Assembly: GCA_018654255.1 (NCBI GenBank)
Contig: JABILX010000004.1
Coordinates: 62,001 to 126,000, forward strand
DNA: 64,000 nucleotides
Reading direction: 5' to 3'
Source of the DNA: Candidatus Peregrinibacteria bacterium
GTDB taxonomy: Bacteria > Patescibacteriota > Gracilibacteria > UBA1369 > LOWO2-01-FULL-3
The position numbers and the translations under genes were made by a program. Of this stretch, positions 1 to 64,000 are shown piece after piece. How positions within the stretch are numbered: the first letter of the stretch is position 1; every line of letters begins with the position of its first letter. The notes beneath the pieces were generated by a model. It was not told the origin of the DNA and did not search any database. It saw only the letters and a list, made by a program, of their open reading frames with translations.

Positions 1-903
1 ATTCAGGCTAAAATCACCAAGTGCAGCAAAATGCACACGCCCAAATTCAGTTCCCTTAGCACTTTTAACAATCCTTTTAATCATAGCAGGAACCTTCTCT
101 AATTTAGCCTTCTTAGTTTCATAAGTGACCCCAATGCTAAAAGAAACTCTTCTCTTTTTCATTCTCTTATAATTCTGAATAGTAGACTCAACAATCTCCT
201 TGTTTGGGATAACAAGCTCTTCACCGTCCAAAGCTGCAATTCGAGTAGTCTTTATTCCAACACTCTTCACAGCTCCACTCAATTTTCCAATCCTAATATG
301 ATCACCAATCTTGAAAGGTTTGTCCAAATAAATCGAAACCGAACTAAGCAAATCGCTCAAAATATTTTGCACAGCTAAGGCAATTGCAATACCAGAAATT
401 CCAAGTCCAGTAATCAAGGGAGTGATCTCATAACCAAGATTCGAAACAACAAACAAAATACCAATCGCCCAAATTATAAAATTAATAAACTTAGCAAAAA
501 TAGGAAGTAAAGCAGATCCGCCTGGGCCAGCTTTCTCACCGAATTTCTTCACAAAGAAATTAACAAGCAAAGTGAACACTTTGATTCCCCAAAAAGTTGC
601 AAAGACAATCATGAAAATTTTGAGCCACTTATCATATTCGAGAGGAATCATTAAATGAGTTCTAGCGATCCAAAGAACAATAAGCAAACATACAGGCCAC
701 CTCACCTTCATCAAAATATCAGCTAGCAACTCATCAAAAGTATTTTCCGTCTTCTTGGCAAATTTCTCGAACATACTAAGAGCCAAAGGGACTAAAAATT
801 TAAAAACGAGATAAAGAATAATCGCGACTCCAAAAACAAGAACGTAGTCCGGAACGATCTCATATTCAGCAACTTCGCGAAACTTTGAAATAATTGAATC
901 CAT
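1..903 (-). CDS. MscS-family mechanosensitive ion channel (partial, C-terminus outside window)
   Basis: Gated pore of the inner membrane that releases solutes on hypo-osmotic shock. Translating back from the ATG at 903 gives about 300 residues without a stop, running off the window edge, so the C-terminal part is missing. Hydrophobic segments lie near residues 20-45, 70-90, 100-120 and 145-170. They are followed by the MscS pore and beta-domain signature: GLGISGIAIALAVQNILSD, then LDKPFKIGDHI and VIPNKEI, which match the TM3 helix and the Sm-like middle domain. The first about 130 residues are longer than the N-terminus of E. coli MscS, as in many small-conductance relatives. No Shine-Dalgarno sequence precedes the start. 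The next minus-strand gene ends 43 bp upstream, so the two may share transcripts. Family call is firm; the exact subfamily is not. Confidence 0.9.
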   Translation of the reverse strand, partial: MDSIISKFREVAEYEIVPDYVLVFGVAIILYLVFKFLVPLALSMFEKFAKKTENTFDELLADILMKVRWPVCLLIVLWIARTHLMIPLEYDKWLKIFMIVFATFWGIKVFTLLVNFFVKKFGEKAGPGGSALLPIFAKFINFIIWAIGILFVVSNLGYEITPLITGLGISGIAIALAVQNILSDLLSSVSIYLDKPFKIGDHIRIGKLSGAVKSVGIKTTRIAALDGEELVIPNKEIVESTIQNYKRMKKRRVSFSIGVTYETKKAKLEKVPAMIKRIVKSAKGTEFGRVHFAALGDFSLN

Positions 904-946
904 AGGAGGTAGGTTAAAAGGAATTTTCGCCAACAATCCTACCACA

Positions 947-2902
947 TTAAACGGGAACAATAAATCTTTTTGATACTTTGCTAATCCTATTCACATCACC
1001 ATTCAACGCAATTAAAATTTCTTCATCAGGGTCAAAAAAATCAAACGAATTAGCATAATGCTCGTATCCCTCAGAAGAAGCATCGACAATATTAAAGAGT
1101 AGGTCAATAAGACCGTCATATTTACGGCCATAGTGGTCAAATTCTATTTCAGTTAAATCCTCAGGCAAACTGTTTTCAGCAGAAAGTAGTTTTTTAATCG
1201 GCAGTAGTACGGGACACCCATCCTCAGTAAATCCACGACGACAATACAATTGGTAGTCGCTAGTATCAGACGGGTCAAGCTTTAAAGAAACATTGTTTTC
1301 TTTTACATAGTCCATGTAATTAGACCAAGAAGCGAATAGTGGAGAACTAGTCTCAAAACGGACGGATCTCAAATAATATCCATTCCCATCATTAGATTCC
1401 AATTTTATACAAAGGTGTGGGTTTGCGGCAAAATATCTTCTGAGATTGGTGAATATGCGATGAAGCCGGGAAACCTTTATTGTAACGCCAAACTTCTCCT
1501 GCATTTGTTTTAGAATTATAGGACAAGTTACTGTGAAATTCGCCTTAGAGAAAGAGGCAAGGGTCTGCAAGACCATTCTCTCCTGAGGAGAAACTGTTAT
1601 TTTTTCCTTTTCACAGCTCCCGTTAATACTCATTTCAAAGTTAGAAATATCGAAATTACAAATGTGCGGACGCGGGTACAAAGAAAGATCATCTTCATGT
1701 TTTGGATTGTAAGCACCAAGAGCAGGAACATGCTCTGCATCAGTTAATTCAAAAGAAAAATTATTTCTACCAACTATTGTAAACCCAAGTAGAGAAGGAA
1801 TTTTCTCATTCAAAGATTCCACAACTTTTAAAAGAGCCCATAGCATATGATAGGTCAGCTCATAACCATCTTCAGAAGCCTTATTTTGAATATCCTCAAA
1901 AGTAGCTCCACCACCAGTTCTCATTTTTGCAAAAATAGTGCCAAAAATAGATTTTACAAGGCCAGGATCTCTTTTGTTCATACCTGTTAGGTGGGGAACA
2001 GAATTCAAAACCCTTTGTTTCAAGACTTCACGCGGGTTTTCACAAGTCTCAAACAACTTTCTGTGAAGATCAGGTGAATCAATCAATGGGGTTTTAAGCA
2101 TAGGTTGTATTTTTCTTTCTTTGCCTTCTTCTAAAAAAACTAAGCCCAATTCATCAAACAGAGCTTCATGATCAATAAGTAATCTGTCCAAAAGATCAGA
2201 CATCTGGACTTTGGAGACGCTGATGCCTGAGTCGAAAAGAACTCTACATATATAGTTTAGATTTACTACACTAGATTGTTTTCGTAGAGCAAGTTTTTTC
2301 ATTGTAGAAAAAACCGCTTCCCTTACAGGGGTCCCAATCCTGCTGGATGCTTTATCTAAGAGATAGCCTATAGCAACAGCATCTCTATTGCTAATGTTTT
2401 CAGCAGACAGAGTCGGGGTGGCATTAATGAATTCAGAGGGATCGTATTGTAAGTGCATAGCAGTATTAGGAACTCTGCGCGAAGCCACCCTAGTACGGAA
2501 ACTTTTTACAGAGACAGTGCTTTCAGAGGATCTGTATAGAGTTTGAAATAACCATTGTTCCAAAGAGCGTCTTACCTCAGTAAATTCTTCTTTGCTTATG
2601 CCAAGTTTTGAATAAACCGCAGGCCTCATGAGAGCACGCCCTTCTAAATTCGCGGTCAAAGTGTCAATAAGTACTGCACGTCTCATATCATGTAACTTAT
2701 GCTCACTTTCAAAATCTAAAACTTCACGAACCCCATCAATAATCTCACTTCTATATTGCTGAATATGCCTTCTTGTTGGGGCAAGGAGAGGTGGCTCATG
2801 AGAAGACAAATCTGAGGATTCATTTGCAGGCCTTTCTTGAGAAGGGAGCTCCTCTCTAATCTCACAAATCTCCTTCAAATTTTGTTCGGTAGTATTGGTC
2901 AT
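947..2902 (-). CDS. Unknown 651-aa protein with winged-helix-like modules, paralogue of the adjacent gene
   Basis: No family recognised. The protein looks soluble, with no signal peptide or membrane segment. It is mosaic. Residues about 300-395 (VLNSVPHLTGM to FSFELTDAEHVP) align with residues about 430-525 of the upstream 812-aa neighbour. Residues about 440-520, starting VSPQERMVLQTL and ending GNGYYLRSV, have the layout of an OmpR-type winged helix (helical core then a C-terminal GYxLR hairpin). The last about 55 residues (DEEILIALNGDVNRISKVSK) match the neighbour's tail (KDEILVAIDGNLSRVTKIS). It starts 2 bp after the neighbour's stop codon, so the two are almost certainly co-transcribed and arose by duplication. 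A DNA-binding or scaffold role is inference from the winged-helix-like modules only. Confidence 0.7.
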   Translation of the reverse strand: MTNTTEQNLKEICEIREELPSQERPANESSDLSSHEPPLLAPTRRHIQQYRSEIIDGVREVLDFESEHKLHDMRRAVLIDTLTANLEGRALMRPAVYSKLGISKEEFTEVRRSLEQWLFQTLYRSSESTVSVKSFRTRVASRRVPNTAMHLQYDPSEFINATPTLSAENISNRDAVAIGYLLDKASSRIGTPVREAVFSTMKKLALRKQSSVVNLNYICRVLFDSGISVSKVQMSDLLDRLLIDHEALFDELGLVFLEEGKERKIQPMLKTPLIDSPDLHRKLFETCENPREVLKQRVLNSVPHLTGMNKRDPGLVKSIFGTIFAKMRTGGGATFEDIQNKASEDGYELTYHMLWALLKVVESLNEKIPSLLGFTIVGRNNFSFELTDAEHVPALGAYNPKHEDDLSLYPRPHICNFDISNFEMSINGSCEKEKITVSPQERMVLQTLASFSKANFTVTCPIILKQMQEKFGVTIKVSRLHRIFTNLRRYFAANPHLCIKLESNDGNGYYLRSVRFETSSPLFASWSNYMDYVKENNVSLKLDPSDTSDYQLYCRRGFTEDGCPVLLPIKKLLSAENSLPEDLTEIEFDHYGRKYDGLIDLLFNIVDASSEGYEHYANSFDFFDPDEEILIALNGDVNRISKVSKRFIVPV

Positions 2903-2904
2903 TT

Positions 2905-5343
2905 TTAGTCGCGATTAAGCCATCTTTCAAATTCTTTGTCATCAAAAGGGGTCTCTAAAAGAGTAGAAATAGGTTCAATCAAATTTCTAGAAATTTTAGT
3001 CACCCTGCTAAGATTGCCATCAATAGCAACCAATATTTCATCTTTTTCAGAATTCAAACCAACCCTATTAGCGACAACGTCATAAGCAGGCCCAGAGTTT
3101 TCTTTGTCAACAATCTGGAATTCAGTGTCAACAAGTCCACGATAAGGCTTTAGTTCACTAGGAACTATAGGATCTCCGTCATCATCAAACTTAACTGTGC
3201 CGTTAGAATTAAGTTTGACTTTGATCTTGTAATAGGTTTTGTCCGTAATAGATAGCTGTGCAATATTGCTCACCAGATCAACTTCTGCATCTGTATCATC
3301 AGGCAGAGGAGCACGATCAGGCTCGATTTCAAAAGGGTCGAAGGACATATCGCAGAATTCATCAAAAGCTTTCGTACTAGAAGAAGGCTTTTTTGAAGGC
3401 TCCTCCAGAAGTTCCATTTTTAGATAATAAGTACACTTATCATATTTTTCTAGAGAGATTCCCCATTCTGGATGATTGCGGAAAAGACGGAACAGTGAAT
3501 ACAAACAAGCCCGAATATTAGGGCCATCAGAGCCGCCCAGGTTTTTTCTCAGAAATGAAGTGGATATAGCAAGTCCACGCGATGAATACTCAGCCAGTAG
3601 ATACATGATCTTGTATGGGGTAGAGTATTTCGAATCCTCTTTTTTAGACAGAGAAACAGCAAGTTTGCGATATCTTTTCGTAAGCTCAGAAAATTTACCC
3701 AGATCAAACCCCTCATCTTTAAAAGGGATATCAACAGGATATGGATTAACTCCAGAGACATAGTCAGCAGGCGCTTTTTTATATTCTTCATTAAGTTCAA
3801 AAGCATATCTATGAACTCCTCTTTCAACTAAGTTGTAACCGAGAAGCTCAGGACACTCTTCGTTAATTTTTTGTATTTTTGTATACCATCTCAAAATAGT
3901 CCCAAAATCCATGTCATGTCCTTGTTTTCTCAAATATTCCTGGAGTTTAGAAGTCTCAACCACATCACCTTCAAAAGTTTTACCCAAAATATACCTTATA
4001 GCTAATTCTACAGGTTTTATATCATGGGCAGCCCCCATATGTCTCAAACTATTTACAACTCTCCAACGAAGACTATGTTTAACGGTAGCATCAACCTTCC
4101 ATCCATCCATCTCTTCCAAAAATTCATTGTAAAATTCAGGCTCATTCAACAAAATTGCTTGATGAGAACCATCTTTCTCAAGCACACAGATTCCAAATTT
4201 TTCGATTAGAGTTTGTTTTAACCTAGGCATCCCCTCCTCATAATTTCTCAGAGTAAGAGGAGAGTTTTTATAAGTCTTACTTTCCCGATACAACATGTAA
4301 TCATTACTCACAGAGGCATTTTTTTTCAAAGCCTGTCTCAACGCACGAATCGCAATAATAAAAGTCCTAGAATTTTGCAAAGTATGCAATTCCGCATACC
4401 ACAGCATGCGATCCAAAATTTCTTTTTTATCATCAGGAACTTCCTCAAAAGGAGGAGAAAGAGGAACGGCCCTCAAAGGCTTCCGCTCCTTTTTGCGGAA
4501 ATAATATCCTTTCTGATTTTTATTCCAAGGATAGTTAGTAGAAGCAAGATTGATATTAAAAGTAGGACTTTTTTCTAATTTCTGAAGGAAAAGATGGAAT
4601 TTAGTGCGGATTTGTTTGTCAGTTAATTCAACGCCAAGAACATCTCGGACCCTTTGTGCAATATGATCAACCAAAACTCCAAGGCCATCTTTATTTCTTT
4701 CATAAACCGTTTTAGCAATTTCTTTGTTAATATCACTAACCCTTCCATTATCAAGAATTTTTTTAACTTCTTTCCCCACAAAGCTTTTCATTCTTTGGAT
4801 CTCTTGAGCGACAGTCTGTGGTAGGGGATAAGTATTGTCTTCTTTCATAGTTTCTCCAGCCTCCAACATAATCATAAACTGCTCATACATATCTTGTATT
4901 GATTGTAATGCAGAAGTCGGATCGATTCCGTTTTCATCAGACTCTGTGGCTACAGGATCAGGGCCTCTCTTGCGAAGCAAATATCCTTTCCACTTACCAT
5001 TCTTAGGCAAAGGCGTAGATATCAATTCATAATCAGTGAATTCAACAGTATCTCTAAATTTCCCAGTATTATCAGACCTATCTCTATGATTATCAAAAAT
5101 TCCTTCCCACATATGCATAGGCATAGATAATTCATCGTCCAGATTCGCCATAAAAATACGAATTGCAGCAATAGCCTGATGGATATTCAAATTCTTAAAT
5201 CCATCCCTTTGCTCCTTAACAAAATGATAAAACTCAACGATTTCGCGATCCTTTTCTTCCTGAGTTTGTAAAAGTTCTTCCGGGATGGAAAATTTTGTGA
5301 TTTCTCCTAGTTCTAGTTGTCGCGCAAAACTGGGTTCTTCCAT
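2905..5343 (-). CDS. Unknown 812-aa protein with several winged-helix-like modules
   Basis: No family recognised. First gene of a two-gene unit with the 651-aa paralogue. The chain seems to hold repeated about 90-110-residue modules that end in a short aromatic hairpin: KGYLLRKRG near residue 125, KGYYFRKKE near 280, HRYAFELNEE near 515 and CTYYLKMEL near 640. Such an ending is typical of the wing of OmpR/Trans_reg_C-like winged helices. The C-terminus (YRGLVDTEFQIVD, then DEILVAIDGNLSRV) forms a small conserved domain shared with the paralogue. A linker near residues 655-690 is rich in Ser, Lys and Asp. A good promoter (TACAAT/TTGACT) lies 30-55 bp upstream. The modular repeat reading is mine from sequence; function is unknown. 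Confidence 0.7.
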   Translation of the reverse strand: MEEPSFARQLELGEITKFSIPEELLQTQEEKDREIVEFYHFVKEQRDGFKNLNIHQAIAAIRIFMANLDDELSMPMHMWEGIFDNHRDRSDNTGKFRDTVEFTDYELISTPLPKNGKWKGYLLRKRGPDPVATESDENGIDPTSALQSIQDMYEQFMIMLEAGETMKEDNTYPLPQTVAQEIQRMKSFVGKEVKKILDNGRVSDINKEIAKTVYERNKDGLGVLVDHIAQRVRDVLGVELTDKQIRTKFHLFLQKLEKSPTFNINLASTNYPWNKNQKGYYFRKKERKPLRAVPLSPPFEEVPDDKKEILDRMLWYAELHTLQNSRTFIIAIRALRQALKKNASVSNDYMLYRESKTYKNSPLTLRNYEEGMPRLKQTLIEKFGICVLEKDGSHQAILLNEPEFYNEFLEEMDGWKVDATVKHSLRWRVVNSLRHMGAAHDIKPVELAIRYILGKTFEGDVVETSKLQEYLRKQGHDMDFGTILRWYTKIQKINEECPELLGYNLVERGVHRYAFELNEEYKKAPADYVSGVNPYPVDIPFKDEGFDLGKFSELTKRYRKLAVSLSKKEDSKYSTPYKIMYLLAEYSSRGLAISTSFLRKNLGGSDGPNIRACLYSLFRLFRNHPEWGISLEKYDKCTYYLKMELLEEPSKKPSSSTKAFDEFCDMSFDPFEIEPDRAPLPDDTDAEVDLVSNIAQLSITDKTYYKIKVKLNSNGTVKFDDDGDPIVPSELKPYRGLVDTEFQIVDKENSGPAYDVVANRVGLNSEKDEILVAIDGNLSRVTKISRNLIEPISTLLETPFDDKEFERWLNRD

Positions 5344-5371
5344 AAAAAACGCACTTAATGAAAAGGAAGGA

Positions 5372-5399
5372 ATTGTAAACTAAAACCCAGAAAAGTCAA
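5372..5399 (-). promoter_or_regulatory. Sigma-70 promoter of the paralogous pair
   Basis: On the minus strand TTGACT (5399-5394), a 16-bp spacer and TACAAT (5377-5372) lie upstream of the ATG at 5343. No Shine-Dalgarno sequence follows. Confidence 0.7.
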
Positions 5400-5439
5400 C
5401 CCGTCGAACCCACTTTAGGACTTATTCTACAAGAAAAGA

Positions 5440-5853
5440 CTACCCTCCCTGGACTTCTCTTCTCAACCACTCCAAGAAAAACGAAATAATAGTAGGATAA
5501 AAGAAAGCAAACATATACCACCTCCTAAACCAAGGGATCTCGAGATCCTTGAAAGCGGAATGATTTTCCTGTTTGAAAGTCGACTTAGTAGAAGAATCAG
5601 GGTCTTCCTTGTGCTTAACCTTATCCACAGCATCAGAAACACCCTTCTTTACAGCTTTCTCAGATGCCTTCACTGCATCGCCGACTCCTTTTTTGACAGC
5701 ATCTCCAGATTTTTTCACAGTCTCCTCAACCCCGTGCTTAATGCGATTCTCCCCATCTTTAACTTTATCCACAACATCACCCGCCACTTCTTTTGGAGAA
5801 GGGACTTTTTTGAAAAGTTTTTTAAATTTGCCTTTTAACTGCTTGAACTTCAT
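5440..5853 (-). CDS. Small amphipathic-repeat protein with C-terminal membrane anchor
   Basis: Unknown 137-aa protein. Residues about 1-20 are strongly basic (KQLKGKFKKLFKKV). Residues 22-85 are a run of near-identical 11-14-residue units of the type VKKSGDAVKKGVGDAVK, with hydrophobic residues on one face, as in LEA or apolipoprotein-like amphipathic helices. Residues about 105-130 (WYMFAFFYPTIISFFLEWL) are a likely membrane or membrane-surface segment. A plausible promoter is ATGCAA/TATATA read on the minus strand (TTGCAT at 5896-5891, 18 bp, TATATA at 5872-5867). It lies back to back with the copper operon. A role at the membrane under stress is only a guess from composition. Confidence 0.6.
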   Translation of the reverse strand: MKFKQLKGKFKKLFKKVPSPKEVAGDVVDKVKDGENRIKHGVEETVKKSGDAVKKGVGDAVKASEKAVKKGVSDAVDKVKHKEDPDSSTKSTFKQENHSAFKDLEIPWFRRWYMFAFFYPTIISFFLEWLRREVQGG

Positions 5854-5922
5854 AGGGTAGAGGTAATATATAAATCATTTTAAACTAAGAATGCAATTTA
5901 GGGAATAGATTTGAAAAAAAGT

Positions 5923-5976
5923 TTGACAATATCGATTTAAAAGAATAGTGTATACCTACACCCTAGGTATAGGTAT
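5923..5976 (+). promoter_or_regulatory. Copper-operon promoter with CsoR-type operator
   Basis: TTGACA at 5923-5928, a 17-bp spacer and a TAGTGT -10 at 5946-5951. An imperfect dyad at 5952-5976 starts ATACCTA and ends TAGGTAT around a C/G-rich centre, the usual layout of CsoR operators. It covers the predicted start site, so a bound repressor would block initiation. Copper binding to CsoR should release it. Confidence 0.8.
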
Positions 5977-6007
5977 GCAGGGTGACGAAAATCAATAACC
6001 ATTAAAA

Positions 6008-6283
6008 ATGGCACACAACAACCAAAAAACCACAATCGCTATGAAGAAGGCTTCAAGCCTTATGGCGAAAGTCCTCCAAATGATAGAGGAGGATAAATAC
6101 TGTATAGATGTGATCCAGCAGAATCTGGCGATCATAGGCCTTTTGAGGTCTGCGAACACAGCCCTGCTAGAAGGACACATGAATCATTGCGTAAAGAACG
6201 CCGTCAAACAGAAGCAGTCCGGCAAAGTCGACGAAATGATGGAAGAGCTTCTGAAAGTTTTACGAATAGCACAAACAAAATAA
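6008..6283 (+). CDS. csoR: CsoR-family copper-sensing repressor
   Basis: A 91-residue all-helical DUF156/CsoR protein that represses the operon when free of metal and lets go of DNA when it binds Cu(I). The three copper ligands of the family are visible with the right spacing: Cys32, His57 and Cys61 (YCIDVIQQ and HMNHC), matching C36/H61/C65 of the Mycobacterium protein. Length is normal. It is the first gene behind a promoter that overlaps a CsoR-like dyad, which supports autoregulation. It is followed 14 bp later by the HMA-TauE-cupredoxin gene and then copA. Other DUF156 members sense nickel or formaldehyde, but the C-H-C set plus the neighbours favour copper. Confidence 0.93.
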   Translation: MAHNNQKTTIAMKKASSLMAKVLQMIEEDKYCIDVIQQNLAIIGLLRSANTALLEGHMNHCVKNAVKQKQSGKVDEMMEELLKVLRIAQTK

Positions 6284-6297
6284 TCCAACTAAAAAAA

Positions 6298-7635
6298 ATG
6301 AAAAAAACAATTATTCATATCAGAGGAATGCACTGCGCAAGTTGCGAGCTTCTTCTGGAGAAAGAACTCAAAAAGATAGAAGATATCAAAAAAATGCACG
6401 TTTCACACAAAAAGGGGACTGCGACAATTTACCATTCAGGAGACGAACCAACGCAAGGAATCAACGATGCAATAGAAGGATGTGGCTACGAAGTGTCGGC
6501 GGGATTGAAGTTAGAAAAAAAAGAAGAACGTACTAGCGAAGATCTCTGGAGCACTTTGGCAATAGCCTTGATAGTAGGGATAGTAGCTTTCATCTTGAGC
6601 AAAATAGAAATCTCAAGATTCTTTCCAGATCTGGGCAGCGATGTGAATATCTTCATCGCACTCATCCTAGGAGTTGTGGCATCTCTATCAACATGTCTCG
6701 CACTTACAGGAGGAATAGTGATGAGTTTCGCAAACGTATACAAAGTCCACGAAGACGCAAAACATCCGTTCCTCTCAAGAGCCATGCCTCATCTTTACTT
6801 TCACGCAGGTAGAATAGGAGGATTCATGATTCTCGGCGGACTTCTCGGAATGATTGGCAGCAAAATCAACTACTCAATAACATTCACAGGATATATCACA
6901 ATCTTGATAGCTGTAGTGATGTTCTATATAGGATTGCAGATTTTGAATTTCGTGCCAAACATCACGAAACTAGGTTTCCACTTACCAAAGAAATTATCCA
7001 GGAAAATTCACGATTTAGAAAACAACGACCACCATTTGACGCCGATCCTCGTAGGGGCTTTGACGTTTTTTCTACCATGCGGATTCACCCAAAGTATGCA
7101 GTTGGCAGCAGTCGCCTCTCAGAGTTTTTTCTCAGGAGCATTGGTGATGGGAGCATTCGCAATAGGAACAATGCCAGTCCTTTTGTCGATCGGGATAGGA
7201 TCCACATACGCACAAGACAGAGAGTTCAAATTATTCAAGAAAATCATAGGAGTAGTTATAGTTTTCTTCGCCGTCTACTCGCTAAACTCAGGGCTCATCC
7301 TCGCAAACACAGGCTTCTCTGTAACCTCACTTTTGCCAGGAGGGGAGAGTCAATCAGCTATGGTTGAAGAAGGTGTGCAAGTCGTGAAAATGGATGTGGA
7401 TTGGTCGTTCAAACCAAACCAATTCAAAATCAAAAAAAGAATACCAGTTCGATGGGAAATCAACGGAGTCAATATCTCAGGATGCGCAAACGAAATAATA
7501 ATTCCAGACCTACGCATAAGTAAACAAATCCAACCAGGACTAAACATCGTAGAGTTCACACCAGAAAAAGAAGGCAAATTGCGCTTCTCTTGTTGGATGG
7601 GAATGATCGGTGGGGAATTTATAGTAACTAATTAA
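6298..7635 (+). CDS. HMA - TauE/SafE-like membrane - cupredoxin fusion protein (copper handling)
   Basis: Start set at 6298 (MKKTIIHIRGMHCASC). An upstream ATG at 6187 would overlap csoR and adds only a non-conserved basic stretch. Three parts are visible. Residues 1-70 are a heavy-metal-associated domain with the GMHCASC copper site (Cys13, Cys16). Residues about 80-345 carry six or more membrane helices like the sulfite exporter TauE/UreH-type 'heavy metal transport' family, including the FFLPCGFTQSMQ motif. Residues about 365-445 are a small cupredoxin-like beta domain with ligand candidates in SGCANE and SCWMGMIGG. The likely job is to bind and move Cu(I) or pass it to an outer-face site next to CopA. 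It sits between csoR and copA with gaps of 14 and 10 bp, so it is co-regulated by copper. The transport direction is unproven. Confidence 0.85.
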   Translation: MKKTIIHIRGMHCASCELLLEKELKKIEDIKKMHVSHKKGTATIYHSGDEPTQGINDAIEGCGYEVSAGLKLEKKEERTSEDLWSTLAIALIVGIVAFILSKIEISRFFPDLGSDVNIFIALILGVVASLSTCLALTGGIVMSFANVYKVHEDAKHPFLSRAMPHLYFHAGRIGGFMILGGLLGMIGSKINYSITFTGYITILIAVVMFYIGLQILNFVPNITKLGFHLPKKLSRKIHDLENNDHHLTPILVGALTFFLPCGFTQSMQLAAVASQSFFSGALVMGAFAIGTMPVLLSIGIGSTYAQDREFKLFKKIIGVVIVFFAVYSLNSGLILANTGFSVTSLLPGGESQSAMVEEGVQVVKMDVDWSFKPNQFKIKKRIPVRWEINGVNISGCANEIIIPDLRISKQIQPGLNIVEFTPEKEGKLRFSCWMGMIGGEFIVTN

Positions 7636-7645
7636 CAATAACAAT

Positions 7646-9790
7646 ATGCAAAAAACTACACTCAAAATATCGGGGATGACTTGTGCAAGTTGTGCGAGAC
7701 ACAACGAGGAAGCTATCTCAAAACTCAAAGGAGTTAAGCAAGCAAACGTGAACATAGCCACGAACAAAGCATCAGTAGAGTTCGATGAGGGAACGGTCAC
7801 AGTAGAAGACATGAAAAAAACCATCAAAGACGTCGGCTACAAAGCAGAAGTTGACGAAGGTGACGGTGAAGATGACCCCGCGGAGGAGAACATCAAGGAA
7901 ATGAAAAAGACAAAGATGCGATTCTTGGGCTCACTGCTCGTAACTCTTCCAGTCTTCTCTATGATGTTCGTGTCGAACCTTCTCCCAATGTGGGGTTACG
8001 CAACCCTCACAGCTATAGTTGTCTTCGGATTTGGTGGGCATTTCCACCTGAAAGCTGGAAAGAACCTGCTCAAATTCAACTTCAACATGGACAGTCTGAT
8101 ATCGATGGGAACTCTCACTGCATTCATCTACAGTATGTGGGCAATGTTTGCAGGTCAGCACGTTTATTTCGAAGCAGCAGCAGCAATAATTACTCTCATA
8201 AATTTAGGGAAATGGCTAGAGGCTATCAGTAAAGGAAAAGCGAGCCAAGCTCTCCAAAAACTTCTAGAACTTGGGGTGAAGGATGCACGAGTGATTCGTG
8301 ACGGTAAAGAAATGAAAATTCCCGTGAAAGAAATCAAAGTTGGAGACATATTACACATCAAACCTGGAGAAAAAGTACCATTAGATGGAGTCATTCAATC
8401 AGGAGAAACACTCCTAGATGAAAGCATGCTCACAGGTGAAAGCGTTCCGGTCAGTAAGAAAAAAGGAGACGAAGTTTTTGGTGCAACTATTAACCAAAAC
8501 GGAAACATAAAAGTAGAAGTAACCAAAATTGGAAAAGACACAGTCTTATCTCAGATAATAACAATGGTGGAGGAAGCCCAAATGTCAAAAGCTCCAATCC
8601 AAAAACTCGCAGATAAGATTTCGAGCATATTTGTCCCAATCGTGATCTTTATAGCAGTAGGAACGTTCACGGCATGGTATCTCGTAACATCAGACCTTAC
8701 GGTCAGCATTCTCCCAGCAGTCGCAGTATTAGTAATAGCCTGTCCGTGCGCACTTGGATTAGCAACACCGACAGCCATAATGGTCGGAACAGGAACAGGA
8801 GCTAAATCAGGAATATTAATCAAAAATGGAGAAACACTAGAAAAATCAAACAAAATAGACGTAGTAATTTTCGACAAAACAGGGACATTGACAGAAGGAA
8901 AACCAAAAGTAACAGACATCATTCCATTCGACTTCCCAAAAGAAAAAGTTATCAAAGTTGCATACAACCTGGCCAGAATGTCCAATCATCCTTTGTCACA
9001 AGCTATCAAAAACATGGGCAAAGAAAACAAAGCGGACACAACCGAATTCATCAAATTCAAAGAAGTTAGCGGAAAGGGGACCCAAGCAATGTGCGAAACT
9101 CACAAAACACAAGTGAGGCTCGGAAACGACAAAATGATGGCAGATCTTGAAATGCCAAAACAAGCAAAACAAGCGATCACCAAACTTTCAGAAGAAGGAA
9201 AAACACCAATACTTATATCTCACGGAGACAAGATAGTCGGCATCCTCGGATTAATGGATCGTCCAAAAGACGATGCCCAAAAAGCGATAAAGGCATTAAA
9301 CAAAATGGAAATAGAAACAATAATGATAACGGGGGACAACGAAAAAACAGCCCAATCAATTGCGAAAAAATTAGGAATTAAAAAAATCATCGCAGAAGTG
9401 ATGCCTCAGGATAAAGCGAAAGAAGTGAAAGAAATCCAACAGAAGGGCAAAGTTGTAGCTTTTGTAGGCGATGGAATCAACGACGCCCCAGCATTGGCCC
9501 AGGCAGACCTAGGAATAGCTATGGGAACAGGTACAGACGTCGCTATAGAGACAGGAAATATTGTTCTAATGAAAGGATCTCCAGAAAAAGTAGTCACAGC
9601 AATAAAACTATCTCAAAAGACATTCAGAACAATCAAACAAAACCTATTCTGGGCATTCATATACAATGCGATAGGAATCCCTATCGCAGCCCTCGGGATT
9701 CTCAACCCAGTATTCGCAAGTTTTGCGATGTCCATGAGTTCTGTTTCGGTCATAACAAACAGCTTGAGAATAAAAAGATTCAAAGGTTAA
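7646..9790 (+). CDS. copA: Copper-translocating P1B-type ATPase
   Basis: Exports Cu(I) across the inner membrane at the cost of ATP. All hallmarks are present: one N-terminal HMA domain (GMTCASC, Cys13/Cys16), the membrane CPC metal site in IACPCALGLATPT near residue 366, the phosphorylated Asp of DKTGTLTEG near residue 410, the NHPLSQAI (HP) motif near 455, and GDGINDAPAL near 608. The last helices contain FWAFIYNAIGIPIAA and MSMSSVSVITNSLR, the class-1B Cu+ signature (Asn, Tyr, Met, Ser). The 714-residue length with one HMA is normal for a short CopA. Third gene of the csoR operon. Confidence 0.96.
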   Translation: MQKTTLKISGMTCASCARHNEEAISKLKGVKQANVNIATNKASVEFDEGTVTVEDMKKTIKDVGYKAEVDEGDGEDDPAEENIKEMKKTKMRFLGSLLVTLPVFSMMFVSNLLPMWGYATLTAIVVFGFGGHFHLKAGKNLLKFNFNMDSLISMGTLTAFIYSMWAMFAGQHVYFEAAAAIITLINLGKWLEAISKGKASQALQKLLELGVKDARVIRDGKEMKIPVKEIKVGDILHIKPGEKVPLDGVIQSGETLLDESMLTGESVPVSKKKGDEVFGATINQNGNIKVEVTKIGKDTVLSQIITMVEEAQMSKAPIQKLADKISSIFVPIVIFIAVGTFTAWYLVTSDLTVSILPAVAVLVIACPCALGLATPTAIMVGTGTGAKSGILIKNGETLEKSNKIDVVIFDKTGTLTEGKPKVTDIIPFDFPKEKVIKVAYNLARMSNHPLSQAIKNMGKENKADTTEFIKFKEVSGKGTQAMCETHKTQVRLGNDKMMADLEMPKQAKQAITKLSEEGKTPILISHGDKIVGILGLMDRPKDDAQKAIKALNKMEIETIMITGDNEKTAQSIAKKLGIKKIIAEVMPQDKAKEVKEIQQKGKVVAFVGDGINDAPALAQADLGIAMGTGTDVAIETGNIVLMKGSPEKVVTAIKLSQKTFRTIKQNLFWAFIYNAIGIPIAALGILNPVFASFAMSMSSVSVITNSLRIKRFKG

Positions 9791-9858
9791 GTGAACTTGA
9801 CCTTGCTAAATACCTCAAACCTGTTAAACTCACCGGGATTTATTTCACCACACCATAT

Positions 9859-11664
9859 ATGGATATATACAACGTTGCGATCGTAGCCCATGTAGATCAC
9901 GGGAAGACAACCCTAGTAGATGCGCTTCTAAAAGCTAGTGAAGGTTTTGATACTCACAAAGGCTTGGAAGAGAGAGCTATGGATAGCAACGACCAAGAAA
10001 AAGAACGCGGGATCACGATTTATGCGAAAAACGCAGCTATTACACACAAAGGTAAAAAGCTGAATATCGTAGACACCCCAGGCCACGCGGACTTCGGTTC
10101 AGAAGTGGAACGTGTGCTTCGAACTGTTGATGCGGTGATTTTGGTAGTAGATGCTTATGAAGGACCGATGCCTCAAACAAAATTCGTATTGAAAAAATCT
10201 CTTGAGCTCGGACACAAGGTGTTGGTTGTAATAAACAAAATAGACAAACCAATGGCGAGACCGGACGAGGTTGTAGACCTGACTTTCGACCTGTTTGGCA
10301 CCCTCGGAGCTACAGATGAACAACTCGATTTTCCATATATGTATGCGATTGCAAAACAAGGAATAGCGATCAAGCAGCTCGATGATGAGAAAAAAGACAT
10401 CGTTCCTTTGATAGATTTCATTTTTGAAAACGTAAAACCAGCAGAATCAAACATCGACGCTCCATTCAAAATGCAACCTGCGACTTTGCAGTATGACAAT
10501 TTTGTAGGAAGAATAGCGCTTGGCAGAGTTTACGAAGGTATAATAAAGCCTCTTCAAGCAGTAACAGTCATCGATTCAGACGGCGAAAGACGCCCCGGCA
10601 AAATAACAAAGATTTTTGGGTTTGAAGGTATGGAAAGATACGAGATGGAAGAGGCTCGAGCAGGAGATATAGTTGCGGTGGCAGGTTTGCCAGGTATATA
10701 TGTTGGCGAAACAATCACAACCGATCCAGAAGCAGAAGCCCTCCCGGCAATCAAAGTCGACCCTCCAGCTCTGGCGATCGATTTTATGGTGAACGACTCT
10801 CCATTTGCAGGACGCGAAGGAAAATTTGTTACAAGCAGACACGTGAAAGATCGTTTGGAAAAGGAATTGGAAACAAATGTAGGCTTGAAGATCGAACCTG
10901 TGGAAGGTAGCGATGCAATCAAGGTTTATGGTCGTGGAGAAATGCATATTGCGGTTTTGATCGAAACAATGAGACGTGAAGGGTTTGAATTACAGATCTC
11001 TCAGCCAGAAGTAATCATGCAGGATATTGACGGAAAAAAACACGAACCAATTGAATATGCAGTGATCAATCTACCTGACGAAATAAAAGGGCCAGTAATA
11101 GAAGCCTTGGGTCGCAGAAAAGGAATTATGAAAAACATAAGCTCAAGAAACGGGAACACTACTTTGGAATTTGAAGTGCCAACGCGTGGACTTCTGGGTT
11201 TCCGCTCAGCATTCCTACTAATGACTAGGGGTGAAGGTACTTTTTACCACTCATTTGACCATTACGCTCCTCACGTTGGGGAGATCGAGAAAAGGGTGGT
11301 TGGCTCAATGATTTCCGCTGAAACAGGTGCTACAATGGCTTACTCTCTTTGGAAATTACAAGAAAGAGGTCCACTTTTCATTGGTCCAGCTACAGAAATA
11401 TACGAGGGGATGATCCTAGGTGAACACAATCAAGGAACAGACCTGACCGTGAATCCAACAAAAAACAAAAAACTTACAAATGTTCGTTCTTCAAGTTCTG
11501 ATGAGTCTTTGAGTCTGACTCCAATAACTCCAATGACTCTCGAACAGGCCATCGAGTACATAAAGGATGACGAATACGCCGAAGTCACTCCAACTCAAAT
11601 CCGTCTCCGAAAAAAATCTCTGACAGAGAATGATAGGAGAAGGGATTATAGTGAGAAGAATTAG
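9859..11664 (+). CDS. typA: Ribosome-associated GTPase TypA/BipA
   Basis: Translation-factor GTPase that binds the ribosome and helps 50S assembly and stress growth. The G motifs are clear: AHVDHGKTT (G1), RGITI (G2), DTPGHADF (G3) and NKID (G4), followed by EF-Tu-like domain 2, EF-G domain III/V-like folds and the TypA-specific C-terminal domain with EGMILGEH and NPTKNKKLTNVRSS. The 601-residue length is typical. The gene starts 68 bp after copA and has no Shine-Dalgarno sequence. A TTGACC box at 9797 hints at its own promoter, but the -10 is weak. Its 3' end is followed by a relic of an efflux-pump gene. Confidence 0.96.
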   Translation: MDIYNVAIVAHVDHGKTTLVDALLKASEGFDTHKGLEERAMDSNDQEKERGITIYAKNAAITHKGKKLNIVDTPGHADFGSEVERVLRTVDAVILVVDAYEGPMPQTKFVLKKSLELGHKVLVVINKIDKPMARPDEVVDLTFDLFGTLGATDEQLDFPYMYAIAKQGIAIKQLDDEKKDIVPLIDFIFENVKPAESNIDAPFKMQPATLQYDNFVGRIALGRVYEGIIKPLQAVTVIDSDGERRPGKITKIFGFEGMERYEMEEARAGDIVAVAGLPGIYVGETITTDPEAEALPAIKVDPPALAIDFMVNDSPFAGREGKFVTSRHVKDRLEKELETNVGLKIEPVEGSDAIKVYGRGEMHIAVLIETMRREGFELQISQPEVIMQDIDGKKHEPIEYAVINLPDEIKGPVIEALGRRKGIMKNISSRNGNTTLEFEVPTRGLLGFRSAFLLMTRGEGTFYHSFDHYAPHVGEIEKRVVGSMISAETGATMAYSLWKLQERGPLFIGPATEIYEGMILGEHNQGTDLTVNPTKNKKLTNVRSSSSDESLSLTPITPMTLEQAIEYIKDDEYAEVTPTQIRLRKKSLTENDRRRDYSEKN

Positions 11665-11683
11665 ACTTTCCCAAACCTTGAAA

Positions 11684-11833
11684 AACTCGGCACAGACAAA
11701 ATACCTCGGACTAGATGGGATTTTCTATTCAATGCCAATCGCAGACTTTTTCGCAGCCCTAATAATCTCCGTGATGCTATTTAGACAGATTAGGAGATTT
11801 GACCCGCCGTCTATTGACAAGAAGATATTGTAG
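11684..11833 (+). pseudogene. Remnant of a MATE-family efflux pump C-terminus
   Basis: About 48 codons, read in the frame starting at 11684, give KYLGLDGIFYSMPIADFFAA followed by a hydrophobic helix and RQIRRFD. This resembles the last helix of MATE multidrug exporters (GLDGVWxxxPxAD, then a leucine-rich helix and RELRRL). Nothing upstream in frame continues the pump, because typA fills that space. It looks like the tail end left after a deletion or rearrangement. The match is by eye and covers only the last helix. Confidence 0.5.
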
Positions 11834-11872
11834 GTTGTACCTTTGAACTACCATTATTTAACCAACAATAAT

Positions 11873-12355
11873 ATGGCAGGAACTGAACATTCAGATGTGA
11901 AAGATCAAGATTTCGAAACGACTTTCTCTAGTTTGACAGGGGAGCTCGCAAGTTTCATAGAGGGAGAAGATGAAGAGGGAAGTAAACGTATTTTACTTGA
12001 GATGGAAGACGCTTTTCATGACGAAGAAAGAAGGTTGTTTGATGGAAAACCAGGAGAGAAGGACAAGATAGAGCAGATTCTAGGGCTTAAAAAAATTATA
12101 GAGGAATGTTTCCAGCAACTGGGAAGTCCTAGAGCTGAAGAATTAACAGCTGCCTTTTCTGGATTGACTCTCCATAGAACCCTAAGCAGTATGCACGGAG
12201 TGATCGAAGTCCCTAAGGACAGTCCAGTAACTGTTTCATTTGTAGATAGGGAGGGAAAAAATCACGAACATGTTGCGACCGTAGGAGAAACACTAGAACT
12301 AATAGCAGCGGGTATTGCTAGACAAGTAAGTGCATCAACAGAAACAGCTGAATAA
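11873..12355 (+). CDS. Acidic 160-aa protein of unknown function
   Basis: No family recognised. Start chosen at the ATG at 11873 (MAGTEHSD), which follows an A/T-rich leader. A TTG start 30 bp earlier is less likely. The product is soluble and acidic, with Glu/Asp-rich helices in the first 90 residues and a C-terminal part (PVTVSFVDREGKNHEHVATV) that looks like a small beta unit. A TTGACA at 11814-11819 with a weak TACCTT 18 bp later could be its promoter, placed inside the efflux-pump relic. Confidence 0.65.
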   Translation: MAGTEHSDVKDQDFETTFSSLTGELASFIEGEDEEGSKRILLEMEDAFHDEERRLFDGKPGEKDKIEQILGLKKIIEECFQQLGSPRAEELTAAFSGLTLHRTLSSMHGVIEVPKDSPVTVSFVDREGKNHEHVATVGETLELIAAGIARQVSASTETAE

Positions 12356-12442
12356 TTTGGGAGGAATTTTATTTTATCTCCAATTCTAAGAATCGCTGTT
12401 TGTTCATTATACAACGAACCAAATTAGTATATACTCTCAGCC

Positions 12443-14041
12443 ATGAGCAATATACAAGGCAACATACGAATAGAAGAAGTTTCACTTACCCTTGATGAAA
12501 GTGAAGAGGCCCTCAAAAAGAAGATTGCAACAATCCTCGGCTTACCTGAAGAAGAGATTGTTAGCTATTCGATAGTGAAAAAAACAATTGATTCACGAAG
12601 GAGAAACATTCTTTTCATCTATTCCCTAGATGTGAAAGTGAAAAACGTCAAAGCGATCAAAAAATGGGACAAGCGACATCGATGCAGAATCCAGGAACCT
12701 TTTGTCTACGTCGAAAAAAAGTTGAAAAACAAAGTAAACAAAAAAATCGTCGTTGTAGGCAGCGGCCCTGCGGGCCTATTCGCCACATTACTCTTGGCAA
12801 AAGCTGGATTGAATCCCATTCTCATCGAAAGAGGCAAAGATGTTGAAGCAAGAATAAAAGACGTAAACAAATTCTCATTAACCGCAGAATTAAATCCAAA
12901 ATCAAACATTCAATTTGGAGAGGGAGGAGCCGGAACCTTTTCTGACGGAAAATTATACACTTTGATAAACGACCCTCGTTCAAAATATATTTTTGGCGAA
13001 ATGGTAAAAGCTGGCGCTCCAGAAGAAATCATGTGGAGTGGAAGACCTCACATAGGCACGGATAGACTGCGCAAAGCGGTCATTAATCTCAGAAAAGAGA
13101 TAATCGATCTGGGAGGAGAAGTTAGATTTGAAACTTGCCTAACCGATTTGAAGATTAAAGATGACAAAATTGAAGCTGTGATTTTGAACGACAAAGAAGA
13201 ACTCCCAGTCGACGACTTGATCCTAGCGACCGGACACTCGGCGAGAGATACCTACAAGATGCTCCATGAAAACAACCTGAAGATGAGTAGCAAATCTTTT
13301 TCGATTGGACTCCGTATCGAACACCATGCCGAAATGATTAACAAATGCCAATATGGAGACAACTACAAACATCCAAAATTAGACACCGCCAAATACAAAC
13401 TGGCCCAACATCTCGAAGCTAACCGCTCTGTGTACACTTTTTGTATGTGCCCCGGAGGATACGTCATGGGCGCAACCTCTGAAGAAGGAGGAGTTGTCGT
13501 CAATGGTATGAGCGAATACGCCCAAGATGGAGAGAATTCCAACAGCGCGGTCCTCGTCCCCATCCAGGCCAGAGACTTTGGTTCAGATCACCCGCTGGCT
13601 GGAATTGAATTTCAAAGAGAGTGGGAACGAAAAGCCTTTCTTGCTGGTGGAAGCAATTACTCCGCCCCAGTACAATTGGTGGGAGACTTCCTAGCCAAAA
13701 AGCCCTCGACTCAAATCAAAAGCGTCGAACCAACATACACCCCAGGCATCAAACCAACATCCCTCGATCCATGCCTGCCAGATCACGTGCTGGAAAGTAT
13801 CAGGGATGCATTGCCATTATTTGATAAAAAAGTTAATGGATTTGCCCACCCAGAAGCCGTATTGACTGGAGTAGAAACCAGAAGCTCCTCAACAGTCAGA
13901 GTGGAAAGAGACGAACAATACCAGTCAAATATAGCCGGAATATATCCAACTGGCGAAGGTGCCGGATATGCCGGAGGGATCGTGTCTTCAGCCATCGATG
14001 GCCTCAAAGTTGCCGAAACAATTATTGAAAAATACGGCTAG
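12443..14041 (+). CDS. FAD-dependent oxidoreductase, COG2509 family
   Basis: Member of the 'NAD(FAD)-utilizing dehydrogenase' group. Residues about 1-95 form the small N-terminal domain typical of this group. A Rossmann FAD-binding motif VVVGSGPAGLFA lies near residue 104, with the ribose-binding acid in LIERG about 25 residues later. Further family motifs are FGEGGAGTFSDGKLYT and the C-terminal GIYPTGEGAGYAGGI, which contacts FAD. Length (532 aa) is normal for the family. The substrate is not known. It is convergent with the RF-1-like gene, with a 4-bp gap, and a TATACT box at 12430-12435 lies just upstream of the start. Confidence 0.88.
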   Translation: MSNIQGNIRIEEVSLTLDESEEALKKKIATILGLPEEEIVSYSIVKKTIDSRRRNILFIYSLDVKVKNVKAIKKWDKRHRCRIQEPFVYVEKKLKNKVNKKIVVVGSGPAGLFATLLLAKAGLNPILIERGKDVEARIKDVNKFSLTAELNPKSNIQFGEGGAGTFSDGKLYTLINDPRSKYIFGEMVKAGAPEEIMWSGRPHIGTDRLRKAVINLRKEIIDLGGEVRFETCLTDLKIKDDKIEAVILNDKEELPVDDLILATGHSARDTYKMLHENNLKMSSKSFSIGLRIEHHAEMINKCQYGDNYKHPKLDTAKYKLAQHLEANRSVYTFCMCPGGYVMGATSEEGGVVVNGMSEYAQDGENSNSAVLVPIQARDFGSDHPLAGIEFQREWERKAFLAGGSNYSAPVQLVGDFLAKKPSTQIKSVEPTYTPGIKPTSLDPCLPDHVLESIRDALPLFDKKVNGFAHPEAVLTGVETRSSSTVRVERDEQYQSNIAGIYPTGEGAGYAGGIVSSAIDGLKVAETIIEKYG

Positions 14042-14045
14042 GCCT

Positions 14046-14453
14046 CTACTCATCCAGCTTCACAGGTTTTCGTCTGGTTTTGGTGACGCTTCGGTGCGCC
14101 TTGTCGGCCAACACCTTTTCCTTAGCTTTTTTGGAACGTCTCCTTTTCTGCTTTCTAAGCTTGAAAATCTTTTGCGCCCTTTCTGATTGCTCGCCCTTCA
14201 CTATATCCTCGATTTTCAGGATCAATAACTTATAGGCCGAAAGCCGATTCCTGGTTTGTTCTCTGTGTTTTTGACACTTCACAAGAGTCCCGCTAGGACC
14301 ATGTTGCAACATCACACAACTGGCTGTTTTGTTGATCTTTTGACCACCCTTGCCACCGCCAACAACATGTTTCTCAACAATATCTTCAGGTCTAATAGCA
14401 AGCTCTGCAGCCTTTTTAATCAAACGTGGTGATAGATCTATGGGAAAACTCAT
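14046..14453 (-). CDS. RF-1 domain peptidyl-tRNA hydrolase-like protein (ArfB/YaeJ type)
   Basis: Small class-I release-factor homologue that lacks the codon-recognition domain and probably frees stalled ribosomes by hydrolysing peptidyl-tRNA. The catalytic GGQ sits at residues 36-38 in GGGKGGQKINKTAS, followed by the family's helix with QKHREQTRNR. The C-terminus is very basic (KQKRRRSKKAKEK), as expected for a tail that enters the mRNA channel. The start at 14453 is chosen because the family begins close to this point; an in-frame ATG at 14573 would add an unrelated 40 residues. A TATAAT (14465-14460, minus) ends only 6 bp before this ATG, which suggests a leaderless mRNA. A run of eight G lies at 14477-14484 near the -35 position. 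Confidence 0.87.
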   Translation of the reverse strand: MSFPIDLSPRLIKKAAELAIRPEDIVEKHVVGGGKGGQKINKTASCVMLQHGPSGTLVKCQKHREQTRNRLSAYKLLILKIEDIVKGEQSERAQKIFKLRKQKRRRSKKAKEKVLADKAHRSVTKTRRKPVKLDE

Positions 14454-14527
14454 AGCCTGATTATAGCATAGAGGATGGGGGGGGCTATTCGGGGCCAGTA
14501 CACATCTCGGCATGAGATGAGCCAAAG

Positions 14528-14553
14528 TTGACTTTTGTGAGGATTTGTATAAT
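14528..14553 (+). promoter_or_regulatory. Promoter of the racemase leader
   Basis: TTGACT at 14528-14533 and a perfect TATAAT at 14548-14553, with a short 14-bp spacer. It would start a leader of about 150 nt before the racemase ATG. Confidence 0.55.
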
Positions 14554-14598
14554 CCTATAACAGATGGAATCATTAATAATCAAATTCAACTCTCGCCG

Positions 14599-14690
14599 AC
14601 GCAGATCTGAAATTCTTCAGAAGCTGCGTTGATTCCGTATATAATTTTGGACCACAAAGCTTCTGAATATCAGAGGCTATTTTTTATATA
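14599..14690 (+). promoter_or_regulatory. Attenuator-like leader with competing hairpins and intrinsic terminator
   Basis: Four segments can pair in mutually exclusive ways. Hairpin 1 is ACGCAG (14599-14604) with CTGCGT (14624-14629), enclosing CTGAA/TTCAG. A middle helix is TTCAGAAGCT (14616-14625) with AGCTTCTGAA (14658-14667), 10 bp perfect. The terminator is AGCTTCTGA (14658-14666) with TCAGAGGCT (14670-14678), followed by ATTTTTT. This is the classic anti-antiterminator / antiterminator / terminator plan. No T-box or known riboswitch core is recognisable. Confidence 0.65.
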
Positions 14691-14708
14691 ATTTAAAAAC
14701 CTAATATC

Positions 14709-15410
14709 ATGAAGACTAAAAAAACGATTGGCATTCTCGGAGGCATGGGACCTGAAGCTTCGGCAAATCTATACAAAAAAACCATTAAATACGCTCAATA
14801 CCAATACGGAGCAATACAAGACTACGATTACCCGCCAATGATTATATACAGTATGCCATTGGAAGGGTTCGATGAAACGGGGATCGCAGATCCAAAATTA
14901 GTAAAAAAACAACTAGTAGATGGCGTAAAAAAACTTGAATCAGCAGGATGCGATCTGATCATAATGGTATGCAACACAGTACATGTCTTTTACGAAGAGC
15001 TACAAAAAGTAGTAAAAATTCCAATACTAAACATCGTAGAAGAAACGTTGAAATGCGTAAAAAAAGACAGATATAAAAAAGTAGGACTTTTCACTTCTCA
15101 AAGCACGACAGAATCACATTTATACCAAAGAAAATTTGAAAAAAAGGGAGTTAAAGTCATAGAGCCAAGCAAAGAACAGCAAAAAGTATTAAACCAAGTA
15201 ATCGAAAATGTAATGGGAGGTAAACAAGGGGATGCTGACATAATTGCTTTAAAAGAAGTAGCACAATTGTTTGTCAAAGACGGAGCTGAGGCAATCGTGA
15301 TGGGATGTACTGAAATCCCTCTCGCAATAAATCAGACAAACACCGATATCAAGCTATTTGATACAATCGAAATTATCGTAAAATCAGCAGTAGATTACTC
15401 TGTGAAATAA
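14709..15410 (+). CDS. Aspartate/glutamate racemase family protein
   Basis: Cofactor-independent amino-acid racemase that uses two cysteines to move the alpha proton. The N-terminal GILGGMGPEASANLY signature, the first catalytic Cys in MVCNTVH (about residue 88) and the second in VMGCTEIPL (about residue 199) are all present. The 233-aa length is normal for aspartate racemases, which are shorter than MurI. D-aspartate or D-glutamate for peptidoglycan is the likely product, but the substrate cannot be read from sequence. Expression is probably controlled by the attenuator-like leader directly upstream. Confidence 0.9.
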   Translation: MKTKKTIGILGGMGPEASANLYKKTIKYAQYQYGAIQDYDYPPMIIYSMPLEGFDETGIADPKLVKKQLVDGVKKLESAGCDLIIMVCNTVHVFYEELQKVVKIPILNIVEETLKCVKKDRYKKVGLFTSQSTTESHLYQRKFEKKGVKVIEPSKEQQKVLNQVIENVMGGKQGDADIIALKEVAQLFVKDGAEAIVMGCTEIPLAINQTNTDIKLFDTIEIIVKSAVDYSVK

Positions 15411-15417
15411 GATTATT

Positions 15418-15492
15418 TGGCTGGGGCGGAGGGATTCGAACCCCCGAATGCATGGACCAAAACCATGTGCCTTACCACTTGGCGACGCCCCA
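15418..15492 (-). tRNA. tRNA-Gln (TTG)
   Basis: Read on the minus strand it has the acceptor pair TGGGGCG/CGCCCCA, D-arm GCCAAGTGGTAAGGC, anticodon stem CATGG/CCATG with loop TTTTGGT (anticodon TTG), T-arm with GTTCGAATC, discriminator G and an encoded CCA. Confidence 0.97.
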
Positions 15493-15582
15493 GTAGTTCG
15501 CGGTTAAATTTATCAACACCTCAGCTTGAAGTCAATCTGAACATGCCTTAGAATGCGAGGGACAAAAATTAATCATTCTAAA

Positions 15583-16887
15583 ATGACAGACACAGCATAC
15601 ATAAAAGACCTCAGCGATCACGTCGGCAAAGAAGTTACGATTCAAGGTTGGATGTACAACAAAAGAGGAGGAAAAGGCATTCACTTCCTTCAACTCAGAG
15701 ACGGGACCGGCACAACCCAAGGCGTAGTCTTCGACAAAGAAGAAAAATCACCAGCCTTCAAGACCGCCAACGACCTCACAATGGAATCTTCAGTCAAAGT
15801 CACAGGTGAGGTCACAGCCCACCCAAAAAAAGAAGATACCTTCGAACTCCAAGTCAGCGCGATCGAAATCATCACACTTGCAAAAGACGATTACCCAATC
15901 GCAAAAAAAGAGCACGGCATAGACTTCCTCCTAGAAAATCGCCACCTCTGGCTTCGCAGCCAACGCCAATGGGCCAATATGCGAATCCGCGACGAAGTTG
16001 TTTGGGCGATCCGCGAATACATGCGCAAAAACGATTTCACTCTGGTCGACGCACCAATCCTCACAAAAACAGCCTGCGAAGGAACGACCGACCTTTTCCA
16101 CGTCGATTACTTCGAGTCAGACGCATACCTTAGCCAATCAGGACAGCTATACACCGAGGCAGGGGAATACGCATTGGGCAAAACTTATTGTTTCGGACCG
16201 ACTTTCCGCGCAGAGAAATCAAAGACTCGTCGCCCCCTCACAGAATTCTGGATGATCGAGCCTGAAGTGCCATTCATGGAATTCGATGAGTTGATGGATT
16301 TCGAAGAAGATTTCCTTTGGCACATCCTTCAAAGCGTTCTAAAAAACCGCCGCAAAGAACTCGAAATCCTCGAACGAGACATCGACTTTCTCGAAGGAAT
16401 CAAAAAACCATTTCCACGCATCACATATCACGAAGCGATCAAAATTCTCCAAGACTCGGGCAAATCTGATATCAAAGACGGCGACGACTTTGGCGCAGAC
16501 GACGAAACATACCTGGCAGAACACTTCAAAGCGCCAGTCTTTATTCATCATTTTCCAACTTCACTTACCAGCTTCTTCCAAGCTCCAGACCCAGACAACC
16601 CAGACCTCACCCTCAACGTAGATCTCATCGCACCAGAAGGATACGGCGAAATGATCGGTGGGGGATCACAACGCAGCCACGACATGGAGCTCCTAGAAAA
16701 ACGCATGAAAGACAAAAAAATCGACAAGAAAGATTACGAATGGTATCTCGACACTCTTCGATACGGAGGCATCCCACATTGTGGCTTCGGAATGGGCCTC
16801 GAGCGCTGCGTCGCATGGCTTTGTGGCACCCCTCACGTTCGCGAAGCGATCCCATTTCCGCGAACAATGAACAGAATCACACCATAA
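15583..16887 (+). CDS. asnS: Asparaginyl-tRNA synthetase
   Basis: Class IIb synthetase that charges tRNA-Asn with asparagine. The start at 15583 (MTDTAYIKDLS) fits the family's N-terminus; an ATG 30 bp upstream adds unrelated residues. Residues about 15-110 are the OB-fold anticodon-binding domain (VTIQGWMYNKRGGKGIHFLQLRDG). The class II motif 2 region is FRAEKSKTRRPLTEFWMIEPE near residue 210-230, which is the AsnRS rather than AspRS form. Motif 3 is GFGMGLERCVAWL near the end. Length (434 aa) is typical. A direct AsnRS suggests that this cell does not depend only on transamidation for Asn-tRNA. Confidence 0.96.
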   Translation: MTDTAYIKDLSDHVGKEVTIQGWMYNKRGGKGIHFLQLRDGTGTTQGVVFDKEEKSPAFKTANDLTMESSVKVTGEVTAHPKKEDTFELQVSAIEIITLAKDDYPIAKKEHGIDFLLENRHLWLRSQRQWANMRIRDEVVWAIREYMRKNDFTLVDAPILTKTACEGTTDLFHVDYFESDAYLSQSGQLYTEAGEYALGKTYCFGPTFRAEKSKTRRPLTEFWMIEPEVPFMEFDELMDFEEDFLWHILQSVLKNRRKELEILERDIDFLEGIKKPFPRITYHEAIKILQDSGKSDIKDGDDFGADDETYLAEHFKAPVFIHHFPTSLTSFFQAPDPDNPDLTLNVDLIAPEGYGEMIGGGSQRSHDMELLEKRMKDKKIDKKDYEWYLDTLRYGGIPHCGFGMGLERCVAWLCGTPHVREAIPFPRTMNRITP

Positions 16888-16891
16888 AGGG

Positions 16892-16919
16892 TTGACAACG
16901 GGAAAAACGGTCTTATAAT
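16892..16919 (+). promoter_or_regulatory. Consensus sigma-70 promoter
   Basis: TTGACA at 16892-16897, a 16-bp spacer and TATAAT at 16914-16919. It is placed to drive the 175-aa acidic protein, whose ATG is 30 bp downstream. Confidence 0.85.
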
Positions 16920-16949
16920 GATCGCAACTTATTAATAACAACTTTTATT

Positions 16950-17477
16950 ATGACTGATACGTTTAAAGACGAAGGAATTGAAGGAGATTTACTGGATGGG
17001 GATCGTACAGAGGAAGTAAATCCTGACCTTAGTTTTGATCTTGAAGCGCCTTTACACGCAACTGCGATTGACGTTGCAGATTTGATGGAAGCAGACGTAG
17101 AACCAGACGATGAAATTAAAGATCCAACTTTAGGGGATGATGAAGCTGATGGCGAAGTGGTGGTTCCGGAATCATTTATGAAAAAACTTGAAGAAACAAG
17201 TGAAGGGTGGTCAGAAGAGGAAGCAGCTGCTGAACATTGGGCAAGGCAGATTAAAAGTAATGGTGGTATAGTTGATGCAGGAAGAGGAGAAATAACATAT
17301 CCTCATACTTCTGTCGCTGAAGTTCAACAGGCTTCTCCAGAAGTTGGTATTGAACCAGTCTTGCCAGCTGAAGTGAAGGCTCAAATAGCAGCTAGCGTAG
17401 ACCATGCTATTAGTCAATGGGCGCCAGGAGCAACTGCAGAGGGGCAATTCGCAGGACCATTCACGATGAAAGACTAG
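16950..17477 (+). CDS. Acidic 175-aa protein of unknown function
   Basis: No family recognised. Very acidic (many Asp/Glu in residues 1-95), no membrane segment, and few aromatic residues. The C-terminal third (VEPVLPAEVKAQIAASVDHAISQW-like region) is a predicted helix. A perfect -35/-10 pair directly upstream and the clear ATG after an A/T-rich leader support a real and well-expressed gene. It is convergent with nth, 5 bp apart. Confidence 0.7.
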   Translation: MTDTFKDEGIEGDLLDGDRTEEVNPDLSFDLEAPLHATAIDVADLMEADVEPDDEIKDPTLGDDEADGEVVVPESFMKKLEETSEGWSEEEAAAEHWARQIKSNGGIVDAGRGEITYPHTSVAEVQQASPEVGIEPVLPAEVKAQIAASVDHAISQWAPGATAEGQFAGPFTMKD

Positions 17478-17482
17478 GTCCT

Positions 17483-18139
17483 TCAAACCTTCCTCCCAGG
17501 ACAAATCTTATTAAACTTACAGGTTTCACACTGAGGCCTTCTTGCTATACAGACCTCTCGACCATGCTCAGTTATCAGCAATGAAAACGTCCCCCAATTT
17601 TTTCGCGGAAGCAATTCCATGAGCTCGCGTTCAATCTTCACAGGCTTCTTCCGAGCACCCGCCGAAATCAAGCCCAACAAATCCGTGATTCTCATCACAT
17701 GAGTATCAACAGCCACACCCTCCACAAGTCCAAAAGCATTAAATAACAAAACGTTCGCACTTTTCCTCGCCATCCCCGGCAATCGCAACAACTCCTCCAT
17801 AGTGCGAGGCACCTCGCCACCAAACTCATCAACCACAAGCCGAGCCGCCGCCTTGATATTCTTCGCCTTATTCCTATAAAAACCAGTTGAATGAATACGC
17901 TTTTCCAACTCCGCAGAAGGAACCTCAGCAAAACCCTCAACCGACTTCAACCGAGCAAACAAAGGAGGCGTCACCATGTTGACCCTCTTATCAGTACATT
18001 GAGCAGACAACTGGATCGCAACAAGACATTCCCACGGCGAAGACCAAGTCAGCACCGTCTTCCGACGTCGATACATCTCAAGCAGCATTTCTGATATTTT
18101 TGTTGCGCGCAAAGCCTTCTGCGCTTTAGTTTCTCGCAT
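17483..18139 (-). CDS. nth: Endonuclease III (DNA glycosylase/AP lyase)
   Basis: Base-excision repair enzyme that removes oxidised pyrimidines. The helix-hairpin-helix LLRLPGMARKSANVLL carries the catalytic Lys, and VDTHVMRI carries the catalytic Asp. The C-terminal 4Fe-4S cluster motif Cys-x6-Cys-x2-Cys-x5-Cys is complete (about residues 197, 204, 207 and 213). The hairpin has Met-Ala where most homologues have Val-Gly (LPGVGRK), a small change. Length (218 aa) is normal. Probably co-transcribed with the YjbQ-family gene upstream, 12 bp away. Confidence 0.94.
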   Translation of the reverse strand: MRETKAQKALRATKISEMLLEMYRRRKTVLTWSSPWECLVAIQLSAQCTDKRVNMVTPPLFARLKSVEGFAEVPSAELEKRIHSTGFYRNKAKNIKAAARLVVDEFGGEVPRTMEELLRLPGMARKSANVLLFNAFGLVEGVAVDTHVMRITDLLGLISAGARKKPVKIERELMELLPRKNWGTFSLLITEHGREVCIARRPQCETCKFNKICPGRKV

Positions 18140-18151
18140 AGTAAATTGAAT

Positions 18152-18583
18152 TTATTCAACTTCATCGCCACTAATCCCCATCACTTTCACAACAACTCTC
18201 TTTTTCCTCTGCCCATCAAACTCCGCATAATAAACCTGCTCCCACGGACCGAGATCCAGCCGACCTTCGGTGATCGGCATAGTGATCTGATGTCCGGTAA
18301 TCATTCTCTTCAGGTGAGCGTCAGCATTGTCTTCACCAGTGTGATGATGTTCATAGGGGAGTCCAAAAGGCGCAAGCTTCTCCAGCCATTCATCGATATC
18401 ATGAATCAAGCCAGTCTCCGCGTCATTCACATACACTCCGGCAGTGATATGCATCGCATTGATCAAGACAAAACCCTCCTCAACCCGGCTGTCCTGAACA
18501 ATCCGCTCCACCTCCTCGGTGATACGAATGTATTCGCGTCTCTCCCTAGTGTTGAAAACTAAATAATCGGTATGAACTTTCAT
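18152..18583 (-). CDS. YjbQ/UPF0047 family protein (secondary thiamine-phosphate synthase-like)
   Basis: Small 143-aa protein of the YjbQ family, which can have weak thiamine-phosphate synthase activity; its main role is unsettled. Family motifs are visible: [44 protein letters not shown] and [18 protein letters not shown]. The conserved His residues in HITAG and [12 protein letters not shown] form the metal-binding trimer site in known structures. Length is complete. It is upstream of nth on the same strand. Confidence 0.9.
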
Positions 18584-18631
18584 GGTGGCATTATACCACG
18601 CCGCCGGTTACTGACAAACTTCATGAAAATT

Positions 18632-18742
18632 CAGGGAAACCCGTCCAGGGAAACCCGTCCAAGTCTGTTGACAGGAAGTAGCTTGTTGTGAAATTTCCCG
18701 ACATCACAAATGCTCAATCTGTAGAAAAATAAATGTCGGGAA
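18632..18742. repeat. 14-bp tandem repeat and 10-bp inverted repeat in an intergenic region
   Basis: CAGGGAAACCCGTC occurs twice in tandem at 18632-18659. TTCCCGACAT (18695-18704) is repeated inverted as ATGTCGGGAA (18733-18742), with 28 bp between. The gap lies between the start of the YjbQ-family gene and the end of the M23 peptidase gene. No gene seen here. Confidence 0.7.
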
Positions 18743-18801
18743 GACAGAAAACAACCAGAGAAAAAGTCAAACCCCGCCCCTCGTCCACCGCCCAGACCCT
18801 C

Positions 18802-20325
18802 CTACAACCCCTGCAATAAATCGCTATTCAAAATAGATCTTTCCCAATCATCCATGTATTCCTCAGGCAAAAATTCCATATGTTCTTCAGTAAGAACTTC
18901 AAGAGGCAAGAACCTCAAAGGATCTACATAGACTCCATTCTTCATAACTTCGAAGTGAAGATGTGGCCCTGTAGTCATGTATCCAGCTCCCTTTGTTCCA
19001 GGCATTCCACCTGACAATCCGAGAACAGTTCCCTGACTAACGACCTGTCCTTCCTCCACCAAAATATTACTGATATGCCCATAAATAGTCATCAAATTAT
19101 CGTGATGAACGACCATCACATAACTATAACCATAATCATTATCTTTTGCCGCATACACAACTCCTTCTCCAGCGGAGAATATTGGTGTTCCCTGAGCCGC
19201 ACGAACATCTACAGCATTGTGCTGAACGCCAAACACACCTCTATAACCAGGATCATGGAAGAACGCACTCAATCCACGTTCAGGCATCACTGGCCAAACA
19301 AATCCCTCACCGCTAGACGGTTGTGAATGGAATTCATAAATAGTCATGAATCTTTTGCCAACCATATCCTCATACTCTGAAATATCGAACGACGCCCCTT
19401 CCTCAACAATTTTCTCCTGCAAGAACTCAAGAGTTTCCTTGTAAGCCTTTATCTCAGCCAAGACCTCGGTCTGTTGCTCCATTGATTCCTTGAGCAATTC
19501 TCGATATATCTCATCCTGATTTTTTGTAATAGCCAACAGATTCGCCTTTGCAGCTTTCTGCATCTCGAGATTCTCTTTTTGCCCAGATAATTCAAATTCC
19601 AACTTCTCCAAAGAATGTCTCTTCTCCTCTATAGACACTTGTGCATCTTCCAATTCAACAACAAGCCCATCCAAAGTTTCGACCAACCTCACGCCAGTCT
19701 CCTCCAAAATCCCCAAATATTTAATTTCCTTCAAAATATCACCAGTATTTCCATCAGATAGAAGCATCTTGAAGGCATCAAGCTCTCCATCATCAGAAAT
19801 TTCTAGATAAGTATCCCCATAAATATAAAGTTCTCGAATATAATCTTTCAACAAAGTCTTTTGATACGCCAAAGCGACTTCCTTAATATCAATCTCTTCA
19901 TACAAAATCCGAATTTCATTCTCGGCCTTTACAATCTGCTTTATAACAGAGAAAAGTTTCTCCTGAGTCGTCTCAATTTGCTCATCAAAATAAGCCATCT
20001 GATTTTGAAGCTCAGAAACATCGTCTTTCAAGGAGTCAATCCTGTTCCTAGTTTCCCTAATATTACTAGTTATTTGGAAATATTCAGCCTTTGAAATGTC
20101 TAATTCCTGTTGAAGTCTCTGCAAAAACACCTCCTGTTCAGACGCACTCGAAACCGCGTCGGCATCAGTACCAAGCTCAGAAACAGGTATGACAGACGGC
20201 GCCCAATCTCGGGCTCCAGAATCCTGAGCTCCAGTAGAAGCAGGCGATTCATCAGCATATCCGATACCAATCATGGTACCGAAAATGAGCGAAATCACCG
20301 CTATTTTTCTTAGAATTTTGTGCAT
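18802..20325 (-). CDS. Secreted M23 family peptidase with coiled coil (EnvC-like)
   Basis: Probable peptidoglycan hydrolase or activator of amidases at the cell surface. A signal peptide (KILRKIAVISLIFGTMIGIGYA, residues about 4-25) precedes a long coiled coil at about residues 65-310, rich in Glu, Leu and Lys. The LytM/M23 domain is at about 345-475. It keeps the zinc ligands: H-x3-D in HNAVDV and HLH in GPHLHFEV, so it may be an active enzyme, unlike EnvC of E. coli. The order (signal, coil, LytM) is that of EnvC/NlpD-like division proteins. A good minus-strand promoter lies 22-50 bp upstream. Confidence 0.9.
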   Translation of the reverse strand: MHKILRKIAVISLIFGTMIGIGYADESPASTGAQDSGARDWAPSVIPVSELGTDADAVSSASEQEVFLQRLQQELDISKAEYFQITSNIRETRNRIDSLKDDVSELQNQMAYFDEQIETTQEKLFSVIKQIVKAENEIRILYEEIDIKEVALAYQKTLLKDYIRELYIYGDTYLEISDDGELDAFKMLLSDGNTGDILKEIKYLGILEETGVRLVETLDGLVVELEDAQVSIEEKRHSLEKLEFELSGQKENLEMQKAAKANLLAITKNQDEIYRELLKESMEQQTEVLAEIKAYKETLEFLQEKIVEEGASFDISEYEDMVGKRFMTIYEFHSQPSSGEGFVWPVMPERGLSAFFHDPGYRGVFGVQHNAVDVRAAQGTPIFSAGEGVVYAAKDNDYGYSYVMVVHHDNLMTIYGHISNILVEEGQVVSQGTVLGLSGGMPGTKGAGYMTTGPHLHFEVMKNGVYVDPLRFLPLEVLTEEHMEFLPEEYMDDWERSILNSDLLQGL

Positions 20326-20346
20326 AATTAACCTGTTTATCCGTAT

Positions 20347-20375
20347 ATTATACCATAAAAAAGCCCCTCCAACAA
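20347..20375 (-). promoter_or_regulatory. Promoter of the M23 peptidase gene
   Basis: On the minus strand TTGTTG (20375-20370), 17 bp and TATAAT (20352-20347), ending 21 bp before the ATG at 20325. Confidence 0.65.
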
Positions 20376-20462
20376 TCCACCACAGGTTGACTATCCAAGA
20401 CTAAATGGTCGAATAATCTTCCGCCCAACCCCAAACCAAATCATAAATCAGCGATTTTTTGC

Positions 20463-20491
20463 TTGCATACAAGATAAATTTCACCTAGAAT
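20463..20491 (+). promoter_or_regulatory. Promoter of rpmA
   Basis: TTGCAT at 20463-20468, 17 bp and TAGAAT at 20486-20491, upstream of the L27 ATG at 20528. Confidence 0.65.
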
Positions 20492-20527
20492 ACGCCTCGC
20501 ATTTAAGCTGCATTTAATCTAGAAATA

Positions 20528-20812
20528 ATGTCACACACCAAATCGGGTGGATCTACCAAGAACGCACGCGACTCGCAGGCGAAACGTCTCGGAGTAAAAG
20601 TATTCGGAGGCCAAAAAGTAACAGCTGGATCTATCATAATCAGACAGAGAGGAACCAAGTTTCACTCAGGTGAAAATACCGGAATGGGAACAGACCATAC
20701 AATCTTCGCGACAAAAGATGGAGAAGTTAAGTTTACAGAGAAGAAACAAAAGAAATACGACGGGAGAATATTCAAAGACAAGTTTGTAAACATCGTTTCA
20801 GAATCTAAATAA
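20528..20812 (+). CDS. rpmA: 50S ribosomal protein L27
   Basis: Large-subunit protein whose N-terminus reaches toward the peptidyl-transferase centre. The family start is clear: [28 protein letters not shown], then [22 protein letters not shown] and [12 protein letters not shown]. The protein starts directly at the mature-like sequence, with no cleavable N-terminal extension of the Firmicutes type. The usual partner rplU (L21) is not next to it. Followed 9 bp later by a small membrane protein gene. Confidence 0.97.
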
Positions 20813-20821
20813 CCCCATTCT

Positions 20822-21091
20822 ATGAAACTAAAAGTTTTACCATTTGCATTAGCACTTGGTGTTATTTGCGGTTTAGGGCTTTTCGTCGCACATCTGATGG
20901 CTCTATACGCAGATTACGGAACTTCATGGATCGCATTGGTCCAGGAGGTTTATCCATACTACGAATTGACGCTTGGTGGAGCATTTTTAGGCGCTCTGTA
21001 TTGTTTCCTTGATGGATTCATTGGAGGTCTAATCTTCGCCGGACTATACAATCTTTTCGGATTTGGATGCTGCTGCAAACGCTGCAAATAA
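20822..21091 (+). CDS. Small holin-like membrane protein
   Basis: An 89-aa protein with two clear membrane helices (residues about 5-28 and 50-80) and a Cys-rich end (GCCCKRCK). The LGLFVAHL segment and the LDGFIGGLIFAGLYNLF end resemble a family commonly annotated as 'bacteriophage holin' in bacterial genomes, though nothing around it is phage-like. It lies 9 bp after rpmA and 13 bp before the next gene, so the three may form an operon. Pore or lysis function is not shown. Confidence 0.7.
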   Translation: MKLKVLPFALALGVICGLGLFVAHLMALYADYGTSWIALVQEVYPYYELTLGGAFLGALYCFLDGFIGGLIFAGLYNLFGFGCCCKRCK

Positions 21092-21104
21092 GAAGAAATA
21101 ATAA

Positions 21105-21824
21105 ATGGATTTAGAATTTTTCTCTGGTTTCAACCAGTCAGAAGGGATGGATGAAGCTTCATTCGAACGTTTCAAGGAACGAATGAAACGCGCTGCTGCC
21201 CAAATTAAAGCTCTCAAAAAAGAAGAAAAAAGACGCAAAAAGAAAGAAGACGAGCTCATCAAAATACTTTTGAGATTCATCCAAACTTCACACAAGAAAG
21301 AGCTTATACTTGTTATATCAAGAGCACTGGAACAAAATCTTCCAGCCAATTTTATATTGGCAATCGTACTTCTGGGGAATGAAGACATTCAGAAGGAAAT
21401 AGGGGACTATTTAATGTTAAAAGGCCCAAAGATTGAAGAAGAAAACGCTCTAACATTTTTTCGTGAAGATAAGACCCTCCCTCTCAAGGTTAAGATCGAG
21501 ATCGACCAATGGATCAAAAACATCATCTACCAAGCAGGAGAGAGCCCTCAAAAGCTTCTCAGGTATGCTTACGATGTTGAAGAGGTCACAGTTGAAGACG
21601 AGGATGAAACACGAAAAGTAAAAGTCATCAGCAAACGCCTCACTCAACTAACAGCCCACGTCATCTTCGACTTCCTGAAACAAAACGGTATTGAAGAAGA
21701 TATAGTTAAATTAAAAGAATTCTCCCACTTCTTGATGAAAGGAATTTTGAAAAAGACTCAAGAAGATCTCGAAAGTAGACCAGAGCTTGGTTTCGGAAAT
21801 GCAAACCAGCAACAGGCAGCATAA
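21105..21824 (+). CDS. Unknown 239-aa helical protein
   Basis: No family recognised. Soluble and mainly helical, with a highly basic coiled stretch near residues 25-50 (KALKKEEKRRKKKEDE). The middle contains a segment rich in hydrophobic and acidic residues (VISRALEQNLPANFILAIV). The C-terminus is Gln-rich (NANQQQAA). It follows the holin-like gene by 13 bp and probably shares its transcript. Confidence 0.65.
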   Translation: MDLEFFSGFNQSEGMDEASFERFKERMKRAAAQIKALKKEEKRRKKKEDELIKILLRFIQTSHKKELILVISRALEQNLPANFILAIVLLGNEDIQKEIGDYLMLKGPKIEEENALTFFREDKTLPLKVKIEIDQWIKNIIYQAGESPQKLLRYAYDVEEVTVEDEDETRKVKVISKRLTQLTAHVIFDFLKQNGIEEDIVKLKEFSHFLMKGILKKTQEDLESRPELGFGNANQQQAA

Positions 21825-21832
21825 GGCGCGAC

Positions 21833-22075
21833 CTACTTCGGACCAAAACCCTTTATCTTCATTTCAGCGATCAAATCCTCAGGAGGCATATGCAACAAAT
21901 CCATCGTGCAGATGTAATTCGCAACTCTCTGAAATTCACGATCATTGATATCGTGATAATCCAGCTGATAACACATATCAACCACCTTCGACAGGTTCTG
22001 CTCGTCGAGTCCATGTTTGATAGAAAGATCTATAAGAAATTTATTCTCCATGAAATTGGTTAGTTCGTACTTCAT
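21833..22075 (-). CDS. Small 80-aa protein of unknown function
   Basis: No family recognised. Acidic, helical, with three Cys or Met-rich helices (VVDMCYQLDYHDINDREF, ICTMDLLHMPPEDL). It is convergent with the 239-aa gene (8-bp gap) and divergent from the membrane protein gene, 35 bp apart. Codon use and the tight packing support a real gene, but the evidence is modest. Confidence 0.5.
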   Translation of the reverse strand: MKYELTNFMENKFLIDLSIKHGLDEQNLSKVVDMCYQLDYHDINDREFQRVANYICTMDLLHMPPEDLIAEMKIKGFGPK

Positions 22076-22110
22076 AATATGCTAAAATCAAACAAAATTA
22101 AACAAAAAAC

Positions 22111-22650
22111 ATGACAATCAACTTCATAGTAGGAATAATCGGCGCCCTCACCTTGATCGGAGGAGCCGCATACCCAATTGAAAAAGTCTCACACCCTTCA
22201 AAATCAGTAAAAAACTGGCTCTTTCTCATAGGTGGCGTGCTGATGTTCGCATACGCATTGCTGAACTACCTCACAACAGGCGGAAGCATCTTCTTCGTGC
22301 TAATGCAGACGCTTATCAACGTCAGCTCAGTCTTCATGATGTTGGACACAGACGACCGCATCGACACAGGCATCATCTCAGCTCTCGGCTTAATCTTGAT
22401 CGGCGTGTCTTTTTATCTGTTCGAAGGTTATCAAACGATCATCTTCGTCGCAGGTTTGAGCGGAATCGCCGTCGGATACGTGATGGAAATGAACACCTTC
22501 AAAAGAAACTTCGCATTGATGCTCGGAAGCATGTTCGTCACAGTCTTCAGCTACATGGTGGGGGACATGATTTTCACCGTTTTAAACCTATTCTTCGCAA
22601 TCTTTGCCGGGTACTGGGCTTGGAAGATTGGTGGGAAGAAAAGTCAATAA
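22111..22650 (+). CDS. Polytopic membrane protein, unknown function
   Basis: A 179-aa protein with about six hydrophobic helices (near residues 4-22, 35-55, 58-78, 87-105, 107-125 and 133-172) and very short loops, so almost entirely in the membrane. No motif recognised. The start ATG at 22111 follows an A-rich leader without a Shine-Dalgarno sequence. Its last 7 bp overlap the 3' end of the convergent toxin gene. Confidence 0.7.
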   Translation: MTINFIVGIIGALTLIGGAAYPIEKVSHPSKSVKNWLFLIGGVLMFAYALLNYLTTGGSIFFVLMQTLINVSSVFMMLDTDDRIDTGIISALGLILIGVSFYLFEGYQTIIFVAGLSGIAVGYVMEMNTFKRNFALMLGSMFVTVFSYMVGDMIFTVLNLFFAIFAGYWAWKIGGKKSQ

Positions 22651-22904
22651 ACACTCGAATGTTTTCCGATATTTAACATCAGGACGACAGTATGATCGTT
22701 GTGTTCTTCGAAAATAATTCTAACATCTCCAGTAACAGAAACTGCGCGTTTACCAATCAAGTTTCCACTCAACGCATGGTTCTTTAATTTTGGATCGAAA
22801 GGATCTACGTAAAAAAGCTTCAAAACGCTATCTGTTTTGTCGCGAAGAACCTTGGGCAATTTTCGATATTGCTTCTCAAATTTTTTGTGCAGATATACTT
22901 GCAT
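22644..22904 (-). CDS. RelE/YafQ-superfamily type II toxin
   Basis: Predicted mRNA interferase of 86 residues that cleaves mRNA on the ribosome. The order of motifs fits the YafQ/RelE family: YLHKKFEKQYRKLP at the start, then DPFDPKLKNHALSGNL, KRAVSVTGDVRIIFEE and the C-terminal LMLNIGKHSSVY. His, Arg and Tyr candidates for catalysis are present. It begins 4 bp after the antitoxin stop codon, the usual antitoxin-first order. Confidence 0.9.
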   Translation of the reverse strand: MQVYLHKKFEKQYRKLPKVLRDKTDSVLKLFYVDPFDPKLKNHALSGNLIGKRAVSVTGDVRIIFEEHNDHTVVLMLNIGKHSSVY

Positions 22905-22908
22905 TAAC

Positions 22909-23184
22909 CTATTTTTTTAACTCAGAGATTAACTGTTCAGCAGAGTTGAAAGGACCTTTAATATTTTTACCACGCTTAGCTTCCAATGCGGCCTCAATTA
23001 TAGAATCTTCTTCCTCAAGAGTAAGGCCATTTTCAGTAACTATTCGGAAAGGAATACCTTTTTTCAGAACAACCTGTCTGAAAAAAGCTTTGATAGCTGT
23101 GCTCATATCTAGGCCAAGTTCGTTTAAAACTTTTTGGGCAGATTTTTTTGTTTCCTCGTCAATCCGAATTTGAATTGTAGTCAT
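22909..23184 (-). CDS. RelB/DinJ-family antitoxin
   Basis: A 91-aa antitoxin with an N-terminal ribbon-helix-helix DNA-binding domain (MTTIQIRIDEETKKSAQKVL and MSTAIKAFFRQVV) and a C-terminal tail that would wrap the toxin. The RelB/DinJ pattern LGLDMSTAIKAFFxQ is clear. A near-perfect promoter lies upstream, and the short palindrome TGACAATGTCA (23230-23240) overlaps the -35 box, so autorepression by the RelBE complex is likely. Confidence 0.9.
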   Translation of the reverse strand: MTTIQIRIDEETKKSAQKVLNELGLDMSTAIKAFFRQVVLKKGIPFRIVTENGLTLEEEDSIIEAALEAKRGKNIKGPFNSAEQLISELKK

Positions 23185-23211
23185 GAAAATATTTTATTTA
23201 AATCTATTCAA

Positions 23212-23240
23212 AGTATACCAAAGCGTAATGACAATGTCAA
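23212..23240 (-). promoter_or_regulatory. Toxin-antitoxin promoter with overlapping palindrome
   Basis: On the minus strand TTGACA (23240-23235), 17 bp and TATACT (23217-23212). The palindromic TGACA/TGTCA arms at 23230-23240 cover the -35 box and are a candidate operator for the antitoxin. Confidence 0.8.
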
Positions 23241-23338
23241 TACGAGGGTTTTTGTGGTTTTATGGGGTGACTGCTCGGACTGTTTATTTATTCGCTATGC
23301 TGTGATACAGTTTTTTCTTATTTAAAAGTTTGTTAGCT

Positions 23339-24289
23339 ATGACCGAACGATTTGATCTTATTCAAAGAAACGATAGATTCCCTGTTGATTTACACGTACA
23401 CACAGTTAATTCTGACGGCCTTGAAGATCCTCTCGGTGTCATAAAAGAAGCTGCAAGTAATGGGATCAACACAATCGCATTTGCAGAGCATAACCTCGTT
23501 GCTGATAATCATGCGGAGCTCGTAGAAACCGCTTCTGCCGAGGGAGTTGAAATACCTTTTCCTGCGATCGAGGTAGACACCGTTTATCATAATGAAGACG
23601 GACATCCTGAGGCAAAGTTCCATATTCTGGGTTATGGTGATGGGGTACTAAATGATGAATTTCTGAAATACGCCTCATTACCAAACTCTGTTTATTATCA
23701 CTATTTTGTAGAGTTGGTTGATAAATTGCGGCGAGAACATGGATTTGATCTTCCATCGGTAGACGATATGATGAGAGGTGTCCAGCCAAACGGGACATAT
23801 GCAAAACCTCATTGTCGTCAAATTTTCCGAAAACACGTGGCCTGGTATATTGGGCAGATAGTGGATATGGGCCTTGAGGAAATCAAAAGAACCTATCTGC
23901 CGGAAATTCCCAATGAATTAAAAGCTATGAGGGCTCTTGATACCATTGAAGTAATTAGAAAGTTGGTCGAACTGGGTTGTTTGGCTGGGGCTGCACATCC
24001 TGGCTGGCATACTCCTTTTGATAACGATTCCGGGCAAATCCCCACTCGTTTATTCGATATATTGTCTTCGATGAAGGCTGCGGGAATGTGTGGATTGGAA
24101 AGTATGCACAGAAGGACAAATTTTGAAAATCAAGCAGCTCTTTATAGATTTGCTCAAGCAGAGGATTTAATGATTGTTGGCGGGAGCGATTATCATGCTA
24201 AAGGGGAAGTTGAAGTCGGCCAGCATGGATTACTGGAGAGCGAATTAGATAGAATAAAAGAACATCTCGCTAGAGTGGTAGCGCAATAG
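23339..24289 (+). CDS. PHP-domain metal-dependent phosphoesterase
   Basis: Predicted phosphoesterase of the PHP superfamily (polymerase and histidinol phosphatase fold). The metal-site motifs are DLHVHTVNSDG near residue 17, FAEHN near 50, GAAHPGW near 222 and GGSDYHAKG near 285. Start placed at ATG 23339 (MTERFDLIQ); a TTG 9 bp upstream is less likely. Length (316 aa) is similar to other stand-alone PHP proteins. The substrate could be a nucleotide or sugar phosphate. Its 3' end overlaps the convergent radical SAM gene by 20 bp. Confidence 0.87.
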   Translation: MTERFDLIQRNDRFPVDLHVHTVNSDGLEDPLGVIKEAASNGINTIAFAEHNLVADNHAELVETASAEGVEIPFPAIEVDTVYHNEDGHPEAKFHILGYGDGVLNDEFLKYASLPNSVYYHYFVELVDKLRREHGFDLPSVDDMMRGVQPNGTYAKPHCRQIFRKHVAWYIGQIVDMGLEEIKRTYLPEIPNELKAMRALDTIEVIRKLVELGCLAGAAHPGWHTPFDNDSGQIPTRLFDILSSMKAAGMCGLESMHRRTNFENQAALYRFAQAEDLMIVGGSDYHAKGEVEVGQHGLLESELDRIKEHLARVVAQ

Positions 24290-25211
24290 TTCTGGAGTCA
24301 TCAATCCAACTTGAACGAGCTATTCTTTCTGGACCAAGAATGATTCTATTAATTTTTTTCGAATCTCCTTCATCTATTTTGAATTCCTTTTTTATTGTTA
24401 TTTTTGATTTACCATTCGTAAGAACATGTAGATGATATTTCCCGTCATGTCTGCTGCTTAGCTCTGTATATCCATAGTCAGCAACTAATTGCTCTACAAT
24501 CGAATCCAGATCTATTTCTTCATTTATTCTATGATGTAAGGATGATTCGGGCGTTGTTTTTCTGAATTTATCAGGGACGTGTCCCCCTGCTCTAAAAAGA
24601 AAATTATTTACTCCACAACTCTCTCCGAATTCTACATATCTGTGCATATCGCCAGCTGAGAAAACCCCATCTGGAGTCATATAGGAGCTTAATTTTAACA
24701 AAAACCTCGTTTCTTCTTGGAGATCTGCGATTCTTCTTATTTCATCTACTGTTGATACTTTTTTTGCTCTCATTATTTCTGTATTCTTGGCCTCATCGTG
24801 ATGTGCTCTGCTAAGATTGAGTATATCAATATGTGTTCTAGCAACCTGTTCTATCAGGGGACTTCCTTCAACGTCCGCAAACAAACCATATCCATTTGAG
24901 TATAATTTTCTTTTAACTCCAAACTGCGGTGCAGCACGCCGAATAAGCTTTACTAATTTCTCTGGCTGTATAGTTGGCTCACCTCCCGTGAACACTACTT
25001 TTTCTATCCCTGCCTTGATGCAAAGCTGTAATGCCGCCTCTACCACAGGATCATCATGCTCCAAATACCTTCCTTCACCAGCATAAGTGACTTGATCATA
25101 ACAAAACACACAATTTGCATTACAATTATTAGACGCAATAAAATAGAAGGCTGCGCCATCTTTTATCGGATCTATATCTGGGTCATGAAAAGGTTTATCC
25201 ATTTTTAACAT
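24270..25211 (-). CDS. Radical SAM protein
   Basis: 4Fe-4S enzyme that cuts S-adenosylmethionine to start a radical reaction. The cluster motif Cys-x3-Cys-x2-Cys is at residues 30, 34 and 37 (NNCNANCVFCYD), with the GGEP motif at VVFTGGEPTIQP near residue 77. The remainder fits a TIM-barrel core with no clear second cluster or auxiliary domain, and the last 80 residues (TNGKSKITIKKEF) are a small beta tail. No subfamily recognised; MoaA-like and peptide-modifying types are both possible. It has its own promoter, and sits among PHP and HAD phosphatases. Confidence 0.87.
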   Translation of the reverse strand: MLKMDKPFHDPDIDPIKDGAAFYFIASNNCNANCVFCYDQVTYAGEGRYLEHDDPVVEAALQLCIKAGIEKVVFTGGEPTIQPEKLVKLIRRAAPQFGVKRKLYSNGYGLFADVEGSPLIEQVARTHIDILNLSRAHHDEAKNTEIMRAKKVSTVDEIRRIADLQEETRFLLKLSSYMTPDGVFSAGDMHRYVEFGESCGVNNFLFRAGGHVPDKFRKTTPESSLHHRINEEIDLDSIVEQLVADYGYTELSSRHDGKYHLHVLTNGKSKITIKKEFKIDEGDSKKINRIILGPERIARSSWIDDSRTIALPL

Positions 25212-25229
25212 ACCAAGTTAAGGTGGTGA

Positions 25230-25258
25230 ATATTATGGCATTCCTAGATAAAAATCAA
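25230..25258 (-). promoter_or_regulatory. Promoter of the radical SAM gene
   Basis: On the minus strand TTGATT (25258-25253), 17 bp and TAATAT (25235-25230), 18 bp before the start codon. Confidence 0.65.
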
Positions 25259-25343
25259 TATACGAGACTGTTTTTGCAAAGAACTCGTCATGTTTGAACT
25301 GATTATTCAGCTTGAAAAAGCCATGAATTATTGTTCCACCCAC

Positions 25344-25372
25344 TTGACTTACAGGGAATAAGTGTTTAAAAT
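25344..25372 (+). promoter_or_regulatory. Promoter of the HAD hydrolase gene
   Basis: TTGACT at 25344-25349, 17 bp and TAAAAT at 25367-25372, 24 bp before the ATG at 25397. Confidence 0.7.
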
Positions 25373-25396
25373 TAGCTCCTTGCTTAACGTAATTAA

Positions 25397-26233
25397 ATGG
25401 TCAATAAGTTCGATCAATCCAGGATAAATTGTGTCGGGTTTGATGTAGATGGTACTTTGTACAGAAAAGATGTTGAATATATTCCCGACCACGGATCCAT
25501 TCAAGATTCACACGATTTTTTTCGATTTTCTGCTTACGAGAGATTAAAGCAGGGTCAAAGCCCTGAACAAATTTCTCAAGAATTGGTTGCATTGTATAAG
25601 GCTGCAATACAAGAAGGAACTTTGAAAACATTCATAGACTCGGTTCCAGATGGATTGAAGAGTGAGCTTGGAGAACTTATCCCAAGGCATAGGAGCTCAA
25701 ATGCAAGAGTTATGATGGACCTGTTTGGTACTAGCTCGACTTTTTTACATGAAATGCTTTCAAGTATCGACTTTGATTTTATTTTAGCTGCTGATCCAAA
25801 ATTGAGGCAGTTAATAGAAAGATTAAAAGATAGTGGGTACAAGTTAGGAATTCTTACAACTGAAGTTTATGATACCGTACAAAAAGTATTGAGGATTTTA
25901 GGATTGGACATTACAGACTTCCATATAAATACTGGGCACCAGATCCCAATTCTAACGACTGAAAATGTAAAAGAAAAAAAGCCTAGTGCTGAAGGTTTCG
26001 AAAGGCTAGTAAAGGGATTTGGGGCAAGTAGCCCCAACAATGTTGTGTATGTTGGCGACCACATAGTTAAGGATATCGAAGGTTCAATTAGATGCGGACT
26101 CCAGAGTATTCATGTTTTGAACAGAGATGATGGGGAAGATTTTGATTTTGATAATATGGATATTGAAGGAGATAGTGTCGAGTATGCTAGGGCAAGAACA
26201 ATTTACGATGTTGAAAAGGTCTTGAGAACTTAA
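25397..26233 (+). CDS. HAD-family hydrolase
   Basis: Predicted phosphatase. The nucleophile motif is GFDVDGTLY (Asp16 and Asp18). Motif II is LGILTTEVYD near residue 155, the Lys is in EKKPSAEGF near 195, and motif IV is VYVGDHIVKDIEGS near 218. The cap between residues about 25 and 140 is longer than in phosphoglycolate phosphatases and helical. The substrate is unknown. It has its own promoter and is divergent from the radical SAM gene. Confidence 0.87.
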   Translation: MVNKFDQSRINCVGFDVDGTLYRKDVEYIPDHGSIQDSHDFFRFSAYERLKQGQSPEQISQELVALYKAAIQEGTLKTFIDSVPDGLKSELGELIPRHRSSNARVMMDLFGTSSTFLHEMLSSIDFDFILAADPKLRQLIERLKDSGYKLGILTTEVYDTVQKVLRILGLDITDFHINTGHQIPILTTENVKEKKPSAEGFERLVKGFGASSPNNVVYVGDHIVKDIEGSIRCGLQSIHVLNRDDGEDFDFDNMDIEGDSVEYARARTIYDVEKVLRT

Positions 26234-26267
26234 AGTTCCACAAACAACCCCTTTAAAGTAGAGAATT

Positions 26268-26304
26268 ATGGGGTGAGACATTTGATGATGTTCGAACAAT
26301 TCTA
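26268..26304 (+). repeat. Dispersed repeat, copy 1
   Basis: ATGGGGTGAGACA, a 10-bp T/G/A stretch and GTTCGAACAATTCTA. It shares this plan with copies at 26883 and 27368, with differences mostly at every third base. It lies between the ends of the HAD gene and a convergent minus-strand gene. Confidence 0.7.
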
Positions 26305-26371
26305 CTGCAAGAACCTCACTGGAGTCATTCTACAAATTAAAAGAGGGGATTACAATCTAATCATACCCATG

Positions 26372-26830
26372 CTACTTACTCGGTTCAGGAGTTCTCTTCT
26401 TCATTACATCAAGATAATCAGCTATTGAAGCCTCGTCTTTCCTCAAAGTCACAGAGAGTACTAGACGGGTATCTTGCCTCTCCAGACTAATAATATCACC
26501 AGCTTTTTCTGGTCCATCAATGCCTTCTGCTTTAACAACTCCCAAGTCCTTCCTTAAAGTCCCCGTTATAGCAACAATTCCGTCCATGGCACCAACAACC
26601 AAAGCATAGACGCATTCACCAACTTGCTCTCCAGTAATTTCGATAATATTCCCAGTTTCAAGTCCAAGGATTCCCCTTGCAGAGGGAGAAAGTCCCAGGT
26701 AACCTCTACTACCGATTTCGGGGTTAACAGGAGCACCATGTGTTTCTGTATGAGTTGCGATAGTTGTCTTCCGGAATCCGCCGACATGCAAATTTTCTAC
26801 TATTTTTAATGGTTTATCGTTTTCAGCCAT
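26372..26830 (-). CDS. Unknown 152-aa protein
   Basis: No family recognised. Soluble, with a Gly-rich beta-like middle (SRGYLGLSPSARGILGLETG, then NIIEITGE) and repeated short strands. This could be a small beta-barrel, but no known motif was found. It is a single-gene unit with a perfect -35/-10 promoter and a copy of the dispersed repeat on each side. Confidence 0.65.
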   Translation of the reverse strand: MAENDKPLKIVENLHVGGFRKTTIATHTETHGAPVNPEIGSRGYLGLSPSARGILGLETGNIIEITGEQVGECVYALVVGAMDGIVAITGTLRKDLGVVKAEGIDGPEKAGDIISLERQDTRLVLSVTLRKDEASIADYLDVMKKRTPEPSK

Positions 26831-26854
26831 AAGGACAATTAGTTATAAGGAAGA

Positions 26855-26883
26855 ATTATAGTGCATCAACACTATGTTGTCAA
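26855..26883 (-). promoter_or_regulatory. Consensus promoter of the 152-aa gene
   Basis: On the minus strand TTGACA (26883-26878), 17 bp and TATAAT (26860-26855). The -35 box directly abuts copy 2 of the dispersed repeat. Confidence 0.85.
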
Positions 26884-26916
26884 TGGGGTGAGACACTTGA
26901 CGACGTTCGAACCGCA
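26883..26916 (+). repeat. Dispersed repeat, copy 2
   Basis: ATGGGGTGAGACACTTGACG and GTTCGAACC follow the same plan as copy 1. It falls between two minus-strand genes and next to a promoter. Confidence 0.7.
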
Positions 26917-26926
26917 TTGCTTCAAA

Positions 26927-27241
26927 TTATCGCTCACGAGCACCTCTTGCCCTTGCACAGTCCATTTTAAGAGACAAATAATCTGGCTCTTCTTCAGGAA
27001 GGCGACTACCAGGATTATCGCCAACACGGTCTTCTCTGTCAGCTTTCTCCCATGCAGCAAAACTATCATCTAAACAGGCTTGGACAGTTGTCATATCATT
27101 ATTACAGCCACAACCTGGAGCGATTTCGCTTGGGATTACGGCTTCAGGGTCATAGTGCAAATCATCTCTAGACGCGAGTCCAGCTTCAGGGTCATCCCAA
27201 GGGGGACCACCTGGTGCAAAAGCATCGATATTATCAGTCAT
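26927..27241 (-). CDS. Acidic 104-aa protein with CxC motif, unknown function
   Basis: No family recognised. Rich in Asp, Pro and Gly with GGPPWDDPEAG near the start, a GCGC cysteine pair near residue 45 (APGCGCNN) and a further Cys in QACLDD, so metal binding is possible. Its own consensus promoter and conserved reading frame support a real gene. The 3' end comes 11 bp after repeat copy 2. Confidence 0.6.
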   Translation of the reverse strand: MTDNIDAFAPGGPPWDDPEAGLASRDDLHYDPEAVIPSEIAPGCGCNNDMTTVQACLDDSFAAWEKADREDRVGDNPGSRLPEEEPDYLSLKMDCARARGARER

Positions 27242-27274
27242 AATATGTATTGATTAGATTATAAATAAGGATTG

Positions 27275-27302
27275 ATTATAGTGAAAACATGAGAAAAGTC
27301 AA
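27275..27302 (-). promoter_or_regulatory. Promoter of the 104-aa gene
   Basis: On the minus strand TTGACT (27302-27297), 16 bp and TATAAT (27280-27275), 33 bp before the start. Confidence 0.75.
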
Positions 27303-27340
27303 CCCATACGTACCCGAAAAAGTTCGACCGTACCATCACT

Positions 27341-27418
27341 AGGCGCCAAACCAAACCTGTAAATAAAATGGGGTGACACACTGGACGATGTTCGAACAAT
27401 TCTAGTACAGATGCATTA
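27341..27418 (+). repeat. Dispersed repeat, copy 3 (long form)
   Basis: Core ATGGGGTGACACACTGGACG then GTTCGAACAATTCTAG at 27368-27405. The flanks AGGCGC, AAACCTGTAAAT and ACAGATGCATTA are also found, in the same order, in copy 4 at 39037-39119. Confidence 0.75.
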
Positions 27419-27460
27419 TGGTAATGCAACGGTTTAATTGCAACCCAATACTTTTACTCA

Positions 27461-28291
27461 TCATCCTGTTTTTTTGTATTCAAAACAAACTCCAATCATA
27501 TCATTACAAATCGGACACACATTATCCTCGTCATAAAGATCGTATCTCTCCATCTTCTTCTTGCAGCTACCACACATATGGTTGAGGTCATCTAGTTGGT
27601 CACTTGATACGTTAACACCGAACTTACAATCCTTGCAGAAGAAAAAAGTTTCGTTTTCGTGCTTGAATTCAACTCCGAAACCACATTTCTCGTTCTCACA
27701 TTCGATAAAAAGAATTTTTCTTTTTGGTTCGGGTTGATCAAGAGCTTTTAAATCTTTTAGTACTGATTCGATTGCTTCTATTATTCCATTCGACATGTCC
27801 TTGTCATTCTTGAAGATTTTCAGGCACTCCTTGTAGAACCAAAGCTTCTTGTCTACTGGTGCATTAAATTTTTCTAGAGCTTTCTCTCCAAACTTTTGAA
27901 AAGCCTCGAGCATCGATTGAAGATTGTGGAGCTTATCTGCGGCACAAATAAGCTTGGATTCGTGGCAAGAAGTCAGGAGATGTTTCAAGTAATCATCCTT
28001 TCTCTGTTGCCAAGGCAAGTCCTTATCCTTTTCTGTTACATCAAGAACTAGTTCAGTCACATGTGAGCCAAAAACTTTCTCCATTTGGTCTCCAGTGTAG
28101 CTAGTGTCTTCAATCGTATCATGCAAAATTCCTGCGATAATAACGTCTTCGTCGTCCGTGTAGTCCATAAGGATCAATGCAACCGAAACAGGATGCACGA
28201 TGTAAGGGAGGCCGTCTCCTTTACGTTCTTGCCCATCATGCAGAGTTGCTGCGAGGTTTATGGCCTTCGTGATTTTTGGTGTGAGTTTCAT
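27461..28291 (-). CDS. HD-domain hydrolase, (p)ppGpp hydrolase-like, with C-terminal zinc-ribbon region
   Basis: Start at 28291 (MKLTPKITKAINLAATLHDG) because a TATACT box (28311-28306, minus) lies in the upstream reading frame, and the family starts here. The HD metal site is seen as His33 (IVHPVSVA), His57-Asp58 in GILHDTIEDT and a later Asp in AADKLHNL. This pattern is that of RelA/SpoT-type HD domains. No synthetase domain is present, so it is a stand-alone hydrolase. Residues about 190-277 hold three CxxC-like pairs (CENEKC, CKDC, CGSC and CPIC), a likely zinc ribbon fused to the HD part, which is unusual. A role in lowering (p)ppGpp or another nucleotide is inference. Confidence 0.8.
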   Translation of the reverse strand: MKLTPKITKAINLAATLHDGQERKGDGLPYIVHPVSVALILMDYTDDEDVIIAGILHDTIEDTSYTGDQMEKVFGSHVTELVLDVTEKDKDLPWQQRKDDYLKHLLTSCHESKLICAADKLHNLQSMLEAFQKFGEKALEKFNAPVDKKLWFYKECLKIFKNDKDMSNGIIEAIESVLKDLKALDQPEPKRKILFIECENEKCGFGVEFKHENETFFFCKDCKFGVNVSSDQLDDLNHMCGSCKKKMERYDLYDEDNVCPICNDMIGVCFEYKKTG

Positions 28292-28335
28292 AGTTGTTTG
28301 GGTTAAGTATACAACATCAGTTTGAGAAACAAAAA

Positions 28336-28497
28336 AGCGGTTAGGAAAATTCATCATGTCCAGACTTAATACCTCTGGATGGTGAAATCTCCCAACCGCT
28401 CTTGGCGATTAGTCATTTATTACATCTGGCTTGCCGCAGATTTCCCAGCTTGCCTACTCCGTAAGGGAGAGAAATAAATGGTGCGAATCCATCGCAC
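28336..28497. other. Highly structured intergenic region (possible non-coding RNA)
   Basis: The 406-bp gap between the HD gene and the ankyrin gene has no ORF. It begins with a long imperfect hairpin: arm 28336-28364 and arm 28374-28400, with AGCGGTT/AACCGCT at the base and TCCAGA/TCTGGA at the top. Next, CATTTATT (28414-28421) pairs with AATAAATG (28473-28480) and encloses ATCTG/CAGAT (28424-28441) and CTCC/GGAG (28457-28469), like a three-way junction. A last hairpin is GTGCGA/TCGCAC (28481-28497). Strand is uncertain. Confidence 0.5.
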
Positions 28498-28613
28498 ATT
28501 GTTCTAGTTTTCAAAGACATTACTATTATAGATGATTTCGTGTAAAAGTACAGTATTTGGTCACGATCTTATTGAATATTCTTTAGGTTATGAAGTTAAT
28601 TTGGTTCATTGCT

Positions 28614-28633
28614 ATTGTTGTTATAACAACAAT
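28614..28633. promoter_or_regulatory. Perfect 20-bp palindrome upstream of the ankyrin gene
   Basis: ATTGTTGTTATAACAACAAT is a perfect palindrome. It lies 30 bp upstream of a candidate TATAGT -10 (28663-28668) and 64 bp before the ATG, so it may bind a dimeric regulator. Confidence 0.55.
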
Positions 28634-28697
28634 CGTACTGGAAAACTGCTAGGAAATCATTGTATAGTGTAATAGATCATTCTTTTATTTATTTAAA

Positions 28698-29621
28698 ATG
28701 ACTAAAGATCCAAAAGAAATTTTGATAGATGCTATTTTTAAAAGTGACATAAAAAAAATCAAATCTCTGTTAAAAGACGGCAGTGTTAAAGATTTAAATT
28801 ATTTAGATGATGATGTGTCTCCGCTGTCTTTTGCATTAGGTATTCCAAATAATAAAAAAATTGTTAATTTTCTTATTGAAAAAGGAGCTGACGTTGATTT
28901 TCCCGATAAAAGTGGGGGTACTCCTCTTTTTAATATGTATATTGCTTTTGGAGACATGGTAGGTGCTCGTTATGATTTGGATTATTTTTTAAGTTACACT
29001 GATTTACTTGTAAGTCATGGAGCTAATATCAATTGTTCTGACAGTTCAAAAAGAACAATTCTTCATTGGATTCTTCACGATGCAATTCGCTATTTCAATC
29101 CTGATGTTGGATATTACTTTCATGTGAACTGCATAGACCTTCTTATAAGAAAAGGTATTAACGTGGAATTAAAAGATAAATATGGAGATGCTCCTTTGTT
29201 ACTGGCTATAAAGTGTGAATCTGAAAAAATATTTGATTTGATTTCAACTCAATGCAGTAAAGTTTCGGGCAAAGAGTTTTTGTGTGCCTTTGAATGTGGA
29301 AATATGCCCAGGATGAAGGTACTTATCGACAAGGGAGCTGACATAAATTTTCGTGATGGGTTCGGAGCTACTTGTTTAATGAATTCTTGTTACCCAAAAA
29401 AGTTTAAATTACTAAAGTTTCTCATAAAGGAAGGGGCTGATATAAATTTATTTAATAATGGCGGCTATACTACTTTAGATTGTGCCTATGATCACGGATT
29501 ACTTGCTATGCAGGATGGAGAGTCGAAGAAAACATTGGATATTTATGAAAAAATCCTCAAATACCTTGAGGCAAATGGAGGTAAGTATAAAAAATATAAT
29601 AAGGGTATATTAAGTGATTAG
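28698..29621 (+). CDS. Ankyrin-repeat protein
   Basis: Predicted protein-protein interaction protein of 307 residues. At least five ankyrin repeats are visible from the typical turns: VNFLIEKGADVDFPDKSGGT, LLVSHGANINCSDSSKRT, LLIRKGINVELKDKYGDA, VLIDKGADINFRDGFGAT and FLIKEGADINLFNNGGYT. There is no signal peptide, so it probably acts in the cytoplasm, though ankyrin proteins of symbionts can be exported by other routes. Base use is A/T-rich compared with the housekeeping genes, hinting at recent acquisition. A 20-bp palindrome precedes it. Confidence 0.9.
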   Translation: MTKDPKEILIDAIFKSDIKKIKSLLKDGSVKDLNYLDDDVSPLSFALGIPNNKKIVNFLIEKGADVDFPDKSGGTPLFNMYIAFGDMVGARYDLDYFLSYTDLLVSHGANINCSDSSKRTILHWILHDAIRYFNPDVGYYFHVNCIDLLIRKGINVELKDKYGDAPLLLAIKCESEKIFDLISTQCSKVSGKEFLCAFECGNMPRMKVLIDKGADINFRDGFGATCLMNSCYPKKFKLLKFLIKEGADINLFNNGGYTTLDCAYDHGLLAMQDGESKKTLDIYEKILKYLEANGGKYKKYNKGILSD

Positions 29622-29656
29622 TCCTGAAGTGTAGAATTTGTACTTCCTAAGTATTA

Positions 29657-30037
29657 TCATCCGAATATCTCATGATACTTTTCAAGTATTTCCTTCTTAT
29701 ATTCCTCTTCATCTCCTGCTCTTACTAATTCGTTTTCGTATTTTTCTTTTGCTATCGCAGTTAACTGCTCTGCTACTGCGTTGTATTCGTCTTCGCTTGG
29801 TATTTTATTTAGTATTTCGTGTGCAGCCTCGTTTCTTACCTCTTGACTAGTTTCCCCAAATTCGTTCAGTATTTGAGAAAGAATGATTATAGGACCAGTG
29901 TACAATTCATTTTCGATGCTTTTTGAGCATTCTAATAGGGCGAACGGTGTCATTTTTCTTCTCTGAATAATCCCTAATAAATGTTTAGACATGTATAAAA
30001 TATATTTATCTCCTCCTAATGCTATGTGATGACTCAT
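29657..30037 (-). CDS. Unknown 126-aa helical protein
   Basis: No family recognised. Soluble, mostly helical and acidic, with a C-terminus rich in Glu and Lys (EEEYKKEILEKYHEIFG). It is convergent with the ankyrin gene and upstream of the DUF4268 gene end. The start at 30037 gives MSHHIALGGDK. Confidence 0.6.
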   Translation of the reverse strand: MSHHIALGGDKYILYMSKHLLGIIQRRKMTPFALLECSKSIENELYTGPIIILSQILNEFGETSQEVRNEAAHEILNKIPSEDEYNAVAEQLTAIAKEKYENELVRAGDEEEYKKEILEKYHEIFG

Positions 30038-30117
30038 TTTTTCTCTAGTTTAAATATGTAATTACGTAGTTTCAGTTTTGGTTTATTATAGCAATTCATG
30101 GCTTATCGTGAAGACTC

Positions 30118-31053
30118 CTAATGCTTTTTTGTTTTCTTAATATATTTCGAAAATATTTTTTGGAATAACTCAGCTTCTGATTTTAACCACTCGAAATATT
30201 CTTCCCAATCCCCAGTTTTATATAGGTCTGCATCAGTTAGAAGTCTTATCCTGGTCGCTTTTTTCCCTTCTAATGGCATCCATATCAATTTGTCATTTAA
30301 TTCTTTTTCAATATCTGTCTTATATTTTTCTAATGCTGAATATAGTTCTTGGTCATGGTTAATGTATATTTCACACCCAATTTTCCCATTCTGACTATGT
30401 AACGTTAGGCTTATGTGAGCATTTGAATTACCTATAGAAATATCATACCAATGTTGGGGTCTTGGTTTTCTTAATCTTAGTATAGATTTTTTATCCTGAA
30501 CAAATTCTTTGAATTTATCCCAAAAAGCCAATTGCATCACTTTTGTTTCTGTAAGTTGCCCTCCCGTATTTGATTTAAGAGATTTAGCCCAGTCGTTTGG
30601 TTTTGAGATTATCTGAAATTTAGGAGCAGTATCAGAATTGCCAATTTGCCATAATTCCATTTTAATAACAAAAATGTAAATCTTCTCATCTGTGTGTTCG
30701 TTGAGCCAATCCACAGCCTGTTTGTGTTCATCTCTTACATCTTTAACGATCCAAATTATAATTTCAGCGTCTAATCCTGAAGCGTAAGTAATAATTTTCC
30801 CCAGATGATCGTGATTGGTTATTTCTAGTTGATTTTCAATTACAATTTTTCGTCCTGTATTCTCTTCTTCGGCTAGAATATCGACATTAAATCTTCCAAC
30901 ACTAGCTTCTGTCTGAAGTAATTTGATGCCAAGTCCAATCTCATCACTGAGTAATTCTAGGTTTTCATTCTGAGATAACCAAGTAGTGAAATCAGTAGCC
31001 TCGTGAGCCCAAGCTTTTCTTAATTCAACTTTCTTAAGTCTTTTAAGTTCCAT
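30118..31053 (-). CDS. DUF4268-containing protein with PD-(D/E)xK-like nuclease domain
   Basis: The N-terminal half fits a restriction-endonuclease-like fold: EATDFTTWLSQ, then ASVGRFNVDILAEE and KIVIENQLEITNHDHLG, followed by YASGLDAEIIIWIV. The Asp and Glu of the first two motifs are candidate metal ligands; the usual Lys is replaced by Gln (ENQ). The C-terminal half (about 180-311) matches the DUF4268 region seen after such domains, with HWYDISIGNSNAHISL. These proteins are often near restriction-modification or defence genes, as here. It follows the DUF2779 gene by 92 bp. Target is unknown. Confidence 0.8.
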   Translation of the reverse strand: MELKRLKKVELRKAWAHEATDFTTWLSQNENLELLSDEIGLGIKLLQTEASVGRFNVDILAEEENTGRKIVIENQLEITNHDHLGKIITYASGLDAEIIIWIVKDVRDEHKQAVDWLNEHTDEKIYIFVIKMELWQIGNSDTAPKFQIISKPNDWAKSLKSNTGGQLTETKVMQLAFWDKFKEFVQDKKSILRLRKPRPQHWYDISIGNSNAHISLTLHSQNGKIGCEIYINHDQELYSALEKYKTDIEKELNDKLIWMPLEGKKATRIRLLTDADLYKTGDWEEYFEWLKSEAELFQKIFSKYIKKTKKH

Positions 31054-31145
31054 AATGATTTATTTTATAAATTTATATGCGATTATTATGATAGCAAAAA
31101 TAGGATAAAGACAAAAGAAAGCTTTTTAGGCACACTGTGTGACTA

Positions 31146-32645
31146 TTATAAATTCTGCAACACTTCCAGAATCTTAACCATCGCTAACGTGTCTAGTTCA
31201 CAGTATCTCAACAAGTCATTCTCCATCTGTTCTTTCTCTTTTTGTTCTGTCATTTCAAACATCATGCTTTTCCATCCATTCATCGCCATAGCACCATCTC
31301 TAACATTTAAGTCCTTGTAGCTTAGCTCAGGTATAAGTACTGGCAATACAGCTTTGATAGAGAAGCTTCCTTTGAATTCGTGATGAAGATAGTGTTGTTG
31401 AGAGAAAATCTCCATAAGGTCAAATATACGCTGATTATACCCATGGAAAATCTCTGCATGCTGTGGGAGTAGGTCAGCGAGGTCTTCATGACATTTTCCT
31501 TCGAATTTCTTGTTCCAGACTATGATACTTCCATTATCTCCCATAACTTTCATCAATGAGTCTGCTAGGGCTATCATTGGATGACTCTCTGTGTCTGTGT
31601 GTATATATTCGTGATGAGTAAGCTTCCCGTTAGGTTTATCAAGAATATGTAGTGAGTATTGGAATGGTACTTGTTGGTAAGGTCTACATCCATCATATAT
31701 TGGGACTGCGGTTGGGTAGGTTTCATAGTCTAAGAAATAAAGTGGGTACACTAACTCTGTTAGTTGTTTTTTTATCTCTATTGTGTCGATGATTGGATTT
31801 TTGCTTTGTTCAACGTTTACGTGGTTTCTTTGGGGGTCAGTTAATTTGAAATCTTCTGGAACTTCTCCTATTGGAATGTGTCCACCTTCAATAAGACCTT
31901 CTAGCCTTTTCAAGCTTGATCCTATCCGTATAATATCGTGGACAGAATAGTCTGGTACGTCAGGGTGTAAGTATTTGAAGGCAGGGCAGTGGTTACTTCG
32001 TGATTTGTAGATACATTCGCAAGGCAGGGGTTCTCTTTTGTTCTGAAGGATTCGTTTCATGTCATCGATCATTAAATTGATCTCTTCTTCTAGTTCTTTT
32101 GCTGTCTCTGTTATATCTGTTGTCTTCAAGAGTTTTCTTGCTTTTATATCGCCTTTTTTTCTGAATTCCTTGTCTAGCTCAATCAAGTTAACCTGTCCAA
32201 CATCATATCCAGCTTTTTTAAGCAGGATGTATTGAAAAGTAGCGTCATAGAGATGTTTTTTATCTTTCTTGTCTTTGGAGCTTGTTCCTTTGACCTCATT
32301 GATAATCCAGTATTTATTGGAGTCATCCCACTGCAAAATATCAACCATGGCATATAGGTTCTCTGTTTCAAATGTTGCTTGGAAGATAACTTTTTCTTCC
32401 GCTTCTAGGTATTTCTTAGTTTCCTTGATAGCTTCACTCTCTCTACTTTCTACAAGTATGCCGTGAGAGAATAGTTTTCTTGCCCATAATTCTACTTCTT
32501 GCCCGTTTTTGATAAGTTCTTTCTGGAAATCACTTAGTTTTATGTTCTCAAGCACTTCAGGTTTCTTCTTGAAAAACCAAAAATATGCTGGGCATTCAAG
32601 GTAGCGTAGGAAGTCTGACTTGGTGATTGGGCTTGAAGTGTTCAT
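31146..32645 (-). CDS. DUF2779 protein (Cas4/RecB-like nuclease plus RNase H-like exonuclease region)
   Basis: Start chosen at 32645 (MNTSSPITKSDFLRY); an ATG at 32747 would overlap hsdR. Residues about 1-245 look like a PD-(D/E)xK domain of the Cas4/RecB type: KSDFLRYLECPAYFWFF, a VDILQWDD motif, INEVKGTSS with the catalytic Glu-x-Lys, and a Cys pair region CECIY and HCPAF that could hold an iron-sulfur cluster. Residues about 290-490 are DUF2779, starting YFLDYETYPTAVP, a DEDD-like exonuclease start, with LLRYCELDTLAMV near the end. It is probably a nuclease. It is not beside a CRISPR array. It lies 64 bp after the hsdR stop, so it may belong to the restriction operon. Confidence 0.82.
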   Translation of the reverse strand: MNTSSPITKSDFLRYLECPAYFWFFKKKPEVLENIKLSDFQKELIKNGQEVELWARKLFSHGILVESRESEAIKETKKYLEAEEKVIFQATFETENLYAMVDILQWDDSNKYWIINEVKGTSSKDKKDKKHLYDATFQYILLKKAGYDVGQVNLIELDKEFRKKGDIKARKLLKTTDITETAKELEEEINLMIDDMKRILQNKREPLPCECIYKSRSNHCPAFKYLHPDVPDYSVHDIIRIGSSLKRLEGLIEGGHIPIGEVPEDFKLTDPQRNHVNVEQSKNPIIDTIEIKKQLTELVYPLYFLDYETYPTAVPIYDGCRPYQQVPFQYSLHILDKPNGKLTHHEYIHTDTESHPMIALADSLMKVMGDNGSIIVWNKKFEGKCHEDLADLLPQHAEIFHGYNQRIFDLMEIFSQQHYLHHEFKGSFSIKAVLPVLIPELSYKDLNVRDGAMAMNGWKSMMFEMTEQKEKEQMENDLLRYCELDTLAMVKILEVLQNL

Positions 32646-32709
32646 TTGACGAGGTTGTAGTATTGGGACATGGGGTGGGGTGTTTTTCAGCCAGGTTACA
32701 CAATTGAAT

Positions 32710-35700
32710 CTATAATTTCCCACCCGAAATATCAAAGAATCGCTCAAAGAAGCTCATCAACTTATCTAATACACTTTCACGTTTTTTTGTTCGTTCACCA
32801 TCGGGCGAGAAGCGTGATACAGGTGGTAAAACTTTAGCGATAGCTGTGCCTGTTGTCGAGATATTGCCATTTCGGAATGCATTTTGTACAAATTTATAAG
32901 TTTGATCGTGATCTAGATTTTCATTTTTAATAATTTTTTCTAATTCCTCAACTTTTTTCTTGTTCACAAATTCTTGCCAGTCTTCATCAACAACTGAATT
33001 TATTTCAAGTGAAGCAATAAACTGATTTATGAGCTCTTTCTTGTTGCGCAGTTCTATACTTGAATCAATTGCCTTGTTAATATCAAGTAGAATCTCTTTA
33101 TTTTTGGTGTGGTCTTCATGGTAGATTTTGACGAGTGCCAGCACATAATCAATATTGATCTCTATCTGCTTGATAAGTTCCATTTCAAATACAATATCGT
33201 CGTTTATATTTTCCTTTTCGGTGTCCTCACCTTTTCGGAATTCATTATATAAATCGATGTATGCGCTGTGATAATCTTGTATGTCACGCTCAGTTAAAAT
33301 TTCATTTCCTTCAAATTCGTCAAAGGTAACCAAAATGTTGCGTACTCGTAAAATTCCGCCATATAATCTGATAAATTCTTTTTGCTTTTGCTCACCTATT
33401 ATTTGTTCACCAATAGGGAATTTTTCCAGAAGTTCCTCTACCAAACTTTTATACCCTCGCACTTCTTTGTCGTCGTCTTTGTAGCCGTTGTAATACTCTT
33501 CATACGACTTCAAAAGCACAATCCCGCTTGCTTCTTGATCACCAAAGAGGGCAATAGATTCATTTGTAGCTTTTTCTAGGTTGCGGAAGCAGACAATGTT
33601 TCCGAAAGTTTTTATCGTGTTTAAAATACGGTTTGTGCGTGAATATGCTTGAAGCAAGCCATGCAATCGTAATTTTTTATCTACCCATAGCGTGTTCAGG
33701 GTTGTGGCATCAAATCCAGTCAAAAACATGTTTACAACAAGAAGAATATCAATTTCGCGTTTTTTGACTCGTTTACTCACATCCTTGTAGTAATTCTGAA
33801 ATTTATCAGATGAAGTATCGTAGGAAGTGCCAAACATTTTATTGTAGTCTTGGATGGCACTCTCAAGAAAATCTCGTGAACTTTTATCTAGTCCGCTCGT
33901 GTCTTCCGAATTTTCATCAATCATCCCATCCAGATCTTCGTCGTTTACTCCAAAACTGAAAATCGTTGCTACTTTTAGCTTTTTGTCACTTGGTACATCC
34001 GCCAGTTGTTTTTTGAACTCGGCATAATACTTCTTTGCAACATCAATCGAAGAGACGGCAAAAATGGAATTAAAACCTGCAAGTCGGCGATCTTTTAACT
34101 TATAAAAACTGTTTCGTTTGGTCTTTTGGTCAAAATGCTCTCGTATATAACTCACAATATTTGCCAAACGTTCGGGTGCTGCAAGTGCCGCCTCACGATC
34201 TATGCCACTCACTTTTTTATCTTCAATATCTTCTGCCTCTCGCACTGTTGAAACGTAATCAACCTTAAACGGCAAAACGTTTTTATCGGCAATAGCATCT
34301 ACAATGGTATAAGTGTGTAGTTTTTCGCCAAAAGCCTGTTCGGTTGTCTTAAAATCAGGACGTCCGCCAGAAGAAGCATTAACGGCAAAAATTGGTGTGC
34401 CAGTAAAGCCAAAGAGGTGATAATTTTTGAATGCTTTTGTAATGGCAGCATGCATATCGCCGAACTGCGAGCGATGACATTCATCAAAAATAAGTACAAT
34501 ATGGCCGTCAAAAATAGTGTGTCCCTTATTACTTCCTATAAATCGGTCGAGCTTTTGAATGGTTGTAACAATTATGCTTGCGTTTGTGTCTTCGAGTTGG
34601 CGTTTTAAAATTGCCGTGCTGGTATTACTATTAGCCGCACCTTTTTCAAACTTGTCATACTCACACATAGTCTGATAGTCGAGATCTTTACGATCAACAA
34701 TAAACAATACTTTGTCTATGTGGGGTAATTTGCTCGCGAGTTGTGCTACTTTGAAGCTCGTTAAGGTTTTTCCTGATCCCGTTGTGTGCCACACATAACC
34801 GCCAGCCTCCACAGTTCCAAGTTTTTTATAGTTCGTGCTTACTTCAATTTTATTCAATATTTTTTCCGTTGCTACTATCTGATAGGGACGCATTGCCATA
34901 AGTTGTTGCTCACTTGTGAATATGCAATAACGGGTTAAAATATTCAAAAATGCATGTTTCGCAAAGAACGTTTTGCTAAAATCCACTAAATCGGTAATCG
35001 GTTTATTGGTCGCATCCGCCCACCAACTTGTAAATTCAAAACTATTGCTTGAGCGTTTGCCTTTTTTGGCTGCACCTTCACTAGCTTCTTTGATATGTTC
35101 GTAACGTGTAGTATTGCTGTAATACTTGGTATGAGTTCCATTTGAGATCACAAATAGTTGCACATATTCAAATAAGCCGGAACTAGCCCAAAAACTTTCT
35201 CTTTGGTAACGATTGATCTGGTTGAATGCTTCCTGAATAGCTACTCCACGCCGTTTTAGTTCAATGTGAACCAATGGCAACCCGTTTACCAGCACCGTTA
35301 CATCATAACGATTTGCTCGCTGACCTTCATCGGTGGCGTATTGGTTAATGACTTGGAGGCTGTTGTGGTGGATGTTGTTTTTACGGAGTAGATAAACGTT
35401 TTTTACTGTGCCGTCGTCTCGTTTTAGGTTCTTAATGTAGTCTTCTTGGATGGTTGCTGTTTTCTCCGCAATGCTTTGATTTGGATTTGCGATTTCACTG
35501 GCAAAAAAGTGATCCCACTCCGTATCTGTAAACTCAAAATCATTCAGTTTTTCCAGTTGCTTGCGGAGGTTTAGCACAAGATCGGCTTCGGCTGTGATAT
35601 TGAGATACTCGTAGGATTGTTCGCCCAGTTGCTTCACAAATGCACGTTCCAGCTCCGCTTCACTTTGATAATGAGAAGCTCGTTTTTTGTCCGGTGTGTA

Positions 35701-35763
35701 TTCGGACACAACGGTGCTTTGCGGATTTTCCGCGACCAGATTGTATTTTTTATTGTTTGGCAT
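32710..35763 (-). CDS. hsdR: Type I restriction enzyme, R (endonuclease/translocase) subunit
   Basis: Motor and nuclease of a type I restriction system. The N-terminal nuclease domain has a PD-(D/E)xK core with LPLVHIELKRRGVAIQEAF (Glu-x-Lys). The SF2 helicase motifs follow: TTGSGKTLTS (Walker A, about residue 330), IFDECHRSQFGD (DEAD-like) near 430, and GFTGTPIF. A C-terminal helical part binds the HsdM/HsdS core. Length of 1017 aa is normal. The start overlaps the hsdS stop by 14 bp, a sign of translational coupling. Confidence 0.96.
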   Translation of the reverse strand: MPNNKKYNLVAENPQSTVVSEYTPDKKRASHYQSEAELERAFVKQLGEQSYEYLNITAEADLVLNLRKQLEKLNDFEFTDTEWDHFFASEIANPNQSIAEKTATIQEDYIKNLKRDDGTVKNVYLLRKNNIHHNSLQVINQYATDEGQRANRYDVTVLVNGLPLVHIELKRRGVAIQEAFNQINRYQRESFWASSGLFEYVQLFVISNGTHTKYYSNTTRYEHIKEASEGAAKKGKRSSNSFEFTSWWADATNKPITDLVDFSKTFFAKHAFLNILTRYCIFTSEQQLMAMRPYQIVATEKILNKIEVSTNYKKLGTVEAGGYVWHTTGSGKTLTSFKVAQLASKLPHIDKVLFIVDRKDLDYQTMCEYDKFEKGAANSNTSTAILKRQLEDTNASIIVTTIQKLDRFIGSNKGHTIFDGHIVLIFDECHRSQFGDMHAAITKAFKNYHLFGFTGTPIFAVNASSGGRPDFKTTEQAFGEKLHTYTIVDAIADKNVLPFKVDYVSTVREAEDIEDKKVSGIDREAALAAPERLANIVSYIREHFDQKTKRNSFYKLKDRRLAGFNSIFAVSSIDVAKKYYAEFKKQLADVPSDKKLKVATIFSFGVNDEDLDGMIDENSEDTSGLDKSSRDFLESAIQDYNKMFGTSYDTSSDKFQNYYKDVSKRVKKREIDILLVVNMFLTGFDATTLNTLWVDKKLRLHGLLQAYSRTNRILNTIKTFGNIVCFRNLEKATNESIALFGDQEASGIVLLKSYEEYYNGYKDDDKEVRGYKSLVEELLEKFPIGEQIIGEQKQKEFIRLYGGILRVRNILVTFDEFEGNEILTERDIQDYHSAYIDLYNEFRKGEDTEKENINDDIVFEMELIKQIEINIDYVLALVKIYHEDHTKNKEILLDINKAIDSSIELRNKKELINQFIASLEINSVVDEDWQEFVNKKKVEELEKIIKNENLDHDQTYKFVQNAFRNGNISTTGTAIAKVLPPVSRFSPDGERTKKRESVLDKLMSFFERFFDISGGKL

Positions 35764-36895
35764 ATTCTTTAAAAGTAAGTAATTTCCCGCGATAGTATTC
35801 GTATTGTTTTCTTCGGGCGTCGAGTTCAGCTGGTAGACCGATTGAAATATCGTTTACAAGTGCATCGAATTTGTCCAAGATTGTTACAATACGTTCTTGT
35901 TCTGCGAGTGGTGGAACTGGGATTTTAAATTTTTCAGTGTCTGGTAGAGAAATCTGAGGCATTTGCATTCTATTTGCAATAGTTTGAAAATGAGATTCTT
36001 TAATCTTTAGGTAGTAAAATACATATTTTGTATCAATCCCCTTATTATTACTGTAATAAGACCAAAATTCATTTTTATGACTAAATGGCTTATCGTAGTA
36101 TTCGAATTCAATAATTCCACGAGATTTTACGATGATTGATGAGACTTCATGAATATCTTTTTTTGGGATATCTTCAAAGTTAACCATTGCAAAAGTTCTT
36201 CCTCCTGCAAATATTTTCACAGGAGCGCTTTCCTTGTGTAATTTTTTCATTTGAGAAGCTGTAATCTTTGTTCCCTTATTTCGTTTCATTAACTCTTTTA
36301 AATTTATCCACTCCACATCATCTCCAAAACTCAACATCTCATTCCTATAATGCTCATACTGCTTATTCCTTGCCTCCAGCTCTGCCTCCAGCTCTGCCTC
36401 CAGCTCTGTAAATGTATCGAGAATTTTTACAATTTCTTGTTGGATGGCAAGGGGTGGGATGGGGATTTTGATTACGACCATTTTTGACTTGGTGAGCTTT
36501 GCACGAGTTCCACCTGTTAGAAATGGTATAAAATTCATGTTTCTAAACCAGTGAAATAAAAACCTATTCAATACACCTTCATGCCCCCTAATAACATGGA
36601 CATGATTATTTGCCCAAAATTTGCCAGTAGCATACTGGATTGAATAATTATCTAAACTTGCTGAGCCATCTTCTGCAATTAAGATATATTCACCATCGTG
36701 AGTAAACCCTTCTACATAATCTTGTATATTGTTTGCACCATAATAAGGAGTTTCTCCGGGCACACGTAAACTGGATTTTATCGGTTTTCTTTTATTATCT
36801 GCAATCTCACAAACTTCACCCAACTCTTTAAACTCCACACCATTTGGGCATAGTTCAGCGATTAGTCTTTCGATTTTTGATTGTTTGTTTGGCAT
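35750..36895 (-). CDS. hsdS: Type I restriction enzyme, S (specificity) subunit
   Basis: Chooses the split DNA target of the methylase and nuclease. Two target-recognition domains are separated by helical conserved regions: TRD1 at about residues 10-150, the spacer helix ELEAELEAELEARNKQYEHYR near 163-185, TRD2 at about 190-345, and a second helix ELDARRKQYEYYRGKLL at the end. The spacer contains three perfect 12-bp repeats (36372-36407), each four residues, like the TAEL repeats of EcoR124. Length (381 aa) is normal. The two TRDs and both helices look intact. Confidence 0.95.
   Translation of the reverse strand: MPNKQSKIERLIAELCPNGVEFKELGEVCEIADNKRKPIKSSLRVPGETPYYGANNIQDYVEGFTHDGEYILIAEDGSASLDNYSIQYATGKFWANNHVHVIRGHEGVLNRFLFHWFRNMNFIPFLTGGTRAKLTKSKMVVIKIPIPPLAIQQEIVKILDTFTELEAELEAELEARNKQYEHYRNEMLSFGDDVEWINLKELMKRNKGTKITASQMKKLHKESAPVKIFAGGRTFAMVNFEDIPKKDIHEVSSIIVKSRGIIEFEYYDKPFSHKNEFWSYYSNNKGIDTKYVFYYLKIKESHFQTIANRMQMPQISLPDTEKFKIPVPPLAEQERIVTILDKFDALVNDISIGLPAELDARRKQYEYYRGKLLTFKEYAKQ
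36372..36407 (-). repeat. Three perfect 12-bp tandem repeats in the hsdS spacer
   Basis: GCCTCCAGCTCT (plus strand) occurs three times end to end, encoding a repeated Glu-Ala-Glu-Leu-type unit on the coding strand. Gain or loss of a unit keeps the frame and changes the distance between the two target-recognition domains. Confidence 0.95.
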
Positions 36896-36900
36896 TTTTA

Positions 36901-37287
36901 TTATATTAACTTCTCCAAACCATTAAGGGCATCGCTGCAGTCATAGCCAGTAGGGGCAAGTTCTATAGCTTGTTTAAGTGCATTTATTGCAGAATCTTCA
37001 TCACCAACCTCGTGGTAAATAACTGCCATATTCTTTAAAAGAATATACGCTGTATTATTTTTTTTAAGGTGTTTTTTTGTCTCATCGAAAAGTTTTGGTA
37101 ACACTGTTCTGATTTTTTCTCCTTTAACTGTAGTTTCATCTCGAAATGTTTCTGGCTGTTTATGTGCATATTTTGCAGCCTCATCAGCAAGCATTTCGAA
37201 GGCCTCATTATATAATTTTAAAGCTTTGGTTTTTTCCCCTGCTATATTGAGTTCCGCAGCTTTATTTGTTAGTTCTTGTATATCCAT
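36901..37287 (-). CDS. TPR-like protein within the restriction operon
   Basis: A 128-aa protein with two or three tetratricopeptide-like helices: IAGEKTKALKLYNEAFEML near the start and YHEVGDEDSAINALKQAIEL near the end. Placed 1 bp after the hsdM stop and 5 bp before hsdS, so it is co-translated with the restriction system. It is not a standard type I subunit. It may help assembly or regulate the complex, but this is inference from position only. Confidence 0.75.
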   Translation of the reverse strand: MDIQELTNKAAELNIAGEKTKALKLYNEAFEMLADEAAKYAHKQPETFRDETTVKGEKIRTVLPKLFDETKKHLKKNNTAYILLKNMAVIYHEVGDEDSAINALKQAIELAPTGYDCSDALNGLEKLI

Positions 37288-37288
37288 A

Positions 37289-38863
37289 TTATTTTATTCC
37301 TTCAATATCAGTGACTATATCATCAATTGCCGTTCGCAATTCGCTTTGCCTAGCAACGATTTGTTTAATTTTAACGTTAAGATCTTTGATATCGACTATC
37401 TCGCGAGTATCCTCTTGCTCCACATAGCTGGATATCGCAATATTGTAGTCATTTTCTTCAATTGCTTTGTTGTCTACAAGTTTAGCAAAATATTCCTTGT
37501 CTGTTCTCTCTGTAAACGCTTCTAGAATCTTAGTGCGATTTGAGTCGCTAAGCTTATTTTTGTTTCCTCCACGAACGAATTCAGCAGAGGCATCAATAAA
37601 TAGTGTTTTGTTATCCTTCTTGCTCTTTTTAAGTACAATAACGCAAGTGGCAATAGTGGTGCCAAAAAATAGGTCAGGAGGTAGCTGAATAACCGTATCA
37701 ACATAATTATTGTCTACCAGGTATTTTCGTATTTTGCACTCCGCTCCACCTCGATAAAGAACACCCGGAAATTCAACAATTGCCGCCGTTCCGCTCGTAG
37801 AAAGCCATGATAGCATGTGCATTGTAAATGCGAGATCGGCTTTACTCTTTGGTGCTAGTACTCCGGCTGGCGAAAAACGCGGGTCATTGATTAGGAGTGG
37901 GTTAGCGTCGCCTTCCCATTTTATGGAGTACGGCGGATTGGAAACAATAGCGTCAAATGGTTCATCATCCCAGTGTTTAGGGTCGATAAGTGTATCACCA
38001 TGTGCGATATCAAATTTCTCGTAGTTAATATCGTGTAAAAACATATTGATACGGCAGAGGTTGTAGGTGGTAAGGTTGATCTCTTGACCAAAAAACCCTT
38101 GCCGAACATTTTCTTTTCCAAGAACTTTAGCAAATTTTAGAAGCAATGAGCCAGAACCACAGGCCGGATCATAGACTTTGTTCACTTCTTTTTTCCCAAC
38201 AGTAGTAATTTCTGCAAGTAATTCACTCACTTCTTGTGGAGTAAAAAATTCACCTCCAGACTTACCTGCACTTGAAGCATACATGGTCATCAAAAACTCA
38301 TAGGCATCACCGAAAGCATCAATGGTATTATCGGAATAATTACCAATACGAAGGTCGCCAATGGCTTCGAGGAGCTTCGCAAGTCGCTGATTTCGTTTTT
38401 CTACAGTACTTCCCAGTTTATTGGAGTTTACATCCAAATCATCAAATAATCCTTTAAGGTCGGGCTCACTTTCTGTACCTTTTGCGGAGTCTTCTATGTC
38501 TCGAAAAATGGCAGACAGGGTTTCGTTGAGGTTGGTGTCATTACGAGCATTTTTACAAATATTTACGAAAAGCTCACTTGGTAAAATATAAAATCCTTTT
38601 TCTTTTACTGTATCGGCACGTCCAAATTCAGCTTCTTTGTTTGATAGTTTTGCATAGTCAAATTCCTTCCTGCCATTACGGCGTTCGTCTTCGTTTATAT
38701 AGATTGTGAGATTTTCACTGATGAACCTATAAAAAAGCATTCCAAGTACGTATTGCTTAAAATCCCAGCCGTCCACGCTACCACGAAGATCATTGGCAAT
38801 TTGCCAAATTGCTCGATGCAGTTCTGCGCGCTCTTGCTCTTTGGATGTGTTTAAATTTGTCAT
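37289..38863 (-). CDS. hsdM: Type I restriction enzyme, M (methyltransferase) subunit
   Basis: Adenine-N6 methyltransferase of the HsdMS complex. The N-terminal helical domain starts HRAIWQIANDLRGSVDGWDF. The catalytic domain has the SAM motif I VYDPACGSGSLLLKF near residue 231, the preceding GGEFFTPQEVSELL, and motif IV (NPPYS) near 312. Length of 524 aa is normal. It is the first gene of the hsd operon. A TATAAT (38880-38875, minus) ends 11 bp before the ATG, giving a very short leader. Confidence 0.96.
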   Translation of the reverse strand: MTNLNTSKEQERAELHRAIWQIANDLRGSVDGWDFKQYVLGMLFYRFISENLTIYINEDERRNGRKEFDYAKLSNKEAEFGRADTVKEKGFYILPSELFVNICKNARNDTNLNETLSAIFRDIEDSAKGTESEPDLKGLFDDLDVNSNKLGSTVEKRNQRLAKLLEAIGDLRIGNYSDNTIDAFGDAYEFLMTMYASSAGKSGGEFFTPQEVSELLAEITTVGKKEVNKVYDPACGSGSLLLKFAKVLGKENVRQGFFGQEINLTTYNLCRINMFLHDINYEKFDIAHGDTLIDPKHWDDEPFDAIVSNPPYSIKWEGDANPLLINDPRFSPAGVLAPKSKADLAFTMHMLSWLSTSGTAAIVEFPGVLYRGGAECKIRKYLVDNNYVDTVIQLPPDLFFGTTIATCVIVLKKSKKDNKTLFIDASAEFVRGGNKNKLSDSNRTKILEAFTERTDKEYFAKLVDNKAIEENDYNIAISSYVEQEDTREIVDIKDLNVKIKQIVARQSELRTAIDDIVTDIEGIK

Positions 38864-39196
38864 ATTTAAAATTTATTATAGGTTTGGGTTCAAATTAAAG
38901 GCTTGTACTTACGTTTATTTCTCGCGCACCTTTCAAACAGAACCCGTCTCCCAACGCAAAAGAGGACGGCGTGGTTTGTCCATGTGTACCCCTTTGCAGA
39001 TGGGCTCATTGGCACGCCGCCCACCGTCACGCCAATAGGCGCTGATGAACGACAAACCTGTAAATTCAGGGGTTTTGATACACTGGATGAACGTGAAAAT
39101 ATTAGCACAGATACATTACAGAGCCAAAAGATGTTTATTTCTTTAATGTGAGAGGTTATCCTGTTGTCACATCCAACAACATTACTTCCGATCCAA
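38864..39196. other. Gene-free segment with GC-rich stretch and repeat copy 4
   Basis: 333 bp between divergent hsdM and the integrative-element gene at 39197. About 38930-39040 is clearly richer in G+C than its surroundings and includes GGCGTG and CACGCC arms. Repeat copy 4 follows at 39037-39119. Short ORFs on either strand here have no recognisable product. It may be scar material at the element's left side. Confidence 0.5.
39037..39119 (+). repeat. Dispersed repeat, copy 4
   Basis: Shares AGGCGC, AAACCTGTAAAT, ACACTGGA and a TAGCACAGATACATTA end with copy 3, in the same order and spacing. The central GTTCGAAC has decayed. Confidence 0.65.
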
Positions 39197-40483
39197 ATGA
39201 ATGTAAGCATCGAAGCAATAAAGACACGTCTGCAAAATCTAAACAACGAGACTCAAAAGATTATATACCCAAACACAGTTGAACTTTCAGAGAAGATAGC
39301 TTTTAGGTTTGTACAAGGAATTCTGGGAATACCGGAATTAAAGTCTGAATTTACAAGAAGAGCCTTTTATCGCACAAATATCCTGGAAAGCCCAGAAATA
39401 ACTGAGAAAACAGCCAGTATCCTCTCGATTTTCAAAAAGATAACAGATACATTGTGCGGAAATTTTAATTCCGAGTCTCTTCAAAAAGCATTCCTGTTTT
39501 CAAACGAAATGACGAGACTGGAAGTTGCCAGCAATCCAAGGTATTTAGATACCTATAGGAGTTTGATAAAAGATGTTTCATCATTTTTCCCAATGAAAGA
39601 TCATACTTTTGGTTACAATTTAGAAAACCTTCACAAAAAAGACTACTTTGAAGACATCCCAATAGTAAGAGATGGCATATACAAGCACTGGTTCCTAGAG
39701 TGCATATTATCCAGACGTGGTTTTTTGATAAGTATACTCAAAGGCCTTTACTACAGAGGGGACAAATCGGTGAGTGACGAATTATTAACTGAATTACATG
39801 AGACTACTGATCATATCAGGGATTTAGAGAAAGGACTGGTTTACGAATCTAAGGCGCAAATAGTCAGACCTTTCGAGAGACTGTACACGGAGTATGAAAC
39901 CTTCCAAAAGGCAGGAATTTGTTTATCTGAATGTATTACTTCAAAAATGTATTTTGAAGAGCTCAAGTCGTACACAGAAATTGTGACGAATGAACTGTGT
40001 GATTATTTAGATATGAACACAGGGATAGGTAAAAAGGAAACCGAAAAATTAGAAGGTTTTAAACCAAAAGCAGGTAATCAATTAGATGATAATATTTTTC
40101 ATAACGTCCCTGATGGGACATCCAAGCCGGAACTTCTTTTCAAGGCGCTTGAGAACGGCAATTACGAGAAACAAGAGAAATTAAGTCCGATTCAATCATG
40201 GTTGATCGATTATCTATTTAGAAACAGATTGGATAAAGACAAAAGGCAATTTCACCCACGAGAAATAAGGATTTTATGTAGGTTAGGAAAGGGAAAAGAG
40301 GGGATGCCTAGTACAGGAACAATCCAAACCGCAATAAGCAAAATAAATGGACTATGTGAGGAACACGGTGTAACAAAAATTTTTATTTCAACAGGTAAAA
40401 ATGGATTTCATTCTTTGAATTCTATACTCGAGTGTATGGTCAAATTAAATCCTTCATCAGGGCCTTCACCAATGAAACGATGA
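39197..40483 (+). CDS. Unknown element protein with C-terminal winged-helix-like domain
   Basis: Start at ATG 39197 (MNVSIEAIKTRLQ) is preferred over a TTG 33 bp upstream. No family recognised. The first about 310 residues are helical and hydrophilic. The last about 90 (SPIQSWLIDYLF, then SKINGLCEEHGVTKIFIS and GKNGFHSL) have the form of a small winged helix similar in plan to the two paralogues near the window start. The gene opens the integrative element and is followed by a strong terminator, so it is probably regulated apart from the replication genes. A DNA-binding role is inference. Confidence 0.65.
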   Translation: MNVSIEAIKTRLQNLNNETQKIIYPNTVELSEKIAFRFVQGILGIPELKSEFTRRAFYRTNILESPEITEKTASILSIFKKITDTLCGNFNSESLQKAFLFSNEMTRLEVASNPRYLDTYRSLIKDVSSFFPMKDHTFGYNLENLHKKDYFEDIPIVRDGIYKHWFLECILSRRGFLISILKGLYYRGDKSVSDELLTELHETTDHIRDLEKGLVYESKAQIVRPFERLYTEYETFQKAGICLSECITSKMYFEELKSYTEIVTNELCDYLDMNTGIGKKETEKLEGFKPKAGNQLDDNIFHNVPDGTSKPELLFKALENGNYEKQEKLSPIQSWLIDYLFRNRLDKDKRQFHPREIRILCRLGKGKEGMPSTGTIQTAISKINGLCEEHGVTKIFISTGKNGFHSLNSILECMVKLNPSSGPSPMKR

Positions 40484-40561
40484 AGACTGTGTTTACAAAA
40501 CAGTCAAGGACGAAAATCAATAAAAACTTTGATTCAAATAAAAGGGATTCCCACCTGTTGT

Positions 40562-40597
40562 AGTGGGGTAATTGTACAGGCTCCCCACTGTTTTTTT
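40562..40597 (+). terminator. Rho-independent terminator
   Basis: Stem AGTGGGG (40562-40568) with CCCCACT (40583-40589), a 14-nt loop and then seven T. It would end transcripts of the winged-helix-like gene. Confidence 0.85.
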
Positions 40598-40677
40598 GAG
40601 AGAGTGGGTTGACCTAAATTGTCGATGAATGCGACTCGTATTAACGAGAATGCTTATTTGCGTAATGACAAAGTTTC

Positions 40678-40824
40678 ATGGGTCTATCTCCCCAATCAAT
40701 CCAGGAATTCCAAGAAATCTACAAAACCGAACTCGGAGAAGAGTTGAGCTATGAAGAAGCAGAAAAACAAGCAAAGGATTTTCTTAATTTATACCTTATA
40801 ACCACGCAACAGAAAAATGACTGA
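40678..40824 (+). CDS. 48-aa small protein upstream of the primase
   Basis: Short ORF starting MGLSPQSIQEFQEIYKTELG and ending FLNLYLITTQQKND. The pattern (I/V)xEFxxIYKxExGxxLSxEEAxxxAxxxLNLY recurs in small ORFs of mobile elements in other bacteria, to my recollection. Its last 8 bp overlap the primase start, so the two are likely coupled. The function is unknown; its position suggests a replication or control role. Confidence 0.7.
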   Translation: MGLSPQSIQEFQEIYKTELGEELSYEEAEKQAKDFLNLYLITTQQKND

Positions 40825-43252
40825 AACAAAAGAAAAACTGCTAGCCGCCGCACTATCTTATAGAACGATGAATTTATCAGTTATTCCAGTTGGCTCAAAC
40901 AAAAGAGCCGTAATAGAGTGGAAGGAATTTCAAACCCGCCTTCCAAGAGAGGAAGAAATAAGAGAGTGGTTTAATAATCCATCAGCAAAAGGTATAGCAA
41001 TAGTCACTGGCGTAATTTCTGGATTGGTAGTTGTAGATACCGAAGCTGAAGCAGATATTTCAGAAATGGATTTTGGCACCACGGTAGAGAGTATCTCTGG
41101 CGGAGGTGGTCGTCACTTCTACTACAAGTATCCAAATAGTAGAGTGATAGGTAACAGAGCCGGAATACGCCCAAAAATTGATATAAGAGGTGAGGGTGGT
41201 TACGTAATCGTCCCACCATCGCTACATCCAAGTGGTGGTCAATACAAATGGGCCAAATCCATAGAAGACAATGCGCCTGCCGAGCTGCCAAAATGGCTTC
41301 TAGAAGAATTGACGCAAAACCCAACGGCCAAGGCTTTGATATCGACTCCAGTTCTCGAAGGAAGAAGAAACGACACCGCTACGCGCTATGTAGGGAAGTT
41401 ATTGACGCAGTACAAGCGGGACGAATGGGAAACGATCGTGTGGGAGAAATTAAAAGATTGGAATAGGACAGAGGTGACGCCCCCGCTAGATGAGAAAGAA
41501 CTTCGCTCAATACTTGATTCCATATCATCAAAAGAAGCCAGGAATAGAAAAGAGGACTCCAAAGAGCAAAAAGAATCAAAGGATTCGACCGCAACCATGC
41601 TTATTAAGTGCTTGGAAGACGAAAACGCAACATTATTCCACGATCAGCATGGAGAGCCTTACATACGAGTCCACGATGGAAAGAGATGGATTTGTAGGCA
41701 AACTGGCTCTCAGGATTTCAAATACTGGTTATGCCACTTGTTTTATAAACAGAAAGGGAAAGCAGTAGGCACACAAGCTCTAAGCGACGCGATCAACCTA
41801 ATATCAGCCAAATCACGTTTTGAGGGAGAGGAAATCCGTCTTGAAAACAGAGTTATTCATAAAAACGACACCATTTGGTACAACCTTTGTGACAAGGAAG
41901 GGAGGGTGATGAAGATTACTGCAGAAAAATGCGAAGTCATTGATAACCCGCCTATTTTATTCAAGGACTTCAAGCATCAAAAAGAGCAGATTATTTCAGA
42001 TTATCCGTGCGACTTGAACGAAATATTCAAGTTCATTCGAATAAAAAACAAGGAACATAAAATTCTCTTGTTGGTTTATCTTGTGTCTTCTTTGATCCCA
42101 AGTATCCCGCACCCCATTCCAGTTCTATATGGGCCACAAGGGTCGTCAAAAACTACGGTTTCCAGAATATTGACCAGACTTATTGATCCATCTCATACAG
42201 AAGTACTGAGTCTGCCTAGGAACGATAACGAACTTATCCAACAGTTATCACATAATTACGCGGCTTTCTACGACAATATCCAGAAAATTCCTGACAACAT
42301 CTCGGACATACTCTGTAGAGCTGTAACTGGTGAAGGGGGGTCCAAAAGAAAACTTTTCACTGACGATGAAGACATTCTTTACTCATATCGTAGAACCATA
42401 GGTCTTAACGGCATAAATATCGTTGCGACCAAGCCAGACCTGCTTGATAGATGCATTCTAATAGAATTAGACCGTATCCCAAACGATGAAAGAAAGACAG
42501 AAAATCAACTATGGGAAAGTTTTGAAGAAGTGCGGCCGCTTCTATTCAGGAAGATGACGGAAATTTTATCACGAGCCATGGGCACCTATAAGGGGGTTGA
42601 ATTGAAGACATCTCCACGTATGGCTGATTTTGCCCAATGGGGAGTGGCCATAACAGAAGCGTTAGGACTCAACGCAGATGATTTTCTAAATGCTTACGAC
42701 AATAACATCAAGCAACAAAACCAAGAGGTTATAGACGAAAATGTAGTAGCTAACGCAATAGTTGGCCTTATGTCAGATAGGGGGGAGTGGTCCGGAACCG
42801 CATCCGAACTCCTAGATGAACTCACGGAATTAGCAGAAAAGCTGAAAATAAACACAAAAGACAAGGCGTGGCCAAAGGCTGCCAATTCACTTTCAAGAAA
42901 GCTGAATGAGATTGGTCCAAACTTGAAAGAAATTGGAATAAACGTTTTCAAGGACAAAAAGAAGGAGCGCAAAATAACCATTACGCATAATATCGCCGAA
43001 ACCGTCTCAACCGTCGCAAACGCCGTTCCTCAGCCAGAAAGAGATCCGTCGGTATTGGCTCTATCCGAAGCTATAAAGAGGGAAGCATTGTCTGTAGTAG
43101 ACGATATTGACGATAAAGACGATATGTTCGGTTTCAGTAATAAGATAAGAGCATTCATGGACGACAAGATAGAAATTGGAGAGTTGAATGAAAAAGAGAC
43201 ATTATCGGTGGTCCAAAGTCTTTTTGGCAAGGATTCACATTACATAAATTAA
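40817..43252 (+). CDS. Primase/polymerase - helicase replication protein
   Basis: Replication protein of the element. Residues about 1-165 are a bifunctional primase/polymerase (prim-pol) domain: MNLSVIPVGSNKRAVIEWKEF, GIAIVTGVISGLVVVDTE with a catalytic Asp, and GGRHFYYKYP. Residues about 400-600 carry an ATPase with Walker A GPQGSSKTTVSRILT near residue 438 and a likely acidic Walker B in AAFYDNIQKIP. This fits the superfamily 3/AAA+ helicases in plasmid and phage primases. The C-terminal 200 residues are helical and charged. It follows the 48-aa ORF with an 8-bp overlap. Confidence 0.87.
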   Translation: MTETKEKLLAAALSYRTMNLSVIPVGSNKRAVIEWKEFQTRLPREEEIREWFNNPSAKGIAIVTGVISGLVVVDTEAEADISEMDFGTTVESISGGGGRHFYYKYPNSRVIGNRAGIRPKIDIRGEGGYVIVPPSLHPSGGQYKWAKSIEDNAPAELPKWLLEELTQNPTAKALISTPVLEGRRNDTATRYVGKLLTQYKRDEWETIVWEKLKDWNRTEVTPPLDEKELRSILDSISSKEARNRKEDSKEQKESKDSTATMLIKCLEDENATLFHDQHGEPYIRVHDGKRWICRQTGSQDFKYWLCHLFYKQKGKAVGTQALSDAINLISAKSRFEGEEIRLENRVIHKNDTIWYNLCDKEGRVMKITAEKCEVIDNPPILFKDFKHQKEQIISDYPCDLNEIFKFIRIKNKEHKILLLVYLVSSLIPSIPHPIPVLYGPQGSSKTTVSRILTRLIDPSHTEVLSLPRNDNELIQQLSHNYAAFYDNIQKIPDNISDILCRAVTGEGGSKRKLFTDDEDILYSYRRTIGLNGINIVATKPDLLDRCILIELDRIPNDERKTENQLWESFEEVRPLLFRKMTEILSRAMGTYKGVELKTSPRMADFAQWGVAITEALGLNADDFLNAYDNNIKQQNQEVIDENVVANAIVGLMSDRGEWSGTASELLDELTELAEKLKINTKDKAWPKAANSLSRKLNEIGPNLKEIGINVFKDKKKERKITITHNIAETVSTVANAVPQPERDPSVLALSEAIKREALSVVDDIDDKDDMFGFSNKIRAFMDDKIEIGELNEKETLSVVQSLFGKDSHYIN

Positions 43253-43269
43253 CATCTAACCAAGCAAAC

Positions 43270-43455
43270 ATGTTTGACCCAAAAAATTTCCGATTGAAGT
43301 CAGTTTACCTCCCACTAGAACTAGCGGGTATGGCTGAATTGAAGGCAAAAGCTGAGTACATGAACTTCTCAGCATACATAAGAAGTCTCGTCATTGAGGA
43401 CTTAAAAAGAGAGGATTTACTACCTAAAGTACAGAGCAATAACAGTTCAAACTAA
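43270..43455 (+). CDS. Small ribbon-helix-helix-like protein
   Basis: A 61-aa protein: a strand (RLKSVYLPLELA), helix (GMAELKAKAEYM) and helix (NFSAYIRSLVIEDLKRE), the layout of a ribbon-helix-helix DNA-binding domain. It starts 17 bp after the primase gene. It may be a repressor or accessory protein for replication or excision of the element. Confidence 0.75.
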   Translation: MFDPKNFRLKSVYLPLELAGMAELKAKAEYMNFSAYIRSLVIEDLKREDLLPKVQSNNSSN

Positions 43456-43510
43456 AAGACGGTACTCTTTTAAAATGATGATACCTTCTATCCTTAACGA
43501 TTTCTGAATT

Positions 43511-44125
43511 ATGGGAATGTACCCAACCAAAAACTCGGCAGATGACTGCTTTTGTATTGATACTCAATGGCTAAAACAACATGGCTACTTTTGTGGATGG
43601 AAGAGTGGTGGCATTACTTGGTCTCGTGGGTGGAGTGGGAGTGAATCTTCAATAGGATTTACCGTAAGCACAATGAGTTCCCCAGAGATTAAGTTTCAAT
43701 ATACTATCACTCCTAGGTGGGATGGTGAGAAAAAAGATATGGATTATTCTTTTCCTCTAGTCAAAGTTCCATGTAATCTCGGCGGGTTCAGGTGGGCTTT
43801 CAAGTGCTCTTTGTACAAAAGGAATTGTTATTGCGGCAGGACTGTTTATAAACTCTATCAACCTGATGGTTCCGATTATTTTGGGTGTAGGAAGTGTATG
43901 AACATCGTATATGAAAGTCAGCGAAAGAGTGGTTGTAGACTTGAGTTTTTTGGTAAAGCTCTTGATAACGAAAGGAAATATGGAGAGGTCTACGATTCTA
44001 TACATAAATGGCATTATCAAGGAAAGCCTACTAGAAAAGTTCGGAAGTTGAGACGACTTGAAGCCAGGATGCCATCTCTCGAGGAGTCTATTGCAATTAA
44101 AAAAAGTATTTTTGGTAGATTGTAA
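43511..44125 (+). CDS. Zinc-binding protein of mobile elements, unknown function
   Basis: A 204-aa protein. The core contains a Cys pair KCSLYKRNCYCGRTV and a second pair YFGCRKCMNIVYESQR, so a zinc ribbon is likely. The segment from VPCNLGGFRWAFKC to NIVYESQ resembles a family of small proteins that occurs with phage and plasmid genes, by memory. The C-terminus is basic (RKVRKLRRLEARM). The role is unknown; DNA or RNA binding is plausible. Confidence 0.72.
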   Translation: MGMYPTKNSADDCFCIDTQWLKQHGYFCGWKSGGITWSRGWSGSESSIGFTVSTMSSPEIKFQYTITPRWDGEKKDMDYSFPLVKVPCNLGGFRWAFKCSLYKRNCYCGRTVYKLYQPDGSDYFGCRKCMNIVYESQRKSGCRLEFFGKALDNERKYGEVYDSIHKWHYQGKPTRKVRKLRRLEARMPSLEESIAIKKSIFGRL

Positions 44126-44132
44126 CTTTGTG

Positions 44133-44253
44133 TATAATGTTTGTGCTACCAAACACCGCCAAAAAAACGAAAGCTGATTTGTTGCTCTTAAGGGGCGACT
44201 GTGTCAACAAAAGGCTTTCGGGTCTGGTGTTGGTAGCCACAGTCGTCCCTTTT
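44133..44253 (+). ncRNA. Predicted structured RNA or switch upstream of the serine recombinase
   Basis: TATAAT at 44133-44138 would place a start near 44145, exactly at the first helix. P1 pairs 44145-44157 with 44226-44237 (GCTACC/GGTAGC, and AACACC/GGTGTT with one bulged A). P2 pairs CGAAAGC (44168-44174) with GCTTTCG (44214-44220). P3 pairs TTTGTTG (44178-44184) with CAACAAA (44205-44211). The apical loop (44190-44203) pairs with 44238-44251 in 14 bp with one G-T wobble, directly after P1, and TTTT follows. It may be a terminator switch or a pseudoknot. Confidence 0.65.
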
Positions 44254-44275
44254 GGGAATAACCTAACAAAACCTC

Positions 44276-45901
44276 ATGAAATACTTCATCTACATAAGAA
44301 AATCATCTGATAGGGAAGATCATCAAATCCTAAGCATAGGATCGCAAACAAAGGTACTCGAAGAACTTGCGGCAAAGATGGGAGTGCAGGTTGTAGCCAT
44401 CTACAAGGAGGAGAAAACGGCATACAAAACGGGTCGTCCAAAATTCAACGAAATGCTAGCCAGGATTGAAAGGGGGGAAGCTGATGGGATAATTGTTTAT
44501 CACCTTACAAGAATAGCAAGGAACAGCTTTGATGGAGGAAGGGTGATTTACATGATGGACGAAGGTACGCTGAAAGAAATCATAACTCCAGAAACAACAT
44601 ATACAAACCTCACAGATCATAAGTTCCTGATGCAGATCCATTTTGCAATGGCGAAGAAAAGTTCAGATGATACAAGTACATTTGTAAAAAGAGACAATCA
44701 AACAAAGCTGGAAAAGGGAGAGCTTATAGGGTTGGCATCGTTAGGCTATTTGAACATAGACAAAGAGGGGAGAATAGCAGGGAAAAGATACACGAACGAA
44801 AAACAGGTTTTGCTTGCACAATTAGGCAGACCTTTAAAAAGAACAGAGATAGATCCTATTGATGGTCCACTAGTAAAGAAAGTATTGGAGAAGGCGGCGA
44901 CAGGAACTATGTCTGCAAGTGCACTTTTAGAATATGCTAATGAGATAGGGCTGAAGAATATTGCGAAAAATACTCTGTTCAACATGTTCACAAACCCCAA
45001 CTGCTATGGATCCATAAAATCCAAGGGCAAAATATACCAAGGAGATTTTGATGCATTGATAAGTAAAAAAACTTTCGACCAAATTCAAGACATGCTTAAG
45101 AATAAGTCTAAACCAAGGAAACAAATACACAGATTCCCATATGTAGGGATAATGAGATGCGACGAATGTGGTTCTATGATAACAGCAGAAATTCAGAAGG
45201 GGCATGTGTATTACAGATGCTCAAAGAAAAAGGGGAAATGCAAACAACCATACTTAAGAAGCGAATTACTTGAGAAGCAGTTAAAGGATTATCTTGAAAA
45301 GGTGCAAATCCCAGATGCGTTCATCAAGTGGGCTTCAAAGCAACTACAGTCAGTTTATAAAGACGAAGTGAAGGTACAAGCATCAACAAGAATGAGCGCA
45401 CAACAAGAGCTAAACAGGCTAAAAAAGAAACAAGCAAAACTGCTTGAAGAGTACCTGAGTAGTGATAGCGTACTAACAAAAGAAGAATACTCAGAACAAA
45501 AACAGAAAGTATTAACAGAAATATGCTTGTTAGAAGAAAACATGCAGGCTCACAGCGGCGAAGAAGTTAAGTGGATAGGTGATTGCGAGGACTTCTTCGA
45601 GTTCTCAAGCCAACTGTTAAACAGATTCGATACAGTCGATATTGAAGAGAAAAGATTTGTACTTCAAGCAATCGGCTCGAACTTTGTGCTAAAAAACAGG
45701 CAGCTAACCTTGGAATACCAGAAAATATACAAACCTTTCTTGAAATTGAATGAGTTTGAATCACAAAACCGGCTCGAACCAGAAAAACCCGATGTAGAAG
45801 CCACGAAGAGCCATTTTGCTCGAAAAATAGCTTTATGGGGTGAGCGATGGGGTTCGAACCCACGACCCCCTGGACCACAACCAGGTGCTCTAACCAACTG
45901 A
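44276..45901 (+). CDS. Large serine recombinase (integrase) whose end overlaps tRNA-His
   Basis: Site-specific recombinase for integration and excision of the element. The N-terminal resolvase domain has the catalytic Ser10 in IYIRKSSDRE and conserved residues in LTRIARN. The recombinase domain follows (about 155-270). A zinc-ribbon (RCDECGSMITAE, then YYRCSKKKGKC) and a coiled coil near 370-430 complete the large-serine-recombinase plan. The last about 22 codons and the stop are antisense to tRNA-His (GERWGSNPRPPGPQPGALTN), so the chromosomal attachment site provides the C-terminus. A structured leader precedes it. Confidence 0.94.
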   Translation: MKYFIYIRKSSDREDHQILSIGSQTKVLEELAAKMGVQVVAIYKEEKTAYKTGRPKFNEMLARIERGEADGIIVYHLTRIARNSFDGGRVIYMMDEGTLKEIITPETTYTNLTDHKFLMQIHFAMAKKSSDDTSTFVKRDNQTKLEKGELIGLASLGYLNIDKEGRIAGKRYTNEKQVLLAQLGRPLKRTEIDPIDGPLVKKVLEKAATGTMSASALLEYANEIGLKNIAKNTLFNMFTNPNCYGSIKSKGKIYQGDFDALISKKTFDQIQDMLKNKSKPRKQIHRFPYVGIMRCDECGSMITAEIQKGHVYYRCSKKKGKCKQPYLRSELLEKQLKDYLEKVQIPDAFIKWASKQLQSVYKDEVKVQASTRMSAQQELNRLKKKQAKLLEEYLSSDSVLTKEEYSEQKQKVLTEICLLEENMQAHSGEEVKWIGDCEDFFEFSSQLLNRFDTVDIEEKRFVLQAIGSNFVLKNRQLTLEYQKIYKPFLKLNEFESQNRLEPEKPDVEATKSHFARKIALWGERWGSNPRPPGPQPGALTN

Positions 45902-45913
45902 GCTACGCTCACC
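45836..45913 (-). tRNA. tRNA-His (GTG)
   Basis: On the minus strand it has an encoded G-1, acceptor GTGAGCG/CGCTCAC, D-arm GCTCAGTTGGTTAGAGC, anticodon loop TTGTGGT (anticodon GTG), T-arm with GTTCGAACC, C73 paired with G-1, and CCA. It is the likely insertion site of the element to its left. Confidence 0.97.
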
Positions 45914-46007
45914 ACGATTGCACACGCCAAACCTAAAAAGTAAAGAAGCGGTGCGACACAGATCTTATCTTTTTTGGCGATTTGGCGCAATATTTTTATG
46001 TCTTTGT

Positions 46008-46059
46008 TCCGGATTAAATTTCCAACCTGTTGGGTCTAACCTGTTAATTTTAATCCGGA
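46008..46059. repeat. 11-bp inverted repeat downstream of tRNA-His
   Basis: TCCGGATTAAA (46008-46018) is inverted as TTTAATCCGGA (46049-46059). Between them AACCTGTT occurs twice. It lies beyond the element's right end and could be a transposon or recombinase site. Confidence 0.6.
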
Positions 46060-46126
46060 TTAAAATTACAAAAATCACAAAAACCGCCATTAATCCAACT
46101 CAACCGCCCCTCCAAACCCCAAACAA

Positions 46127-46157
46127 ATAAAAAAGCTCCTCCCACTTGGGGAGGAGC
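46127..46157 (-). terminator. Rho-independent terminator of the giant operon
   Basis: On the minus strand the stem GCTCCTCCC / GGGAGGAGC (9 bp) is followed by TTTTTTATTT. It lies 135 bp after the stop codon of the 2706-aa gene. Confidence 0.88.
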
Positions 46158-46292
46158 GATAAATGTAGATTTAGGATGACGTACGCCCTAGAAAGAAGCC
46201 TAACATAACCTACTCTACTGGTTTGGAGACTTAGAAAGCCTCGCAGATATAAATTCTACGCACATACTGGAAAAAGTCAATAGAAAGATTAT

Positions 46293-49200
46293 TTATAACT
46301 CTAATTTTTCAATAATTTCACTTTCCAATTCAAGTAGTACTTTATCAAGATGTTTCCTGGTGCCTTTCCCATCATCATTATGCTCTCCTTTCCAGTACTC
46401 CTTCAAAAACTGAACTTTATCTCCAGCTACCTCTAGCTTTATAGCTAACGCAGCAAGACAATGCACCTTTTTAGCATAATTGTTATAAATACTTGGAGAG
46501 TTCTTTTGGGCCGTATGTAACCAACGTGGACTTAGAACGAGCTCTCCATCGCTCACAAGATTAGGAAATTTACCGTGTCGTTCGCTTTTAAAGCGAACCG
46601 GCACCTTACTCCAAGCCTTTTCAAAGGTATCTATTTTCTTTAATCTTTCCTCCATCGACTTGCTAGATTTTTCTGTAAGAGCAGCATCAAGTCCAGTCGA
46701 AGAGGCCCTAAGTTTTTTAATAAATTCGTGAGAAAACAGTTCCGAATAGTTTGTAGTGATTTTGTCAAGATATTCCTTAGTTTCCAAATAATTTTTCTCG
46801 ATATCACCTTTGTACCAAGAACCCAAGGTTTCGCCATCAGAGACGGTAGGCTCTTCATAGCCAGTCTCAGCACCAGTTAATTCACTATCTTTTTCAGGAT
46901 TAGCTTCTTCATCAGCTGTTTTTTCGTCGTCCTTAATCGCTTTCTCCGTAGATTCATCATGTGCGCCAGTGGGGGTAAGTGGTGCTGTCGCTGCGGCTTC
47001 TAATGCTTTCTTCGCCTGTTCTGCAGGGGATTTATAAGTGGTATCATGCCAGACAACATAGTCCCAGTAGCCAATATTCTCATCAGGGTTGGGACCATCA
47101 TCAATAACCAAAGTACCACATTCACCTTCGTCATAACATCTTGCTCTCAGTTTGAAATAAACGTATCCTCCAAAGGCCTTAAATGGACTAGCAATCACTA
47201 ATCCCAAAGCCCAACCAGGAAGTCCCGCAACTTTATCGAACCCCTTAGCGGCAGCCTTTCTTAAAACCCCAGGCTCTCCAGACTTCCCAGGCTTCCCACC
47301 CTCACGGGATTCGCCAGGACCTGACCTTCTTCCACTTTTTTTAGCCTTGTCTTTACCAATAATCTTATTTCTATTAGTTCTAAAATAATCAGATAGAACA
47401 TTTAGTGCTCTAGTAGGCGTGAAATTGCTTCTATCAATTTCTGGTGATCGAGGTCGTTCCAAAGGCATTGGCCTCTCAAGATGATCTACAATCTGTGAGT
47501 TCTGGGGGTCTTGACCCGTATTCTCTTGAGAAGGCTGTTCTGCAGCTCTAGAAAATCTGTTTATTAAAACATAGATATCTTCTTTCAATGACAGATTGTC
47601 AGCCTTCATTTTAGAATCAAGTTTCATTAATTCACGTGCAAATTCTTGAAAAGCTTCAGTTTGTGCTTGATCCAATGCCTGACGAGGGTTGTTCTCAAAA
47701 TTTGGAGAAGATCTACTAGCTTTTAAAAATATTCTTCTCGCATCTATAATACCGTGCAAATTGACAGCCTCCGTGATAATAGTAATTAACTCTGCTGGTA
47801 TTGAATCTGCAAACTTGGGAAGATGAGAACTCGCCATAGCATCCATCAAATTAGCATATGCCAGGGTGAATTCCTTAAATCTAGAAGCTGGAGCCTCCAG
47901 TGCCTGATTACCCCTGCTTATATTCTCTTTGACAAAATTTGGTAAATCGAAATCCAAAACGCCTCTGCCTGACTTGAAAGAAATATCGAAATCAGAAGAA
48001 TCCATGAATGATTCAATAGCAATCATTAAGTCAGATCTGTCAAAAACAGTATTGTCACCAGGGTTTCTTCTAGTAGCAGTCTGGCTTTTAGGTAATCGCC
48101 CAGTAGTTTTATCAAAGTCATACGCAGATTCTAATTTTTCCAAGTACTTTTTAGCTTCTGCTTTATAAAGCTTACGAATATTTGGATCAAGGGTCTTAGA
48201 ATACTTTCCTAACGCACCTCGTACTTTTTTATAATGCTTATTAAAATCAGCCCTATTATTTATTTGAGCTTGCTCAAAGGGCTTGACACTATCCTTCAAC
48301 GCATCATTAGCATCTCTAATATTGCTGCGTACAAAAGATTCACTAATTGATTTCAAATCCTCTCTCAAATTTTTTGATCTTTTGCTTCCCAGCCTTCCAG
48401 ATCTATACATACGATATAACACGTAAGATCCAACTAAAACAGGAGTTCCAATGGAGCTTATACCAATAGTCCAGTTAACCCAATTACATCCCTGTAAAAA
48501 TAAAGAAGAACCAGCTATGATGGCCAATTTTCCACCACCAGTCTTATTAAATGCATCAAAAATTTTCTGTAAAGACCCATTATGACCCTCATAAGCTCTA
48601 CCAAAAAGGTTCCTTAATTCTGCTTTAGACATTCCTAATTCCTTTATTAGATCTCTCGAATATTGTCGTGATATTCGATTAAACATTCTAGAGTGATTTC
48701 TCGCGAGATTCTCAACAAACAAGTCTGCGGTCAAAGCATCAGCCTTAGCAAGTTCCACGATATCCGCGTATTCAATTTCAAATTTGACACCACTTCTTCT
48801 AGATAGAACTTCCAAAACAGTACGTCCTTCAGCAGTGTTCATAAATCTTTCGAAATCAGGCTTTGATACGGTTTTTTTAGGATCTGTCAGTACAGAATCT
48901 ACCTCTGAACGAACAGATTCTAAAGCTTTAAGTTTCGCATCCTTTCCTTCAAATTGTCTCCATGTATCTCGGCTGATATCCAAATTAATAGATTCAAGAG
49001 CAAAATTCCATGACTCTTTAGGAGTCATACCCTCAACAATACCTGCATCAAATGAATTCTCAGTAATGTAATTCATCACTTCTCTGGTTCTCCCCTCCAC
49101 TTTCATATTAGGATCAACAGTTAGTATTTTTGCTGCCAATCTACCAGCTTTCCCAGATTGATATAATTCAGCAACAGTCTCACCTAGCATCAACTCTGAA

Positions 49201-52200
49201 TCAAAACTCTCAACCTTCCCCTCAAAATCCCTAACCCGTTCAAGAACACTCATCCTCTCTTGAGCAGTTAGGTTTGTTCCTTCCAACATCATTAATTCTC
49301 TAGCATGGAATCTGCTCATCAAGAAGTCCAACATTTCACCTTTCGCTTTGGTAGAAGGCAAGTCTCCAAACAATTCAGATGCAAAATCACCAAGACCATC
49401 AATAAATTCAGCAGCTTCCCGTACAGATTTAGAAAGCTTAGCTTTAGAATTTCTAGCCAGCATTTCAATAATCACTTGACCATGTTCACGGCTATAAATG
49501 TCCATTAGTTCTTCCATCTTTATATCTTTTGCACGGGCTTCCAATTTTGTTAGCCTATCAAGAACTGCCTTTCTGGCCTCCAATGATTTGATCTTTTCCC
49601 AAGATCTAGCATCTATGCCTCTAGCTTTAGACCATTTAATAAGTTCACCAACTTTCCCAAATTCCATGCCCTTAAATAAACCAAAATCAGCGACTCCGCC
49701 TTCATATAGATAATCTGCCACTTTGAATATTTGTCTCTTAGAAGGTCTTTTGCCCCTGCTTTCTCTAGGAGCAGTGTTATACTCTTTCATTACCTTTTCG
49801 TAATATTGCTCCCTATTAAATCTTTTAATTCCTCTGTCTTGCGACGAAGGCCCTTTACCAGAAATCATCCTTTGTCCCATTCTGATACCTATAGAGAACG
49901 CAAGATTGCCTCTGATTGCCGCAGCTGCATCAAATGGGTGGTCACCCTCAAATGCTGAGTGCCAAAGGTATTGAGTACCAGTAAGAGCAGCAGCATCCAC
50001 TATTGGTATGAAAGGAAGGGTAGCAGCTTTTGCATAACGACTAGTAGCGCCAATCTTTTGTGCGCCTGACCCAACCATCTTTAGGACTCCAAGAGTCAAG
50101 ACACTTTCTCCCCAAGACTTAATTTGCTCGGTTGGGCTCCATAGATGATGAACATTACCAGAAGGGAGGGCAGAATTAAGCATCATCATCTCAGAGAAAG
50201 CCAGGGTCTCTGCTGCGAAACCAGCAGCTTTTGCAGTGAAAGCAGAACCACCTTTTTTAATAGTAAGACTTGCGAGCTCTTTCATTGCCTGTCTTCTCAT
50301 GACCAAACCAGTTATACCTTTTCCAGCAGCACTTGCCCCCCATCCCATTGCGACAAACGCAGGTAAATCCATAACCATGCTAGTCCAAAACTCTCCAGAT
50401 TCCTGAGCTGTCATTCTCCAAAATTCATAAAACTCTTTGTCAATTTCTTCAAAATCATCTTCATATGCCTCCCATTTTTCATCTACGCCAGGAATAAGTT
50501 CTAAGGCTTTTTTCTTTAGAGATTCATCCGTGCTTTTTCGCGAAAGAACACCAGTTACAGTTCTAACAACATGCTCTCTCCACAATCTTGAAATGATCGT
50601 TAAATCATAATTTTCCGAAACTCGCTTTGAAATAAGCTCCTCTTCTTCTTGTGTTAAAGTCTTGTCTTCGCGACTCAATCTCTCTTGTTTAATAGCATTG
50701 TCCGTCACATCAGATAAGGAACCAGATTTTCTGTCATCTACCAAGATCTTGTGTAGATCTGATCCATCCGTGAGACACTCTTTATAAAATTCTTTCCTAG
50801 CTCCTCTGCCAACTCCGCAAGCTTCAAATAAGCCAGCTTCTTCAAAATAATTATATTGGAACTCTTGTGAGGCATAATACATTCTAAAGCCTTTTAACTT
50901 CTCGCCTCGCGCTATGTCATGAATAGGCTCGCCACTCATGTAGCTATCCAAGACGCCAAACGCCTCATCGTAACGTTTTTTGTCATCTCCAGATACCATC
51001 TCGCTTCGCTCTACGTTCTTCAACAACTTCGCAGCACCAGGGTTAGATTTTCCATATTCAGCCCATTTCTCATCGAGAGCACTTCTGTCCAACTCTTGGA
51101 ATTTATTTACCCATTTTGATAGGTCTCCACTCAATATCAAGTCTTCAGCAGCATCTGTATCTGTAAATCCAAGAACTTCATTCATGTATTTAACAGAGTC
51201 TTCTTTTGTCATCTCATGCAGATTCTTTGTCTCTTTCAGAGCATCCTTTAATGAAAGAATTTCATTGTCTTTTGAAAGAATTTTACTTGCAACTTCGAGT
51301 GCAAAAGACTGAGATTTAATTTGGCCTTTAATGATATGCGAATGAAATTTGCTAATACTAATTTCATAGGCTTCATAGTTCGCATCACCTGTTTCATCAA
51401 AATATGCTTTAATATTATTTTTAATAAAAGTTGGTGTAGCTTCCCCAAGCCATATAGTTTTCTTCTGATCAATATTCATCTCAACTGAACGTTGTAGTAC
51501 ACTCAACTGATAATGCAGCTGCGCAACCTCGTCCATCGCAAACATCTTGAGTCGGCTCTTAGCTTGTTCAATTTTAAATTCTAACGTTGGATCCTGAGAA
51601 TTCTCCCTATGAGATTTCACGCCTTCCAAGAAAGCTAGATAAAATTCTTTAGCTTTTTCTTTATCACCATTCCTTAGATGATCATCCCCTTTATAATAAT
51701 CAAGCACATAAGATCTATCATCCAAAGAGGCTTGAACCTTTTGTATTTTCATATACTTAACTAGACCAAAATGTTCGATTACACTGTCTATTTTTGCAAT
51801 AGTTCTAGCTGAATCCTCATGTAATTTAGGGTCCTCATGAGCCTCTTTCTTGGCTAGATAATAAGCATCTGTGAGAACAAGAACCTTGGCTTCATCTTCC
51901 TTACCATAATAGCGAACATACGGAACGAATACCCCATTGATATCTTTGCCTTCATCCTTGAAATCTTTAATGAATTTATCAAAAAGAAGTACAGGTTGCT
52001 TAGGGTCTACTTCAGTAACATCACCTGTTAATGAAACATTTATTAAATCAACGCCAATTTGGTCAAAAGCCTTTTTGAATTCTTCAAGCTTTTTCTTGTC
52101 ATCTTCGTCAAGATCTTCTTTTCTTTTCAAAAGATCAATCAGAGCAGGCTTTAGCAAAATTTTCTTTCCAATATAGTTATTATGTTCAGGAATTGGAATC

Positions 52201-54413
52201 ATTTCCCTGTCTATATCGTCCAACTCTGAATTCGGAGTTAAGAATTCAAAATAATCTCCGTTTCCTTTAAGCAGTTGTTCAAGATCAATAGCATGAAGAT
52301 CTTGAGTCTCTCTACCAATCAACTCAATTTCAATTGCACCCATGAGAGAAACAAACTTCTTGCTGAAAATTTTCCCATATTTCTTTACAACATCTATTTC
52401 TCTGTGTTTGCCAAGATAAGTTCTAGCTAATTTCTTGTAAGCAGTTTGAAGCTTCTTTTCTGGCATTTCTGCCAAGACTTTTCCTTCAAACTCTTTTGAT
52501 ACTTCAAAATACGCCCGCATATCCTTGCTCATGACATCTACTAACTTCAGAGCCTCGTCAAACCCTTCTTTGAAGAATTTTCTGTCATTTGAACTTATTG
52601 AGAAAGACTCCCAAGCAGGGAAATTCCCATTGCGATAATAAGGGTTTGAATTGCTTAAATAGCCTGTTTTTTTACACTTGTCGTAATTGTTTTTTAGGCT
52701 AGATTTGAGCTTTGATAGCGATGATTTTGAAGGCTCTTTATTATAATCAATAGCATCGTCAAATACTTCTAATATCTTTTGCCTATCCTCAACGACATCA
52801 TCCATTATCTCATAAGCTTTGATAAACTTATCAACATCTCCTAGTCTTTCTTCAGCAATTGATATTGCTCCTTCTATACTTTGTGGATCTACTTTTTTCA
52901 TTTTGCTAAGATAATGGTCCCCATTCCAGACAGAAGCTCCTACTGTTTTTGGCAAAGCAGGCGAGTTGTTGTAAGGACGTTTCCCATCAACAACATCAAG
53001 CATGAAAGAAATAGTCTTATTGATATTTACATTCAAAATATCCAAGTAATATCTACCACTTTTATGTTTATTATTTGTGTCAAAATAAGCCTCCTGCAAT
53101 TTAGATTGAGCTTTCCTAGCAGAATCAACTACTCCCAAACATCTTTCCTCTAGCCATTCCCATTCCTTATCGCCTCTTTCGTCTGACTCTTTCCTAGATT
53201 CAATTTTTTCACTTACAGCAGAATCCGAGTATGGAAACTCTTTGCCTCTACCCAATGTAGAAATAGAATCATCCTCTTCATCCAGAGCATACAATAAGTA
53301 ATTCAATTCAGTCGAATATCTAGCCAACAATTCACCATCATCTTCACTCAAACCGCCTTGAGATTCCATTGTTTCATATAAAGCCTCTACACTTGACTTC
53401 AAAAAACCGAGTCTGTCCAAGTTTATTTTGGCTTCTCCTCCTAAAGCATCCAGTAAATAATTCACTTCGGTAGAATATCTAGAAAGTGAATCACTATCAG
53501 ATTTATTCAAACTACCTTGAGATTCCTTTTTTTCATCAAGCGTATCTACCTTTTGTTTCAAAAGGTAAACTCTATCCACTTTTACTTTATCGTAAGAATT
53601 ATCAACATTATCTCCAATCCTATCTCTAAGTTTACTTACAGTCCTGTCATAATCCTCCTGTTGTTGAGGCAGGTTATTGTATGTATAAAGGTTCCTATCA
53701 AGTTTAGACATCTTGTACACACCCGCTTCTTCAAGCTTATACAGAACTGCCCTAAATTCCCTGACAAGCTCTTTGAGTCCACCATAGAACTTTTGTCGCT
53801 CCTCAGGTGTATGTTCAGAGATTTCCACATAATCAGTGATATAAGCGGCAATAGATTTAACAACGGATTCAAACTCATCAATTTCAGCATCAATATTAAC
53901 ATCTAATTCAACAGCTTTTTCTAAGAATAATGCTTTATAGTAACCATAATTATCTAAGATTTTTTCGACTTCAATACCTCTAATATACTTAGCAAATAAA
54001 ATTGTCCAACTAGAATCTATAAGAACCTCCTCAGTAAGTTCATACATCTCTTTATTAGCCAAATAATTCAAACCCTTTTTAAACTCTAAAGTTGCTCTAC
54101 GTACTCTATTCTCGTATGCCATTCTTTCCCCATCAGATAGTTGAGCAAAGGGAGTCTTCCCATCAACAATATCCTTACCAATCTTAACCAGTTTAGCTCT
54201 TGCACCTTTAACGGTTCTAAGCGCCAACATGGCCTCGATTTTTTTTGGGTCTTTGTCGTCCAATTTTTTAGCTTTCTCTTCAATTTCTTGATATTTAGCG
54301 TCAAAATTAGCAACAAATTCCAAAACATAGTCATCCACAAATAAATTCTCAAAAGCGGACAGTTCTTTTTCAGGTATATCTACCTTTAATTCTTCGTTAG
54401 GTTTATCAGACAT
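46293..54413 (-). CDS. Giant 2706-aa membrane-associated protein, unknown function
   Basis: Last and largest gene of the six-gene operon. No family recognised. Residues 1-1330 are charged and helical, with a tandem 48-residue duplication at about 285-385 (RYSTEVNYLLDALGG and RYSTELNYLLYALDE). Residues about 1340-1510 have several hydrophobic stretches (WTSMVMDLPAFVAMGWG, SVLTLGVLKMVGSG). A further hydrophobic patch at about 1960-2010 holds an internal LQGC, which is lipobox-like but far from the N-terminus, and a last helix (LPGWALGLVIASPFKAF) is near 2390. The C-terminal region (2300-2380) is rich in Gly, Lys, Glu and Pro. There is no N-terminal signal peptide. It resembles in size the giant proteins of CPR bacteria, of which few have known roles. 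Confidence 0.75.
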   Translation of the reverse strand: MSDKPNEELKVDIPEKELSAFENLFVDDYVLEFVANFDAKYQEIEEKAKKLDDKDPKKIEAMLALRTVKGARAKLVKIGKDIVDGKTPFAQLSDGERMAYENRVRRATLEFKKGLNYLANKEMYELTEEVLIDSSWTILFAKYIRGIEVEKILDNYGYYKALFLEKAVELDVNIDAEIDEFESVVKSIAAYITDYVEISEHTPEERQKFYGGLKELVREFRAVLYKLEEAGVYKMSKLDRNLYTYNNLPQQQEDYDRTVSKLRDRIGDNVDNSYDKVKVDRVYLLKQKVDTLDEKKESQGSLNKSDSDSLSRYSTEVNYLLDALGGEAKINLDRLGFLKSSVEALYETMESQGGLSEDDGELLARYSTELNYLLYALDEEDDSISTLGRGKEFPYSDSAVSEKIESRKESDERGDKEWEWLEERCLGVVDSARKAQSKLQEAYFDTNNKHKSGRYYLDILNVNINKTISFMLDVVDGKRPYNNSPALPKTVGASVWNGDHYLSKMKKVDPQSIEGAISIAEERLGDVDKFIKAYEIMDDVVEDRQKILEVFDDAIDYNKEPSKSSLSKLKSSLKNNYDKCKKTGYLSNSNPYYRNGNFPAWESFSISSNDRKFFKEGFDEALKLVDVMSKDMRAYFEVSKEFEGKVLAEMPEKKLQTAYKKLARTYLGKHREIDVVKKYGKIFSKKFVSLMGAIEIELIGRETQDLHAIDLEQLLKGNGDYFEFLTPNSELDDIDREMIPIPEHNNYIGKKILLKPALIDLLKRKEDLDEDDKKKLEEFKKAFDQIGVDLINVSLTGDVTEVDPKQPVLLFDKFIKDFKDEGKDINGVFVPYVRYYGKEDEAKVLVLTDAYYLAKKEAHEDPKLHEDSARTIAKIDSVIEHFGLVKYMKIQKVQASLDDRSYVLDYYKGDDHLRNGDKEKAKEFYLAFLEGVKSHRENSQDPTLEFKIEQAKSRLKMFAMDEVAQLHYQLSVLQRSVEMNIDQKKTIWLGEATPTFIKNNIKAYFDETGDANYEAYEISISKFHSHIIKGQIKSQSFALEVASKILSKDNEILSLKDALKETKNLHEMTKEDSVKYMNEVLGFTDTDAAEDLILSGDLSKWVNKFQELDRSALDEKWAEYGKSNPGAAKLLKNVERSEMVSGDDKKRYDEAFGVLDSYMSGEPIHDIARGEKLKGFRMYYASQEFQYNYFEEAGLFEACGVGRGARKEFYKECLTDGSDLHKILVDDRKSGSLSDVTDNAIKQERLSREDKTLTQEEEELISKRVSENYDLTIISRLWREHVVRTVTGVLSRKSTDESLKKKALELIPGVDEKWEAYEDDFEEIDKEFYEFWRMTAQESGEFWTSMVMDLPAFVAMGWGASAAGKGITGLVMRRQAMKELASLTIKKGGSAFTAKAAGFAAETLAFSEMMMLNSALPSGNVHHLWSPTEQIKSWGESVLTLGVLKMVGSGAQKIGATSRYAKAATLPFIPIVDAAALTGTQYLWHSAFEGDHPFDAAAAIRGNLAFSIGIRMGQRMISGKGPSSQDRGIKRFNREQYYEKVMKEYNTAPRESRGKRPSKRQIFKVADYLYEGGVADFGLFKGMEFGKVGELIKWSKARGIDARSWEKIKSLEARKAVLDRLTKLEARAKDIKMEELMDIYSREHGQVIIEMLARNSKAKLSKSVREAAEFIDGLGDFASELFGDLPSTKAKGEMLDFLMSRFHARELMMLEGTNLTAQERMSVLERVRDFEGKVESFDSELMLGETVAELYQSGKAGRLAAKILTVDPNMKVEGRTREVMNYITENSFDAGIVEGMTPKESWNFALESINLDISRDTWRQFEGKDAKLKALESVRSEVDSVLTDPKKTVSKPDFERFMNTAEGRTVLEVLSRRSGVKFEIEYADIVELAKADALTADLFVENLARNHSRMFNRISRQYSRDLIKELGMSKAELRNLFGRAYEGHNGSLQKIFDAFNKTGGGKLAIIAGSSLFLQGCNWVNWTIGISSIGTPVLVGSYVLYRMYRSGRLGSKRSKNLREDLKSISESFVRSNIRDANDALKDSVKPFEQAQINNRADFNKHYKKVRGALGKYSKTLDPNIRKLYKAEAKKYLEKLESAYDFDKTTGRLPKSQTATRRNPGDNTVFDRSDLMIAIESFMDSSDFDISFKSGRGVLDFDLPNFVKENISRGNQALEAPASRFKEFTLAYANLMDAMASSHLPKFADSIPAELITIITEAVNLHGIIDARRIFLKASRSSPNFENNPRQALDQAQTEAFQEFARELMKLDSKMKADNLSLKEDIYVLINRFSRAAEQPSQENTGQDPQNSQIVDHLERPMPLERPRSPEIDRSNFTPTRALNVLSDYFRTNRNKIIGKDKAKKSGRRSGPGESREGGKPGKSGEPGVLRKAAAKGFDKVAGLPGWALGLVIASPFKAFGGYVYFKLRARCYDEGECGTLVIDDGPNPDENIGYWDYVVWHDTTYKSPAEQAKKALEAAATAPLTPTGAHDESTEKAIKDDEKTADEEANPEKDSELTGAETGYEEPTVSDGETLGSWYKGDIEKNYLETKEYLDKITTNYSELFSHEFIKKLRASSTGLDAALTEKSSKSMEERLKKIDTFEKAWSKVPVRFKSERHGKFPNLVSDGELVLSPRWLHTAQKNSPSIYNNYAKKVHCLAALAIKLEVAGDKVQFLKEYWKGEHNDDGKGTRKHLDKVLLELESEIIEKLEL

Positions 54414-54431
54414 TTTAATATTTGTTATTTA

Positions 54432-54797
54432 TTATTTTTGTAATTGTTTCTTCAACTCCTCCAAATCTACCTTTTGTTTCAAAGCAGACATTGAAGAAGA
54501 AGATTTAGATTTTGTATCTTCTTTAACCATTTTATTTTCAAACCTATCCATCTCATGCATATATTCATCAGGGTCATTTTCAAGTCTATCCAAAATGTAC
54601 TCATATTTACTAACCAAATCTGTTTTCTTTCTATCCAAACCCCCAACTGCGTCATGTTCTTTGTCCAAAGTCATGAAAATCTCAACCTTTTGACTCTTAA
54701 TCATCCCTGGAAGCATATTTTTGATCAATGTTTTATAGAATCCAGGTAGTGTGGAATTTTTTAGTAAAGCTATAATGACAGCATCTATTTTTTCCAT
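54432..54797 (-). CDS. Unknown 121-aa helical protein of the giant operon
   Basis: No family recognised. A short hydrophobic start (AVIIALLKNSTLPGFYKTL) is followed by charged helices and a Ser/Lys-rich tail. It starts 3 bp after the 330-aa gene's stop and ends 18 bp before the giant gene, so it is co-transcribed. It could be an accessory or chaperone for the giant protein, but this is a guess. Confidence 0.65.
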   Translation of the reverse strand: MEKIDAVIIALLKNSTLPGFYKTLIKNMLPGMIKSQKVEIFMTLDKEHDAVGGLDRKKTDLVSKYEYILDRLENDPDEYMHEMDRFENKMVKEDTKSKSSSSMSALKQKVDLEELKKQLQK

Positions 54798-54800
54798 ATA

Positions 54801-55793
54801 TTAGGTTAAAACTTTAGATAAATTTTCAAAATCACTAGGATTAATCAACAATATTAGTTGAGCTAATTCTTCATTCGTAGGTTTTCTTTCGGTAGAAATT
54901 GCTTTGTTCATAATAATAACTGCCTTTTGCACGTTATCTCTCGACGTAGAAGTAAGTATTTTATCAAAAGTACCAACGACACCATCTAAGGCAGCTCCTC
55001 CCAGGTTTGGAGAGGACAATTTGTTAACTGATCCTATTAATTTTGTTCGATCTACATTTAAATTATTCAGAATTGAATTTAATTTCATCCCAGTTTTTAA
55101 GCCACCAAGCATGCCTCCAGACCCTAAATCAATCGTAAATAAACTCTTCAACTTATCTACGTTCAACGCATTCGAAATATCACCTTTTTTAGTAACTGCT
55201 TCAAGATTATCAAAGTGCTTAGCAAGAGCAGCAGCATCCATACCGTGTTTACTACAATGCAAATTTAAGTTCTTGAGTAATTTGAAACCAAATCCAGCAA
55301 CCATTAACTTCTGATCCAAATCAACCGATTTTGGCACCTTTCCCTCTTGAGTAAGAAGTGTCAAGACAGTGCCTACATTGCTCTCTTCATTGTCATTTAA
55401 TTCATCTTTAAAGGTCGAAACCCCCAAACCAACAAACATATCAACAGATTCTTCCTGAGGTTTATCAAGTTTAGTATTCCCAACAAGATCTTCCTTTACA
55501 GCTTTCGCTATTTCTTCTTGGTCAGCATCTTTTAGGAAAGATTCAACGTCGGCCTTTGCTTCTTTTTCAACCTTTTCTTCCTCAACTCTAATTCCAGTAT
55601 GCTCAGAAAACAATTGATTAATAAACATAAAAACTCTATTTCTTAGTTTTGTGCCTTTTGGAGCCTTTATAGCTTTATCCCAAGCACCTTTAAACCTGTC
55701 AGATATGCCGGTTACACTCTGAAGGAAGGACTTTTTTTCAGTTTTTACGTTAGGTTTTATTCCTGGTCTTTCTTTTTTGCTTTTAGGCGACAT
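54801..55793 (-). CDS. Unknown 330-aa protein of the giant operon
   Basis: No family recognised. N-terminus basic and Pro-rich (SPKSKKERPGIKPNVK), middle acidic and helical. A Gly-rich segment near residue 220-235 (TIDLGSGGMLGGLKTGMK) and a helical C-terminus (NVQKAVIIMNKAIS) follow. No signal peptide or membrane helix. Its start overlaps the end of the 86-aa gene by 11 bp, which shows tight coupling. Confidence 0.68.
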   Translation of the reverse strand: MSPKSKKERPGIKPNVKTEKKSFLQSVTGISDRFKGAWDKAIKAPKGTKLRNRVFMFINQLFSEHTGIRVEEEKVEKEAKADVESFLKDADQEEIAKAVKEDLVGNTKLDKPQEESVDMFVGLGVSTFKDELNDNEESNVGTVLTLLTQEGKVPKSVDLDQKLMVAGFGFKLLKNLNLHCSKHGMDAAALAKHFDNLEAVTKKGDISNALNVDKLKSLFTIDLGSGGMLGGLKTGMKLNSILNNLNVDRTKLIGSVNKLSSPNLGGAALDGVVGTFDKILTSTSRDNVQKAVIIMNKAISTERKPTNEELAQLILLINPSDFENLSKVLT

Positions 55794-56043
55794 TTTGTAA
55801 TGTTTTTAATGTTTCTTTTATAAGGTCTTTACTGTGCGGACTGTATGTCAGGGCTATACTAATATATATATTCTCAACTTTTCTTTTTGCATCCTTGAAC
55901 TTTCTTATTACTACCTCTAGTTTATCTTCAGGCATTGAGTCTGATTTTTCAATCCATTTATCTCTGTAATCCTTTTCAAGGAAATCACATTCTTCGATGA
56001 TTTTTTTAAAGTCTGACTGTCTGTTAGTATGTTTTTTTGTCAT
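55783..56043 (-). CDS. Unknown 86-aa helical protein of the giant operon
   Basis: No family recognised. Short, soluble, charged and helical (FKKIIEECDFLEKDYRDKW, LEVVIRKFKDAKRKVENIY). It overlaps the next gene by 11 bp and follows the 374-aa gene by 10 bp. Position and composition suggest a small partner protein, but nothing more can be said. Confidence 0.62.
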   Translation of the reverse strand: MTKKHTNRQSDFKKIIEECDFLEKDYRDKWIEKSDSMPEDKLEVVIRKFKDAKRKVENIYISIALTYSPHSKDLIKETLKTLQNVA

Positions 56044-56053
56044 CTAGTAAGTG

Positions 56054-57178
56054 TTAGTGGTCGAAACTGACATCATCATCATAGGTTCCACCTTCCTCAA
56101 CTTTTATTGGTCCATCTGAGTCATCATCGGTCGAAGAATCCGAACCAGTTTCGTCATCGTGGGAAACAGATTCCTCTTGGTTTGGTATATGTACATTGTT
56201 AACCCAATCTTGATGATCATCTTCATAAGCAGCTTTTTTCTTTTCCATATTTCCAATTTTTTTGTCCGCATCTTTGACCACAGCTTCAGCTTCAGCTTTT
56301 TCAACCACATATTCATTTCTTGTTGCCAAAGAACCCGGATTAGCTTTTAAGTCATCTTCACCATCAAAAGTGTCATTCATTTTTTTGATCAGAGCATTCT
56401 TTTTATTAACCCTCTGCTGAGCAGTTTTTTTGCGGTTCTTTTGTTTTTCAATCTTGTCATCAATCTCTTCTATTATTAAGTTCATCAACATCTCGTGGCT
56501 GTCTCGATTTTTTCTCAACTGATCAATGTTTGTTTGTCTAGTCGCCATTTTTCGCTCCAACACCTCAAGCATTTTATCTGCTGGCATTGAAAGGCCAAAA
56601 GTATACAATGATCCCAAATTTGTCTCTCCATACTGATTTTCAGCGCCTTTCGAACGCTTTCTATCTGCTTTTAAGAGGGCCGCCCTCAATTTTTCGACCT
56701 TCTTGTTCTTTTTGTCCCACATAGTACCCCAACCCTTAGTATAAGAATCTCTTTCTTTTATAGCTGCATTAAGTTGGCCCTCTTTCACCCCACGAACGAT
56801 ATCTCCAACATTTTCCATCTCCAATCCCTGGGACTTCTTTTCTTTTAAATCATTGTAAATTTCGACCAAATTCGAATCCTTGCTCTCAGCGCAAGTAAGT
56901 TCTCGTTGATACATTTTCATACAATAGTAATGATACGCATATTTGCCTTTCTCTTGCATAGCAACCTCAGCGCCCTCATAAGAAGGGGGGTTGAAATCGT
57001 ATTTTGCACGCTTGAACAAATGGTCTAACTTCCCTCCAAGGTACTCAGCCCCCTTTTTTAATTCATGCCCTCCCTCTCTCATCATCAAAAGCATGTCATT
57101 AACAACATCAGTCATCATACCGACTGCTTCAACCAAGCCTTCTACTAATTTTTCTGCTGTTTTGACTAGATCAGACAT
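56054..57178 (-). CDS. Unknown 374-aa coiled-coil protein with acidic tail
   Basis: No family recognised. The first about 40 residues are amphipathic (LVEAVGMMTDVVNDMLLMMR). Residues about 90-320 are heptad-rich coils (IDDKIEKQKNRKKTAQQRVN, then VKDADKKIGNMEKKKAAYED). The last about 35 residues are Asp/Ser/Glu-rich. The order suggests a membrane-near coiled-coil scaffold, by inference. It begins 25 bp after the 1161-aa gene. Confidence 0.68.
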   Translation of the reverse strand: MSDLVKTAEKLVEGLVEAVGMMTDVVNDMLLMMREGGHELKKGAEYLGGKLDHLFKRAKYDFNPPSYEGAEVAMQEKGKYAYHYYCMKMYQRELTCAESKDSNLVEIYNDLKEKKSQGLEMENVGDIVRGVKEGQLNAAIKERDSYTKGWGTMWDKKNKKVEKLRAALLKADRKRSKGAENQYGETNLGSLYTFGLSMPADKMLEVLERKMATRQTNIDQLRKNRDSHEMLMNLIIEEIDDKIEKQKNRKKTAQQRVNKKNALIKKMNDTFDGEDDLKANPGSLATRNEYVVEKAEAEAVVKDADKKIGNMEKKKAAYEDDHQDWVNNVHIPNQEESVSHDDETGSDSSTDDDSDGPIKVEEGGTYDDDVSFDH

Positions 57179-57203
57179 TATTTACTAAATATTATTTATT
57201 TAT

Positions 57204-60200
57204 TTACGGCATCCACCTATGGTGGGGTCTATTTATTCTATACCAATCTTTTATATCCTTCCAGGTACCACCCTCACGTAAAAATCTGTCATCACCAAAA
57301 ATTTTCGCTCTAAATCGTTCAGCATATGCTGGTATTTGAGTTATTTGTTGAGAACGTTTTTTGGTACCATAATTCAAAGCTAGTGCATCCATGTACACGG
57401 GTCTTTCTTCATTAGGTAACAAAACATCAGGTGAATGAGTTTCAGCCAACGCATCAATATCTACATCTGATTTGAATCCAAAGTATTCAGCTGCAAAAAC
57501 ATTTACTTCTGCCCAATCAAGACCACCCCCACTAGTAGTACTTAAATCGGTCCTTAAATCAGAAATAACTTTTTGGTATGATTTGAACAATTTATCCTCA
57601 AGTTCAGTTCTACCGTTTTCACTTTCAGAAAGCTCCGCCATGCTCAATTTCTCTCTTGTATCCTCAACATCAATAGGTGCATCACTCTTACCACGCCACT
57701 CATCTGCAAAAAGTTTAATGTCAAACAGACCAGGCCAATCAGGAATATTCTCTGATGATCTACCCTCTTTTAATAGACTCCTTGATTGATCGATAACTTC
57801 ATCTTCCACATATTGGAAGTAGCGAGCTCTTAAATTTGAATACTTCTTTTGATCTTCGGTTGAATATTCGTCCAATTTTGACTCATCAAGATGAGACGTA
57901 AAGTAATAAAAGGTTCCAAGCAACTTCCCTGCGACATTGTGCAGATTCTCAGACCAATCAGAACCCTTCAAATCAAGTTCTGAAAGCATGTGAGTTTCAA
58001 ATCTATTTGTCGCATACGCATATTCCTCACTTTGTGTGCCAGCAGACCTCAGTGGTTGAATAACTTTCATTAGATATTCATTTCTCTCCCAATGGCTACG
58101 GTTCTTAGGTTCTGCCTTTCTAATCACAGTTTCATAAAGGCCATCCATCTCATCGAGGGTCTTTTGAATATTTAATCTTGCATCATTCACTCCACCTAGA
58201 GTGTCAGCTTTCTCCATCTCCCACATAAGTTTGTACTTCAAAGCTTGTTTCTTACTATCTATCAACATGGCTGTGAAATATTCAGGAACTGTTCCATTAA
58301 CACAGTCACCATCTACACCCGCGGCGATATCGCTAATTTTTGCATCAGTTACCCAAGTGCCAAGTTCCTTGAAGAAATACAAGACATGACCTTCAGGCAT
58401 ATCAGGCACGTAGTCCTTCATCTTATCAAACACTTTAAATGGACTATTTTTTCTTCGGTCAAGTGACTCAACGTATTCTTTTCGGAAAGTAAGGCTTCTA
58501 ACCAAGGCCTTCTCTTCATCCTTATCAACAATATAGAATCTGTCATTAGCACCATCAAAGCCAACTTTTAACTTCCGCTCACCAGGGAAGTGCAGAATAA
58601 AATGTTCATCACTATCTTGTATATCCTCAAATCGAACCTCACCATTATTCTGGAAAACACGAAGTGCGGTGAAATCATCGTTTCCACCTTTGCCATTTTG
58701 GTTAATAACCTTATTAATGACCAATGGTGCGTGTTCATAATCAAGAGCCATTATCTCATCGATAACAATTACAGATTTAGAACCGTCAGAAGTCATAATT
58801 GCCTTCCTTCCATCAGGGGTAAATTCGACTAGTACAGAGATTGTAGTAGGATCAATTTTGAACTTCTCAACATATGAAGTAAGAATAGTTCCTGACCATA
58901 TGCCCAAATGTTCATCCCATGTAATACCAAGTTTCTTGTCCGCAGTCGTGACAGATCTAAGCATCTTATTCGCACGCTTATTGATTGCCTCAACGACATC
59001 TCTCCTGCACAGAGAATCCTTGTCGCCAAGCTTATATTTACCTACAGAGGTTGCTCCCTTCCCATCATCAGGCGGCAAATAAAATTCATATTCACGACCA
59101 GTAGGAGTTTCATTAATTCGAATAGAAACCGGATATCCTCTAACTGTAGCATTTAACAAAGCCTGAGCAGGGGCAGCATTTGGAATTATCATTCCATCAA
59201 TATCTTTGAAAACTCCAGTTGGCCCAGTAAGATCTAACCTTGCCTTGTGAAGTAATTTTGATGTCCAGAATTGCTCCTTGTAATTAGGAGTAAAAGCAGA
59301 AAGCTGATAAACCAAATCGTGTATTGTATAGTCCTGACTTTTTTCAGATAAGAATTTTTCTTCAAATGTTACTCCCTCAGTTGGATAAACGTTCTCTTCA
59401 TACATTCTTTTTAAACCTTGAACAGATTTGAAAAGTTGTTCGGAAGTTTTTACATACAGTTTTTCCATGGCCGAAAAAGGAGCTTTTTTACCAGGAAATG
59501 GTCTAGCATTAACCACATCTGCAGGCAAGAATCCAGAAAATGCTGGATTATCAAGATGAATTATTTGAGAAGCCGATGCTTGAGGGTCATAAAATGAGCT
59601 AGTAGGAGTTATCGAACCAAATATTTCTTTAACAGGTGCATTAGCAAGACTTGCCATCAAACCAACTTCAATTCCTTTTTCATAAGCACTCGGATTCCTA
59701 CTCAATAATGAATCTAGGTTTTCAAATGCAGTTCCTTTAATATCCGCATTTACACCTTTCCCTTTCAATTCCTTCAAATATTCCGGCGCAAAAATTGATA
59801 AACCACAGTACAAAGCACCGCCATACAACGCAAACTTCTTTAAAGACTTAGCTCCTTCAGAAGAACTGGCAGCAAAATTCTTATAAACTTTATAAAACAG
59901 CCAGCCTGCTAAAGCGTATTTTGCAATTTCAGGATAGTCTCTTTGCTCGACAGCATCCATCATCTTCCCACCAATCTCTTGGACCTTGTCAGTGGCGGTA
60001 ACAAAAACACCATCTCTATCGGATTCACGCATATTCTCGTCAATTAAACCATGAGAATCACGTGATTGCCGAAGCAAATCTTTGACAGTCGAGAGGTAGG
60101 TGTAAGCAATCAAAAACATCTGTCCACCACGACCTCCCTTCCCAGAGTCTTCCGCAATCTTATTAAGCTTACCATCTGGAAATTGATACAAGCTCCTCAA

Positions 60201-60689
60201 ATCATTACGTTCCTTATTCTTCCAAATTTCAGGATCATAAGCATAGGAGAGGTGACCTTTTAACCAATTGGCTTCTGTATTTGTCAGGAAACCAAGTTGA
60301 TTTTGGAGAACGTCCATTGTATGAGTAAGTTGTTTTTCAGATTGATGTTCCAAACTTTCTGGGTCGATATCATACTCTCTTCTTTTTCTACTCAATTCCA
60401 AAAGGTCTAATCTTTTTAATCTCTGAATTTTCCTGTCAATTTTATCTTTGAAAATATCTCTTTCAGTTTGTCCTTTTTTTGTTGCTAATTCAGCTTTTGT
60501 TCGTCCTCTAACTTCAGCTCTTTTAACTTCTGCTTCAGGCGCTGTCTCGGGCTCTGCAGGAGCCACAGGCTCAGGATCTTCAGCCGCAGGCGCAGGTACA
60601 TCAGGATCAGGTGGTGGTGCAAAATTGCACAAACGTGATTCTTTGAACAAGCTTTGTGAAAGAATCGAGTTTAAATATTTTTTGAACAT
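57204..60689 (-). CDS. Large 1161-aa protein of the giant operon with Pro/Ala-rich N-terminus and two hydrophobic segments
   Basis: First gene of the operon. No family recognised. A Pro/Ala/Glu-rich linker at residues 25-60 (PPPDPDVPAPAAEDPEPVAP) follows a short basic start. Two adjacent hydrophobic segments near 260-275 and 285-305 (YALAGWLFYKVYKN, FALYGGALYCGLSIF) could insert in the membrane. The long remainder is a mix of beta- and alpha-rich domains (residues about 480-900), ending PHHRWMP. No catalytic motif found. A perfect promoter lies 50 bp upstream. It may be the membrane base for the cluster, but that is inference. Confidence 0.72.
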   Translation of the reverse strand: MFKKYLNSILSQSLFKESRLCNFAPPPDPDVPAPAAEDPEPVAPAEPETAPEAEVKRAEVRGRTKAELATKKGQTERDIFKDKIDRKIQRLKRLDLLELSRKRREYDIDPESLEHQSEKQLTHTMDVLQNQLGFLTNTEANWLKGHLSYAYDPEIWKNKERNDLRSLYQFPDGKLNKIAEDSGKGGRGGQMFLIAYTYLSTVKDLLRQSRDSHGLIDENMRESDRDGVFVTATDKVQEIGGKMMDAVEQRDYPEIAKYALAGWLFYKVYKNFAASSSEGAKSLKKFALYGGALYCGLSIFAPEYLKELKGKGVNADIKGTAFENLDSLLSRNPSAYEKGIEVGLMASLANAPVKEIFGSITPTSSFYDPQASASQIIHLDNPAFSGFLPADVVNARPFPGKKAPFSAMEKLYVKTSEQLFKSVQGLKRMYEENVYPTEGVTFEEKFLSEKSQDYTIHDLVYQLSAFTPNYKEQFWTSKLLHKARLDLTGPTGVFKDIDGMIIPNAAPAQALLNATVRGYPVSIRINETPTGREYEFYLPPDDGKGATSVGKYKLGDKDSLCRRDVVEAINKRANKMLRSVTTADKKLGITWDEHLGIWSGTILTSYVEKFKIDPTTISVLVEFTPDGRKAIMTSDGSKSVIVIDEIMALDYEHAPLVINKVINQNGKGGNDDFTALRVFQNNGEVRFEDIQDSDEHFILHFPGERKLKVGFDGANDRFYIVDKDEEKALVRSLTFRKEYVESLDRRKNSPFKVFDKMKDYVPDMPEGHVLYFFKELGTWVTDAKISDIAAGVDGDCVNGTVPEYFTAMLIDSKKQALKYKLMWEMEKADTLGGVNDARLNIQKTLDEMDGLYETVIRKAEPKNRSHWERNEYLMKVIQPLRSAGTQSEEYAYATNRFETHMLSELDLKGSDWSENLHNVAGKLLGTFYYFTSHLDESKLDEYSTEDQKKYSNLRARYFQYVEDEVIDQSRSLLKEGRSSENIPDWPGLFDIKLFADEWRGKSDAPIDVEDTREKLSMAELSESENGRTELEDKLFKSYQKVISDLRTDLSTTSGGGLDWAEVNVFAAEYFGFKSDVDIDALAETHSPDVLLPNEERPVYMDALALNYGTKKRSQQITQIPAYAERFRAKIFGDDRFLREGGTWKDIKDWYRINRPHHRWMP

Positions 60690-60738
60690 ATTTTTTTGTT
60701 TATATTTTTGTTTAGAAATATTTTTAAATCATCAAGAA

Positions 60739-60767
60739 ATTATACCAAATTTCCGAACTTTTTTCAA
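60739..60767 (-). promoter_or_regulatory. Promoter of the giant operon
   Basis: On the minus strand TTGAAA (60767-60762), 17 bp and a perfect TATAAT (60744-60739), 50 bp before the start codon at 60689. No terminator is evident inside the operon. Confidence 0.85.
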
Positions 60768-60861
60768 TACTATTGCGTAAAAAAAACTCACCTGTTAGGA
60801 TTTGGGGCGAAAACCGCCAGAATCTCGACCACAGTTTTACAAAAAAATTAACTAAAATATC

Positions 60862-62163
60862 ATGCAATACGAAGTAAAATTATTACCAAAATCAACGGTA
60901 AAATTGACAATCGAAGTTCCAGCAGAGGAACTAAAAAAACACAAAGAAAAAGCAGCCGAAGATATCTCAAAAGATGTGAAAATACCTGGCTTTAGACCTG
61001 GTAAAGCGCCTCTAAACGTACTCGAACAACACGTCGATCCAAAGCATATTTTGGCTCACGCATTCGAAATTGCGACACAATATTCATACGCAGAAGCCGT
61101 CACAAAAGAAAAATTACGAGTCATTTCTAGACCAAAAATTAATTTCATTTCGGACACAACAAAAGCAGACGAACCACTAAAATTTGAGGCAGAAGTTGCA
61201 GTCCTTCCAAAAATAGAAGTAAAAAATCACAAAGAAATTTCTGTAAAAAAAGAAGAAGTAAAAGTCACAGAAAAAGAAATCGAAGACGTAATTGAAGACT
61301 TGAAAAAACATTTCACGGACTGGAAAGACGTGGATCGTCCTGTGAAAAAAGGCGATCGTGTCGAACTTGATTTTGAGGGATTTGAACCTGATAAAGACGG
61401 AAAAGCAGACAAGGCTCTAGAAAATACAGCCTCAAAAAACCACCCAATCGTAATGGGGGATAACGTGATGGTTCCTGGATTCGAAGACAACCTCCTCGGC
61501 CTAAAAAAAGATGAGAAAAAAGAATTTGAATTAACTTTTCCAAAAGAATATCACAAAAAAGATTTCCAAAATAAACGCGTTATTTTCAAAGTAGAGCTCA
61601 AAAGAATTGAAGAAGGGGTGAAACCAGAGCTAAACGAAGAGCTAATCGAGAAATTAACAGGTCAGAAGATGTCAATTGAGGAATTCAGAAAAGACGTCGA
61701 CAAAAACATCAGGGCGCAAAAAGAACAAAAAGCAATCCAAGAAAGAGAAAATAAATACTTGGAGGAATTGCTGAAAAGAGTTGAAGTTGAATTACCAGAC
61801 TCATTAATAGAAGAAGAAATCGACTTCATTATGCAGGACATGCAGCAAGACTTGGCACAAAAAGGCGTTCCATTCGAGAAATTTTTGGAGCAAACAAAGA
61901 TGGATCTCACAAAATTAAGAGAAAAATATCGTGAAGAAGCGGAAAGAAGAATCAAAACACGAATGGCTTTGATGCAGGTGATTGAGGAAGAAAAAGTTGA
62001 AATAACAGATAAGGAACTCGAAGATGAGATCACAAAAATGATTGAATTCTATCCAGAAGATCAAAGGACTCAAGTAAGAGAAGAGCTAACCAAAGACGAC
62101 GGAAAATTTAAACTAAAAAATAAACTTTTGTTAAGAAAATTTTTCGACAAAGTTTTAGGGTAG
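60862..62163 (+). CDS. tig: Trigger factor (ribosome-bound chaperone and prolyl isomerase)
   Basis: Binds at the ribosome exit tunnel and folds new proteins. The ribosome-binding loop GFRPGKAP lies near residue 44-51. The FKBP-type PPIase domain is at about 155-245 (GDRVELDFEGF, MVPGFEDNLLGL). The C-terminal helical arms run from about 260 to 433 (LPDSLIEEEIDFIMQDM). Length of 433 is normal. Its start is divergent from the giant operon, 173 bp apart. Confidence 0.95.
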   Translation: MQYEVKLLPKSTVKLTIEVPAEELKKHKEKAAEDISKDVKIPGFRPGKAPLNVLEQHVDPKHILAHAFEIATQYSYAEAVTKEKLRVISRPKINFISDTTKADEPLKFEAEVAVLPKIEVKNHKEISVKKEEVKVTEKEIEDVIEDLKKHFTDWKDVDRPVKKGDRVELDFEGFEPDKDGKADKALENTASKNHPIVMGDNVMVPGFEDNLLGLKKDEKKEFELTFPKEYHKKDFQNKRVIFKVELKRIEEGVKPELNEELIEKLTGQKMSIEEFRKDVDKNIRAQKEQKAIQERENKYLEELLKRVEVELPDSLIEEEIDFIMQDMQQDLAQKGVPFEKFLEQTKMDLTKLREKYREEAERRIKTRMALMQVIEEEKVEITDKELEDEITKMIEFYPEDQRTQVREELTKDDGKFKLKNKLLLRKFFDKVLG

Positions 62164-62188
62164 TTTGACCTAGCTGTACAAAAAAAGT

Positions 62189-62247
62189 TTGCATTTTGTT
62201 ATAAAAATGTATACATTTTGCATGCTCACTGAGTACAAATTGTACTC
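62189..62247 (+). promoter_or_regulatory. Promoter region with two palindromes
   Basis: Candidate TTGCAT (62189-62194) and TACATT (62212-62217), spacer 17 bp. The perfect palindrome AAAATGTATACATTTT (62204-62219) covers the -10 box. A second dyad, GAGTACAA-A-TTGTACTC, is at 62231-62247. Both are likely operators of the regulator encoded downstream. Confidence 0.7.
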
Positions 62248-62285
62248 GGGAGGGCAAATGGGCTAAATTCAATCATTACAATCAG

Positions 62286-62843
62286 ATGTTAAAGCGGCTT
62301 TTTACTTCAAACGTTCGTATTAAGTTGTTGCGGAAATTCCTTCTCAACCCCGAGGAGGAACATTACATTAGGCAACTTACCCGAGATCTTGATGAACAAA
62401 TCAATTCCGTTCGACGTGAACTTGATAATCTCAAGAAAACAGGTCTTTTGCGTTCAAAAATGAAAGCGAGAAAAAAATACTACTATATAAATCCAAATTT
62501 TATTTTCTTCAACGAATTTCGCTCAATGTTCCAAAAAGCAGAAAGTTCACTTCCAGCAATTGCAAAGAGGATTTCAGGGTTTGGAGACATTCAAGTGCTT
62601 ATTTTTTCAGGAATTTTCATAGAAAAAAATACCCCAGTAGACATGTTGATTGTCGGATCAATAGATAAAGAAAAGCTCACAGACTACCTGAACAAACAAC
62701 TTCCGCTCTCTAGATCAGTGAAGTTTACGATTATGACTCCTGAGGACTTCTCTTACAGGATAAAATGCAAGGATAAATTCGTTACAGACATCGTAAATGA
62801 CAAGGACAATATTATTCCTATAAAAAAGCTTGATCTTCAGTAG
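62286..62843 (+). CDS. Winged-helix transcriptional regulator with nucleotidyltransferase-like domain
   Basis: Predicted DNA-binding regulator of 185 aa. Residues 1-75 form a winged helix (VRIKLLRKFLLNPEEEHYIR, RRELDNLKKTGLLRSK), with a tyrosine-rich wing (KKYYYINP). Residues about 90-180 (VLIFSGIFIEKNTPVDMLIVG) look like the minimal nucleotidyltransferase-like fold often fused to such helices in archaea and CPR. The catalytic Gly-Ser and Asp pair is not evident, so it may not be an enzyme. The two palindromes just upstream suggest autoregulation. Confidence 0.78.
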   Translation: MLKRLFTSNVRIKLLRKFLLNPEEEHYIRQLTRDLDEQINSVRRELDNLKKTGLLRSKMKARKKYYYINPNFIFFNEFRSMFQKAESSLPAIAKRISGFGDIQVLIFSGIFIEKNTPVDMLIVGSIDKEKLTDYLNKQLPLSRSVKFTIMTPEDFSYRIKCKDKFVTDIVNDKDNIIPIKKLDLQ

Positions 62844-62858
62844 GGAAATAAGTATACT
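62830..62858 (+). promoter_or_regulatory. Promoter of rplS
   Basis: TTGATC (62830-62835), 17 bp and TATACT (62853-62858), upstream of the L19 ATG at 62889. The -35 box lies inside the end of the regulator gene. Confidence 0.8.
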
Positions 62859-62888
62859 CCCACTCGATGTTTTCCTAAAAGAACAAAG

Positions 62889-63500
62889 ATGACTAACTTA
62901 AAAATTCAAGAAATTCAGACCAAGAATATAAAGAAAATGCCAGCACTAAACACTGGTATGACAGTTCGAGTGCACCAAAAGATTAAAGAAGGAGAAAAAG
63001 AAAGAATCCAGATTTTTGAAGGGTTGATTATCAAAATTTCACACGGACACGGAGTAGATAAGACTTTAACAGTAAGAAAGGTTGTTGAAGGAATTGGAGT
63101 TGAAAAAATCTTCCCAATCCACTCTCCAAACATCGCAAAAATTGAAATTACAAAGAAATCTAAGGTAAGAAGATCAAAATTGTACTACATGAGAGAACGA
63201 TTTGGTAAATCAGCTCGTCTTAAAGGTAGATTCCTAACAGGAGAAGAGAAAGAAATGGAAGCAGCAATCGAAAAAGCACCAGCTGAGGAAGCTGAAGCTC
63301 CAGCTGAGGAAGCACCAGCTGCCGAGACTGAAGCACCTGCTGAGGAGGCACCTGCCGCTGAAGCTGAAACTCCTGCCAAGGAAGCCCCGGTCGCTGAGGA
63401 AGCACCAGCTGCCGAAGCTCCAGCCGAGGAGGCACCAAAAGAAGCTGAAGCCCCAGTCGCTGAAGAGGCTCCAGCCGAGGAGGAAAAGCCAGCTGCATAA
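62889..63500 (+). CDS. rplS: 50S ribosomal protein L19 with long Ala/Pro/Glu-rich tail
   Basis: Ribosomal protein L19 at the 30S-50S interface. Residues about 1-120 match the family: GMTVRVHQKIKEGEKERIQI, FEGLIIKISHG, VEKIFPIHSPNIAKIEI and SKLYYMRERFGKSARLK. From about residue 125 a tail of about 78 residues consists of repeats such as APAEEA and AAEAEAP. Usual L19 ends at about 115-130 residues, so the tail is an addition. The tail is strongly acidic, against the basic core. Followed 9 bp later by rnhB, as in many genomes. Confidence 0.95.
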   Translation: MTNLKIQEIQTKNIKKMPALNTGMTVRVHQKIKEGEKERIQIFEGLIIKISHGHGVDKTLTVRKVVEGIGVEKIFPIHSPNIAKIEITKKSKVRRSKLYYMRERFGKSARLKGRFLTGEEKEMEAAIEKAPAEEAEAPAEEAPAAETEAPAEEAPAAEAETPAKEAPVAEEAPAAEAPAEEAPKEAEAPVAEEAPAEEEKPAA

Positions 63501-63509
63501 ATTTTCAAA

Positions 63510-64000
63510 ATGGTTAAAAGGACCAAAAAAAATACCTTCCCCAAAACAAACGGGAGTTTTTTTGTTGCAGGAGTGGACGAGGCGGGAAGGGGACCACTCG
63601 CAGGTCCTGTTGTTGCTGCAGCAGTTATCTTGAAACCAGGTCAAAAACTACCAAATCTCAGAGATTCAAAGAAATTATCAGAAAAACAAAGAGAAATTCT
63701 CTTCGAGAAAATAACGAAAAACGCCATTGCATATGCAGTAACAGAAGTCTCAAATAAATATGTAGACAAGCATGGTCTTACAAAAGCAGTCCAAAAAGCC
63801 AACAATGACTCGATAAACAGGCTAGACCCACAACCAAATCACGTTTTGTTCGACGGAAACGACAAACAAACGACACCTCTTCCTTGCGAAACCATAATAA
63901 AAGGAGACACCTTCATTAGAGAAATTATGGCGGCTTCGATCATTGCGAAGGTCACACGGGATCGAAAAATGTACAAATTAGCAAAAAAACACCCTCTTTA
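63510..64000 (+). CDS. rnhB: Ribonuclease HII (partial, C-terminus outside window)
   Basis: Removes RNA primers and single ribonucleotides from DNA. The first 163 codons are inside the window. Catalytic Asp23-Glu24 lie in the family motif VAGVDEAGRGPLAGPV, followed by LRDSKKLSEKQRE and, near residue 113, VLFDGND with the third catalytic Asp. The MAASIIAKVTRDR motif near the end of the visible part carries the conserved Ser and Lys. Downstream of rplS, as is common. Confidence 0.95.
   Translation, partial: MVKRTKKNTFPKTNGSFFVAGVDEAGRGPLAGPVVAAAVILKPGQKLPNLRDSKKLSEKQREILFEKITKNAIAYAVTEVSNKYVDKHGLTKAVQKANNDSINRLDPQPNHVLFDGNDKQTTPLPCETIIKGDTFIREIMAASIIAKVTRDRKMYKLAKKHPL

Follow-up and report, generated by a model that had tools for sequence, protein, structure and literature searches.

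At the locus described here, between the trigger factor gene tig and a tRNA-His gene, lies a fast-evolving module of genes that is core to one Peregrinibacteria family. Its first protein, here named A, carries near its N-terminus a short conserved peptide, the tag, that is also found on unrelated proteins encoded elsewhere in these genomes. We tentatively propose an undescribed protein-sorting system of Peregrinibacteria, a plausible reading that stops short of a probable one, in which the tag would direct numerous proteins, often giants, to one shared destination and the operon would encode the conserved core assembly. Candidates for that destination are a novel cellular body and a novel route of export. 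The window analyzed is a 64,000-nucleotide stretch of a Candidatus Peregrinibacteria genome that spans 1.24 Mb in 9 contigs and is 96% complete.

The unit comprises six minus-strand open reading frames, every one starting with ATG, in the order A (1161 aa, 57204-60689), an untagged 374-aa protein in the position occupied by a protein B in relatives (56054-57178), an 86-aa protein (55783-56043), C (330 aa, 54801-55793), the small D (121 aa, 54432-54797), which lies immediately upstream of the giant, and, as the last gene, the giant G itself (2706 aa, 46293-54413). The intergenic gaps are, in the same order, 25, 10, -11, 3 and 18 bp. The six packed genes, with their coordinates and gaps, are as the original prediction had them, and its pairing of a consensus promoter with a strong terminator likewise held up. 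On the minus strand at 60739-60767 lies the promoter-like site TTGAAA-17-TATAAT, with an extended -10 formed by a preceding TG; it matches the consensus at 11 of 12 bases and ranks first in the region, this being a match to consensus alone in a region where the total of promoter-like sites equals that of the shuffled control. The strongest terminator of the region is an intrinsic terminator-like hairpin at 46135-46157 on the same strand, with nine pairs, seven of them GC, and a T-run. Packed between these two signals, the genes form an operon-like unit, as had been predicted. No Shine-Dalgarno-like sequence precedes any of the six genes, and the start codons are therefore less certain than usual.

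Two conserved genes flank the unit from outside. The tig gene (60862-62163, plus strand) is transcribed divergently and lies upstream of A at related loci too, while the tRNA-His gene (45836-45912, minus strand) marks the far flank here and in four related loci (L025, L029, L030 and L039). The gene for a large serine recombinase (44276-45901) overlaps the tRNA-His gene at its 3' end, and a prim-pol gene (40817-43252) and a type I restriction subunit (32710-35763) are found nearby; together they probably make up an integrative element next to the module. L039 has a close homolog of this recombinase at the same tRNA-His.

The named relatives were reached through the neighboring trigger factor, and they are Candidatus Peregrinibacteria, Peribacteria and Gracilibacteria genomes; like all genomes used here they are metagenome assemblies with mechanically predicted ORF starts. 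As a single-sequence query, A matched 17 of the 29 other genomes of its family and none of 30 genomes that represent the order's other families. A 14-row profile raised this to 20 of the 29, along with a single genome from a different family (G072, E=5.5e-10), and seven of the nine family genomes lacking a match are at most 85% complete. In relatives the usual gene order is A, B (206-475 aa), G (about 900-2100 aa), C (~286-401 aa) and D (~80-123 aa), and some additionally have, between tig and A, a gene pair encoding U (about 900-1460 aa) and V (about 130 aa). The arrangement in the window departs from this, with C and D ahead of the giant. The synteny search found these genes kept together in related genomes, and so the separation that the original prediction had named as evidence against it was not seen. 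At the site by tig in HGW-Peregrinibacteria-1 (G004, one contig) there are an A-like protein of 662 aa, a weakly D-like protein of 83 aa (E=6e-5) and giants of 1028 and 1334 aa. These two adjacent giants (L150, 6308-13418) have homologous N-terminal domains of 140 residues (hhalign 99.8%). In still more distant members (L086, L087, L089 and L151) the same site carries long proteins and ones of ~121-125 aa that are not recognized; except for an A match in L151, no similarity between them and the module was detected, and they are possibly its positional counterparts, homology aside.

Several irregularities were observed at individual loci. In L039 (2241-6167), L033 (10467-14623) and L032 (3187-6922) the gene for A is broken up into two or three ORFs, and one of the three carries an in-frame TGA; a pseudogene, a split gene or an assembly error are candidate causes. 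L030 (3423-4982) and L031 (3763-5322) have, between G and C, an oppositely oriented gene of 519 aa whose product clusters with the giants of other relatives.

Within the window the ties to the relatives differ from gene to gene. In addition to the profile matches of A, C was recovered with E=1.2e-16 by a profile built without the window sequence (281 aligned columns in hhalign), and D matches its counterpart in L025 with E=1.2e-14, nine columns being invariant across eight homologs. Residues 1394-1517 of G (49863-50234, minus strand) show a weak, local similarity to the L025 giant (hhalign probability 44.7; pairwise E=2e-4), and the relatives' giants themselves form several groups that show no clear similarity to one another. 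Neither the 374-aa nor the 86-aa protein has a detectable homolog among the relatives; comparison of the former with the B profile by hhalign was not significant, and the latter has no counterpart in the relatives' module. We treat the window as the same system because A, C and D match by sequence and the remainder by position and size. The predicted conservation of a multi-part machine thus stands by sequence for A, C and D, does not extend to the 374-aa and 86-aa proteins, and for G comes down to one weak local match. That the module proteins form a single machine or assembly is what we infer from this arrangement.

Comparison of two congeneric genomes (G012 and G022) gave dN/dS values of 0.13-0.17 for A, B, G and D and of 0.05 for V, and all five proteins are under purifying selection in this pair. 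Since A also has profile matches in relatives, these values rule out chance ORFs. Synonymous divergence between the two genomes is 0.47-0.52 for A and B, close to that of four flanking genes (0.26-0.59), and exceeds 1 in most of G, in C, in a downstream neighbor and in most of U, its last ~300 codons apart. The simplest reading would be that recombination tracts replaced the highly divergent parts of G, C, U and this neighbor. The abrupt leaps in synonymous divergence within genes, from ~0.5 to >1, are seen in U between L080 and L081 and in G and C between L030 and L031.

The module proteins gave no match above curated cut-offs in Pfam, NCBIfam, PHROGs, PADLOC or sequence searches of PDB, bearing out the prediction that none of the six has a recognizable family. 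An AlphaFold model of the whole of A from an 11-row alignment reached a mean pLDDT of 56, and a model of residues 485-1010 was better at 70.5. The predicted architecture consists of the N-terminal tag, a Pro/Ala-rich linker, a helical region, a beta-rich region at ~511-720 and a second helical region at ~723-1000. These models are too weak to assign a fold or to show an assembly fold. Foldseek searches with them returned nothing below E=0.001, and similarities to PURA, Mediator and tape-measure proteins were discarded on that ground; strong structural matches placing the six proteins in a known system, which could have overturned the original prediction, were not found. A contig search of genomes with A as query gave no match. 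Neither module nor tag is described in the open-access papers searched, most subscription papers lying outside that scope, and both are new relative to these papers and the libraries searched. The original prediction had further proposed a membrane linkage from hydrophobic segments in the 1161-aa and 2706-aa proteins. This is not supported by the hydropathy scan: the highest 19-residue Kyte-Doolittle means are 1.24 in A and 1.33 in G, and no segment of either reaches the usual transmembrane cut-off of about 1.6. Inspection of the six proteins likewise revealed no hydrophobic N-terminal (Sec) signal.

The tag was first spotted in the alignment of A as a conserved N-terminal segment within an otherwise variable leader, and the same segment begins some B proteins. 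The original prediction had mentioned neither this tag nor the fixed site between tig and tRNA-His. The general pattern of the tag is [FL]-x-E-x-R-[LF]-[VI]-[FY]. In A it spans residues 13-23 (SLFKESRLCNF; 60621-60653, minus strand); the tag profile finds it with E=1.8e-6, A's own tag being one of the 24 rows of that profile. Besides A, it occurs on B, C, G and U in some genomes, and within the module of the window on A alone. When 509 local ORFs were searched for E-x-R-[LFYVI]-[IVLMFACYW] within their first 45 residues, 23 distinct matches came up: 21 belong to A, B, C, G or U, one lies at the module position in L087 and one elsewhere. A stricter expression had 14 occurrences within the first 30 residues against a single one in the other 99,143 residues, a 198-fold N-terminal excess (p=4e-16, uncorrected for relatedness). 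At the DNA level, the motif search of the window's own genome and G018 listed 45 matches in any frame, of which four lay in frame in ORFs of at least 100 aa, all four N-terminal. As the total was not above that of a reversed-pattern control, the signal of the tag is its position and not its count. Many further N-terminal cases came from other genomes of the family; they use different synonymous codons, so selection acts on the protein.

When the profile of 24 peptides was run over eight genomes, it detected at E<0.06 11 further genes beyond its own rows and those already collected, every one of them with the tag at the N-terminus. Their predicted products measure 242, 348, 482, 664, 849, 849, 1484, 1510, 2207, 2345 and 2579 aa (median 849). 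The strict pattern, searched in frame in 353 genomes, added four more of the same order and four elsewhere in the class; a class-wide tag is accordingly unsupported, the in-frame matches being mostly in the same order. Short, set close to the N-terminus though not at a fixed distance from it, frequently succeeded by a low-complexity linker and mounted on unrelated bodies, the tag has the properties that a docking or sorting signal needs.

The genome of the window encodes, apart from A, tagged proteins of 2223 aa (divergent from tpiA), 1510 aa and 348 aa. The giant next to tpiA belongs to a homologous family found in this genome (G000) and in G012, G016, G020 and G004. In the 348-aa protein (L315, G000:C7, 579-1625) the tag is a variant, LFNTNRLVY, and inspection by eye shows a thioredoxin-like stretch, ATWCNGC. 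Tagged giants of 1484-2579 aa at L313 (G000:C6), L316, L317, L318 and L319 are a second family besides those of the module; this family includes a beta-rich stretch, is divergent from tpiA in L313, L316, L317 and L319, and is followed by a gene for a protein with a hydrophobic N-terminal signal. A further tagged family of ~300-530 aa (L236, L239, L243 and L248) lies beside genes resembling nucleoside diphosphate kinase and transketolase halves. Nearly all tagged proteins lacked a Pfam match. A tagged protein of 1965 aa in L321 (G020:C5, 711-6608) is glutamate-synthase-like (PF01645, E=2.9e-13), and the glutamate synthase homolog of G005 has a tag-like start with H in place of R; the copies in other relatives show no clear tag. 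A relative, G028, appears to have a tagged glutamate-synthase-like protein too.

It is possible, and we advance it with reserve, that the tag serves to dock its bearers into a hitherto undescribed assembly, with A as a core subunit. The locus would then encode the subunits of a large protein assembly with A at its center, and the tag and flexible linker of A would dock it to a receptor that also gathers the other tagged, often giant, proteins encoded elsewhere. G could be a long structural partner, and D, perhaps with the 86-aa protein, might be a small partner or chaperone of the large subunits. Such an assembly would be intracellular or bound to the envelope from the inside; an intracellular destination is favored by the tag on a glutamate-synthase-like enzyme. 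Against it stand the presence of the tag on B, C, G and U in some genomes only and the weakness of the fold models.

The tag might alternatively be an undescribed non-Sec export signal, with A, G and the other tagged giants displayed on the surface or secreted to act on neighboring cells, though we consider this somewhat doubtful. A short N-terminal signal without a hydrophobic stretch, the flexible linker, the fast divergence and the recombination tracts in G, C and U would all suit such proteins. Two related tagged giants have a sub-threshold peptidoglycan-binding match and another a beta-rich stretch, cases that favor a surface or exported location. Moreover, small proteins are encoded immediately upstream of several tagged genes, as D is upstream of the giant in the window, and by analogy with the pairs of type III secretion they could be export chaperones; however, their homology to D is not significant, no export apparatus was noticed at the locus, and the occurrence of the tag on the glutamate-synthase-like enzyme and, by eye, on a thioredoxin-like protein also speaks against export.

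That module and tag are two unrelated things that coincide is unlikely in our estimate: the module would be a conserved complex, and the tag an unrelated general leader of long proteins in the order, concerned with folding, translation or turnover. This would account for a tag on many unlinked and unrelated proteins, for several module proteins without one, and for trigger factor as the divergent neighbor, but at the sampled loci the tag is almost confined to module proteins, and the existence of tagged proteins of 200-500 aa indicates that length alone is not the rule. It is very improbable that the unit is a mobile element or prophage remnant with tail or tape-measure proteins as its giants, a view that could draw on the size of these proteins, the serine recombinase gene overlapping the adjacent tRNA-His and weak tape-measure matches in a viral fold library, but that conflicts with the fixed site and near-family-wide presence, with the lack of relatives in two viral-contig scans, of phage families in the unit and of any match below E=0.001 in that library, and with the situation in L025 and L030, where tRNA-His likewise borders the unit and no recombinase-like gene was seen.

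Large parts of CPR genomes are unreadable, and a fixed core module together with a tag provides a handle on them for one order, allowing many unnamed giant proteins to be brought into one group and tested jointly. Should the tag prove to be a sorting signal, a cell structure or a secretion route would come to light in organisms that are believed to live on other cells or together with them and whose interaction machinery is largely unknown.

Among known systems, Vampirococcus lugosii, from a related CPR lineage, has giant surface proteins that are reported to be located in the membrane and to have recognizable adhesion and interaction domains (PMC8080830); the proteins described here are likewise very large, but lack transmembrane segments and known domains. 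Peribacteria, of the same broad group, have large exported cysteine-rich proteins (PMC4736985), whereas A has four cysteines and G eight, with no visible Sec signal. Two small proteins at related loci weakly match DUF5663 (PF18908; E=0.10 and 0.14, below the curated cut-off), and none of the window's own small proteins does. A tailed phage or contractile injection system was rejected, the unit having no recognizable tail, capsid or packaging genes (chance-level matches only in PHROGs, Pfam and the viral fold library), as was an anti-phage defense system, since none of the six proteins matches a PADLOC model at E<=0.01. Type III secretion resembles the present case in its non-hydrophobic N-terminal signals and in the small proteins encoded beside some tagged genes; its signals are not known to share a fixed sequence motif. 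In encapsulin cargo loading and microcompartment encapsulation a short terminal peptide with a flexible linker gathers unrelated proteins. The tag is similarly a short terminal peptide common to unrelated proteins, but these differ from such cargo in often being giants. A cargo system of either kind is ruled out by missing shell proteins, encapsulin (PF04454) and the BMC shell (PF00936) being absent from the window's own genome and five others (G012, G018, G020, G004 and G016), with control genomes positive. As the known tag-using compartments need shells, their absence here favors an undescribed assembly, with non-Sec export second.
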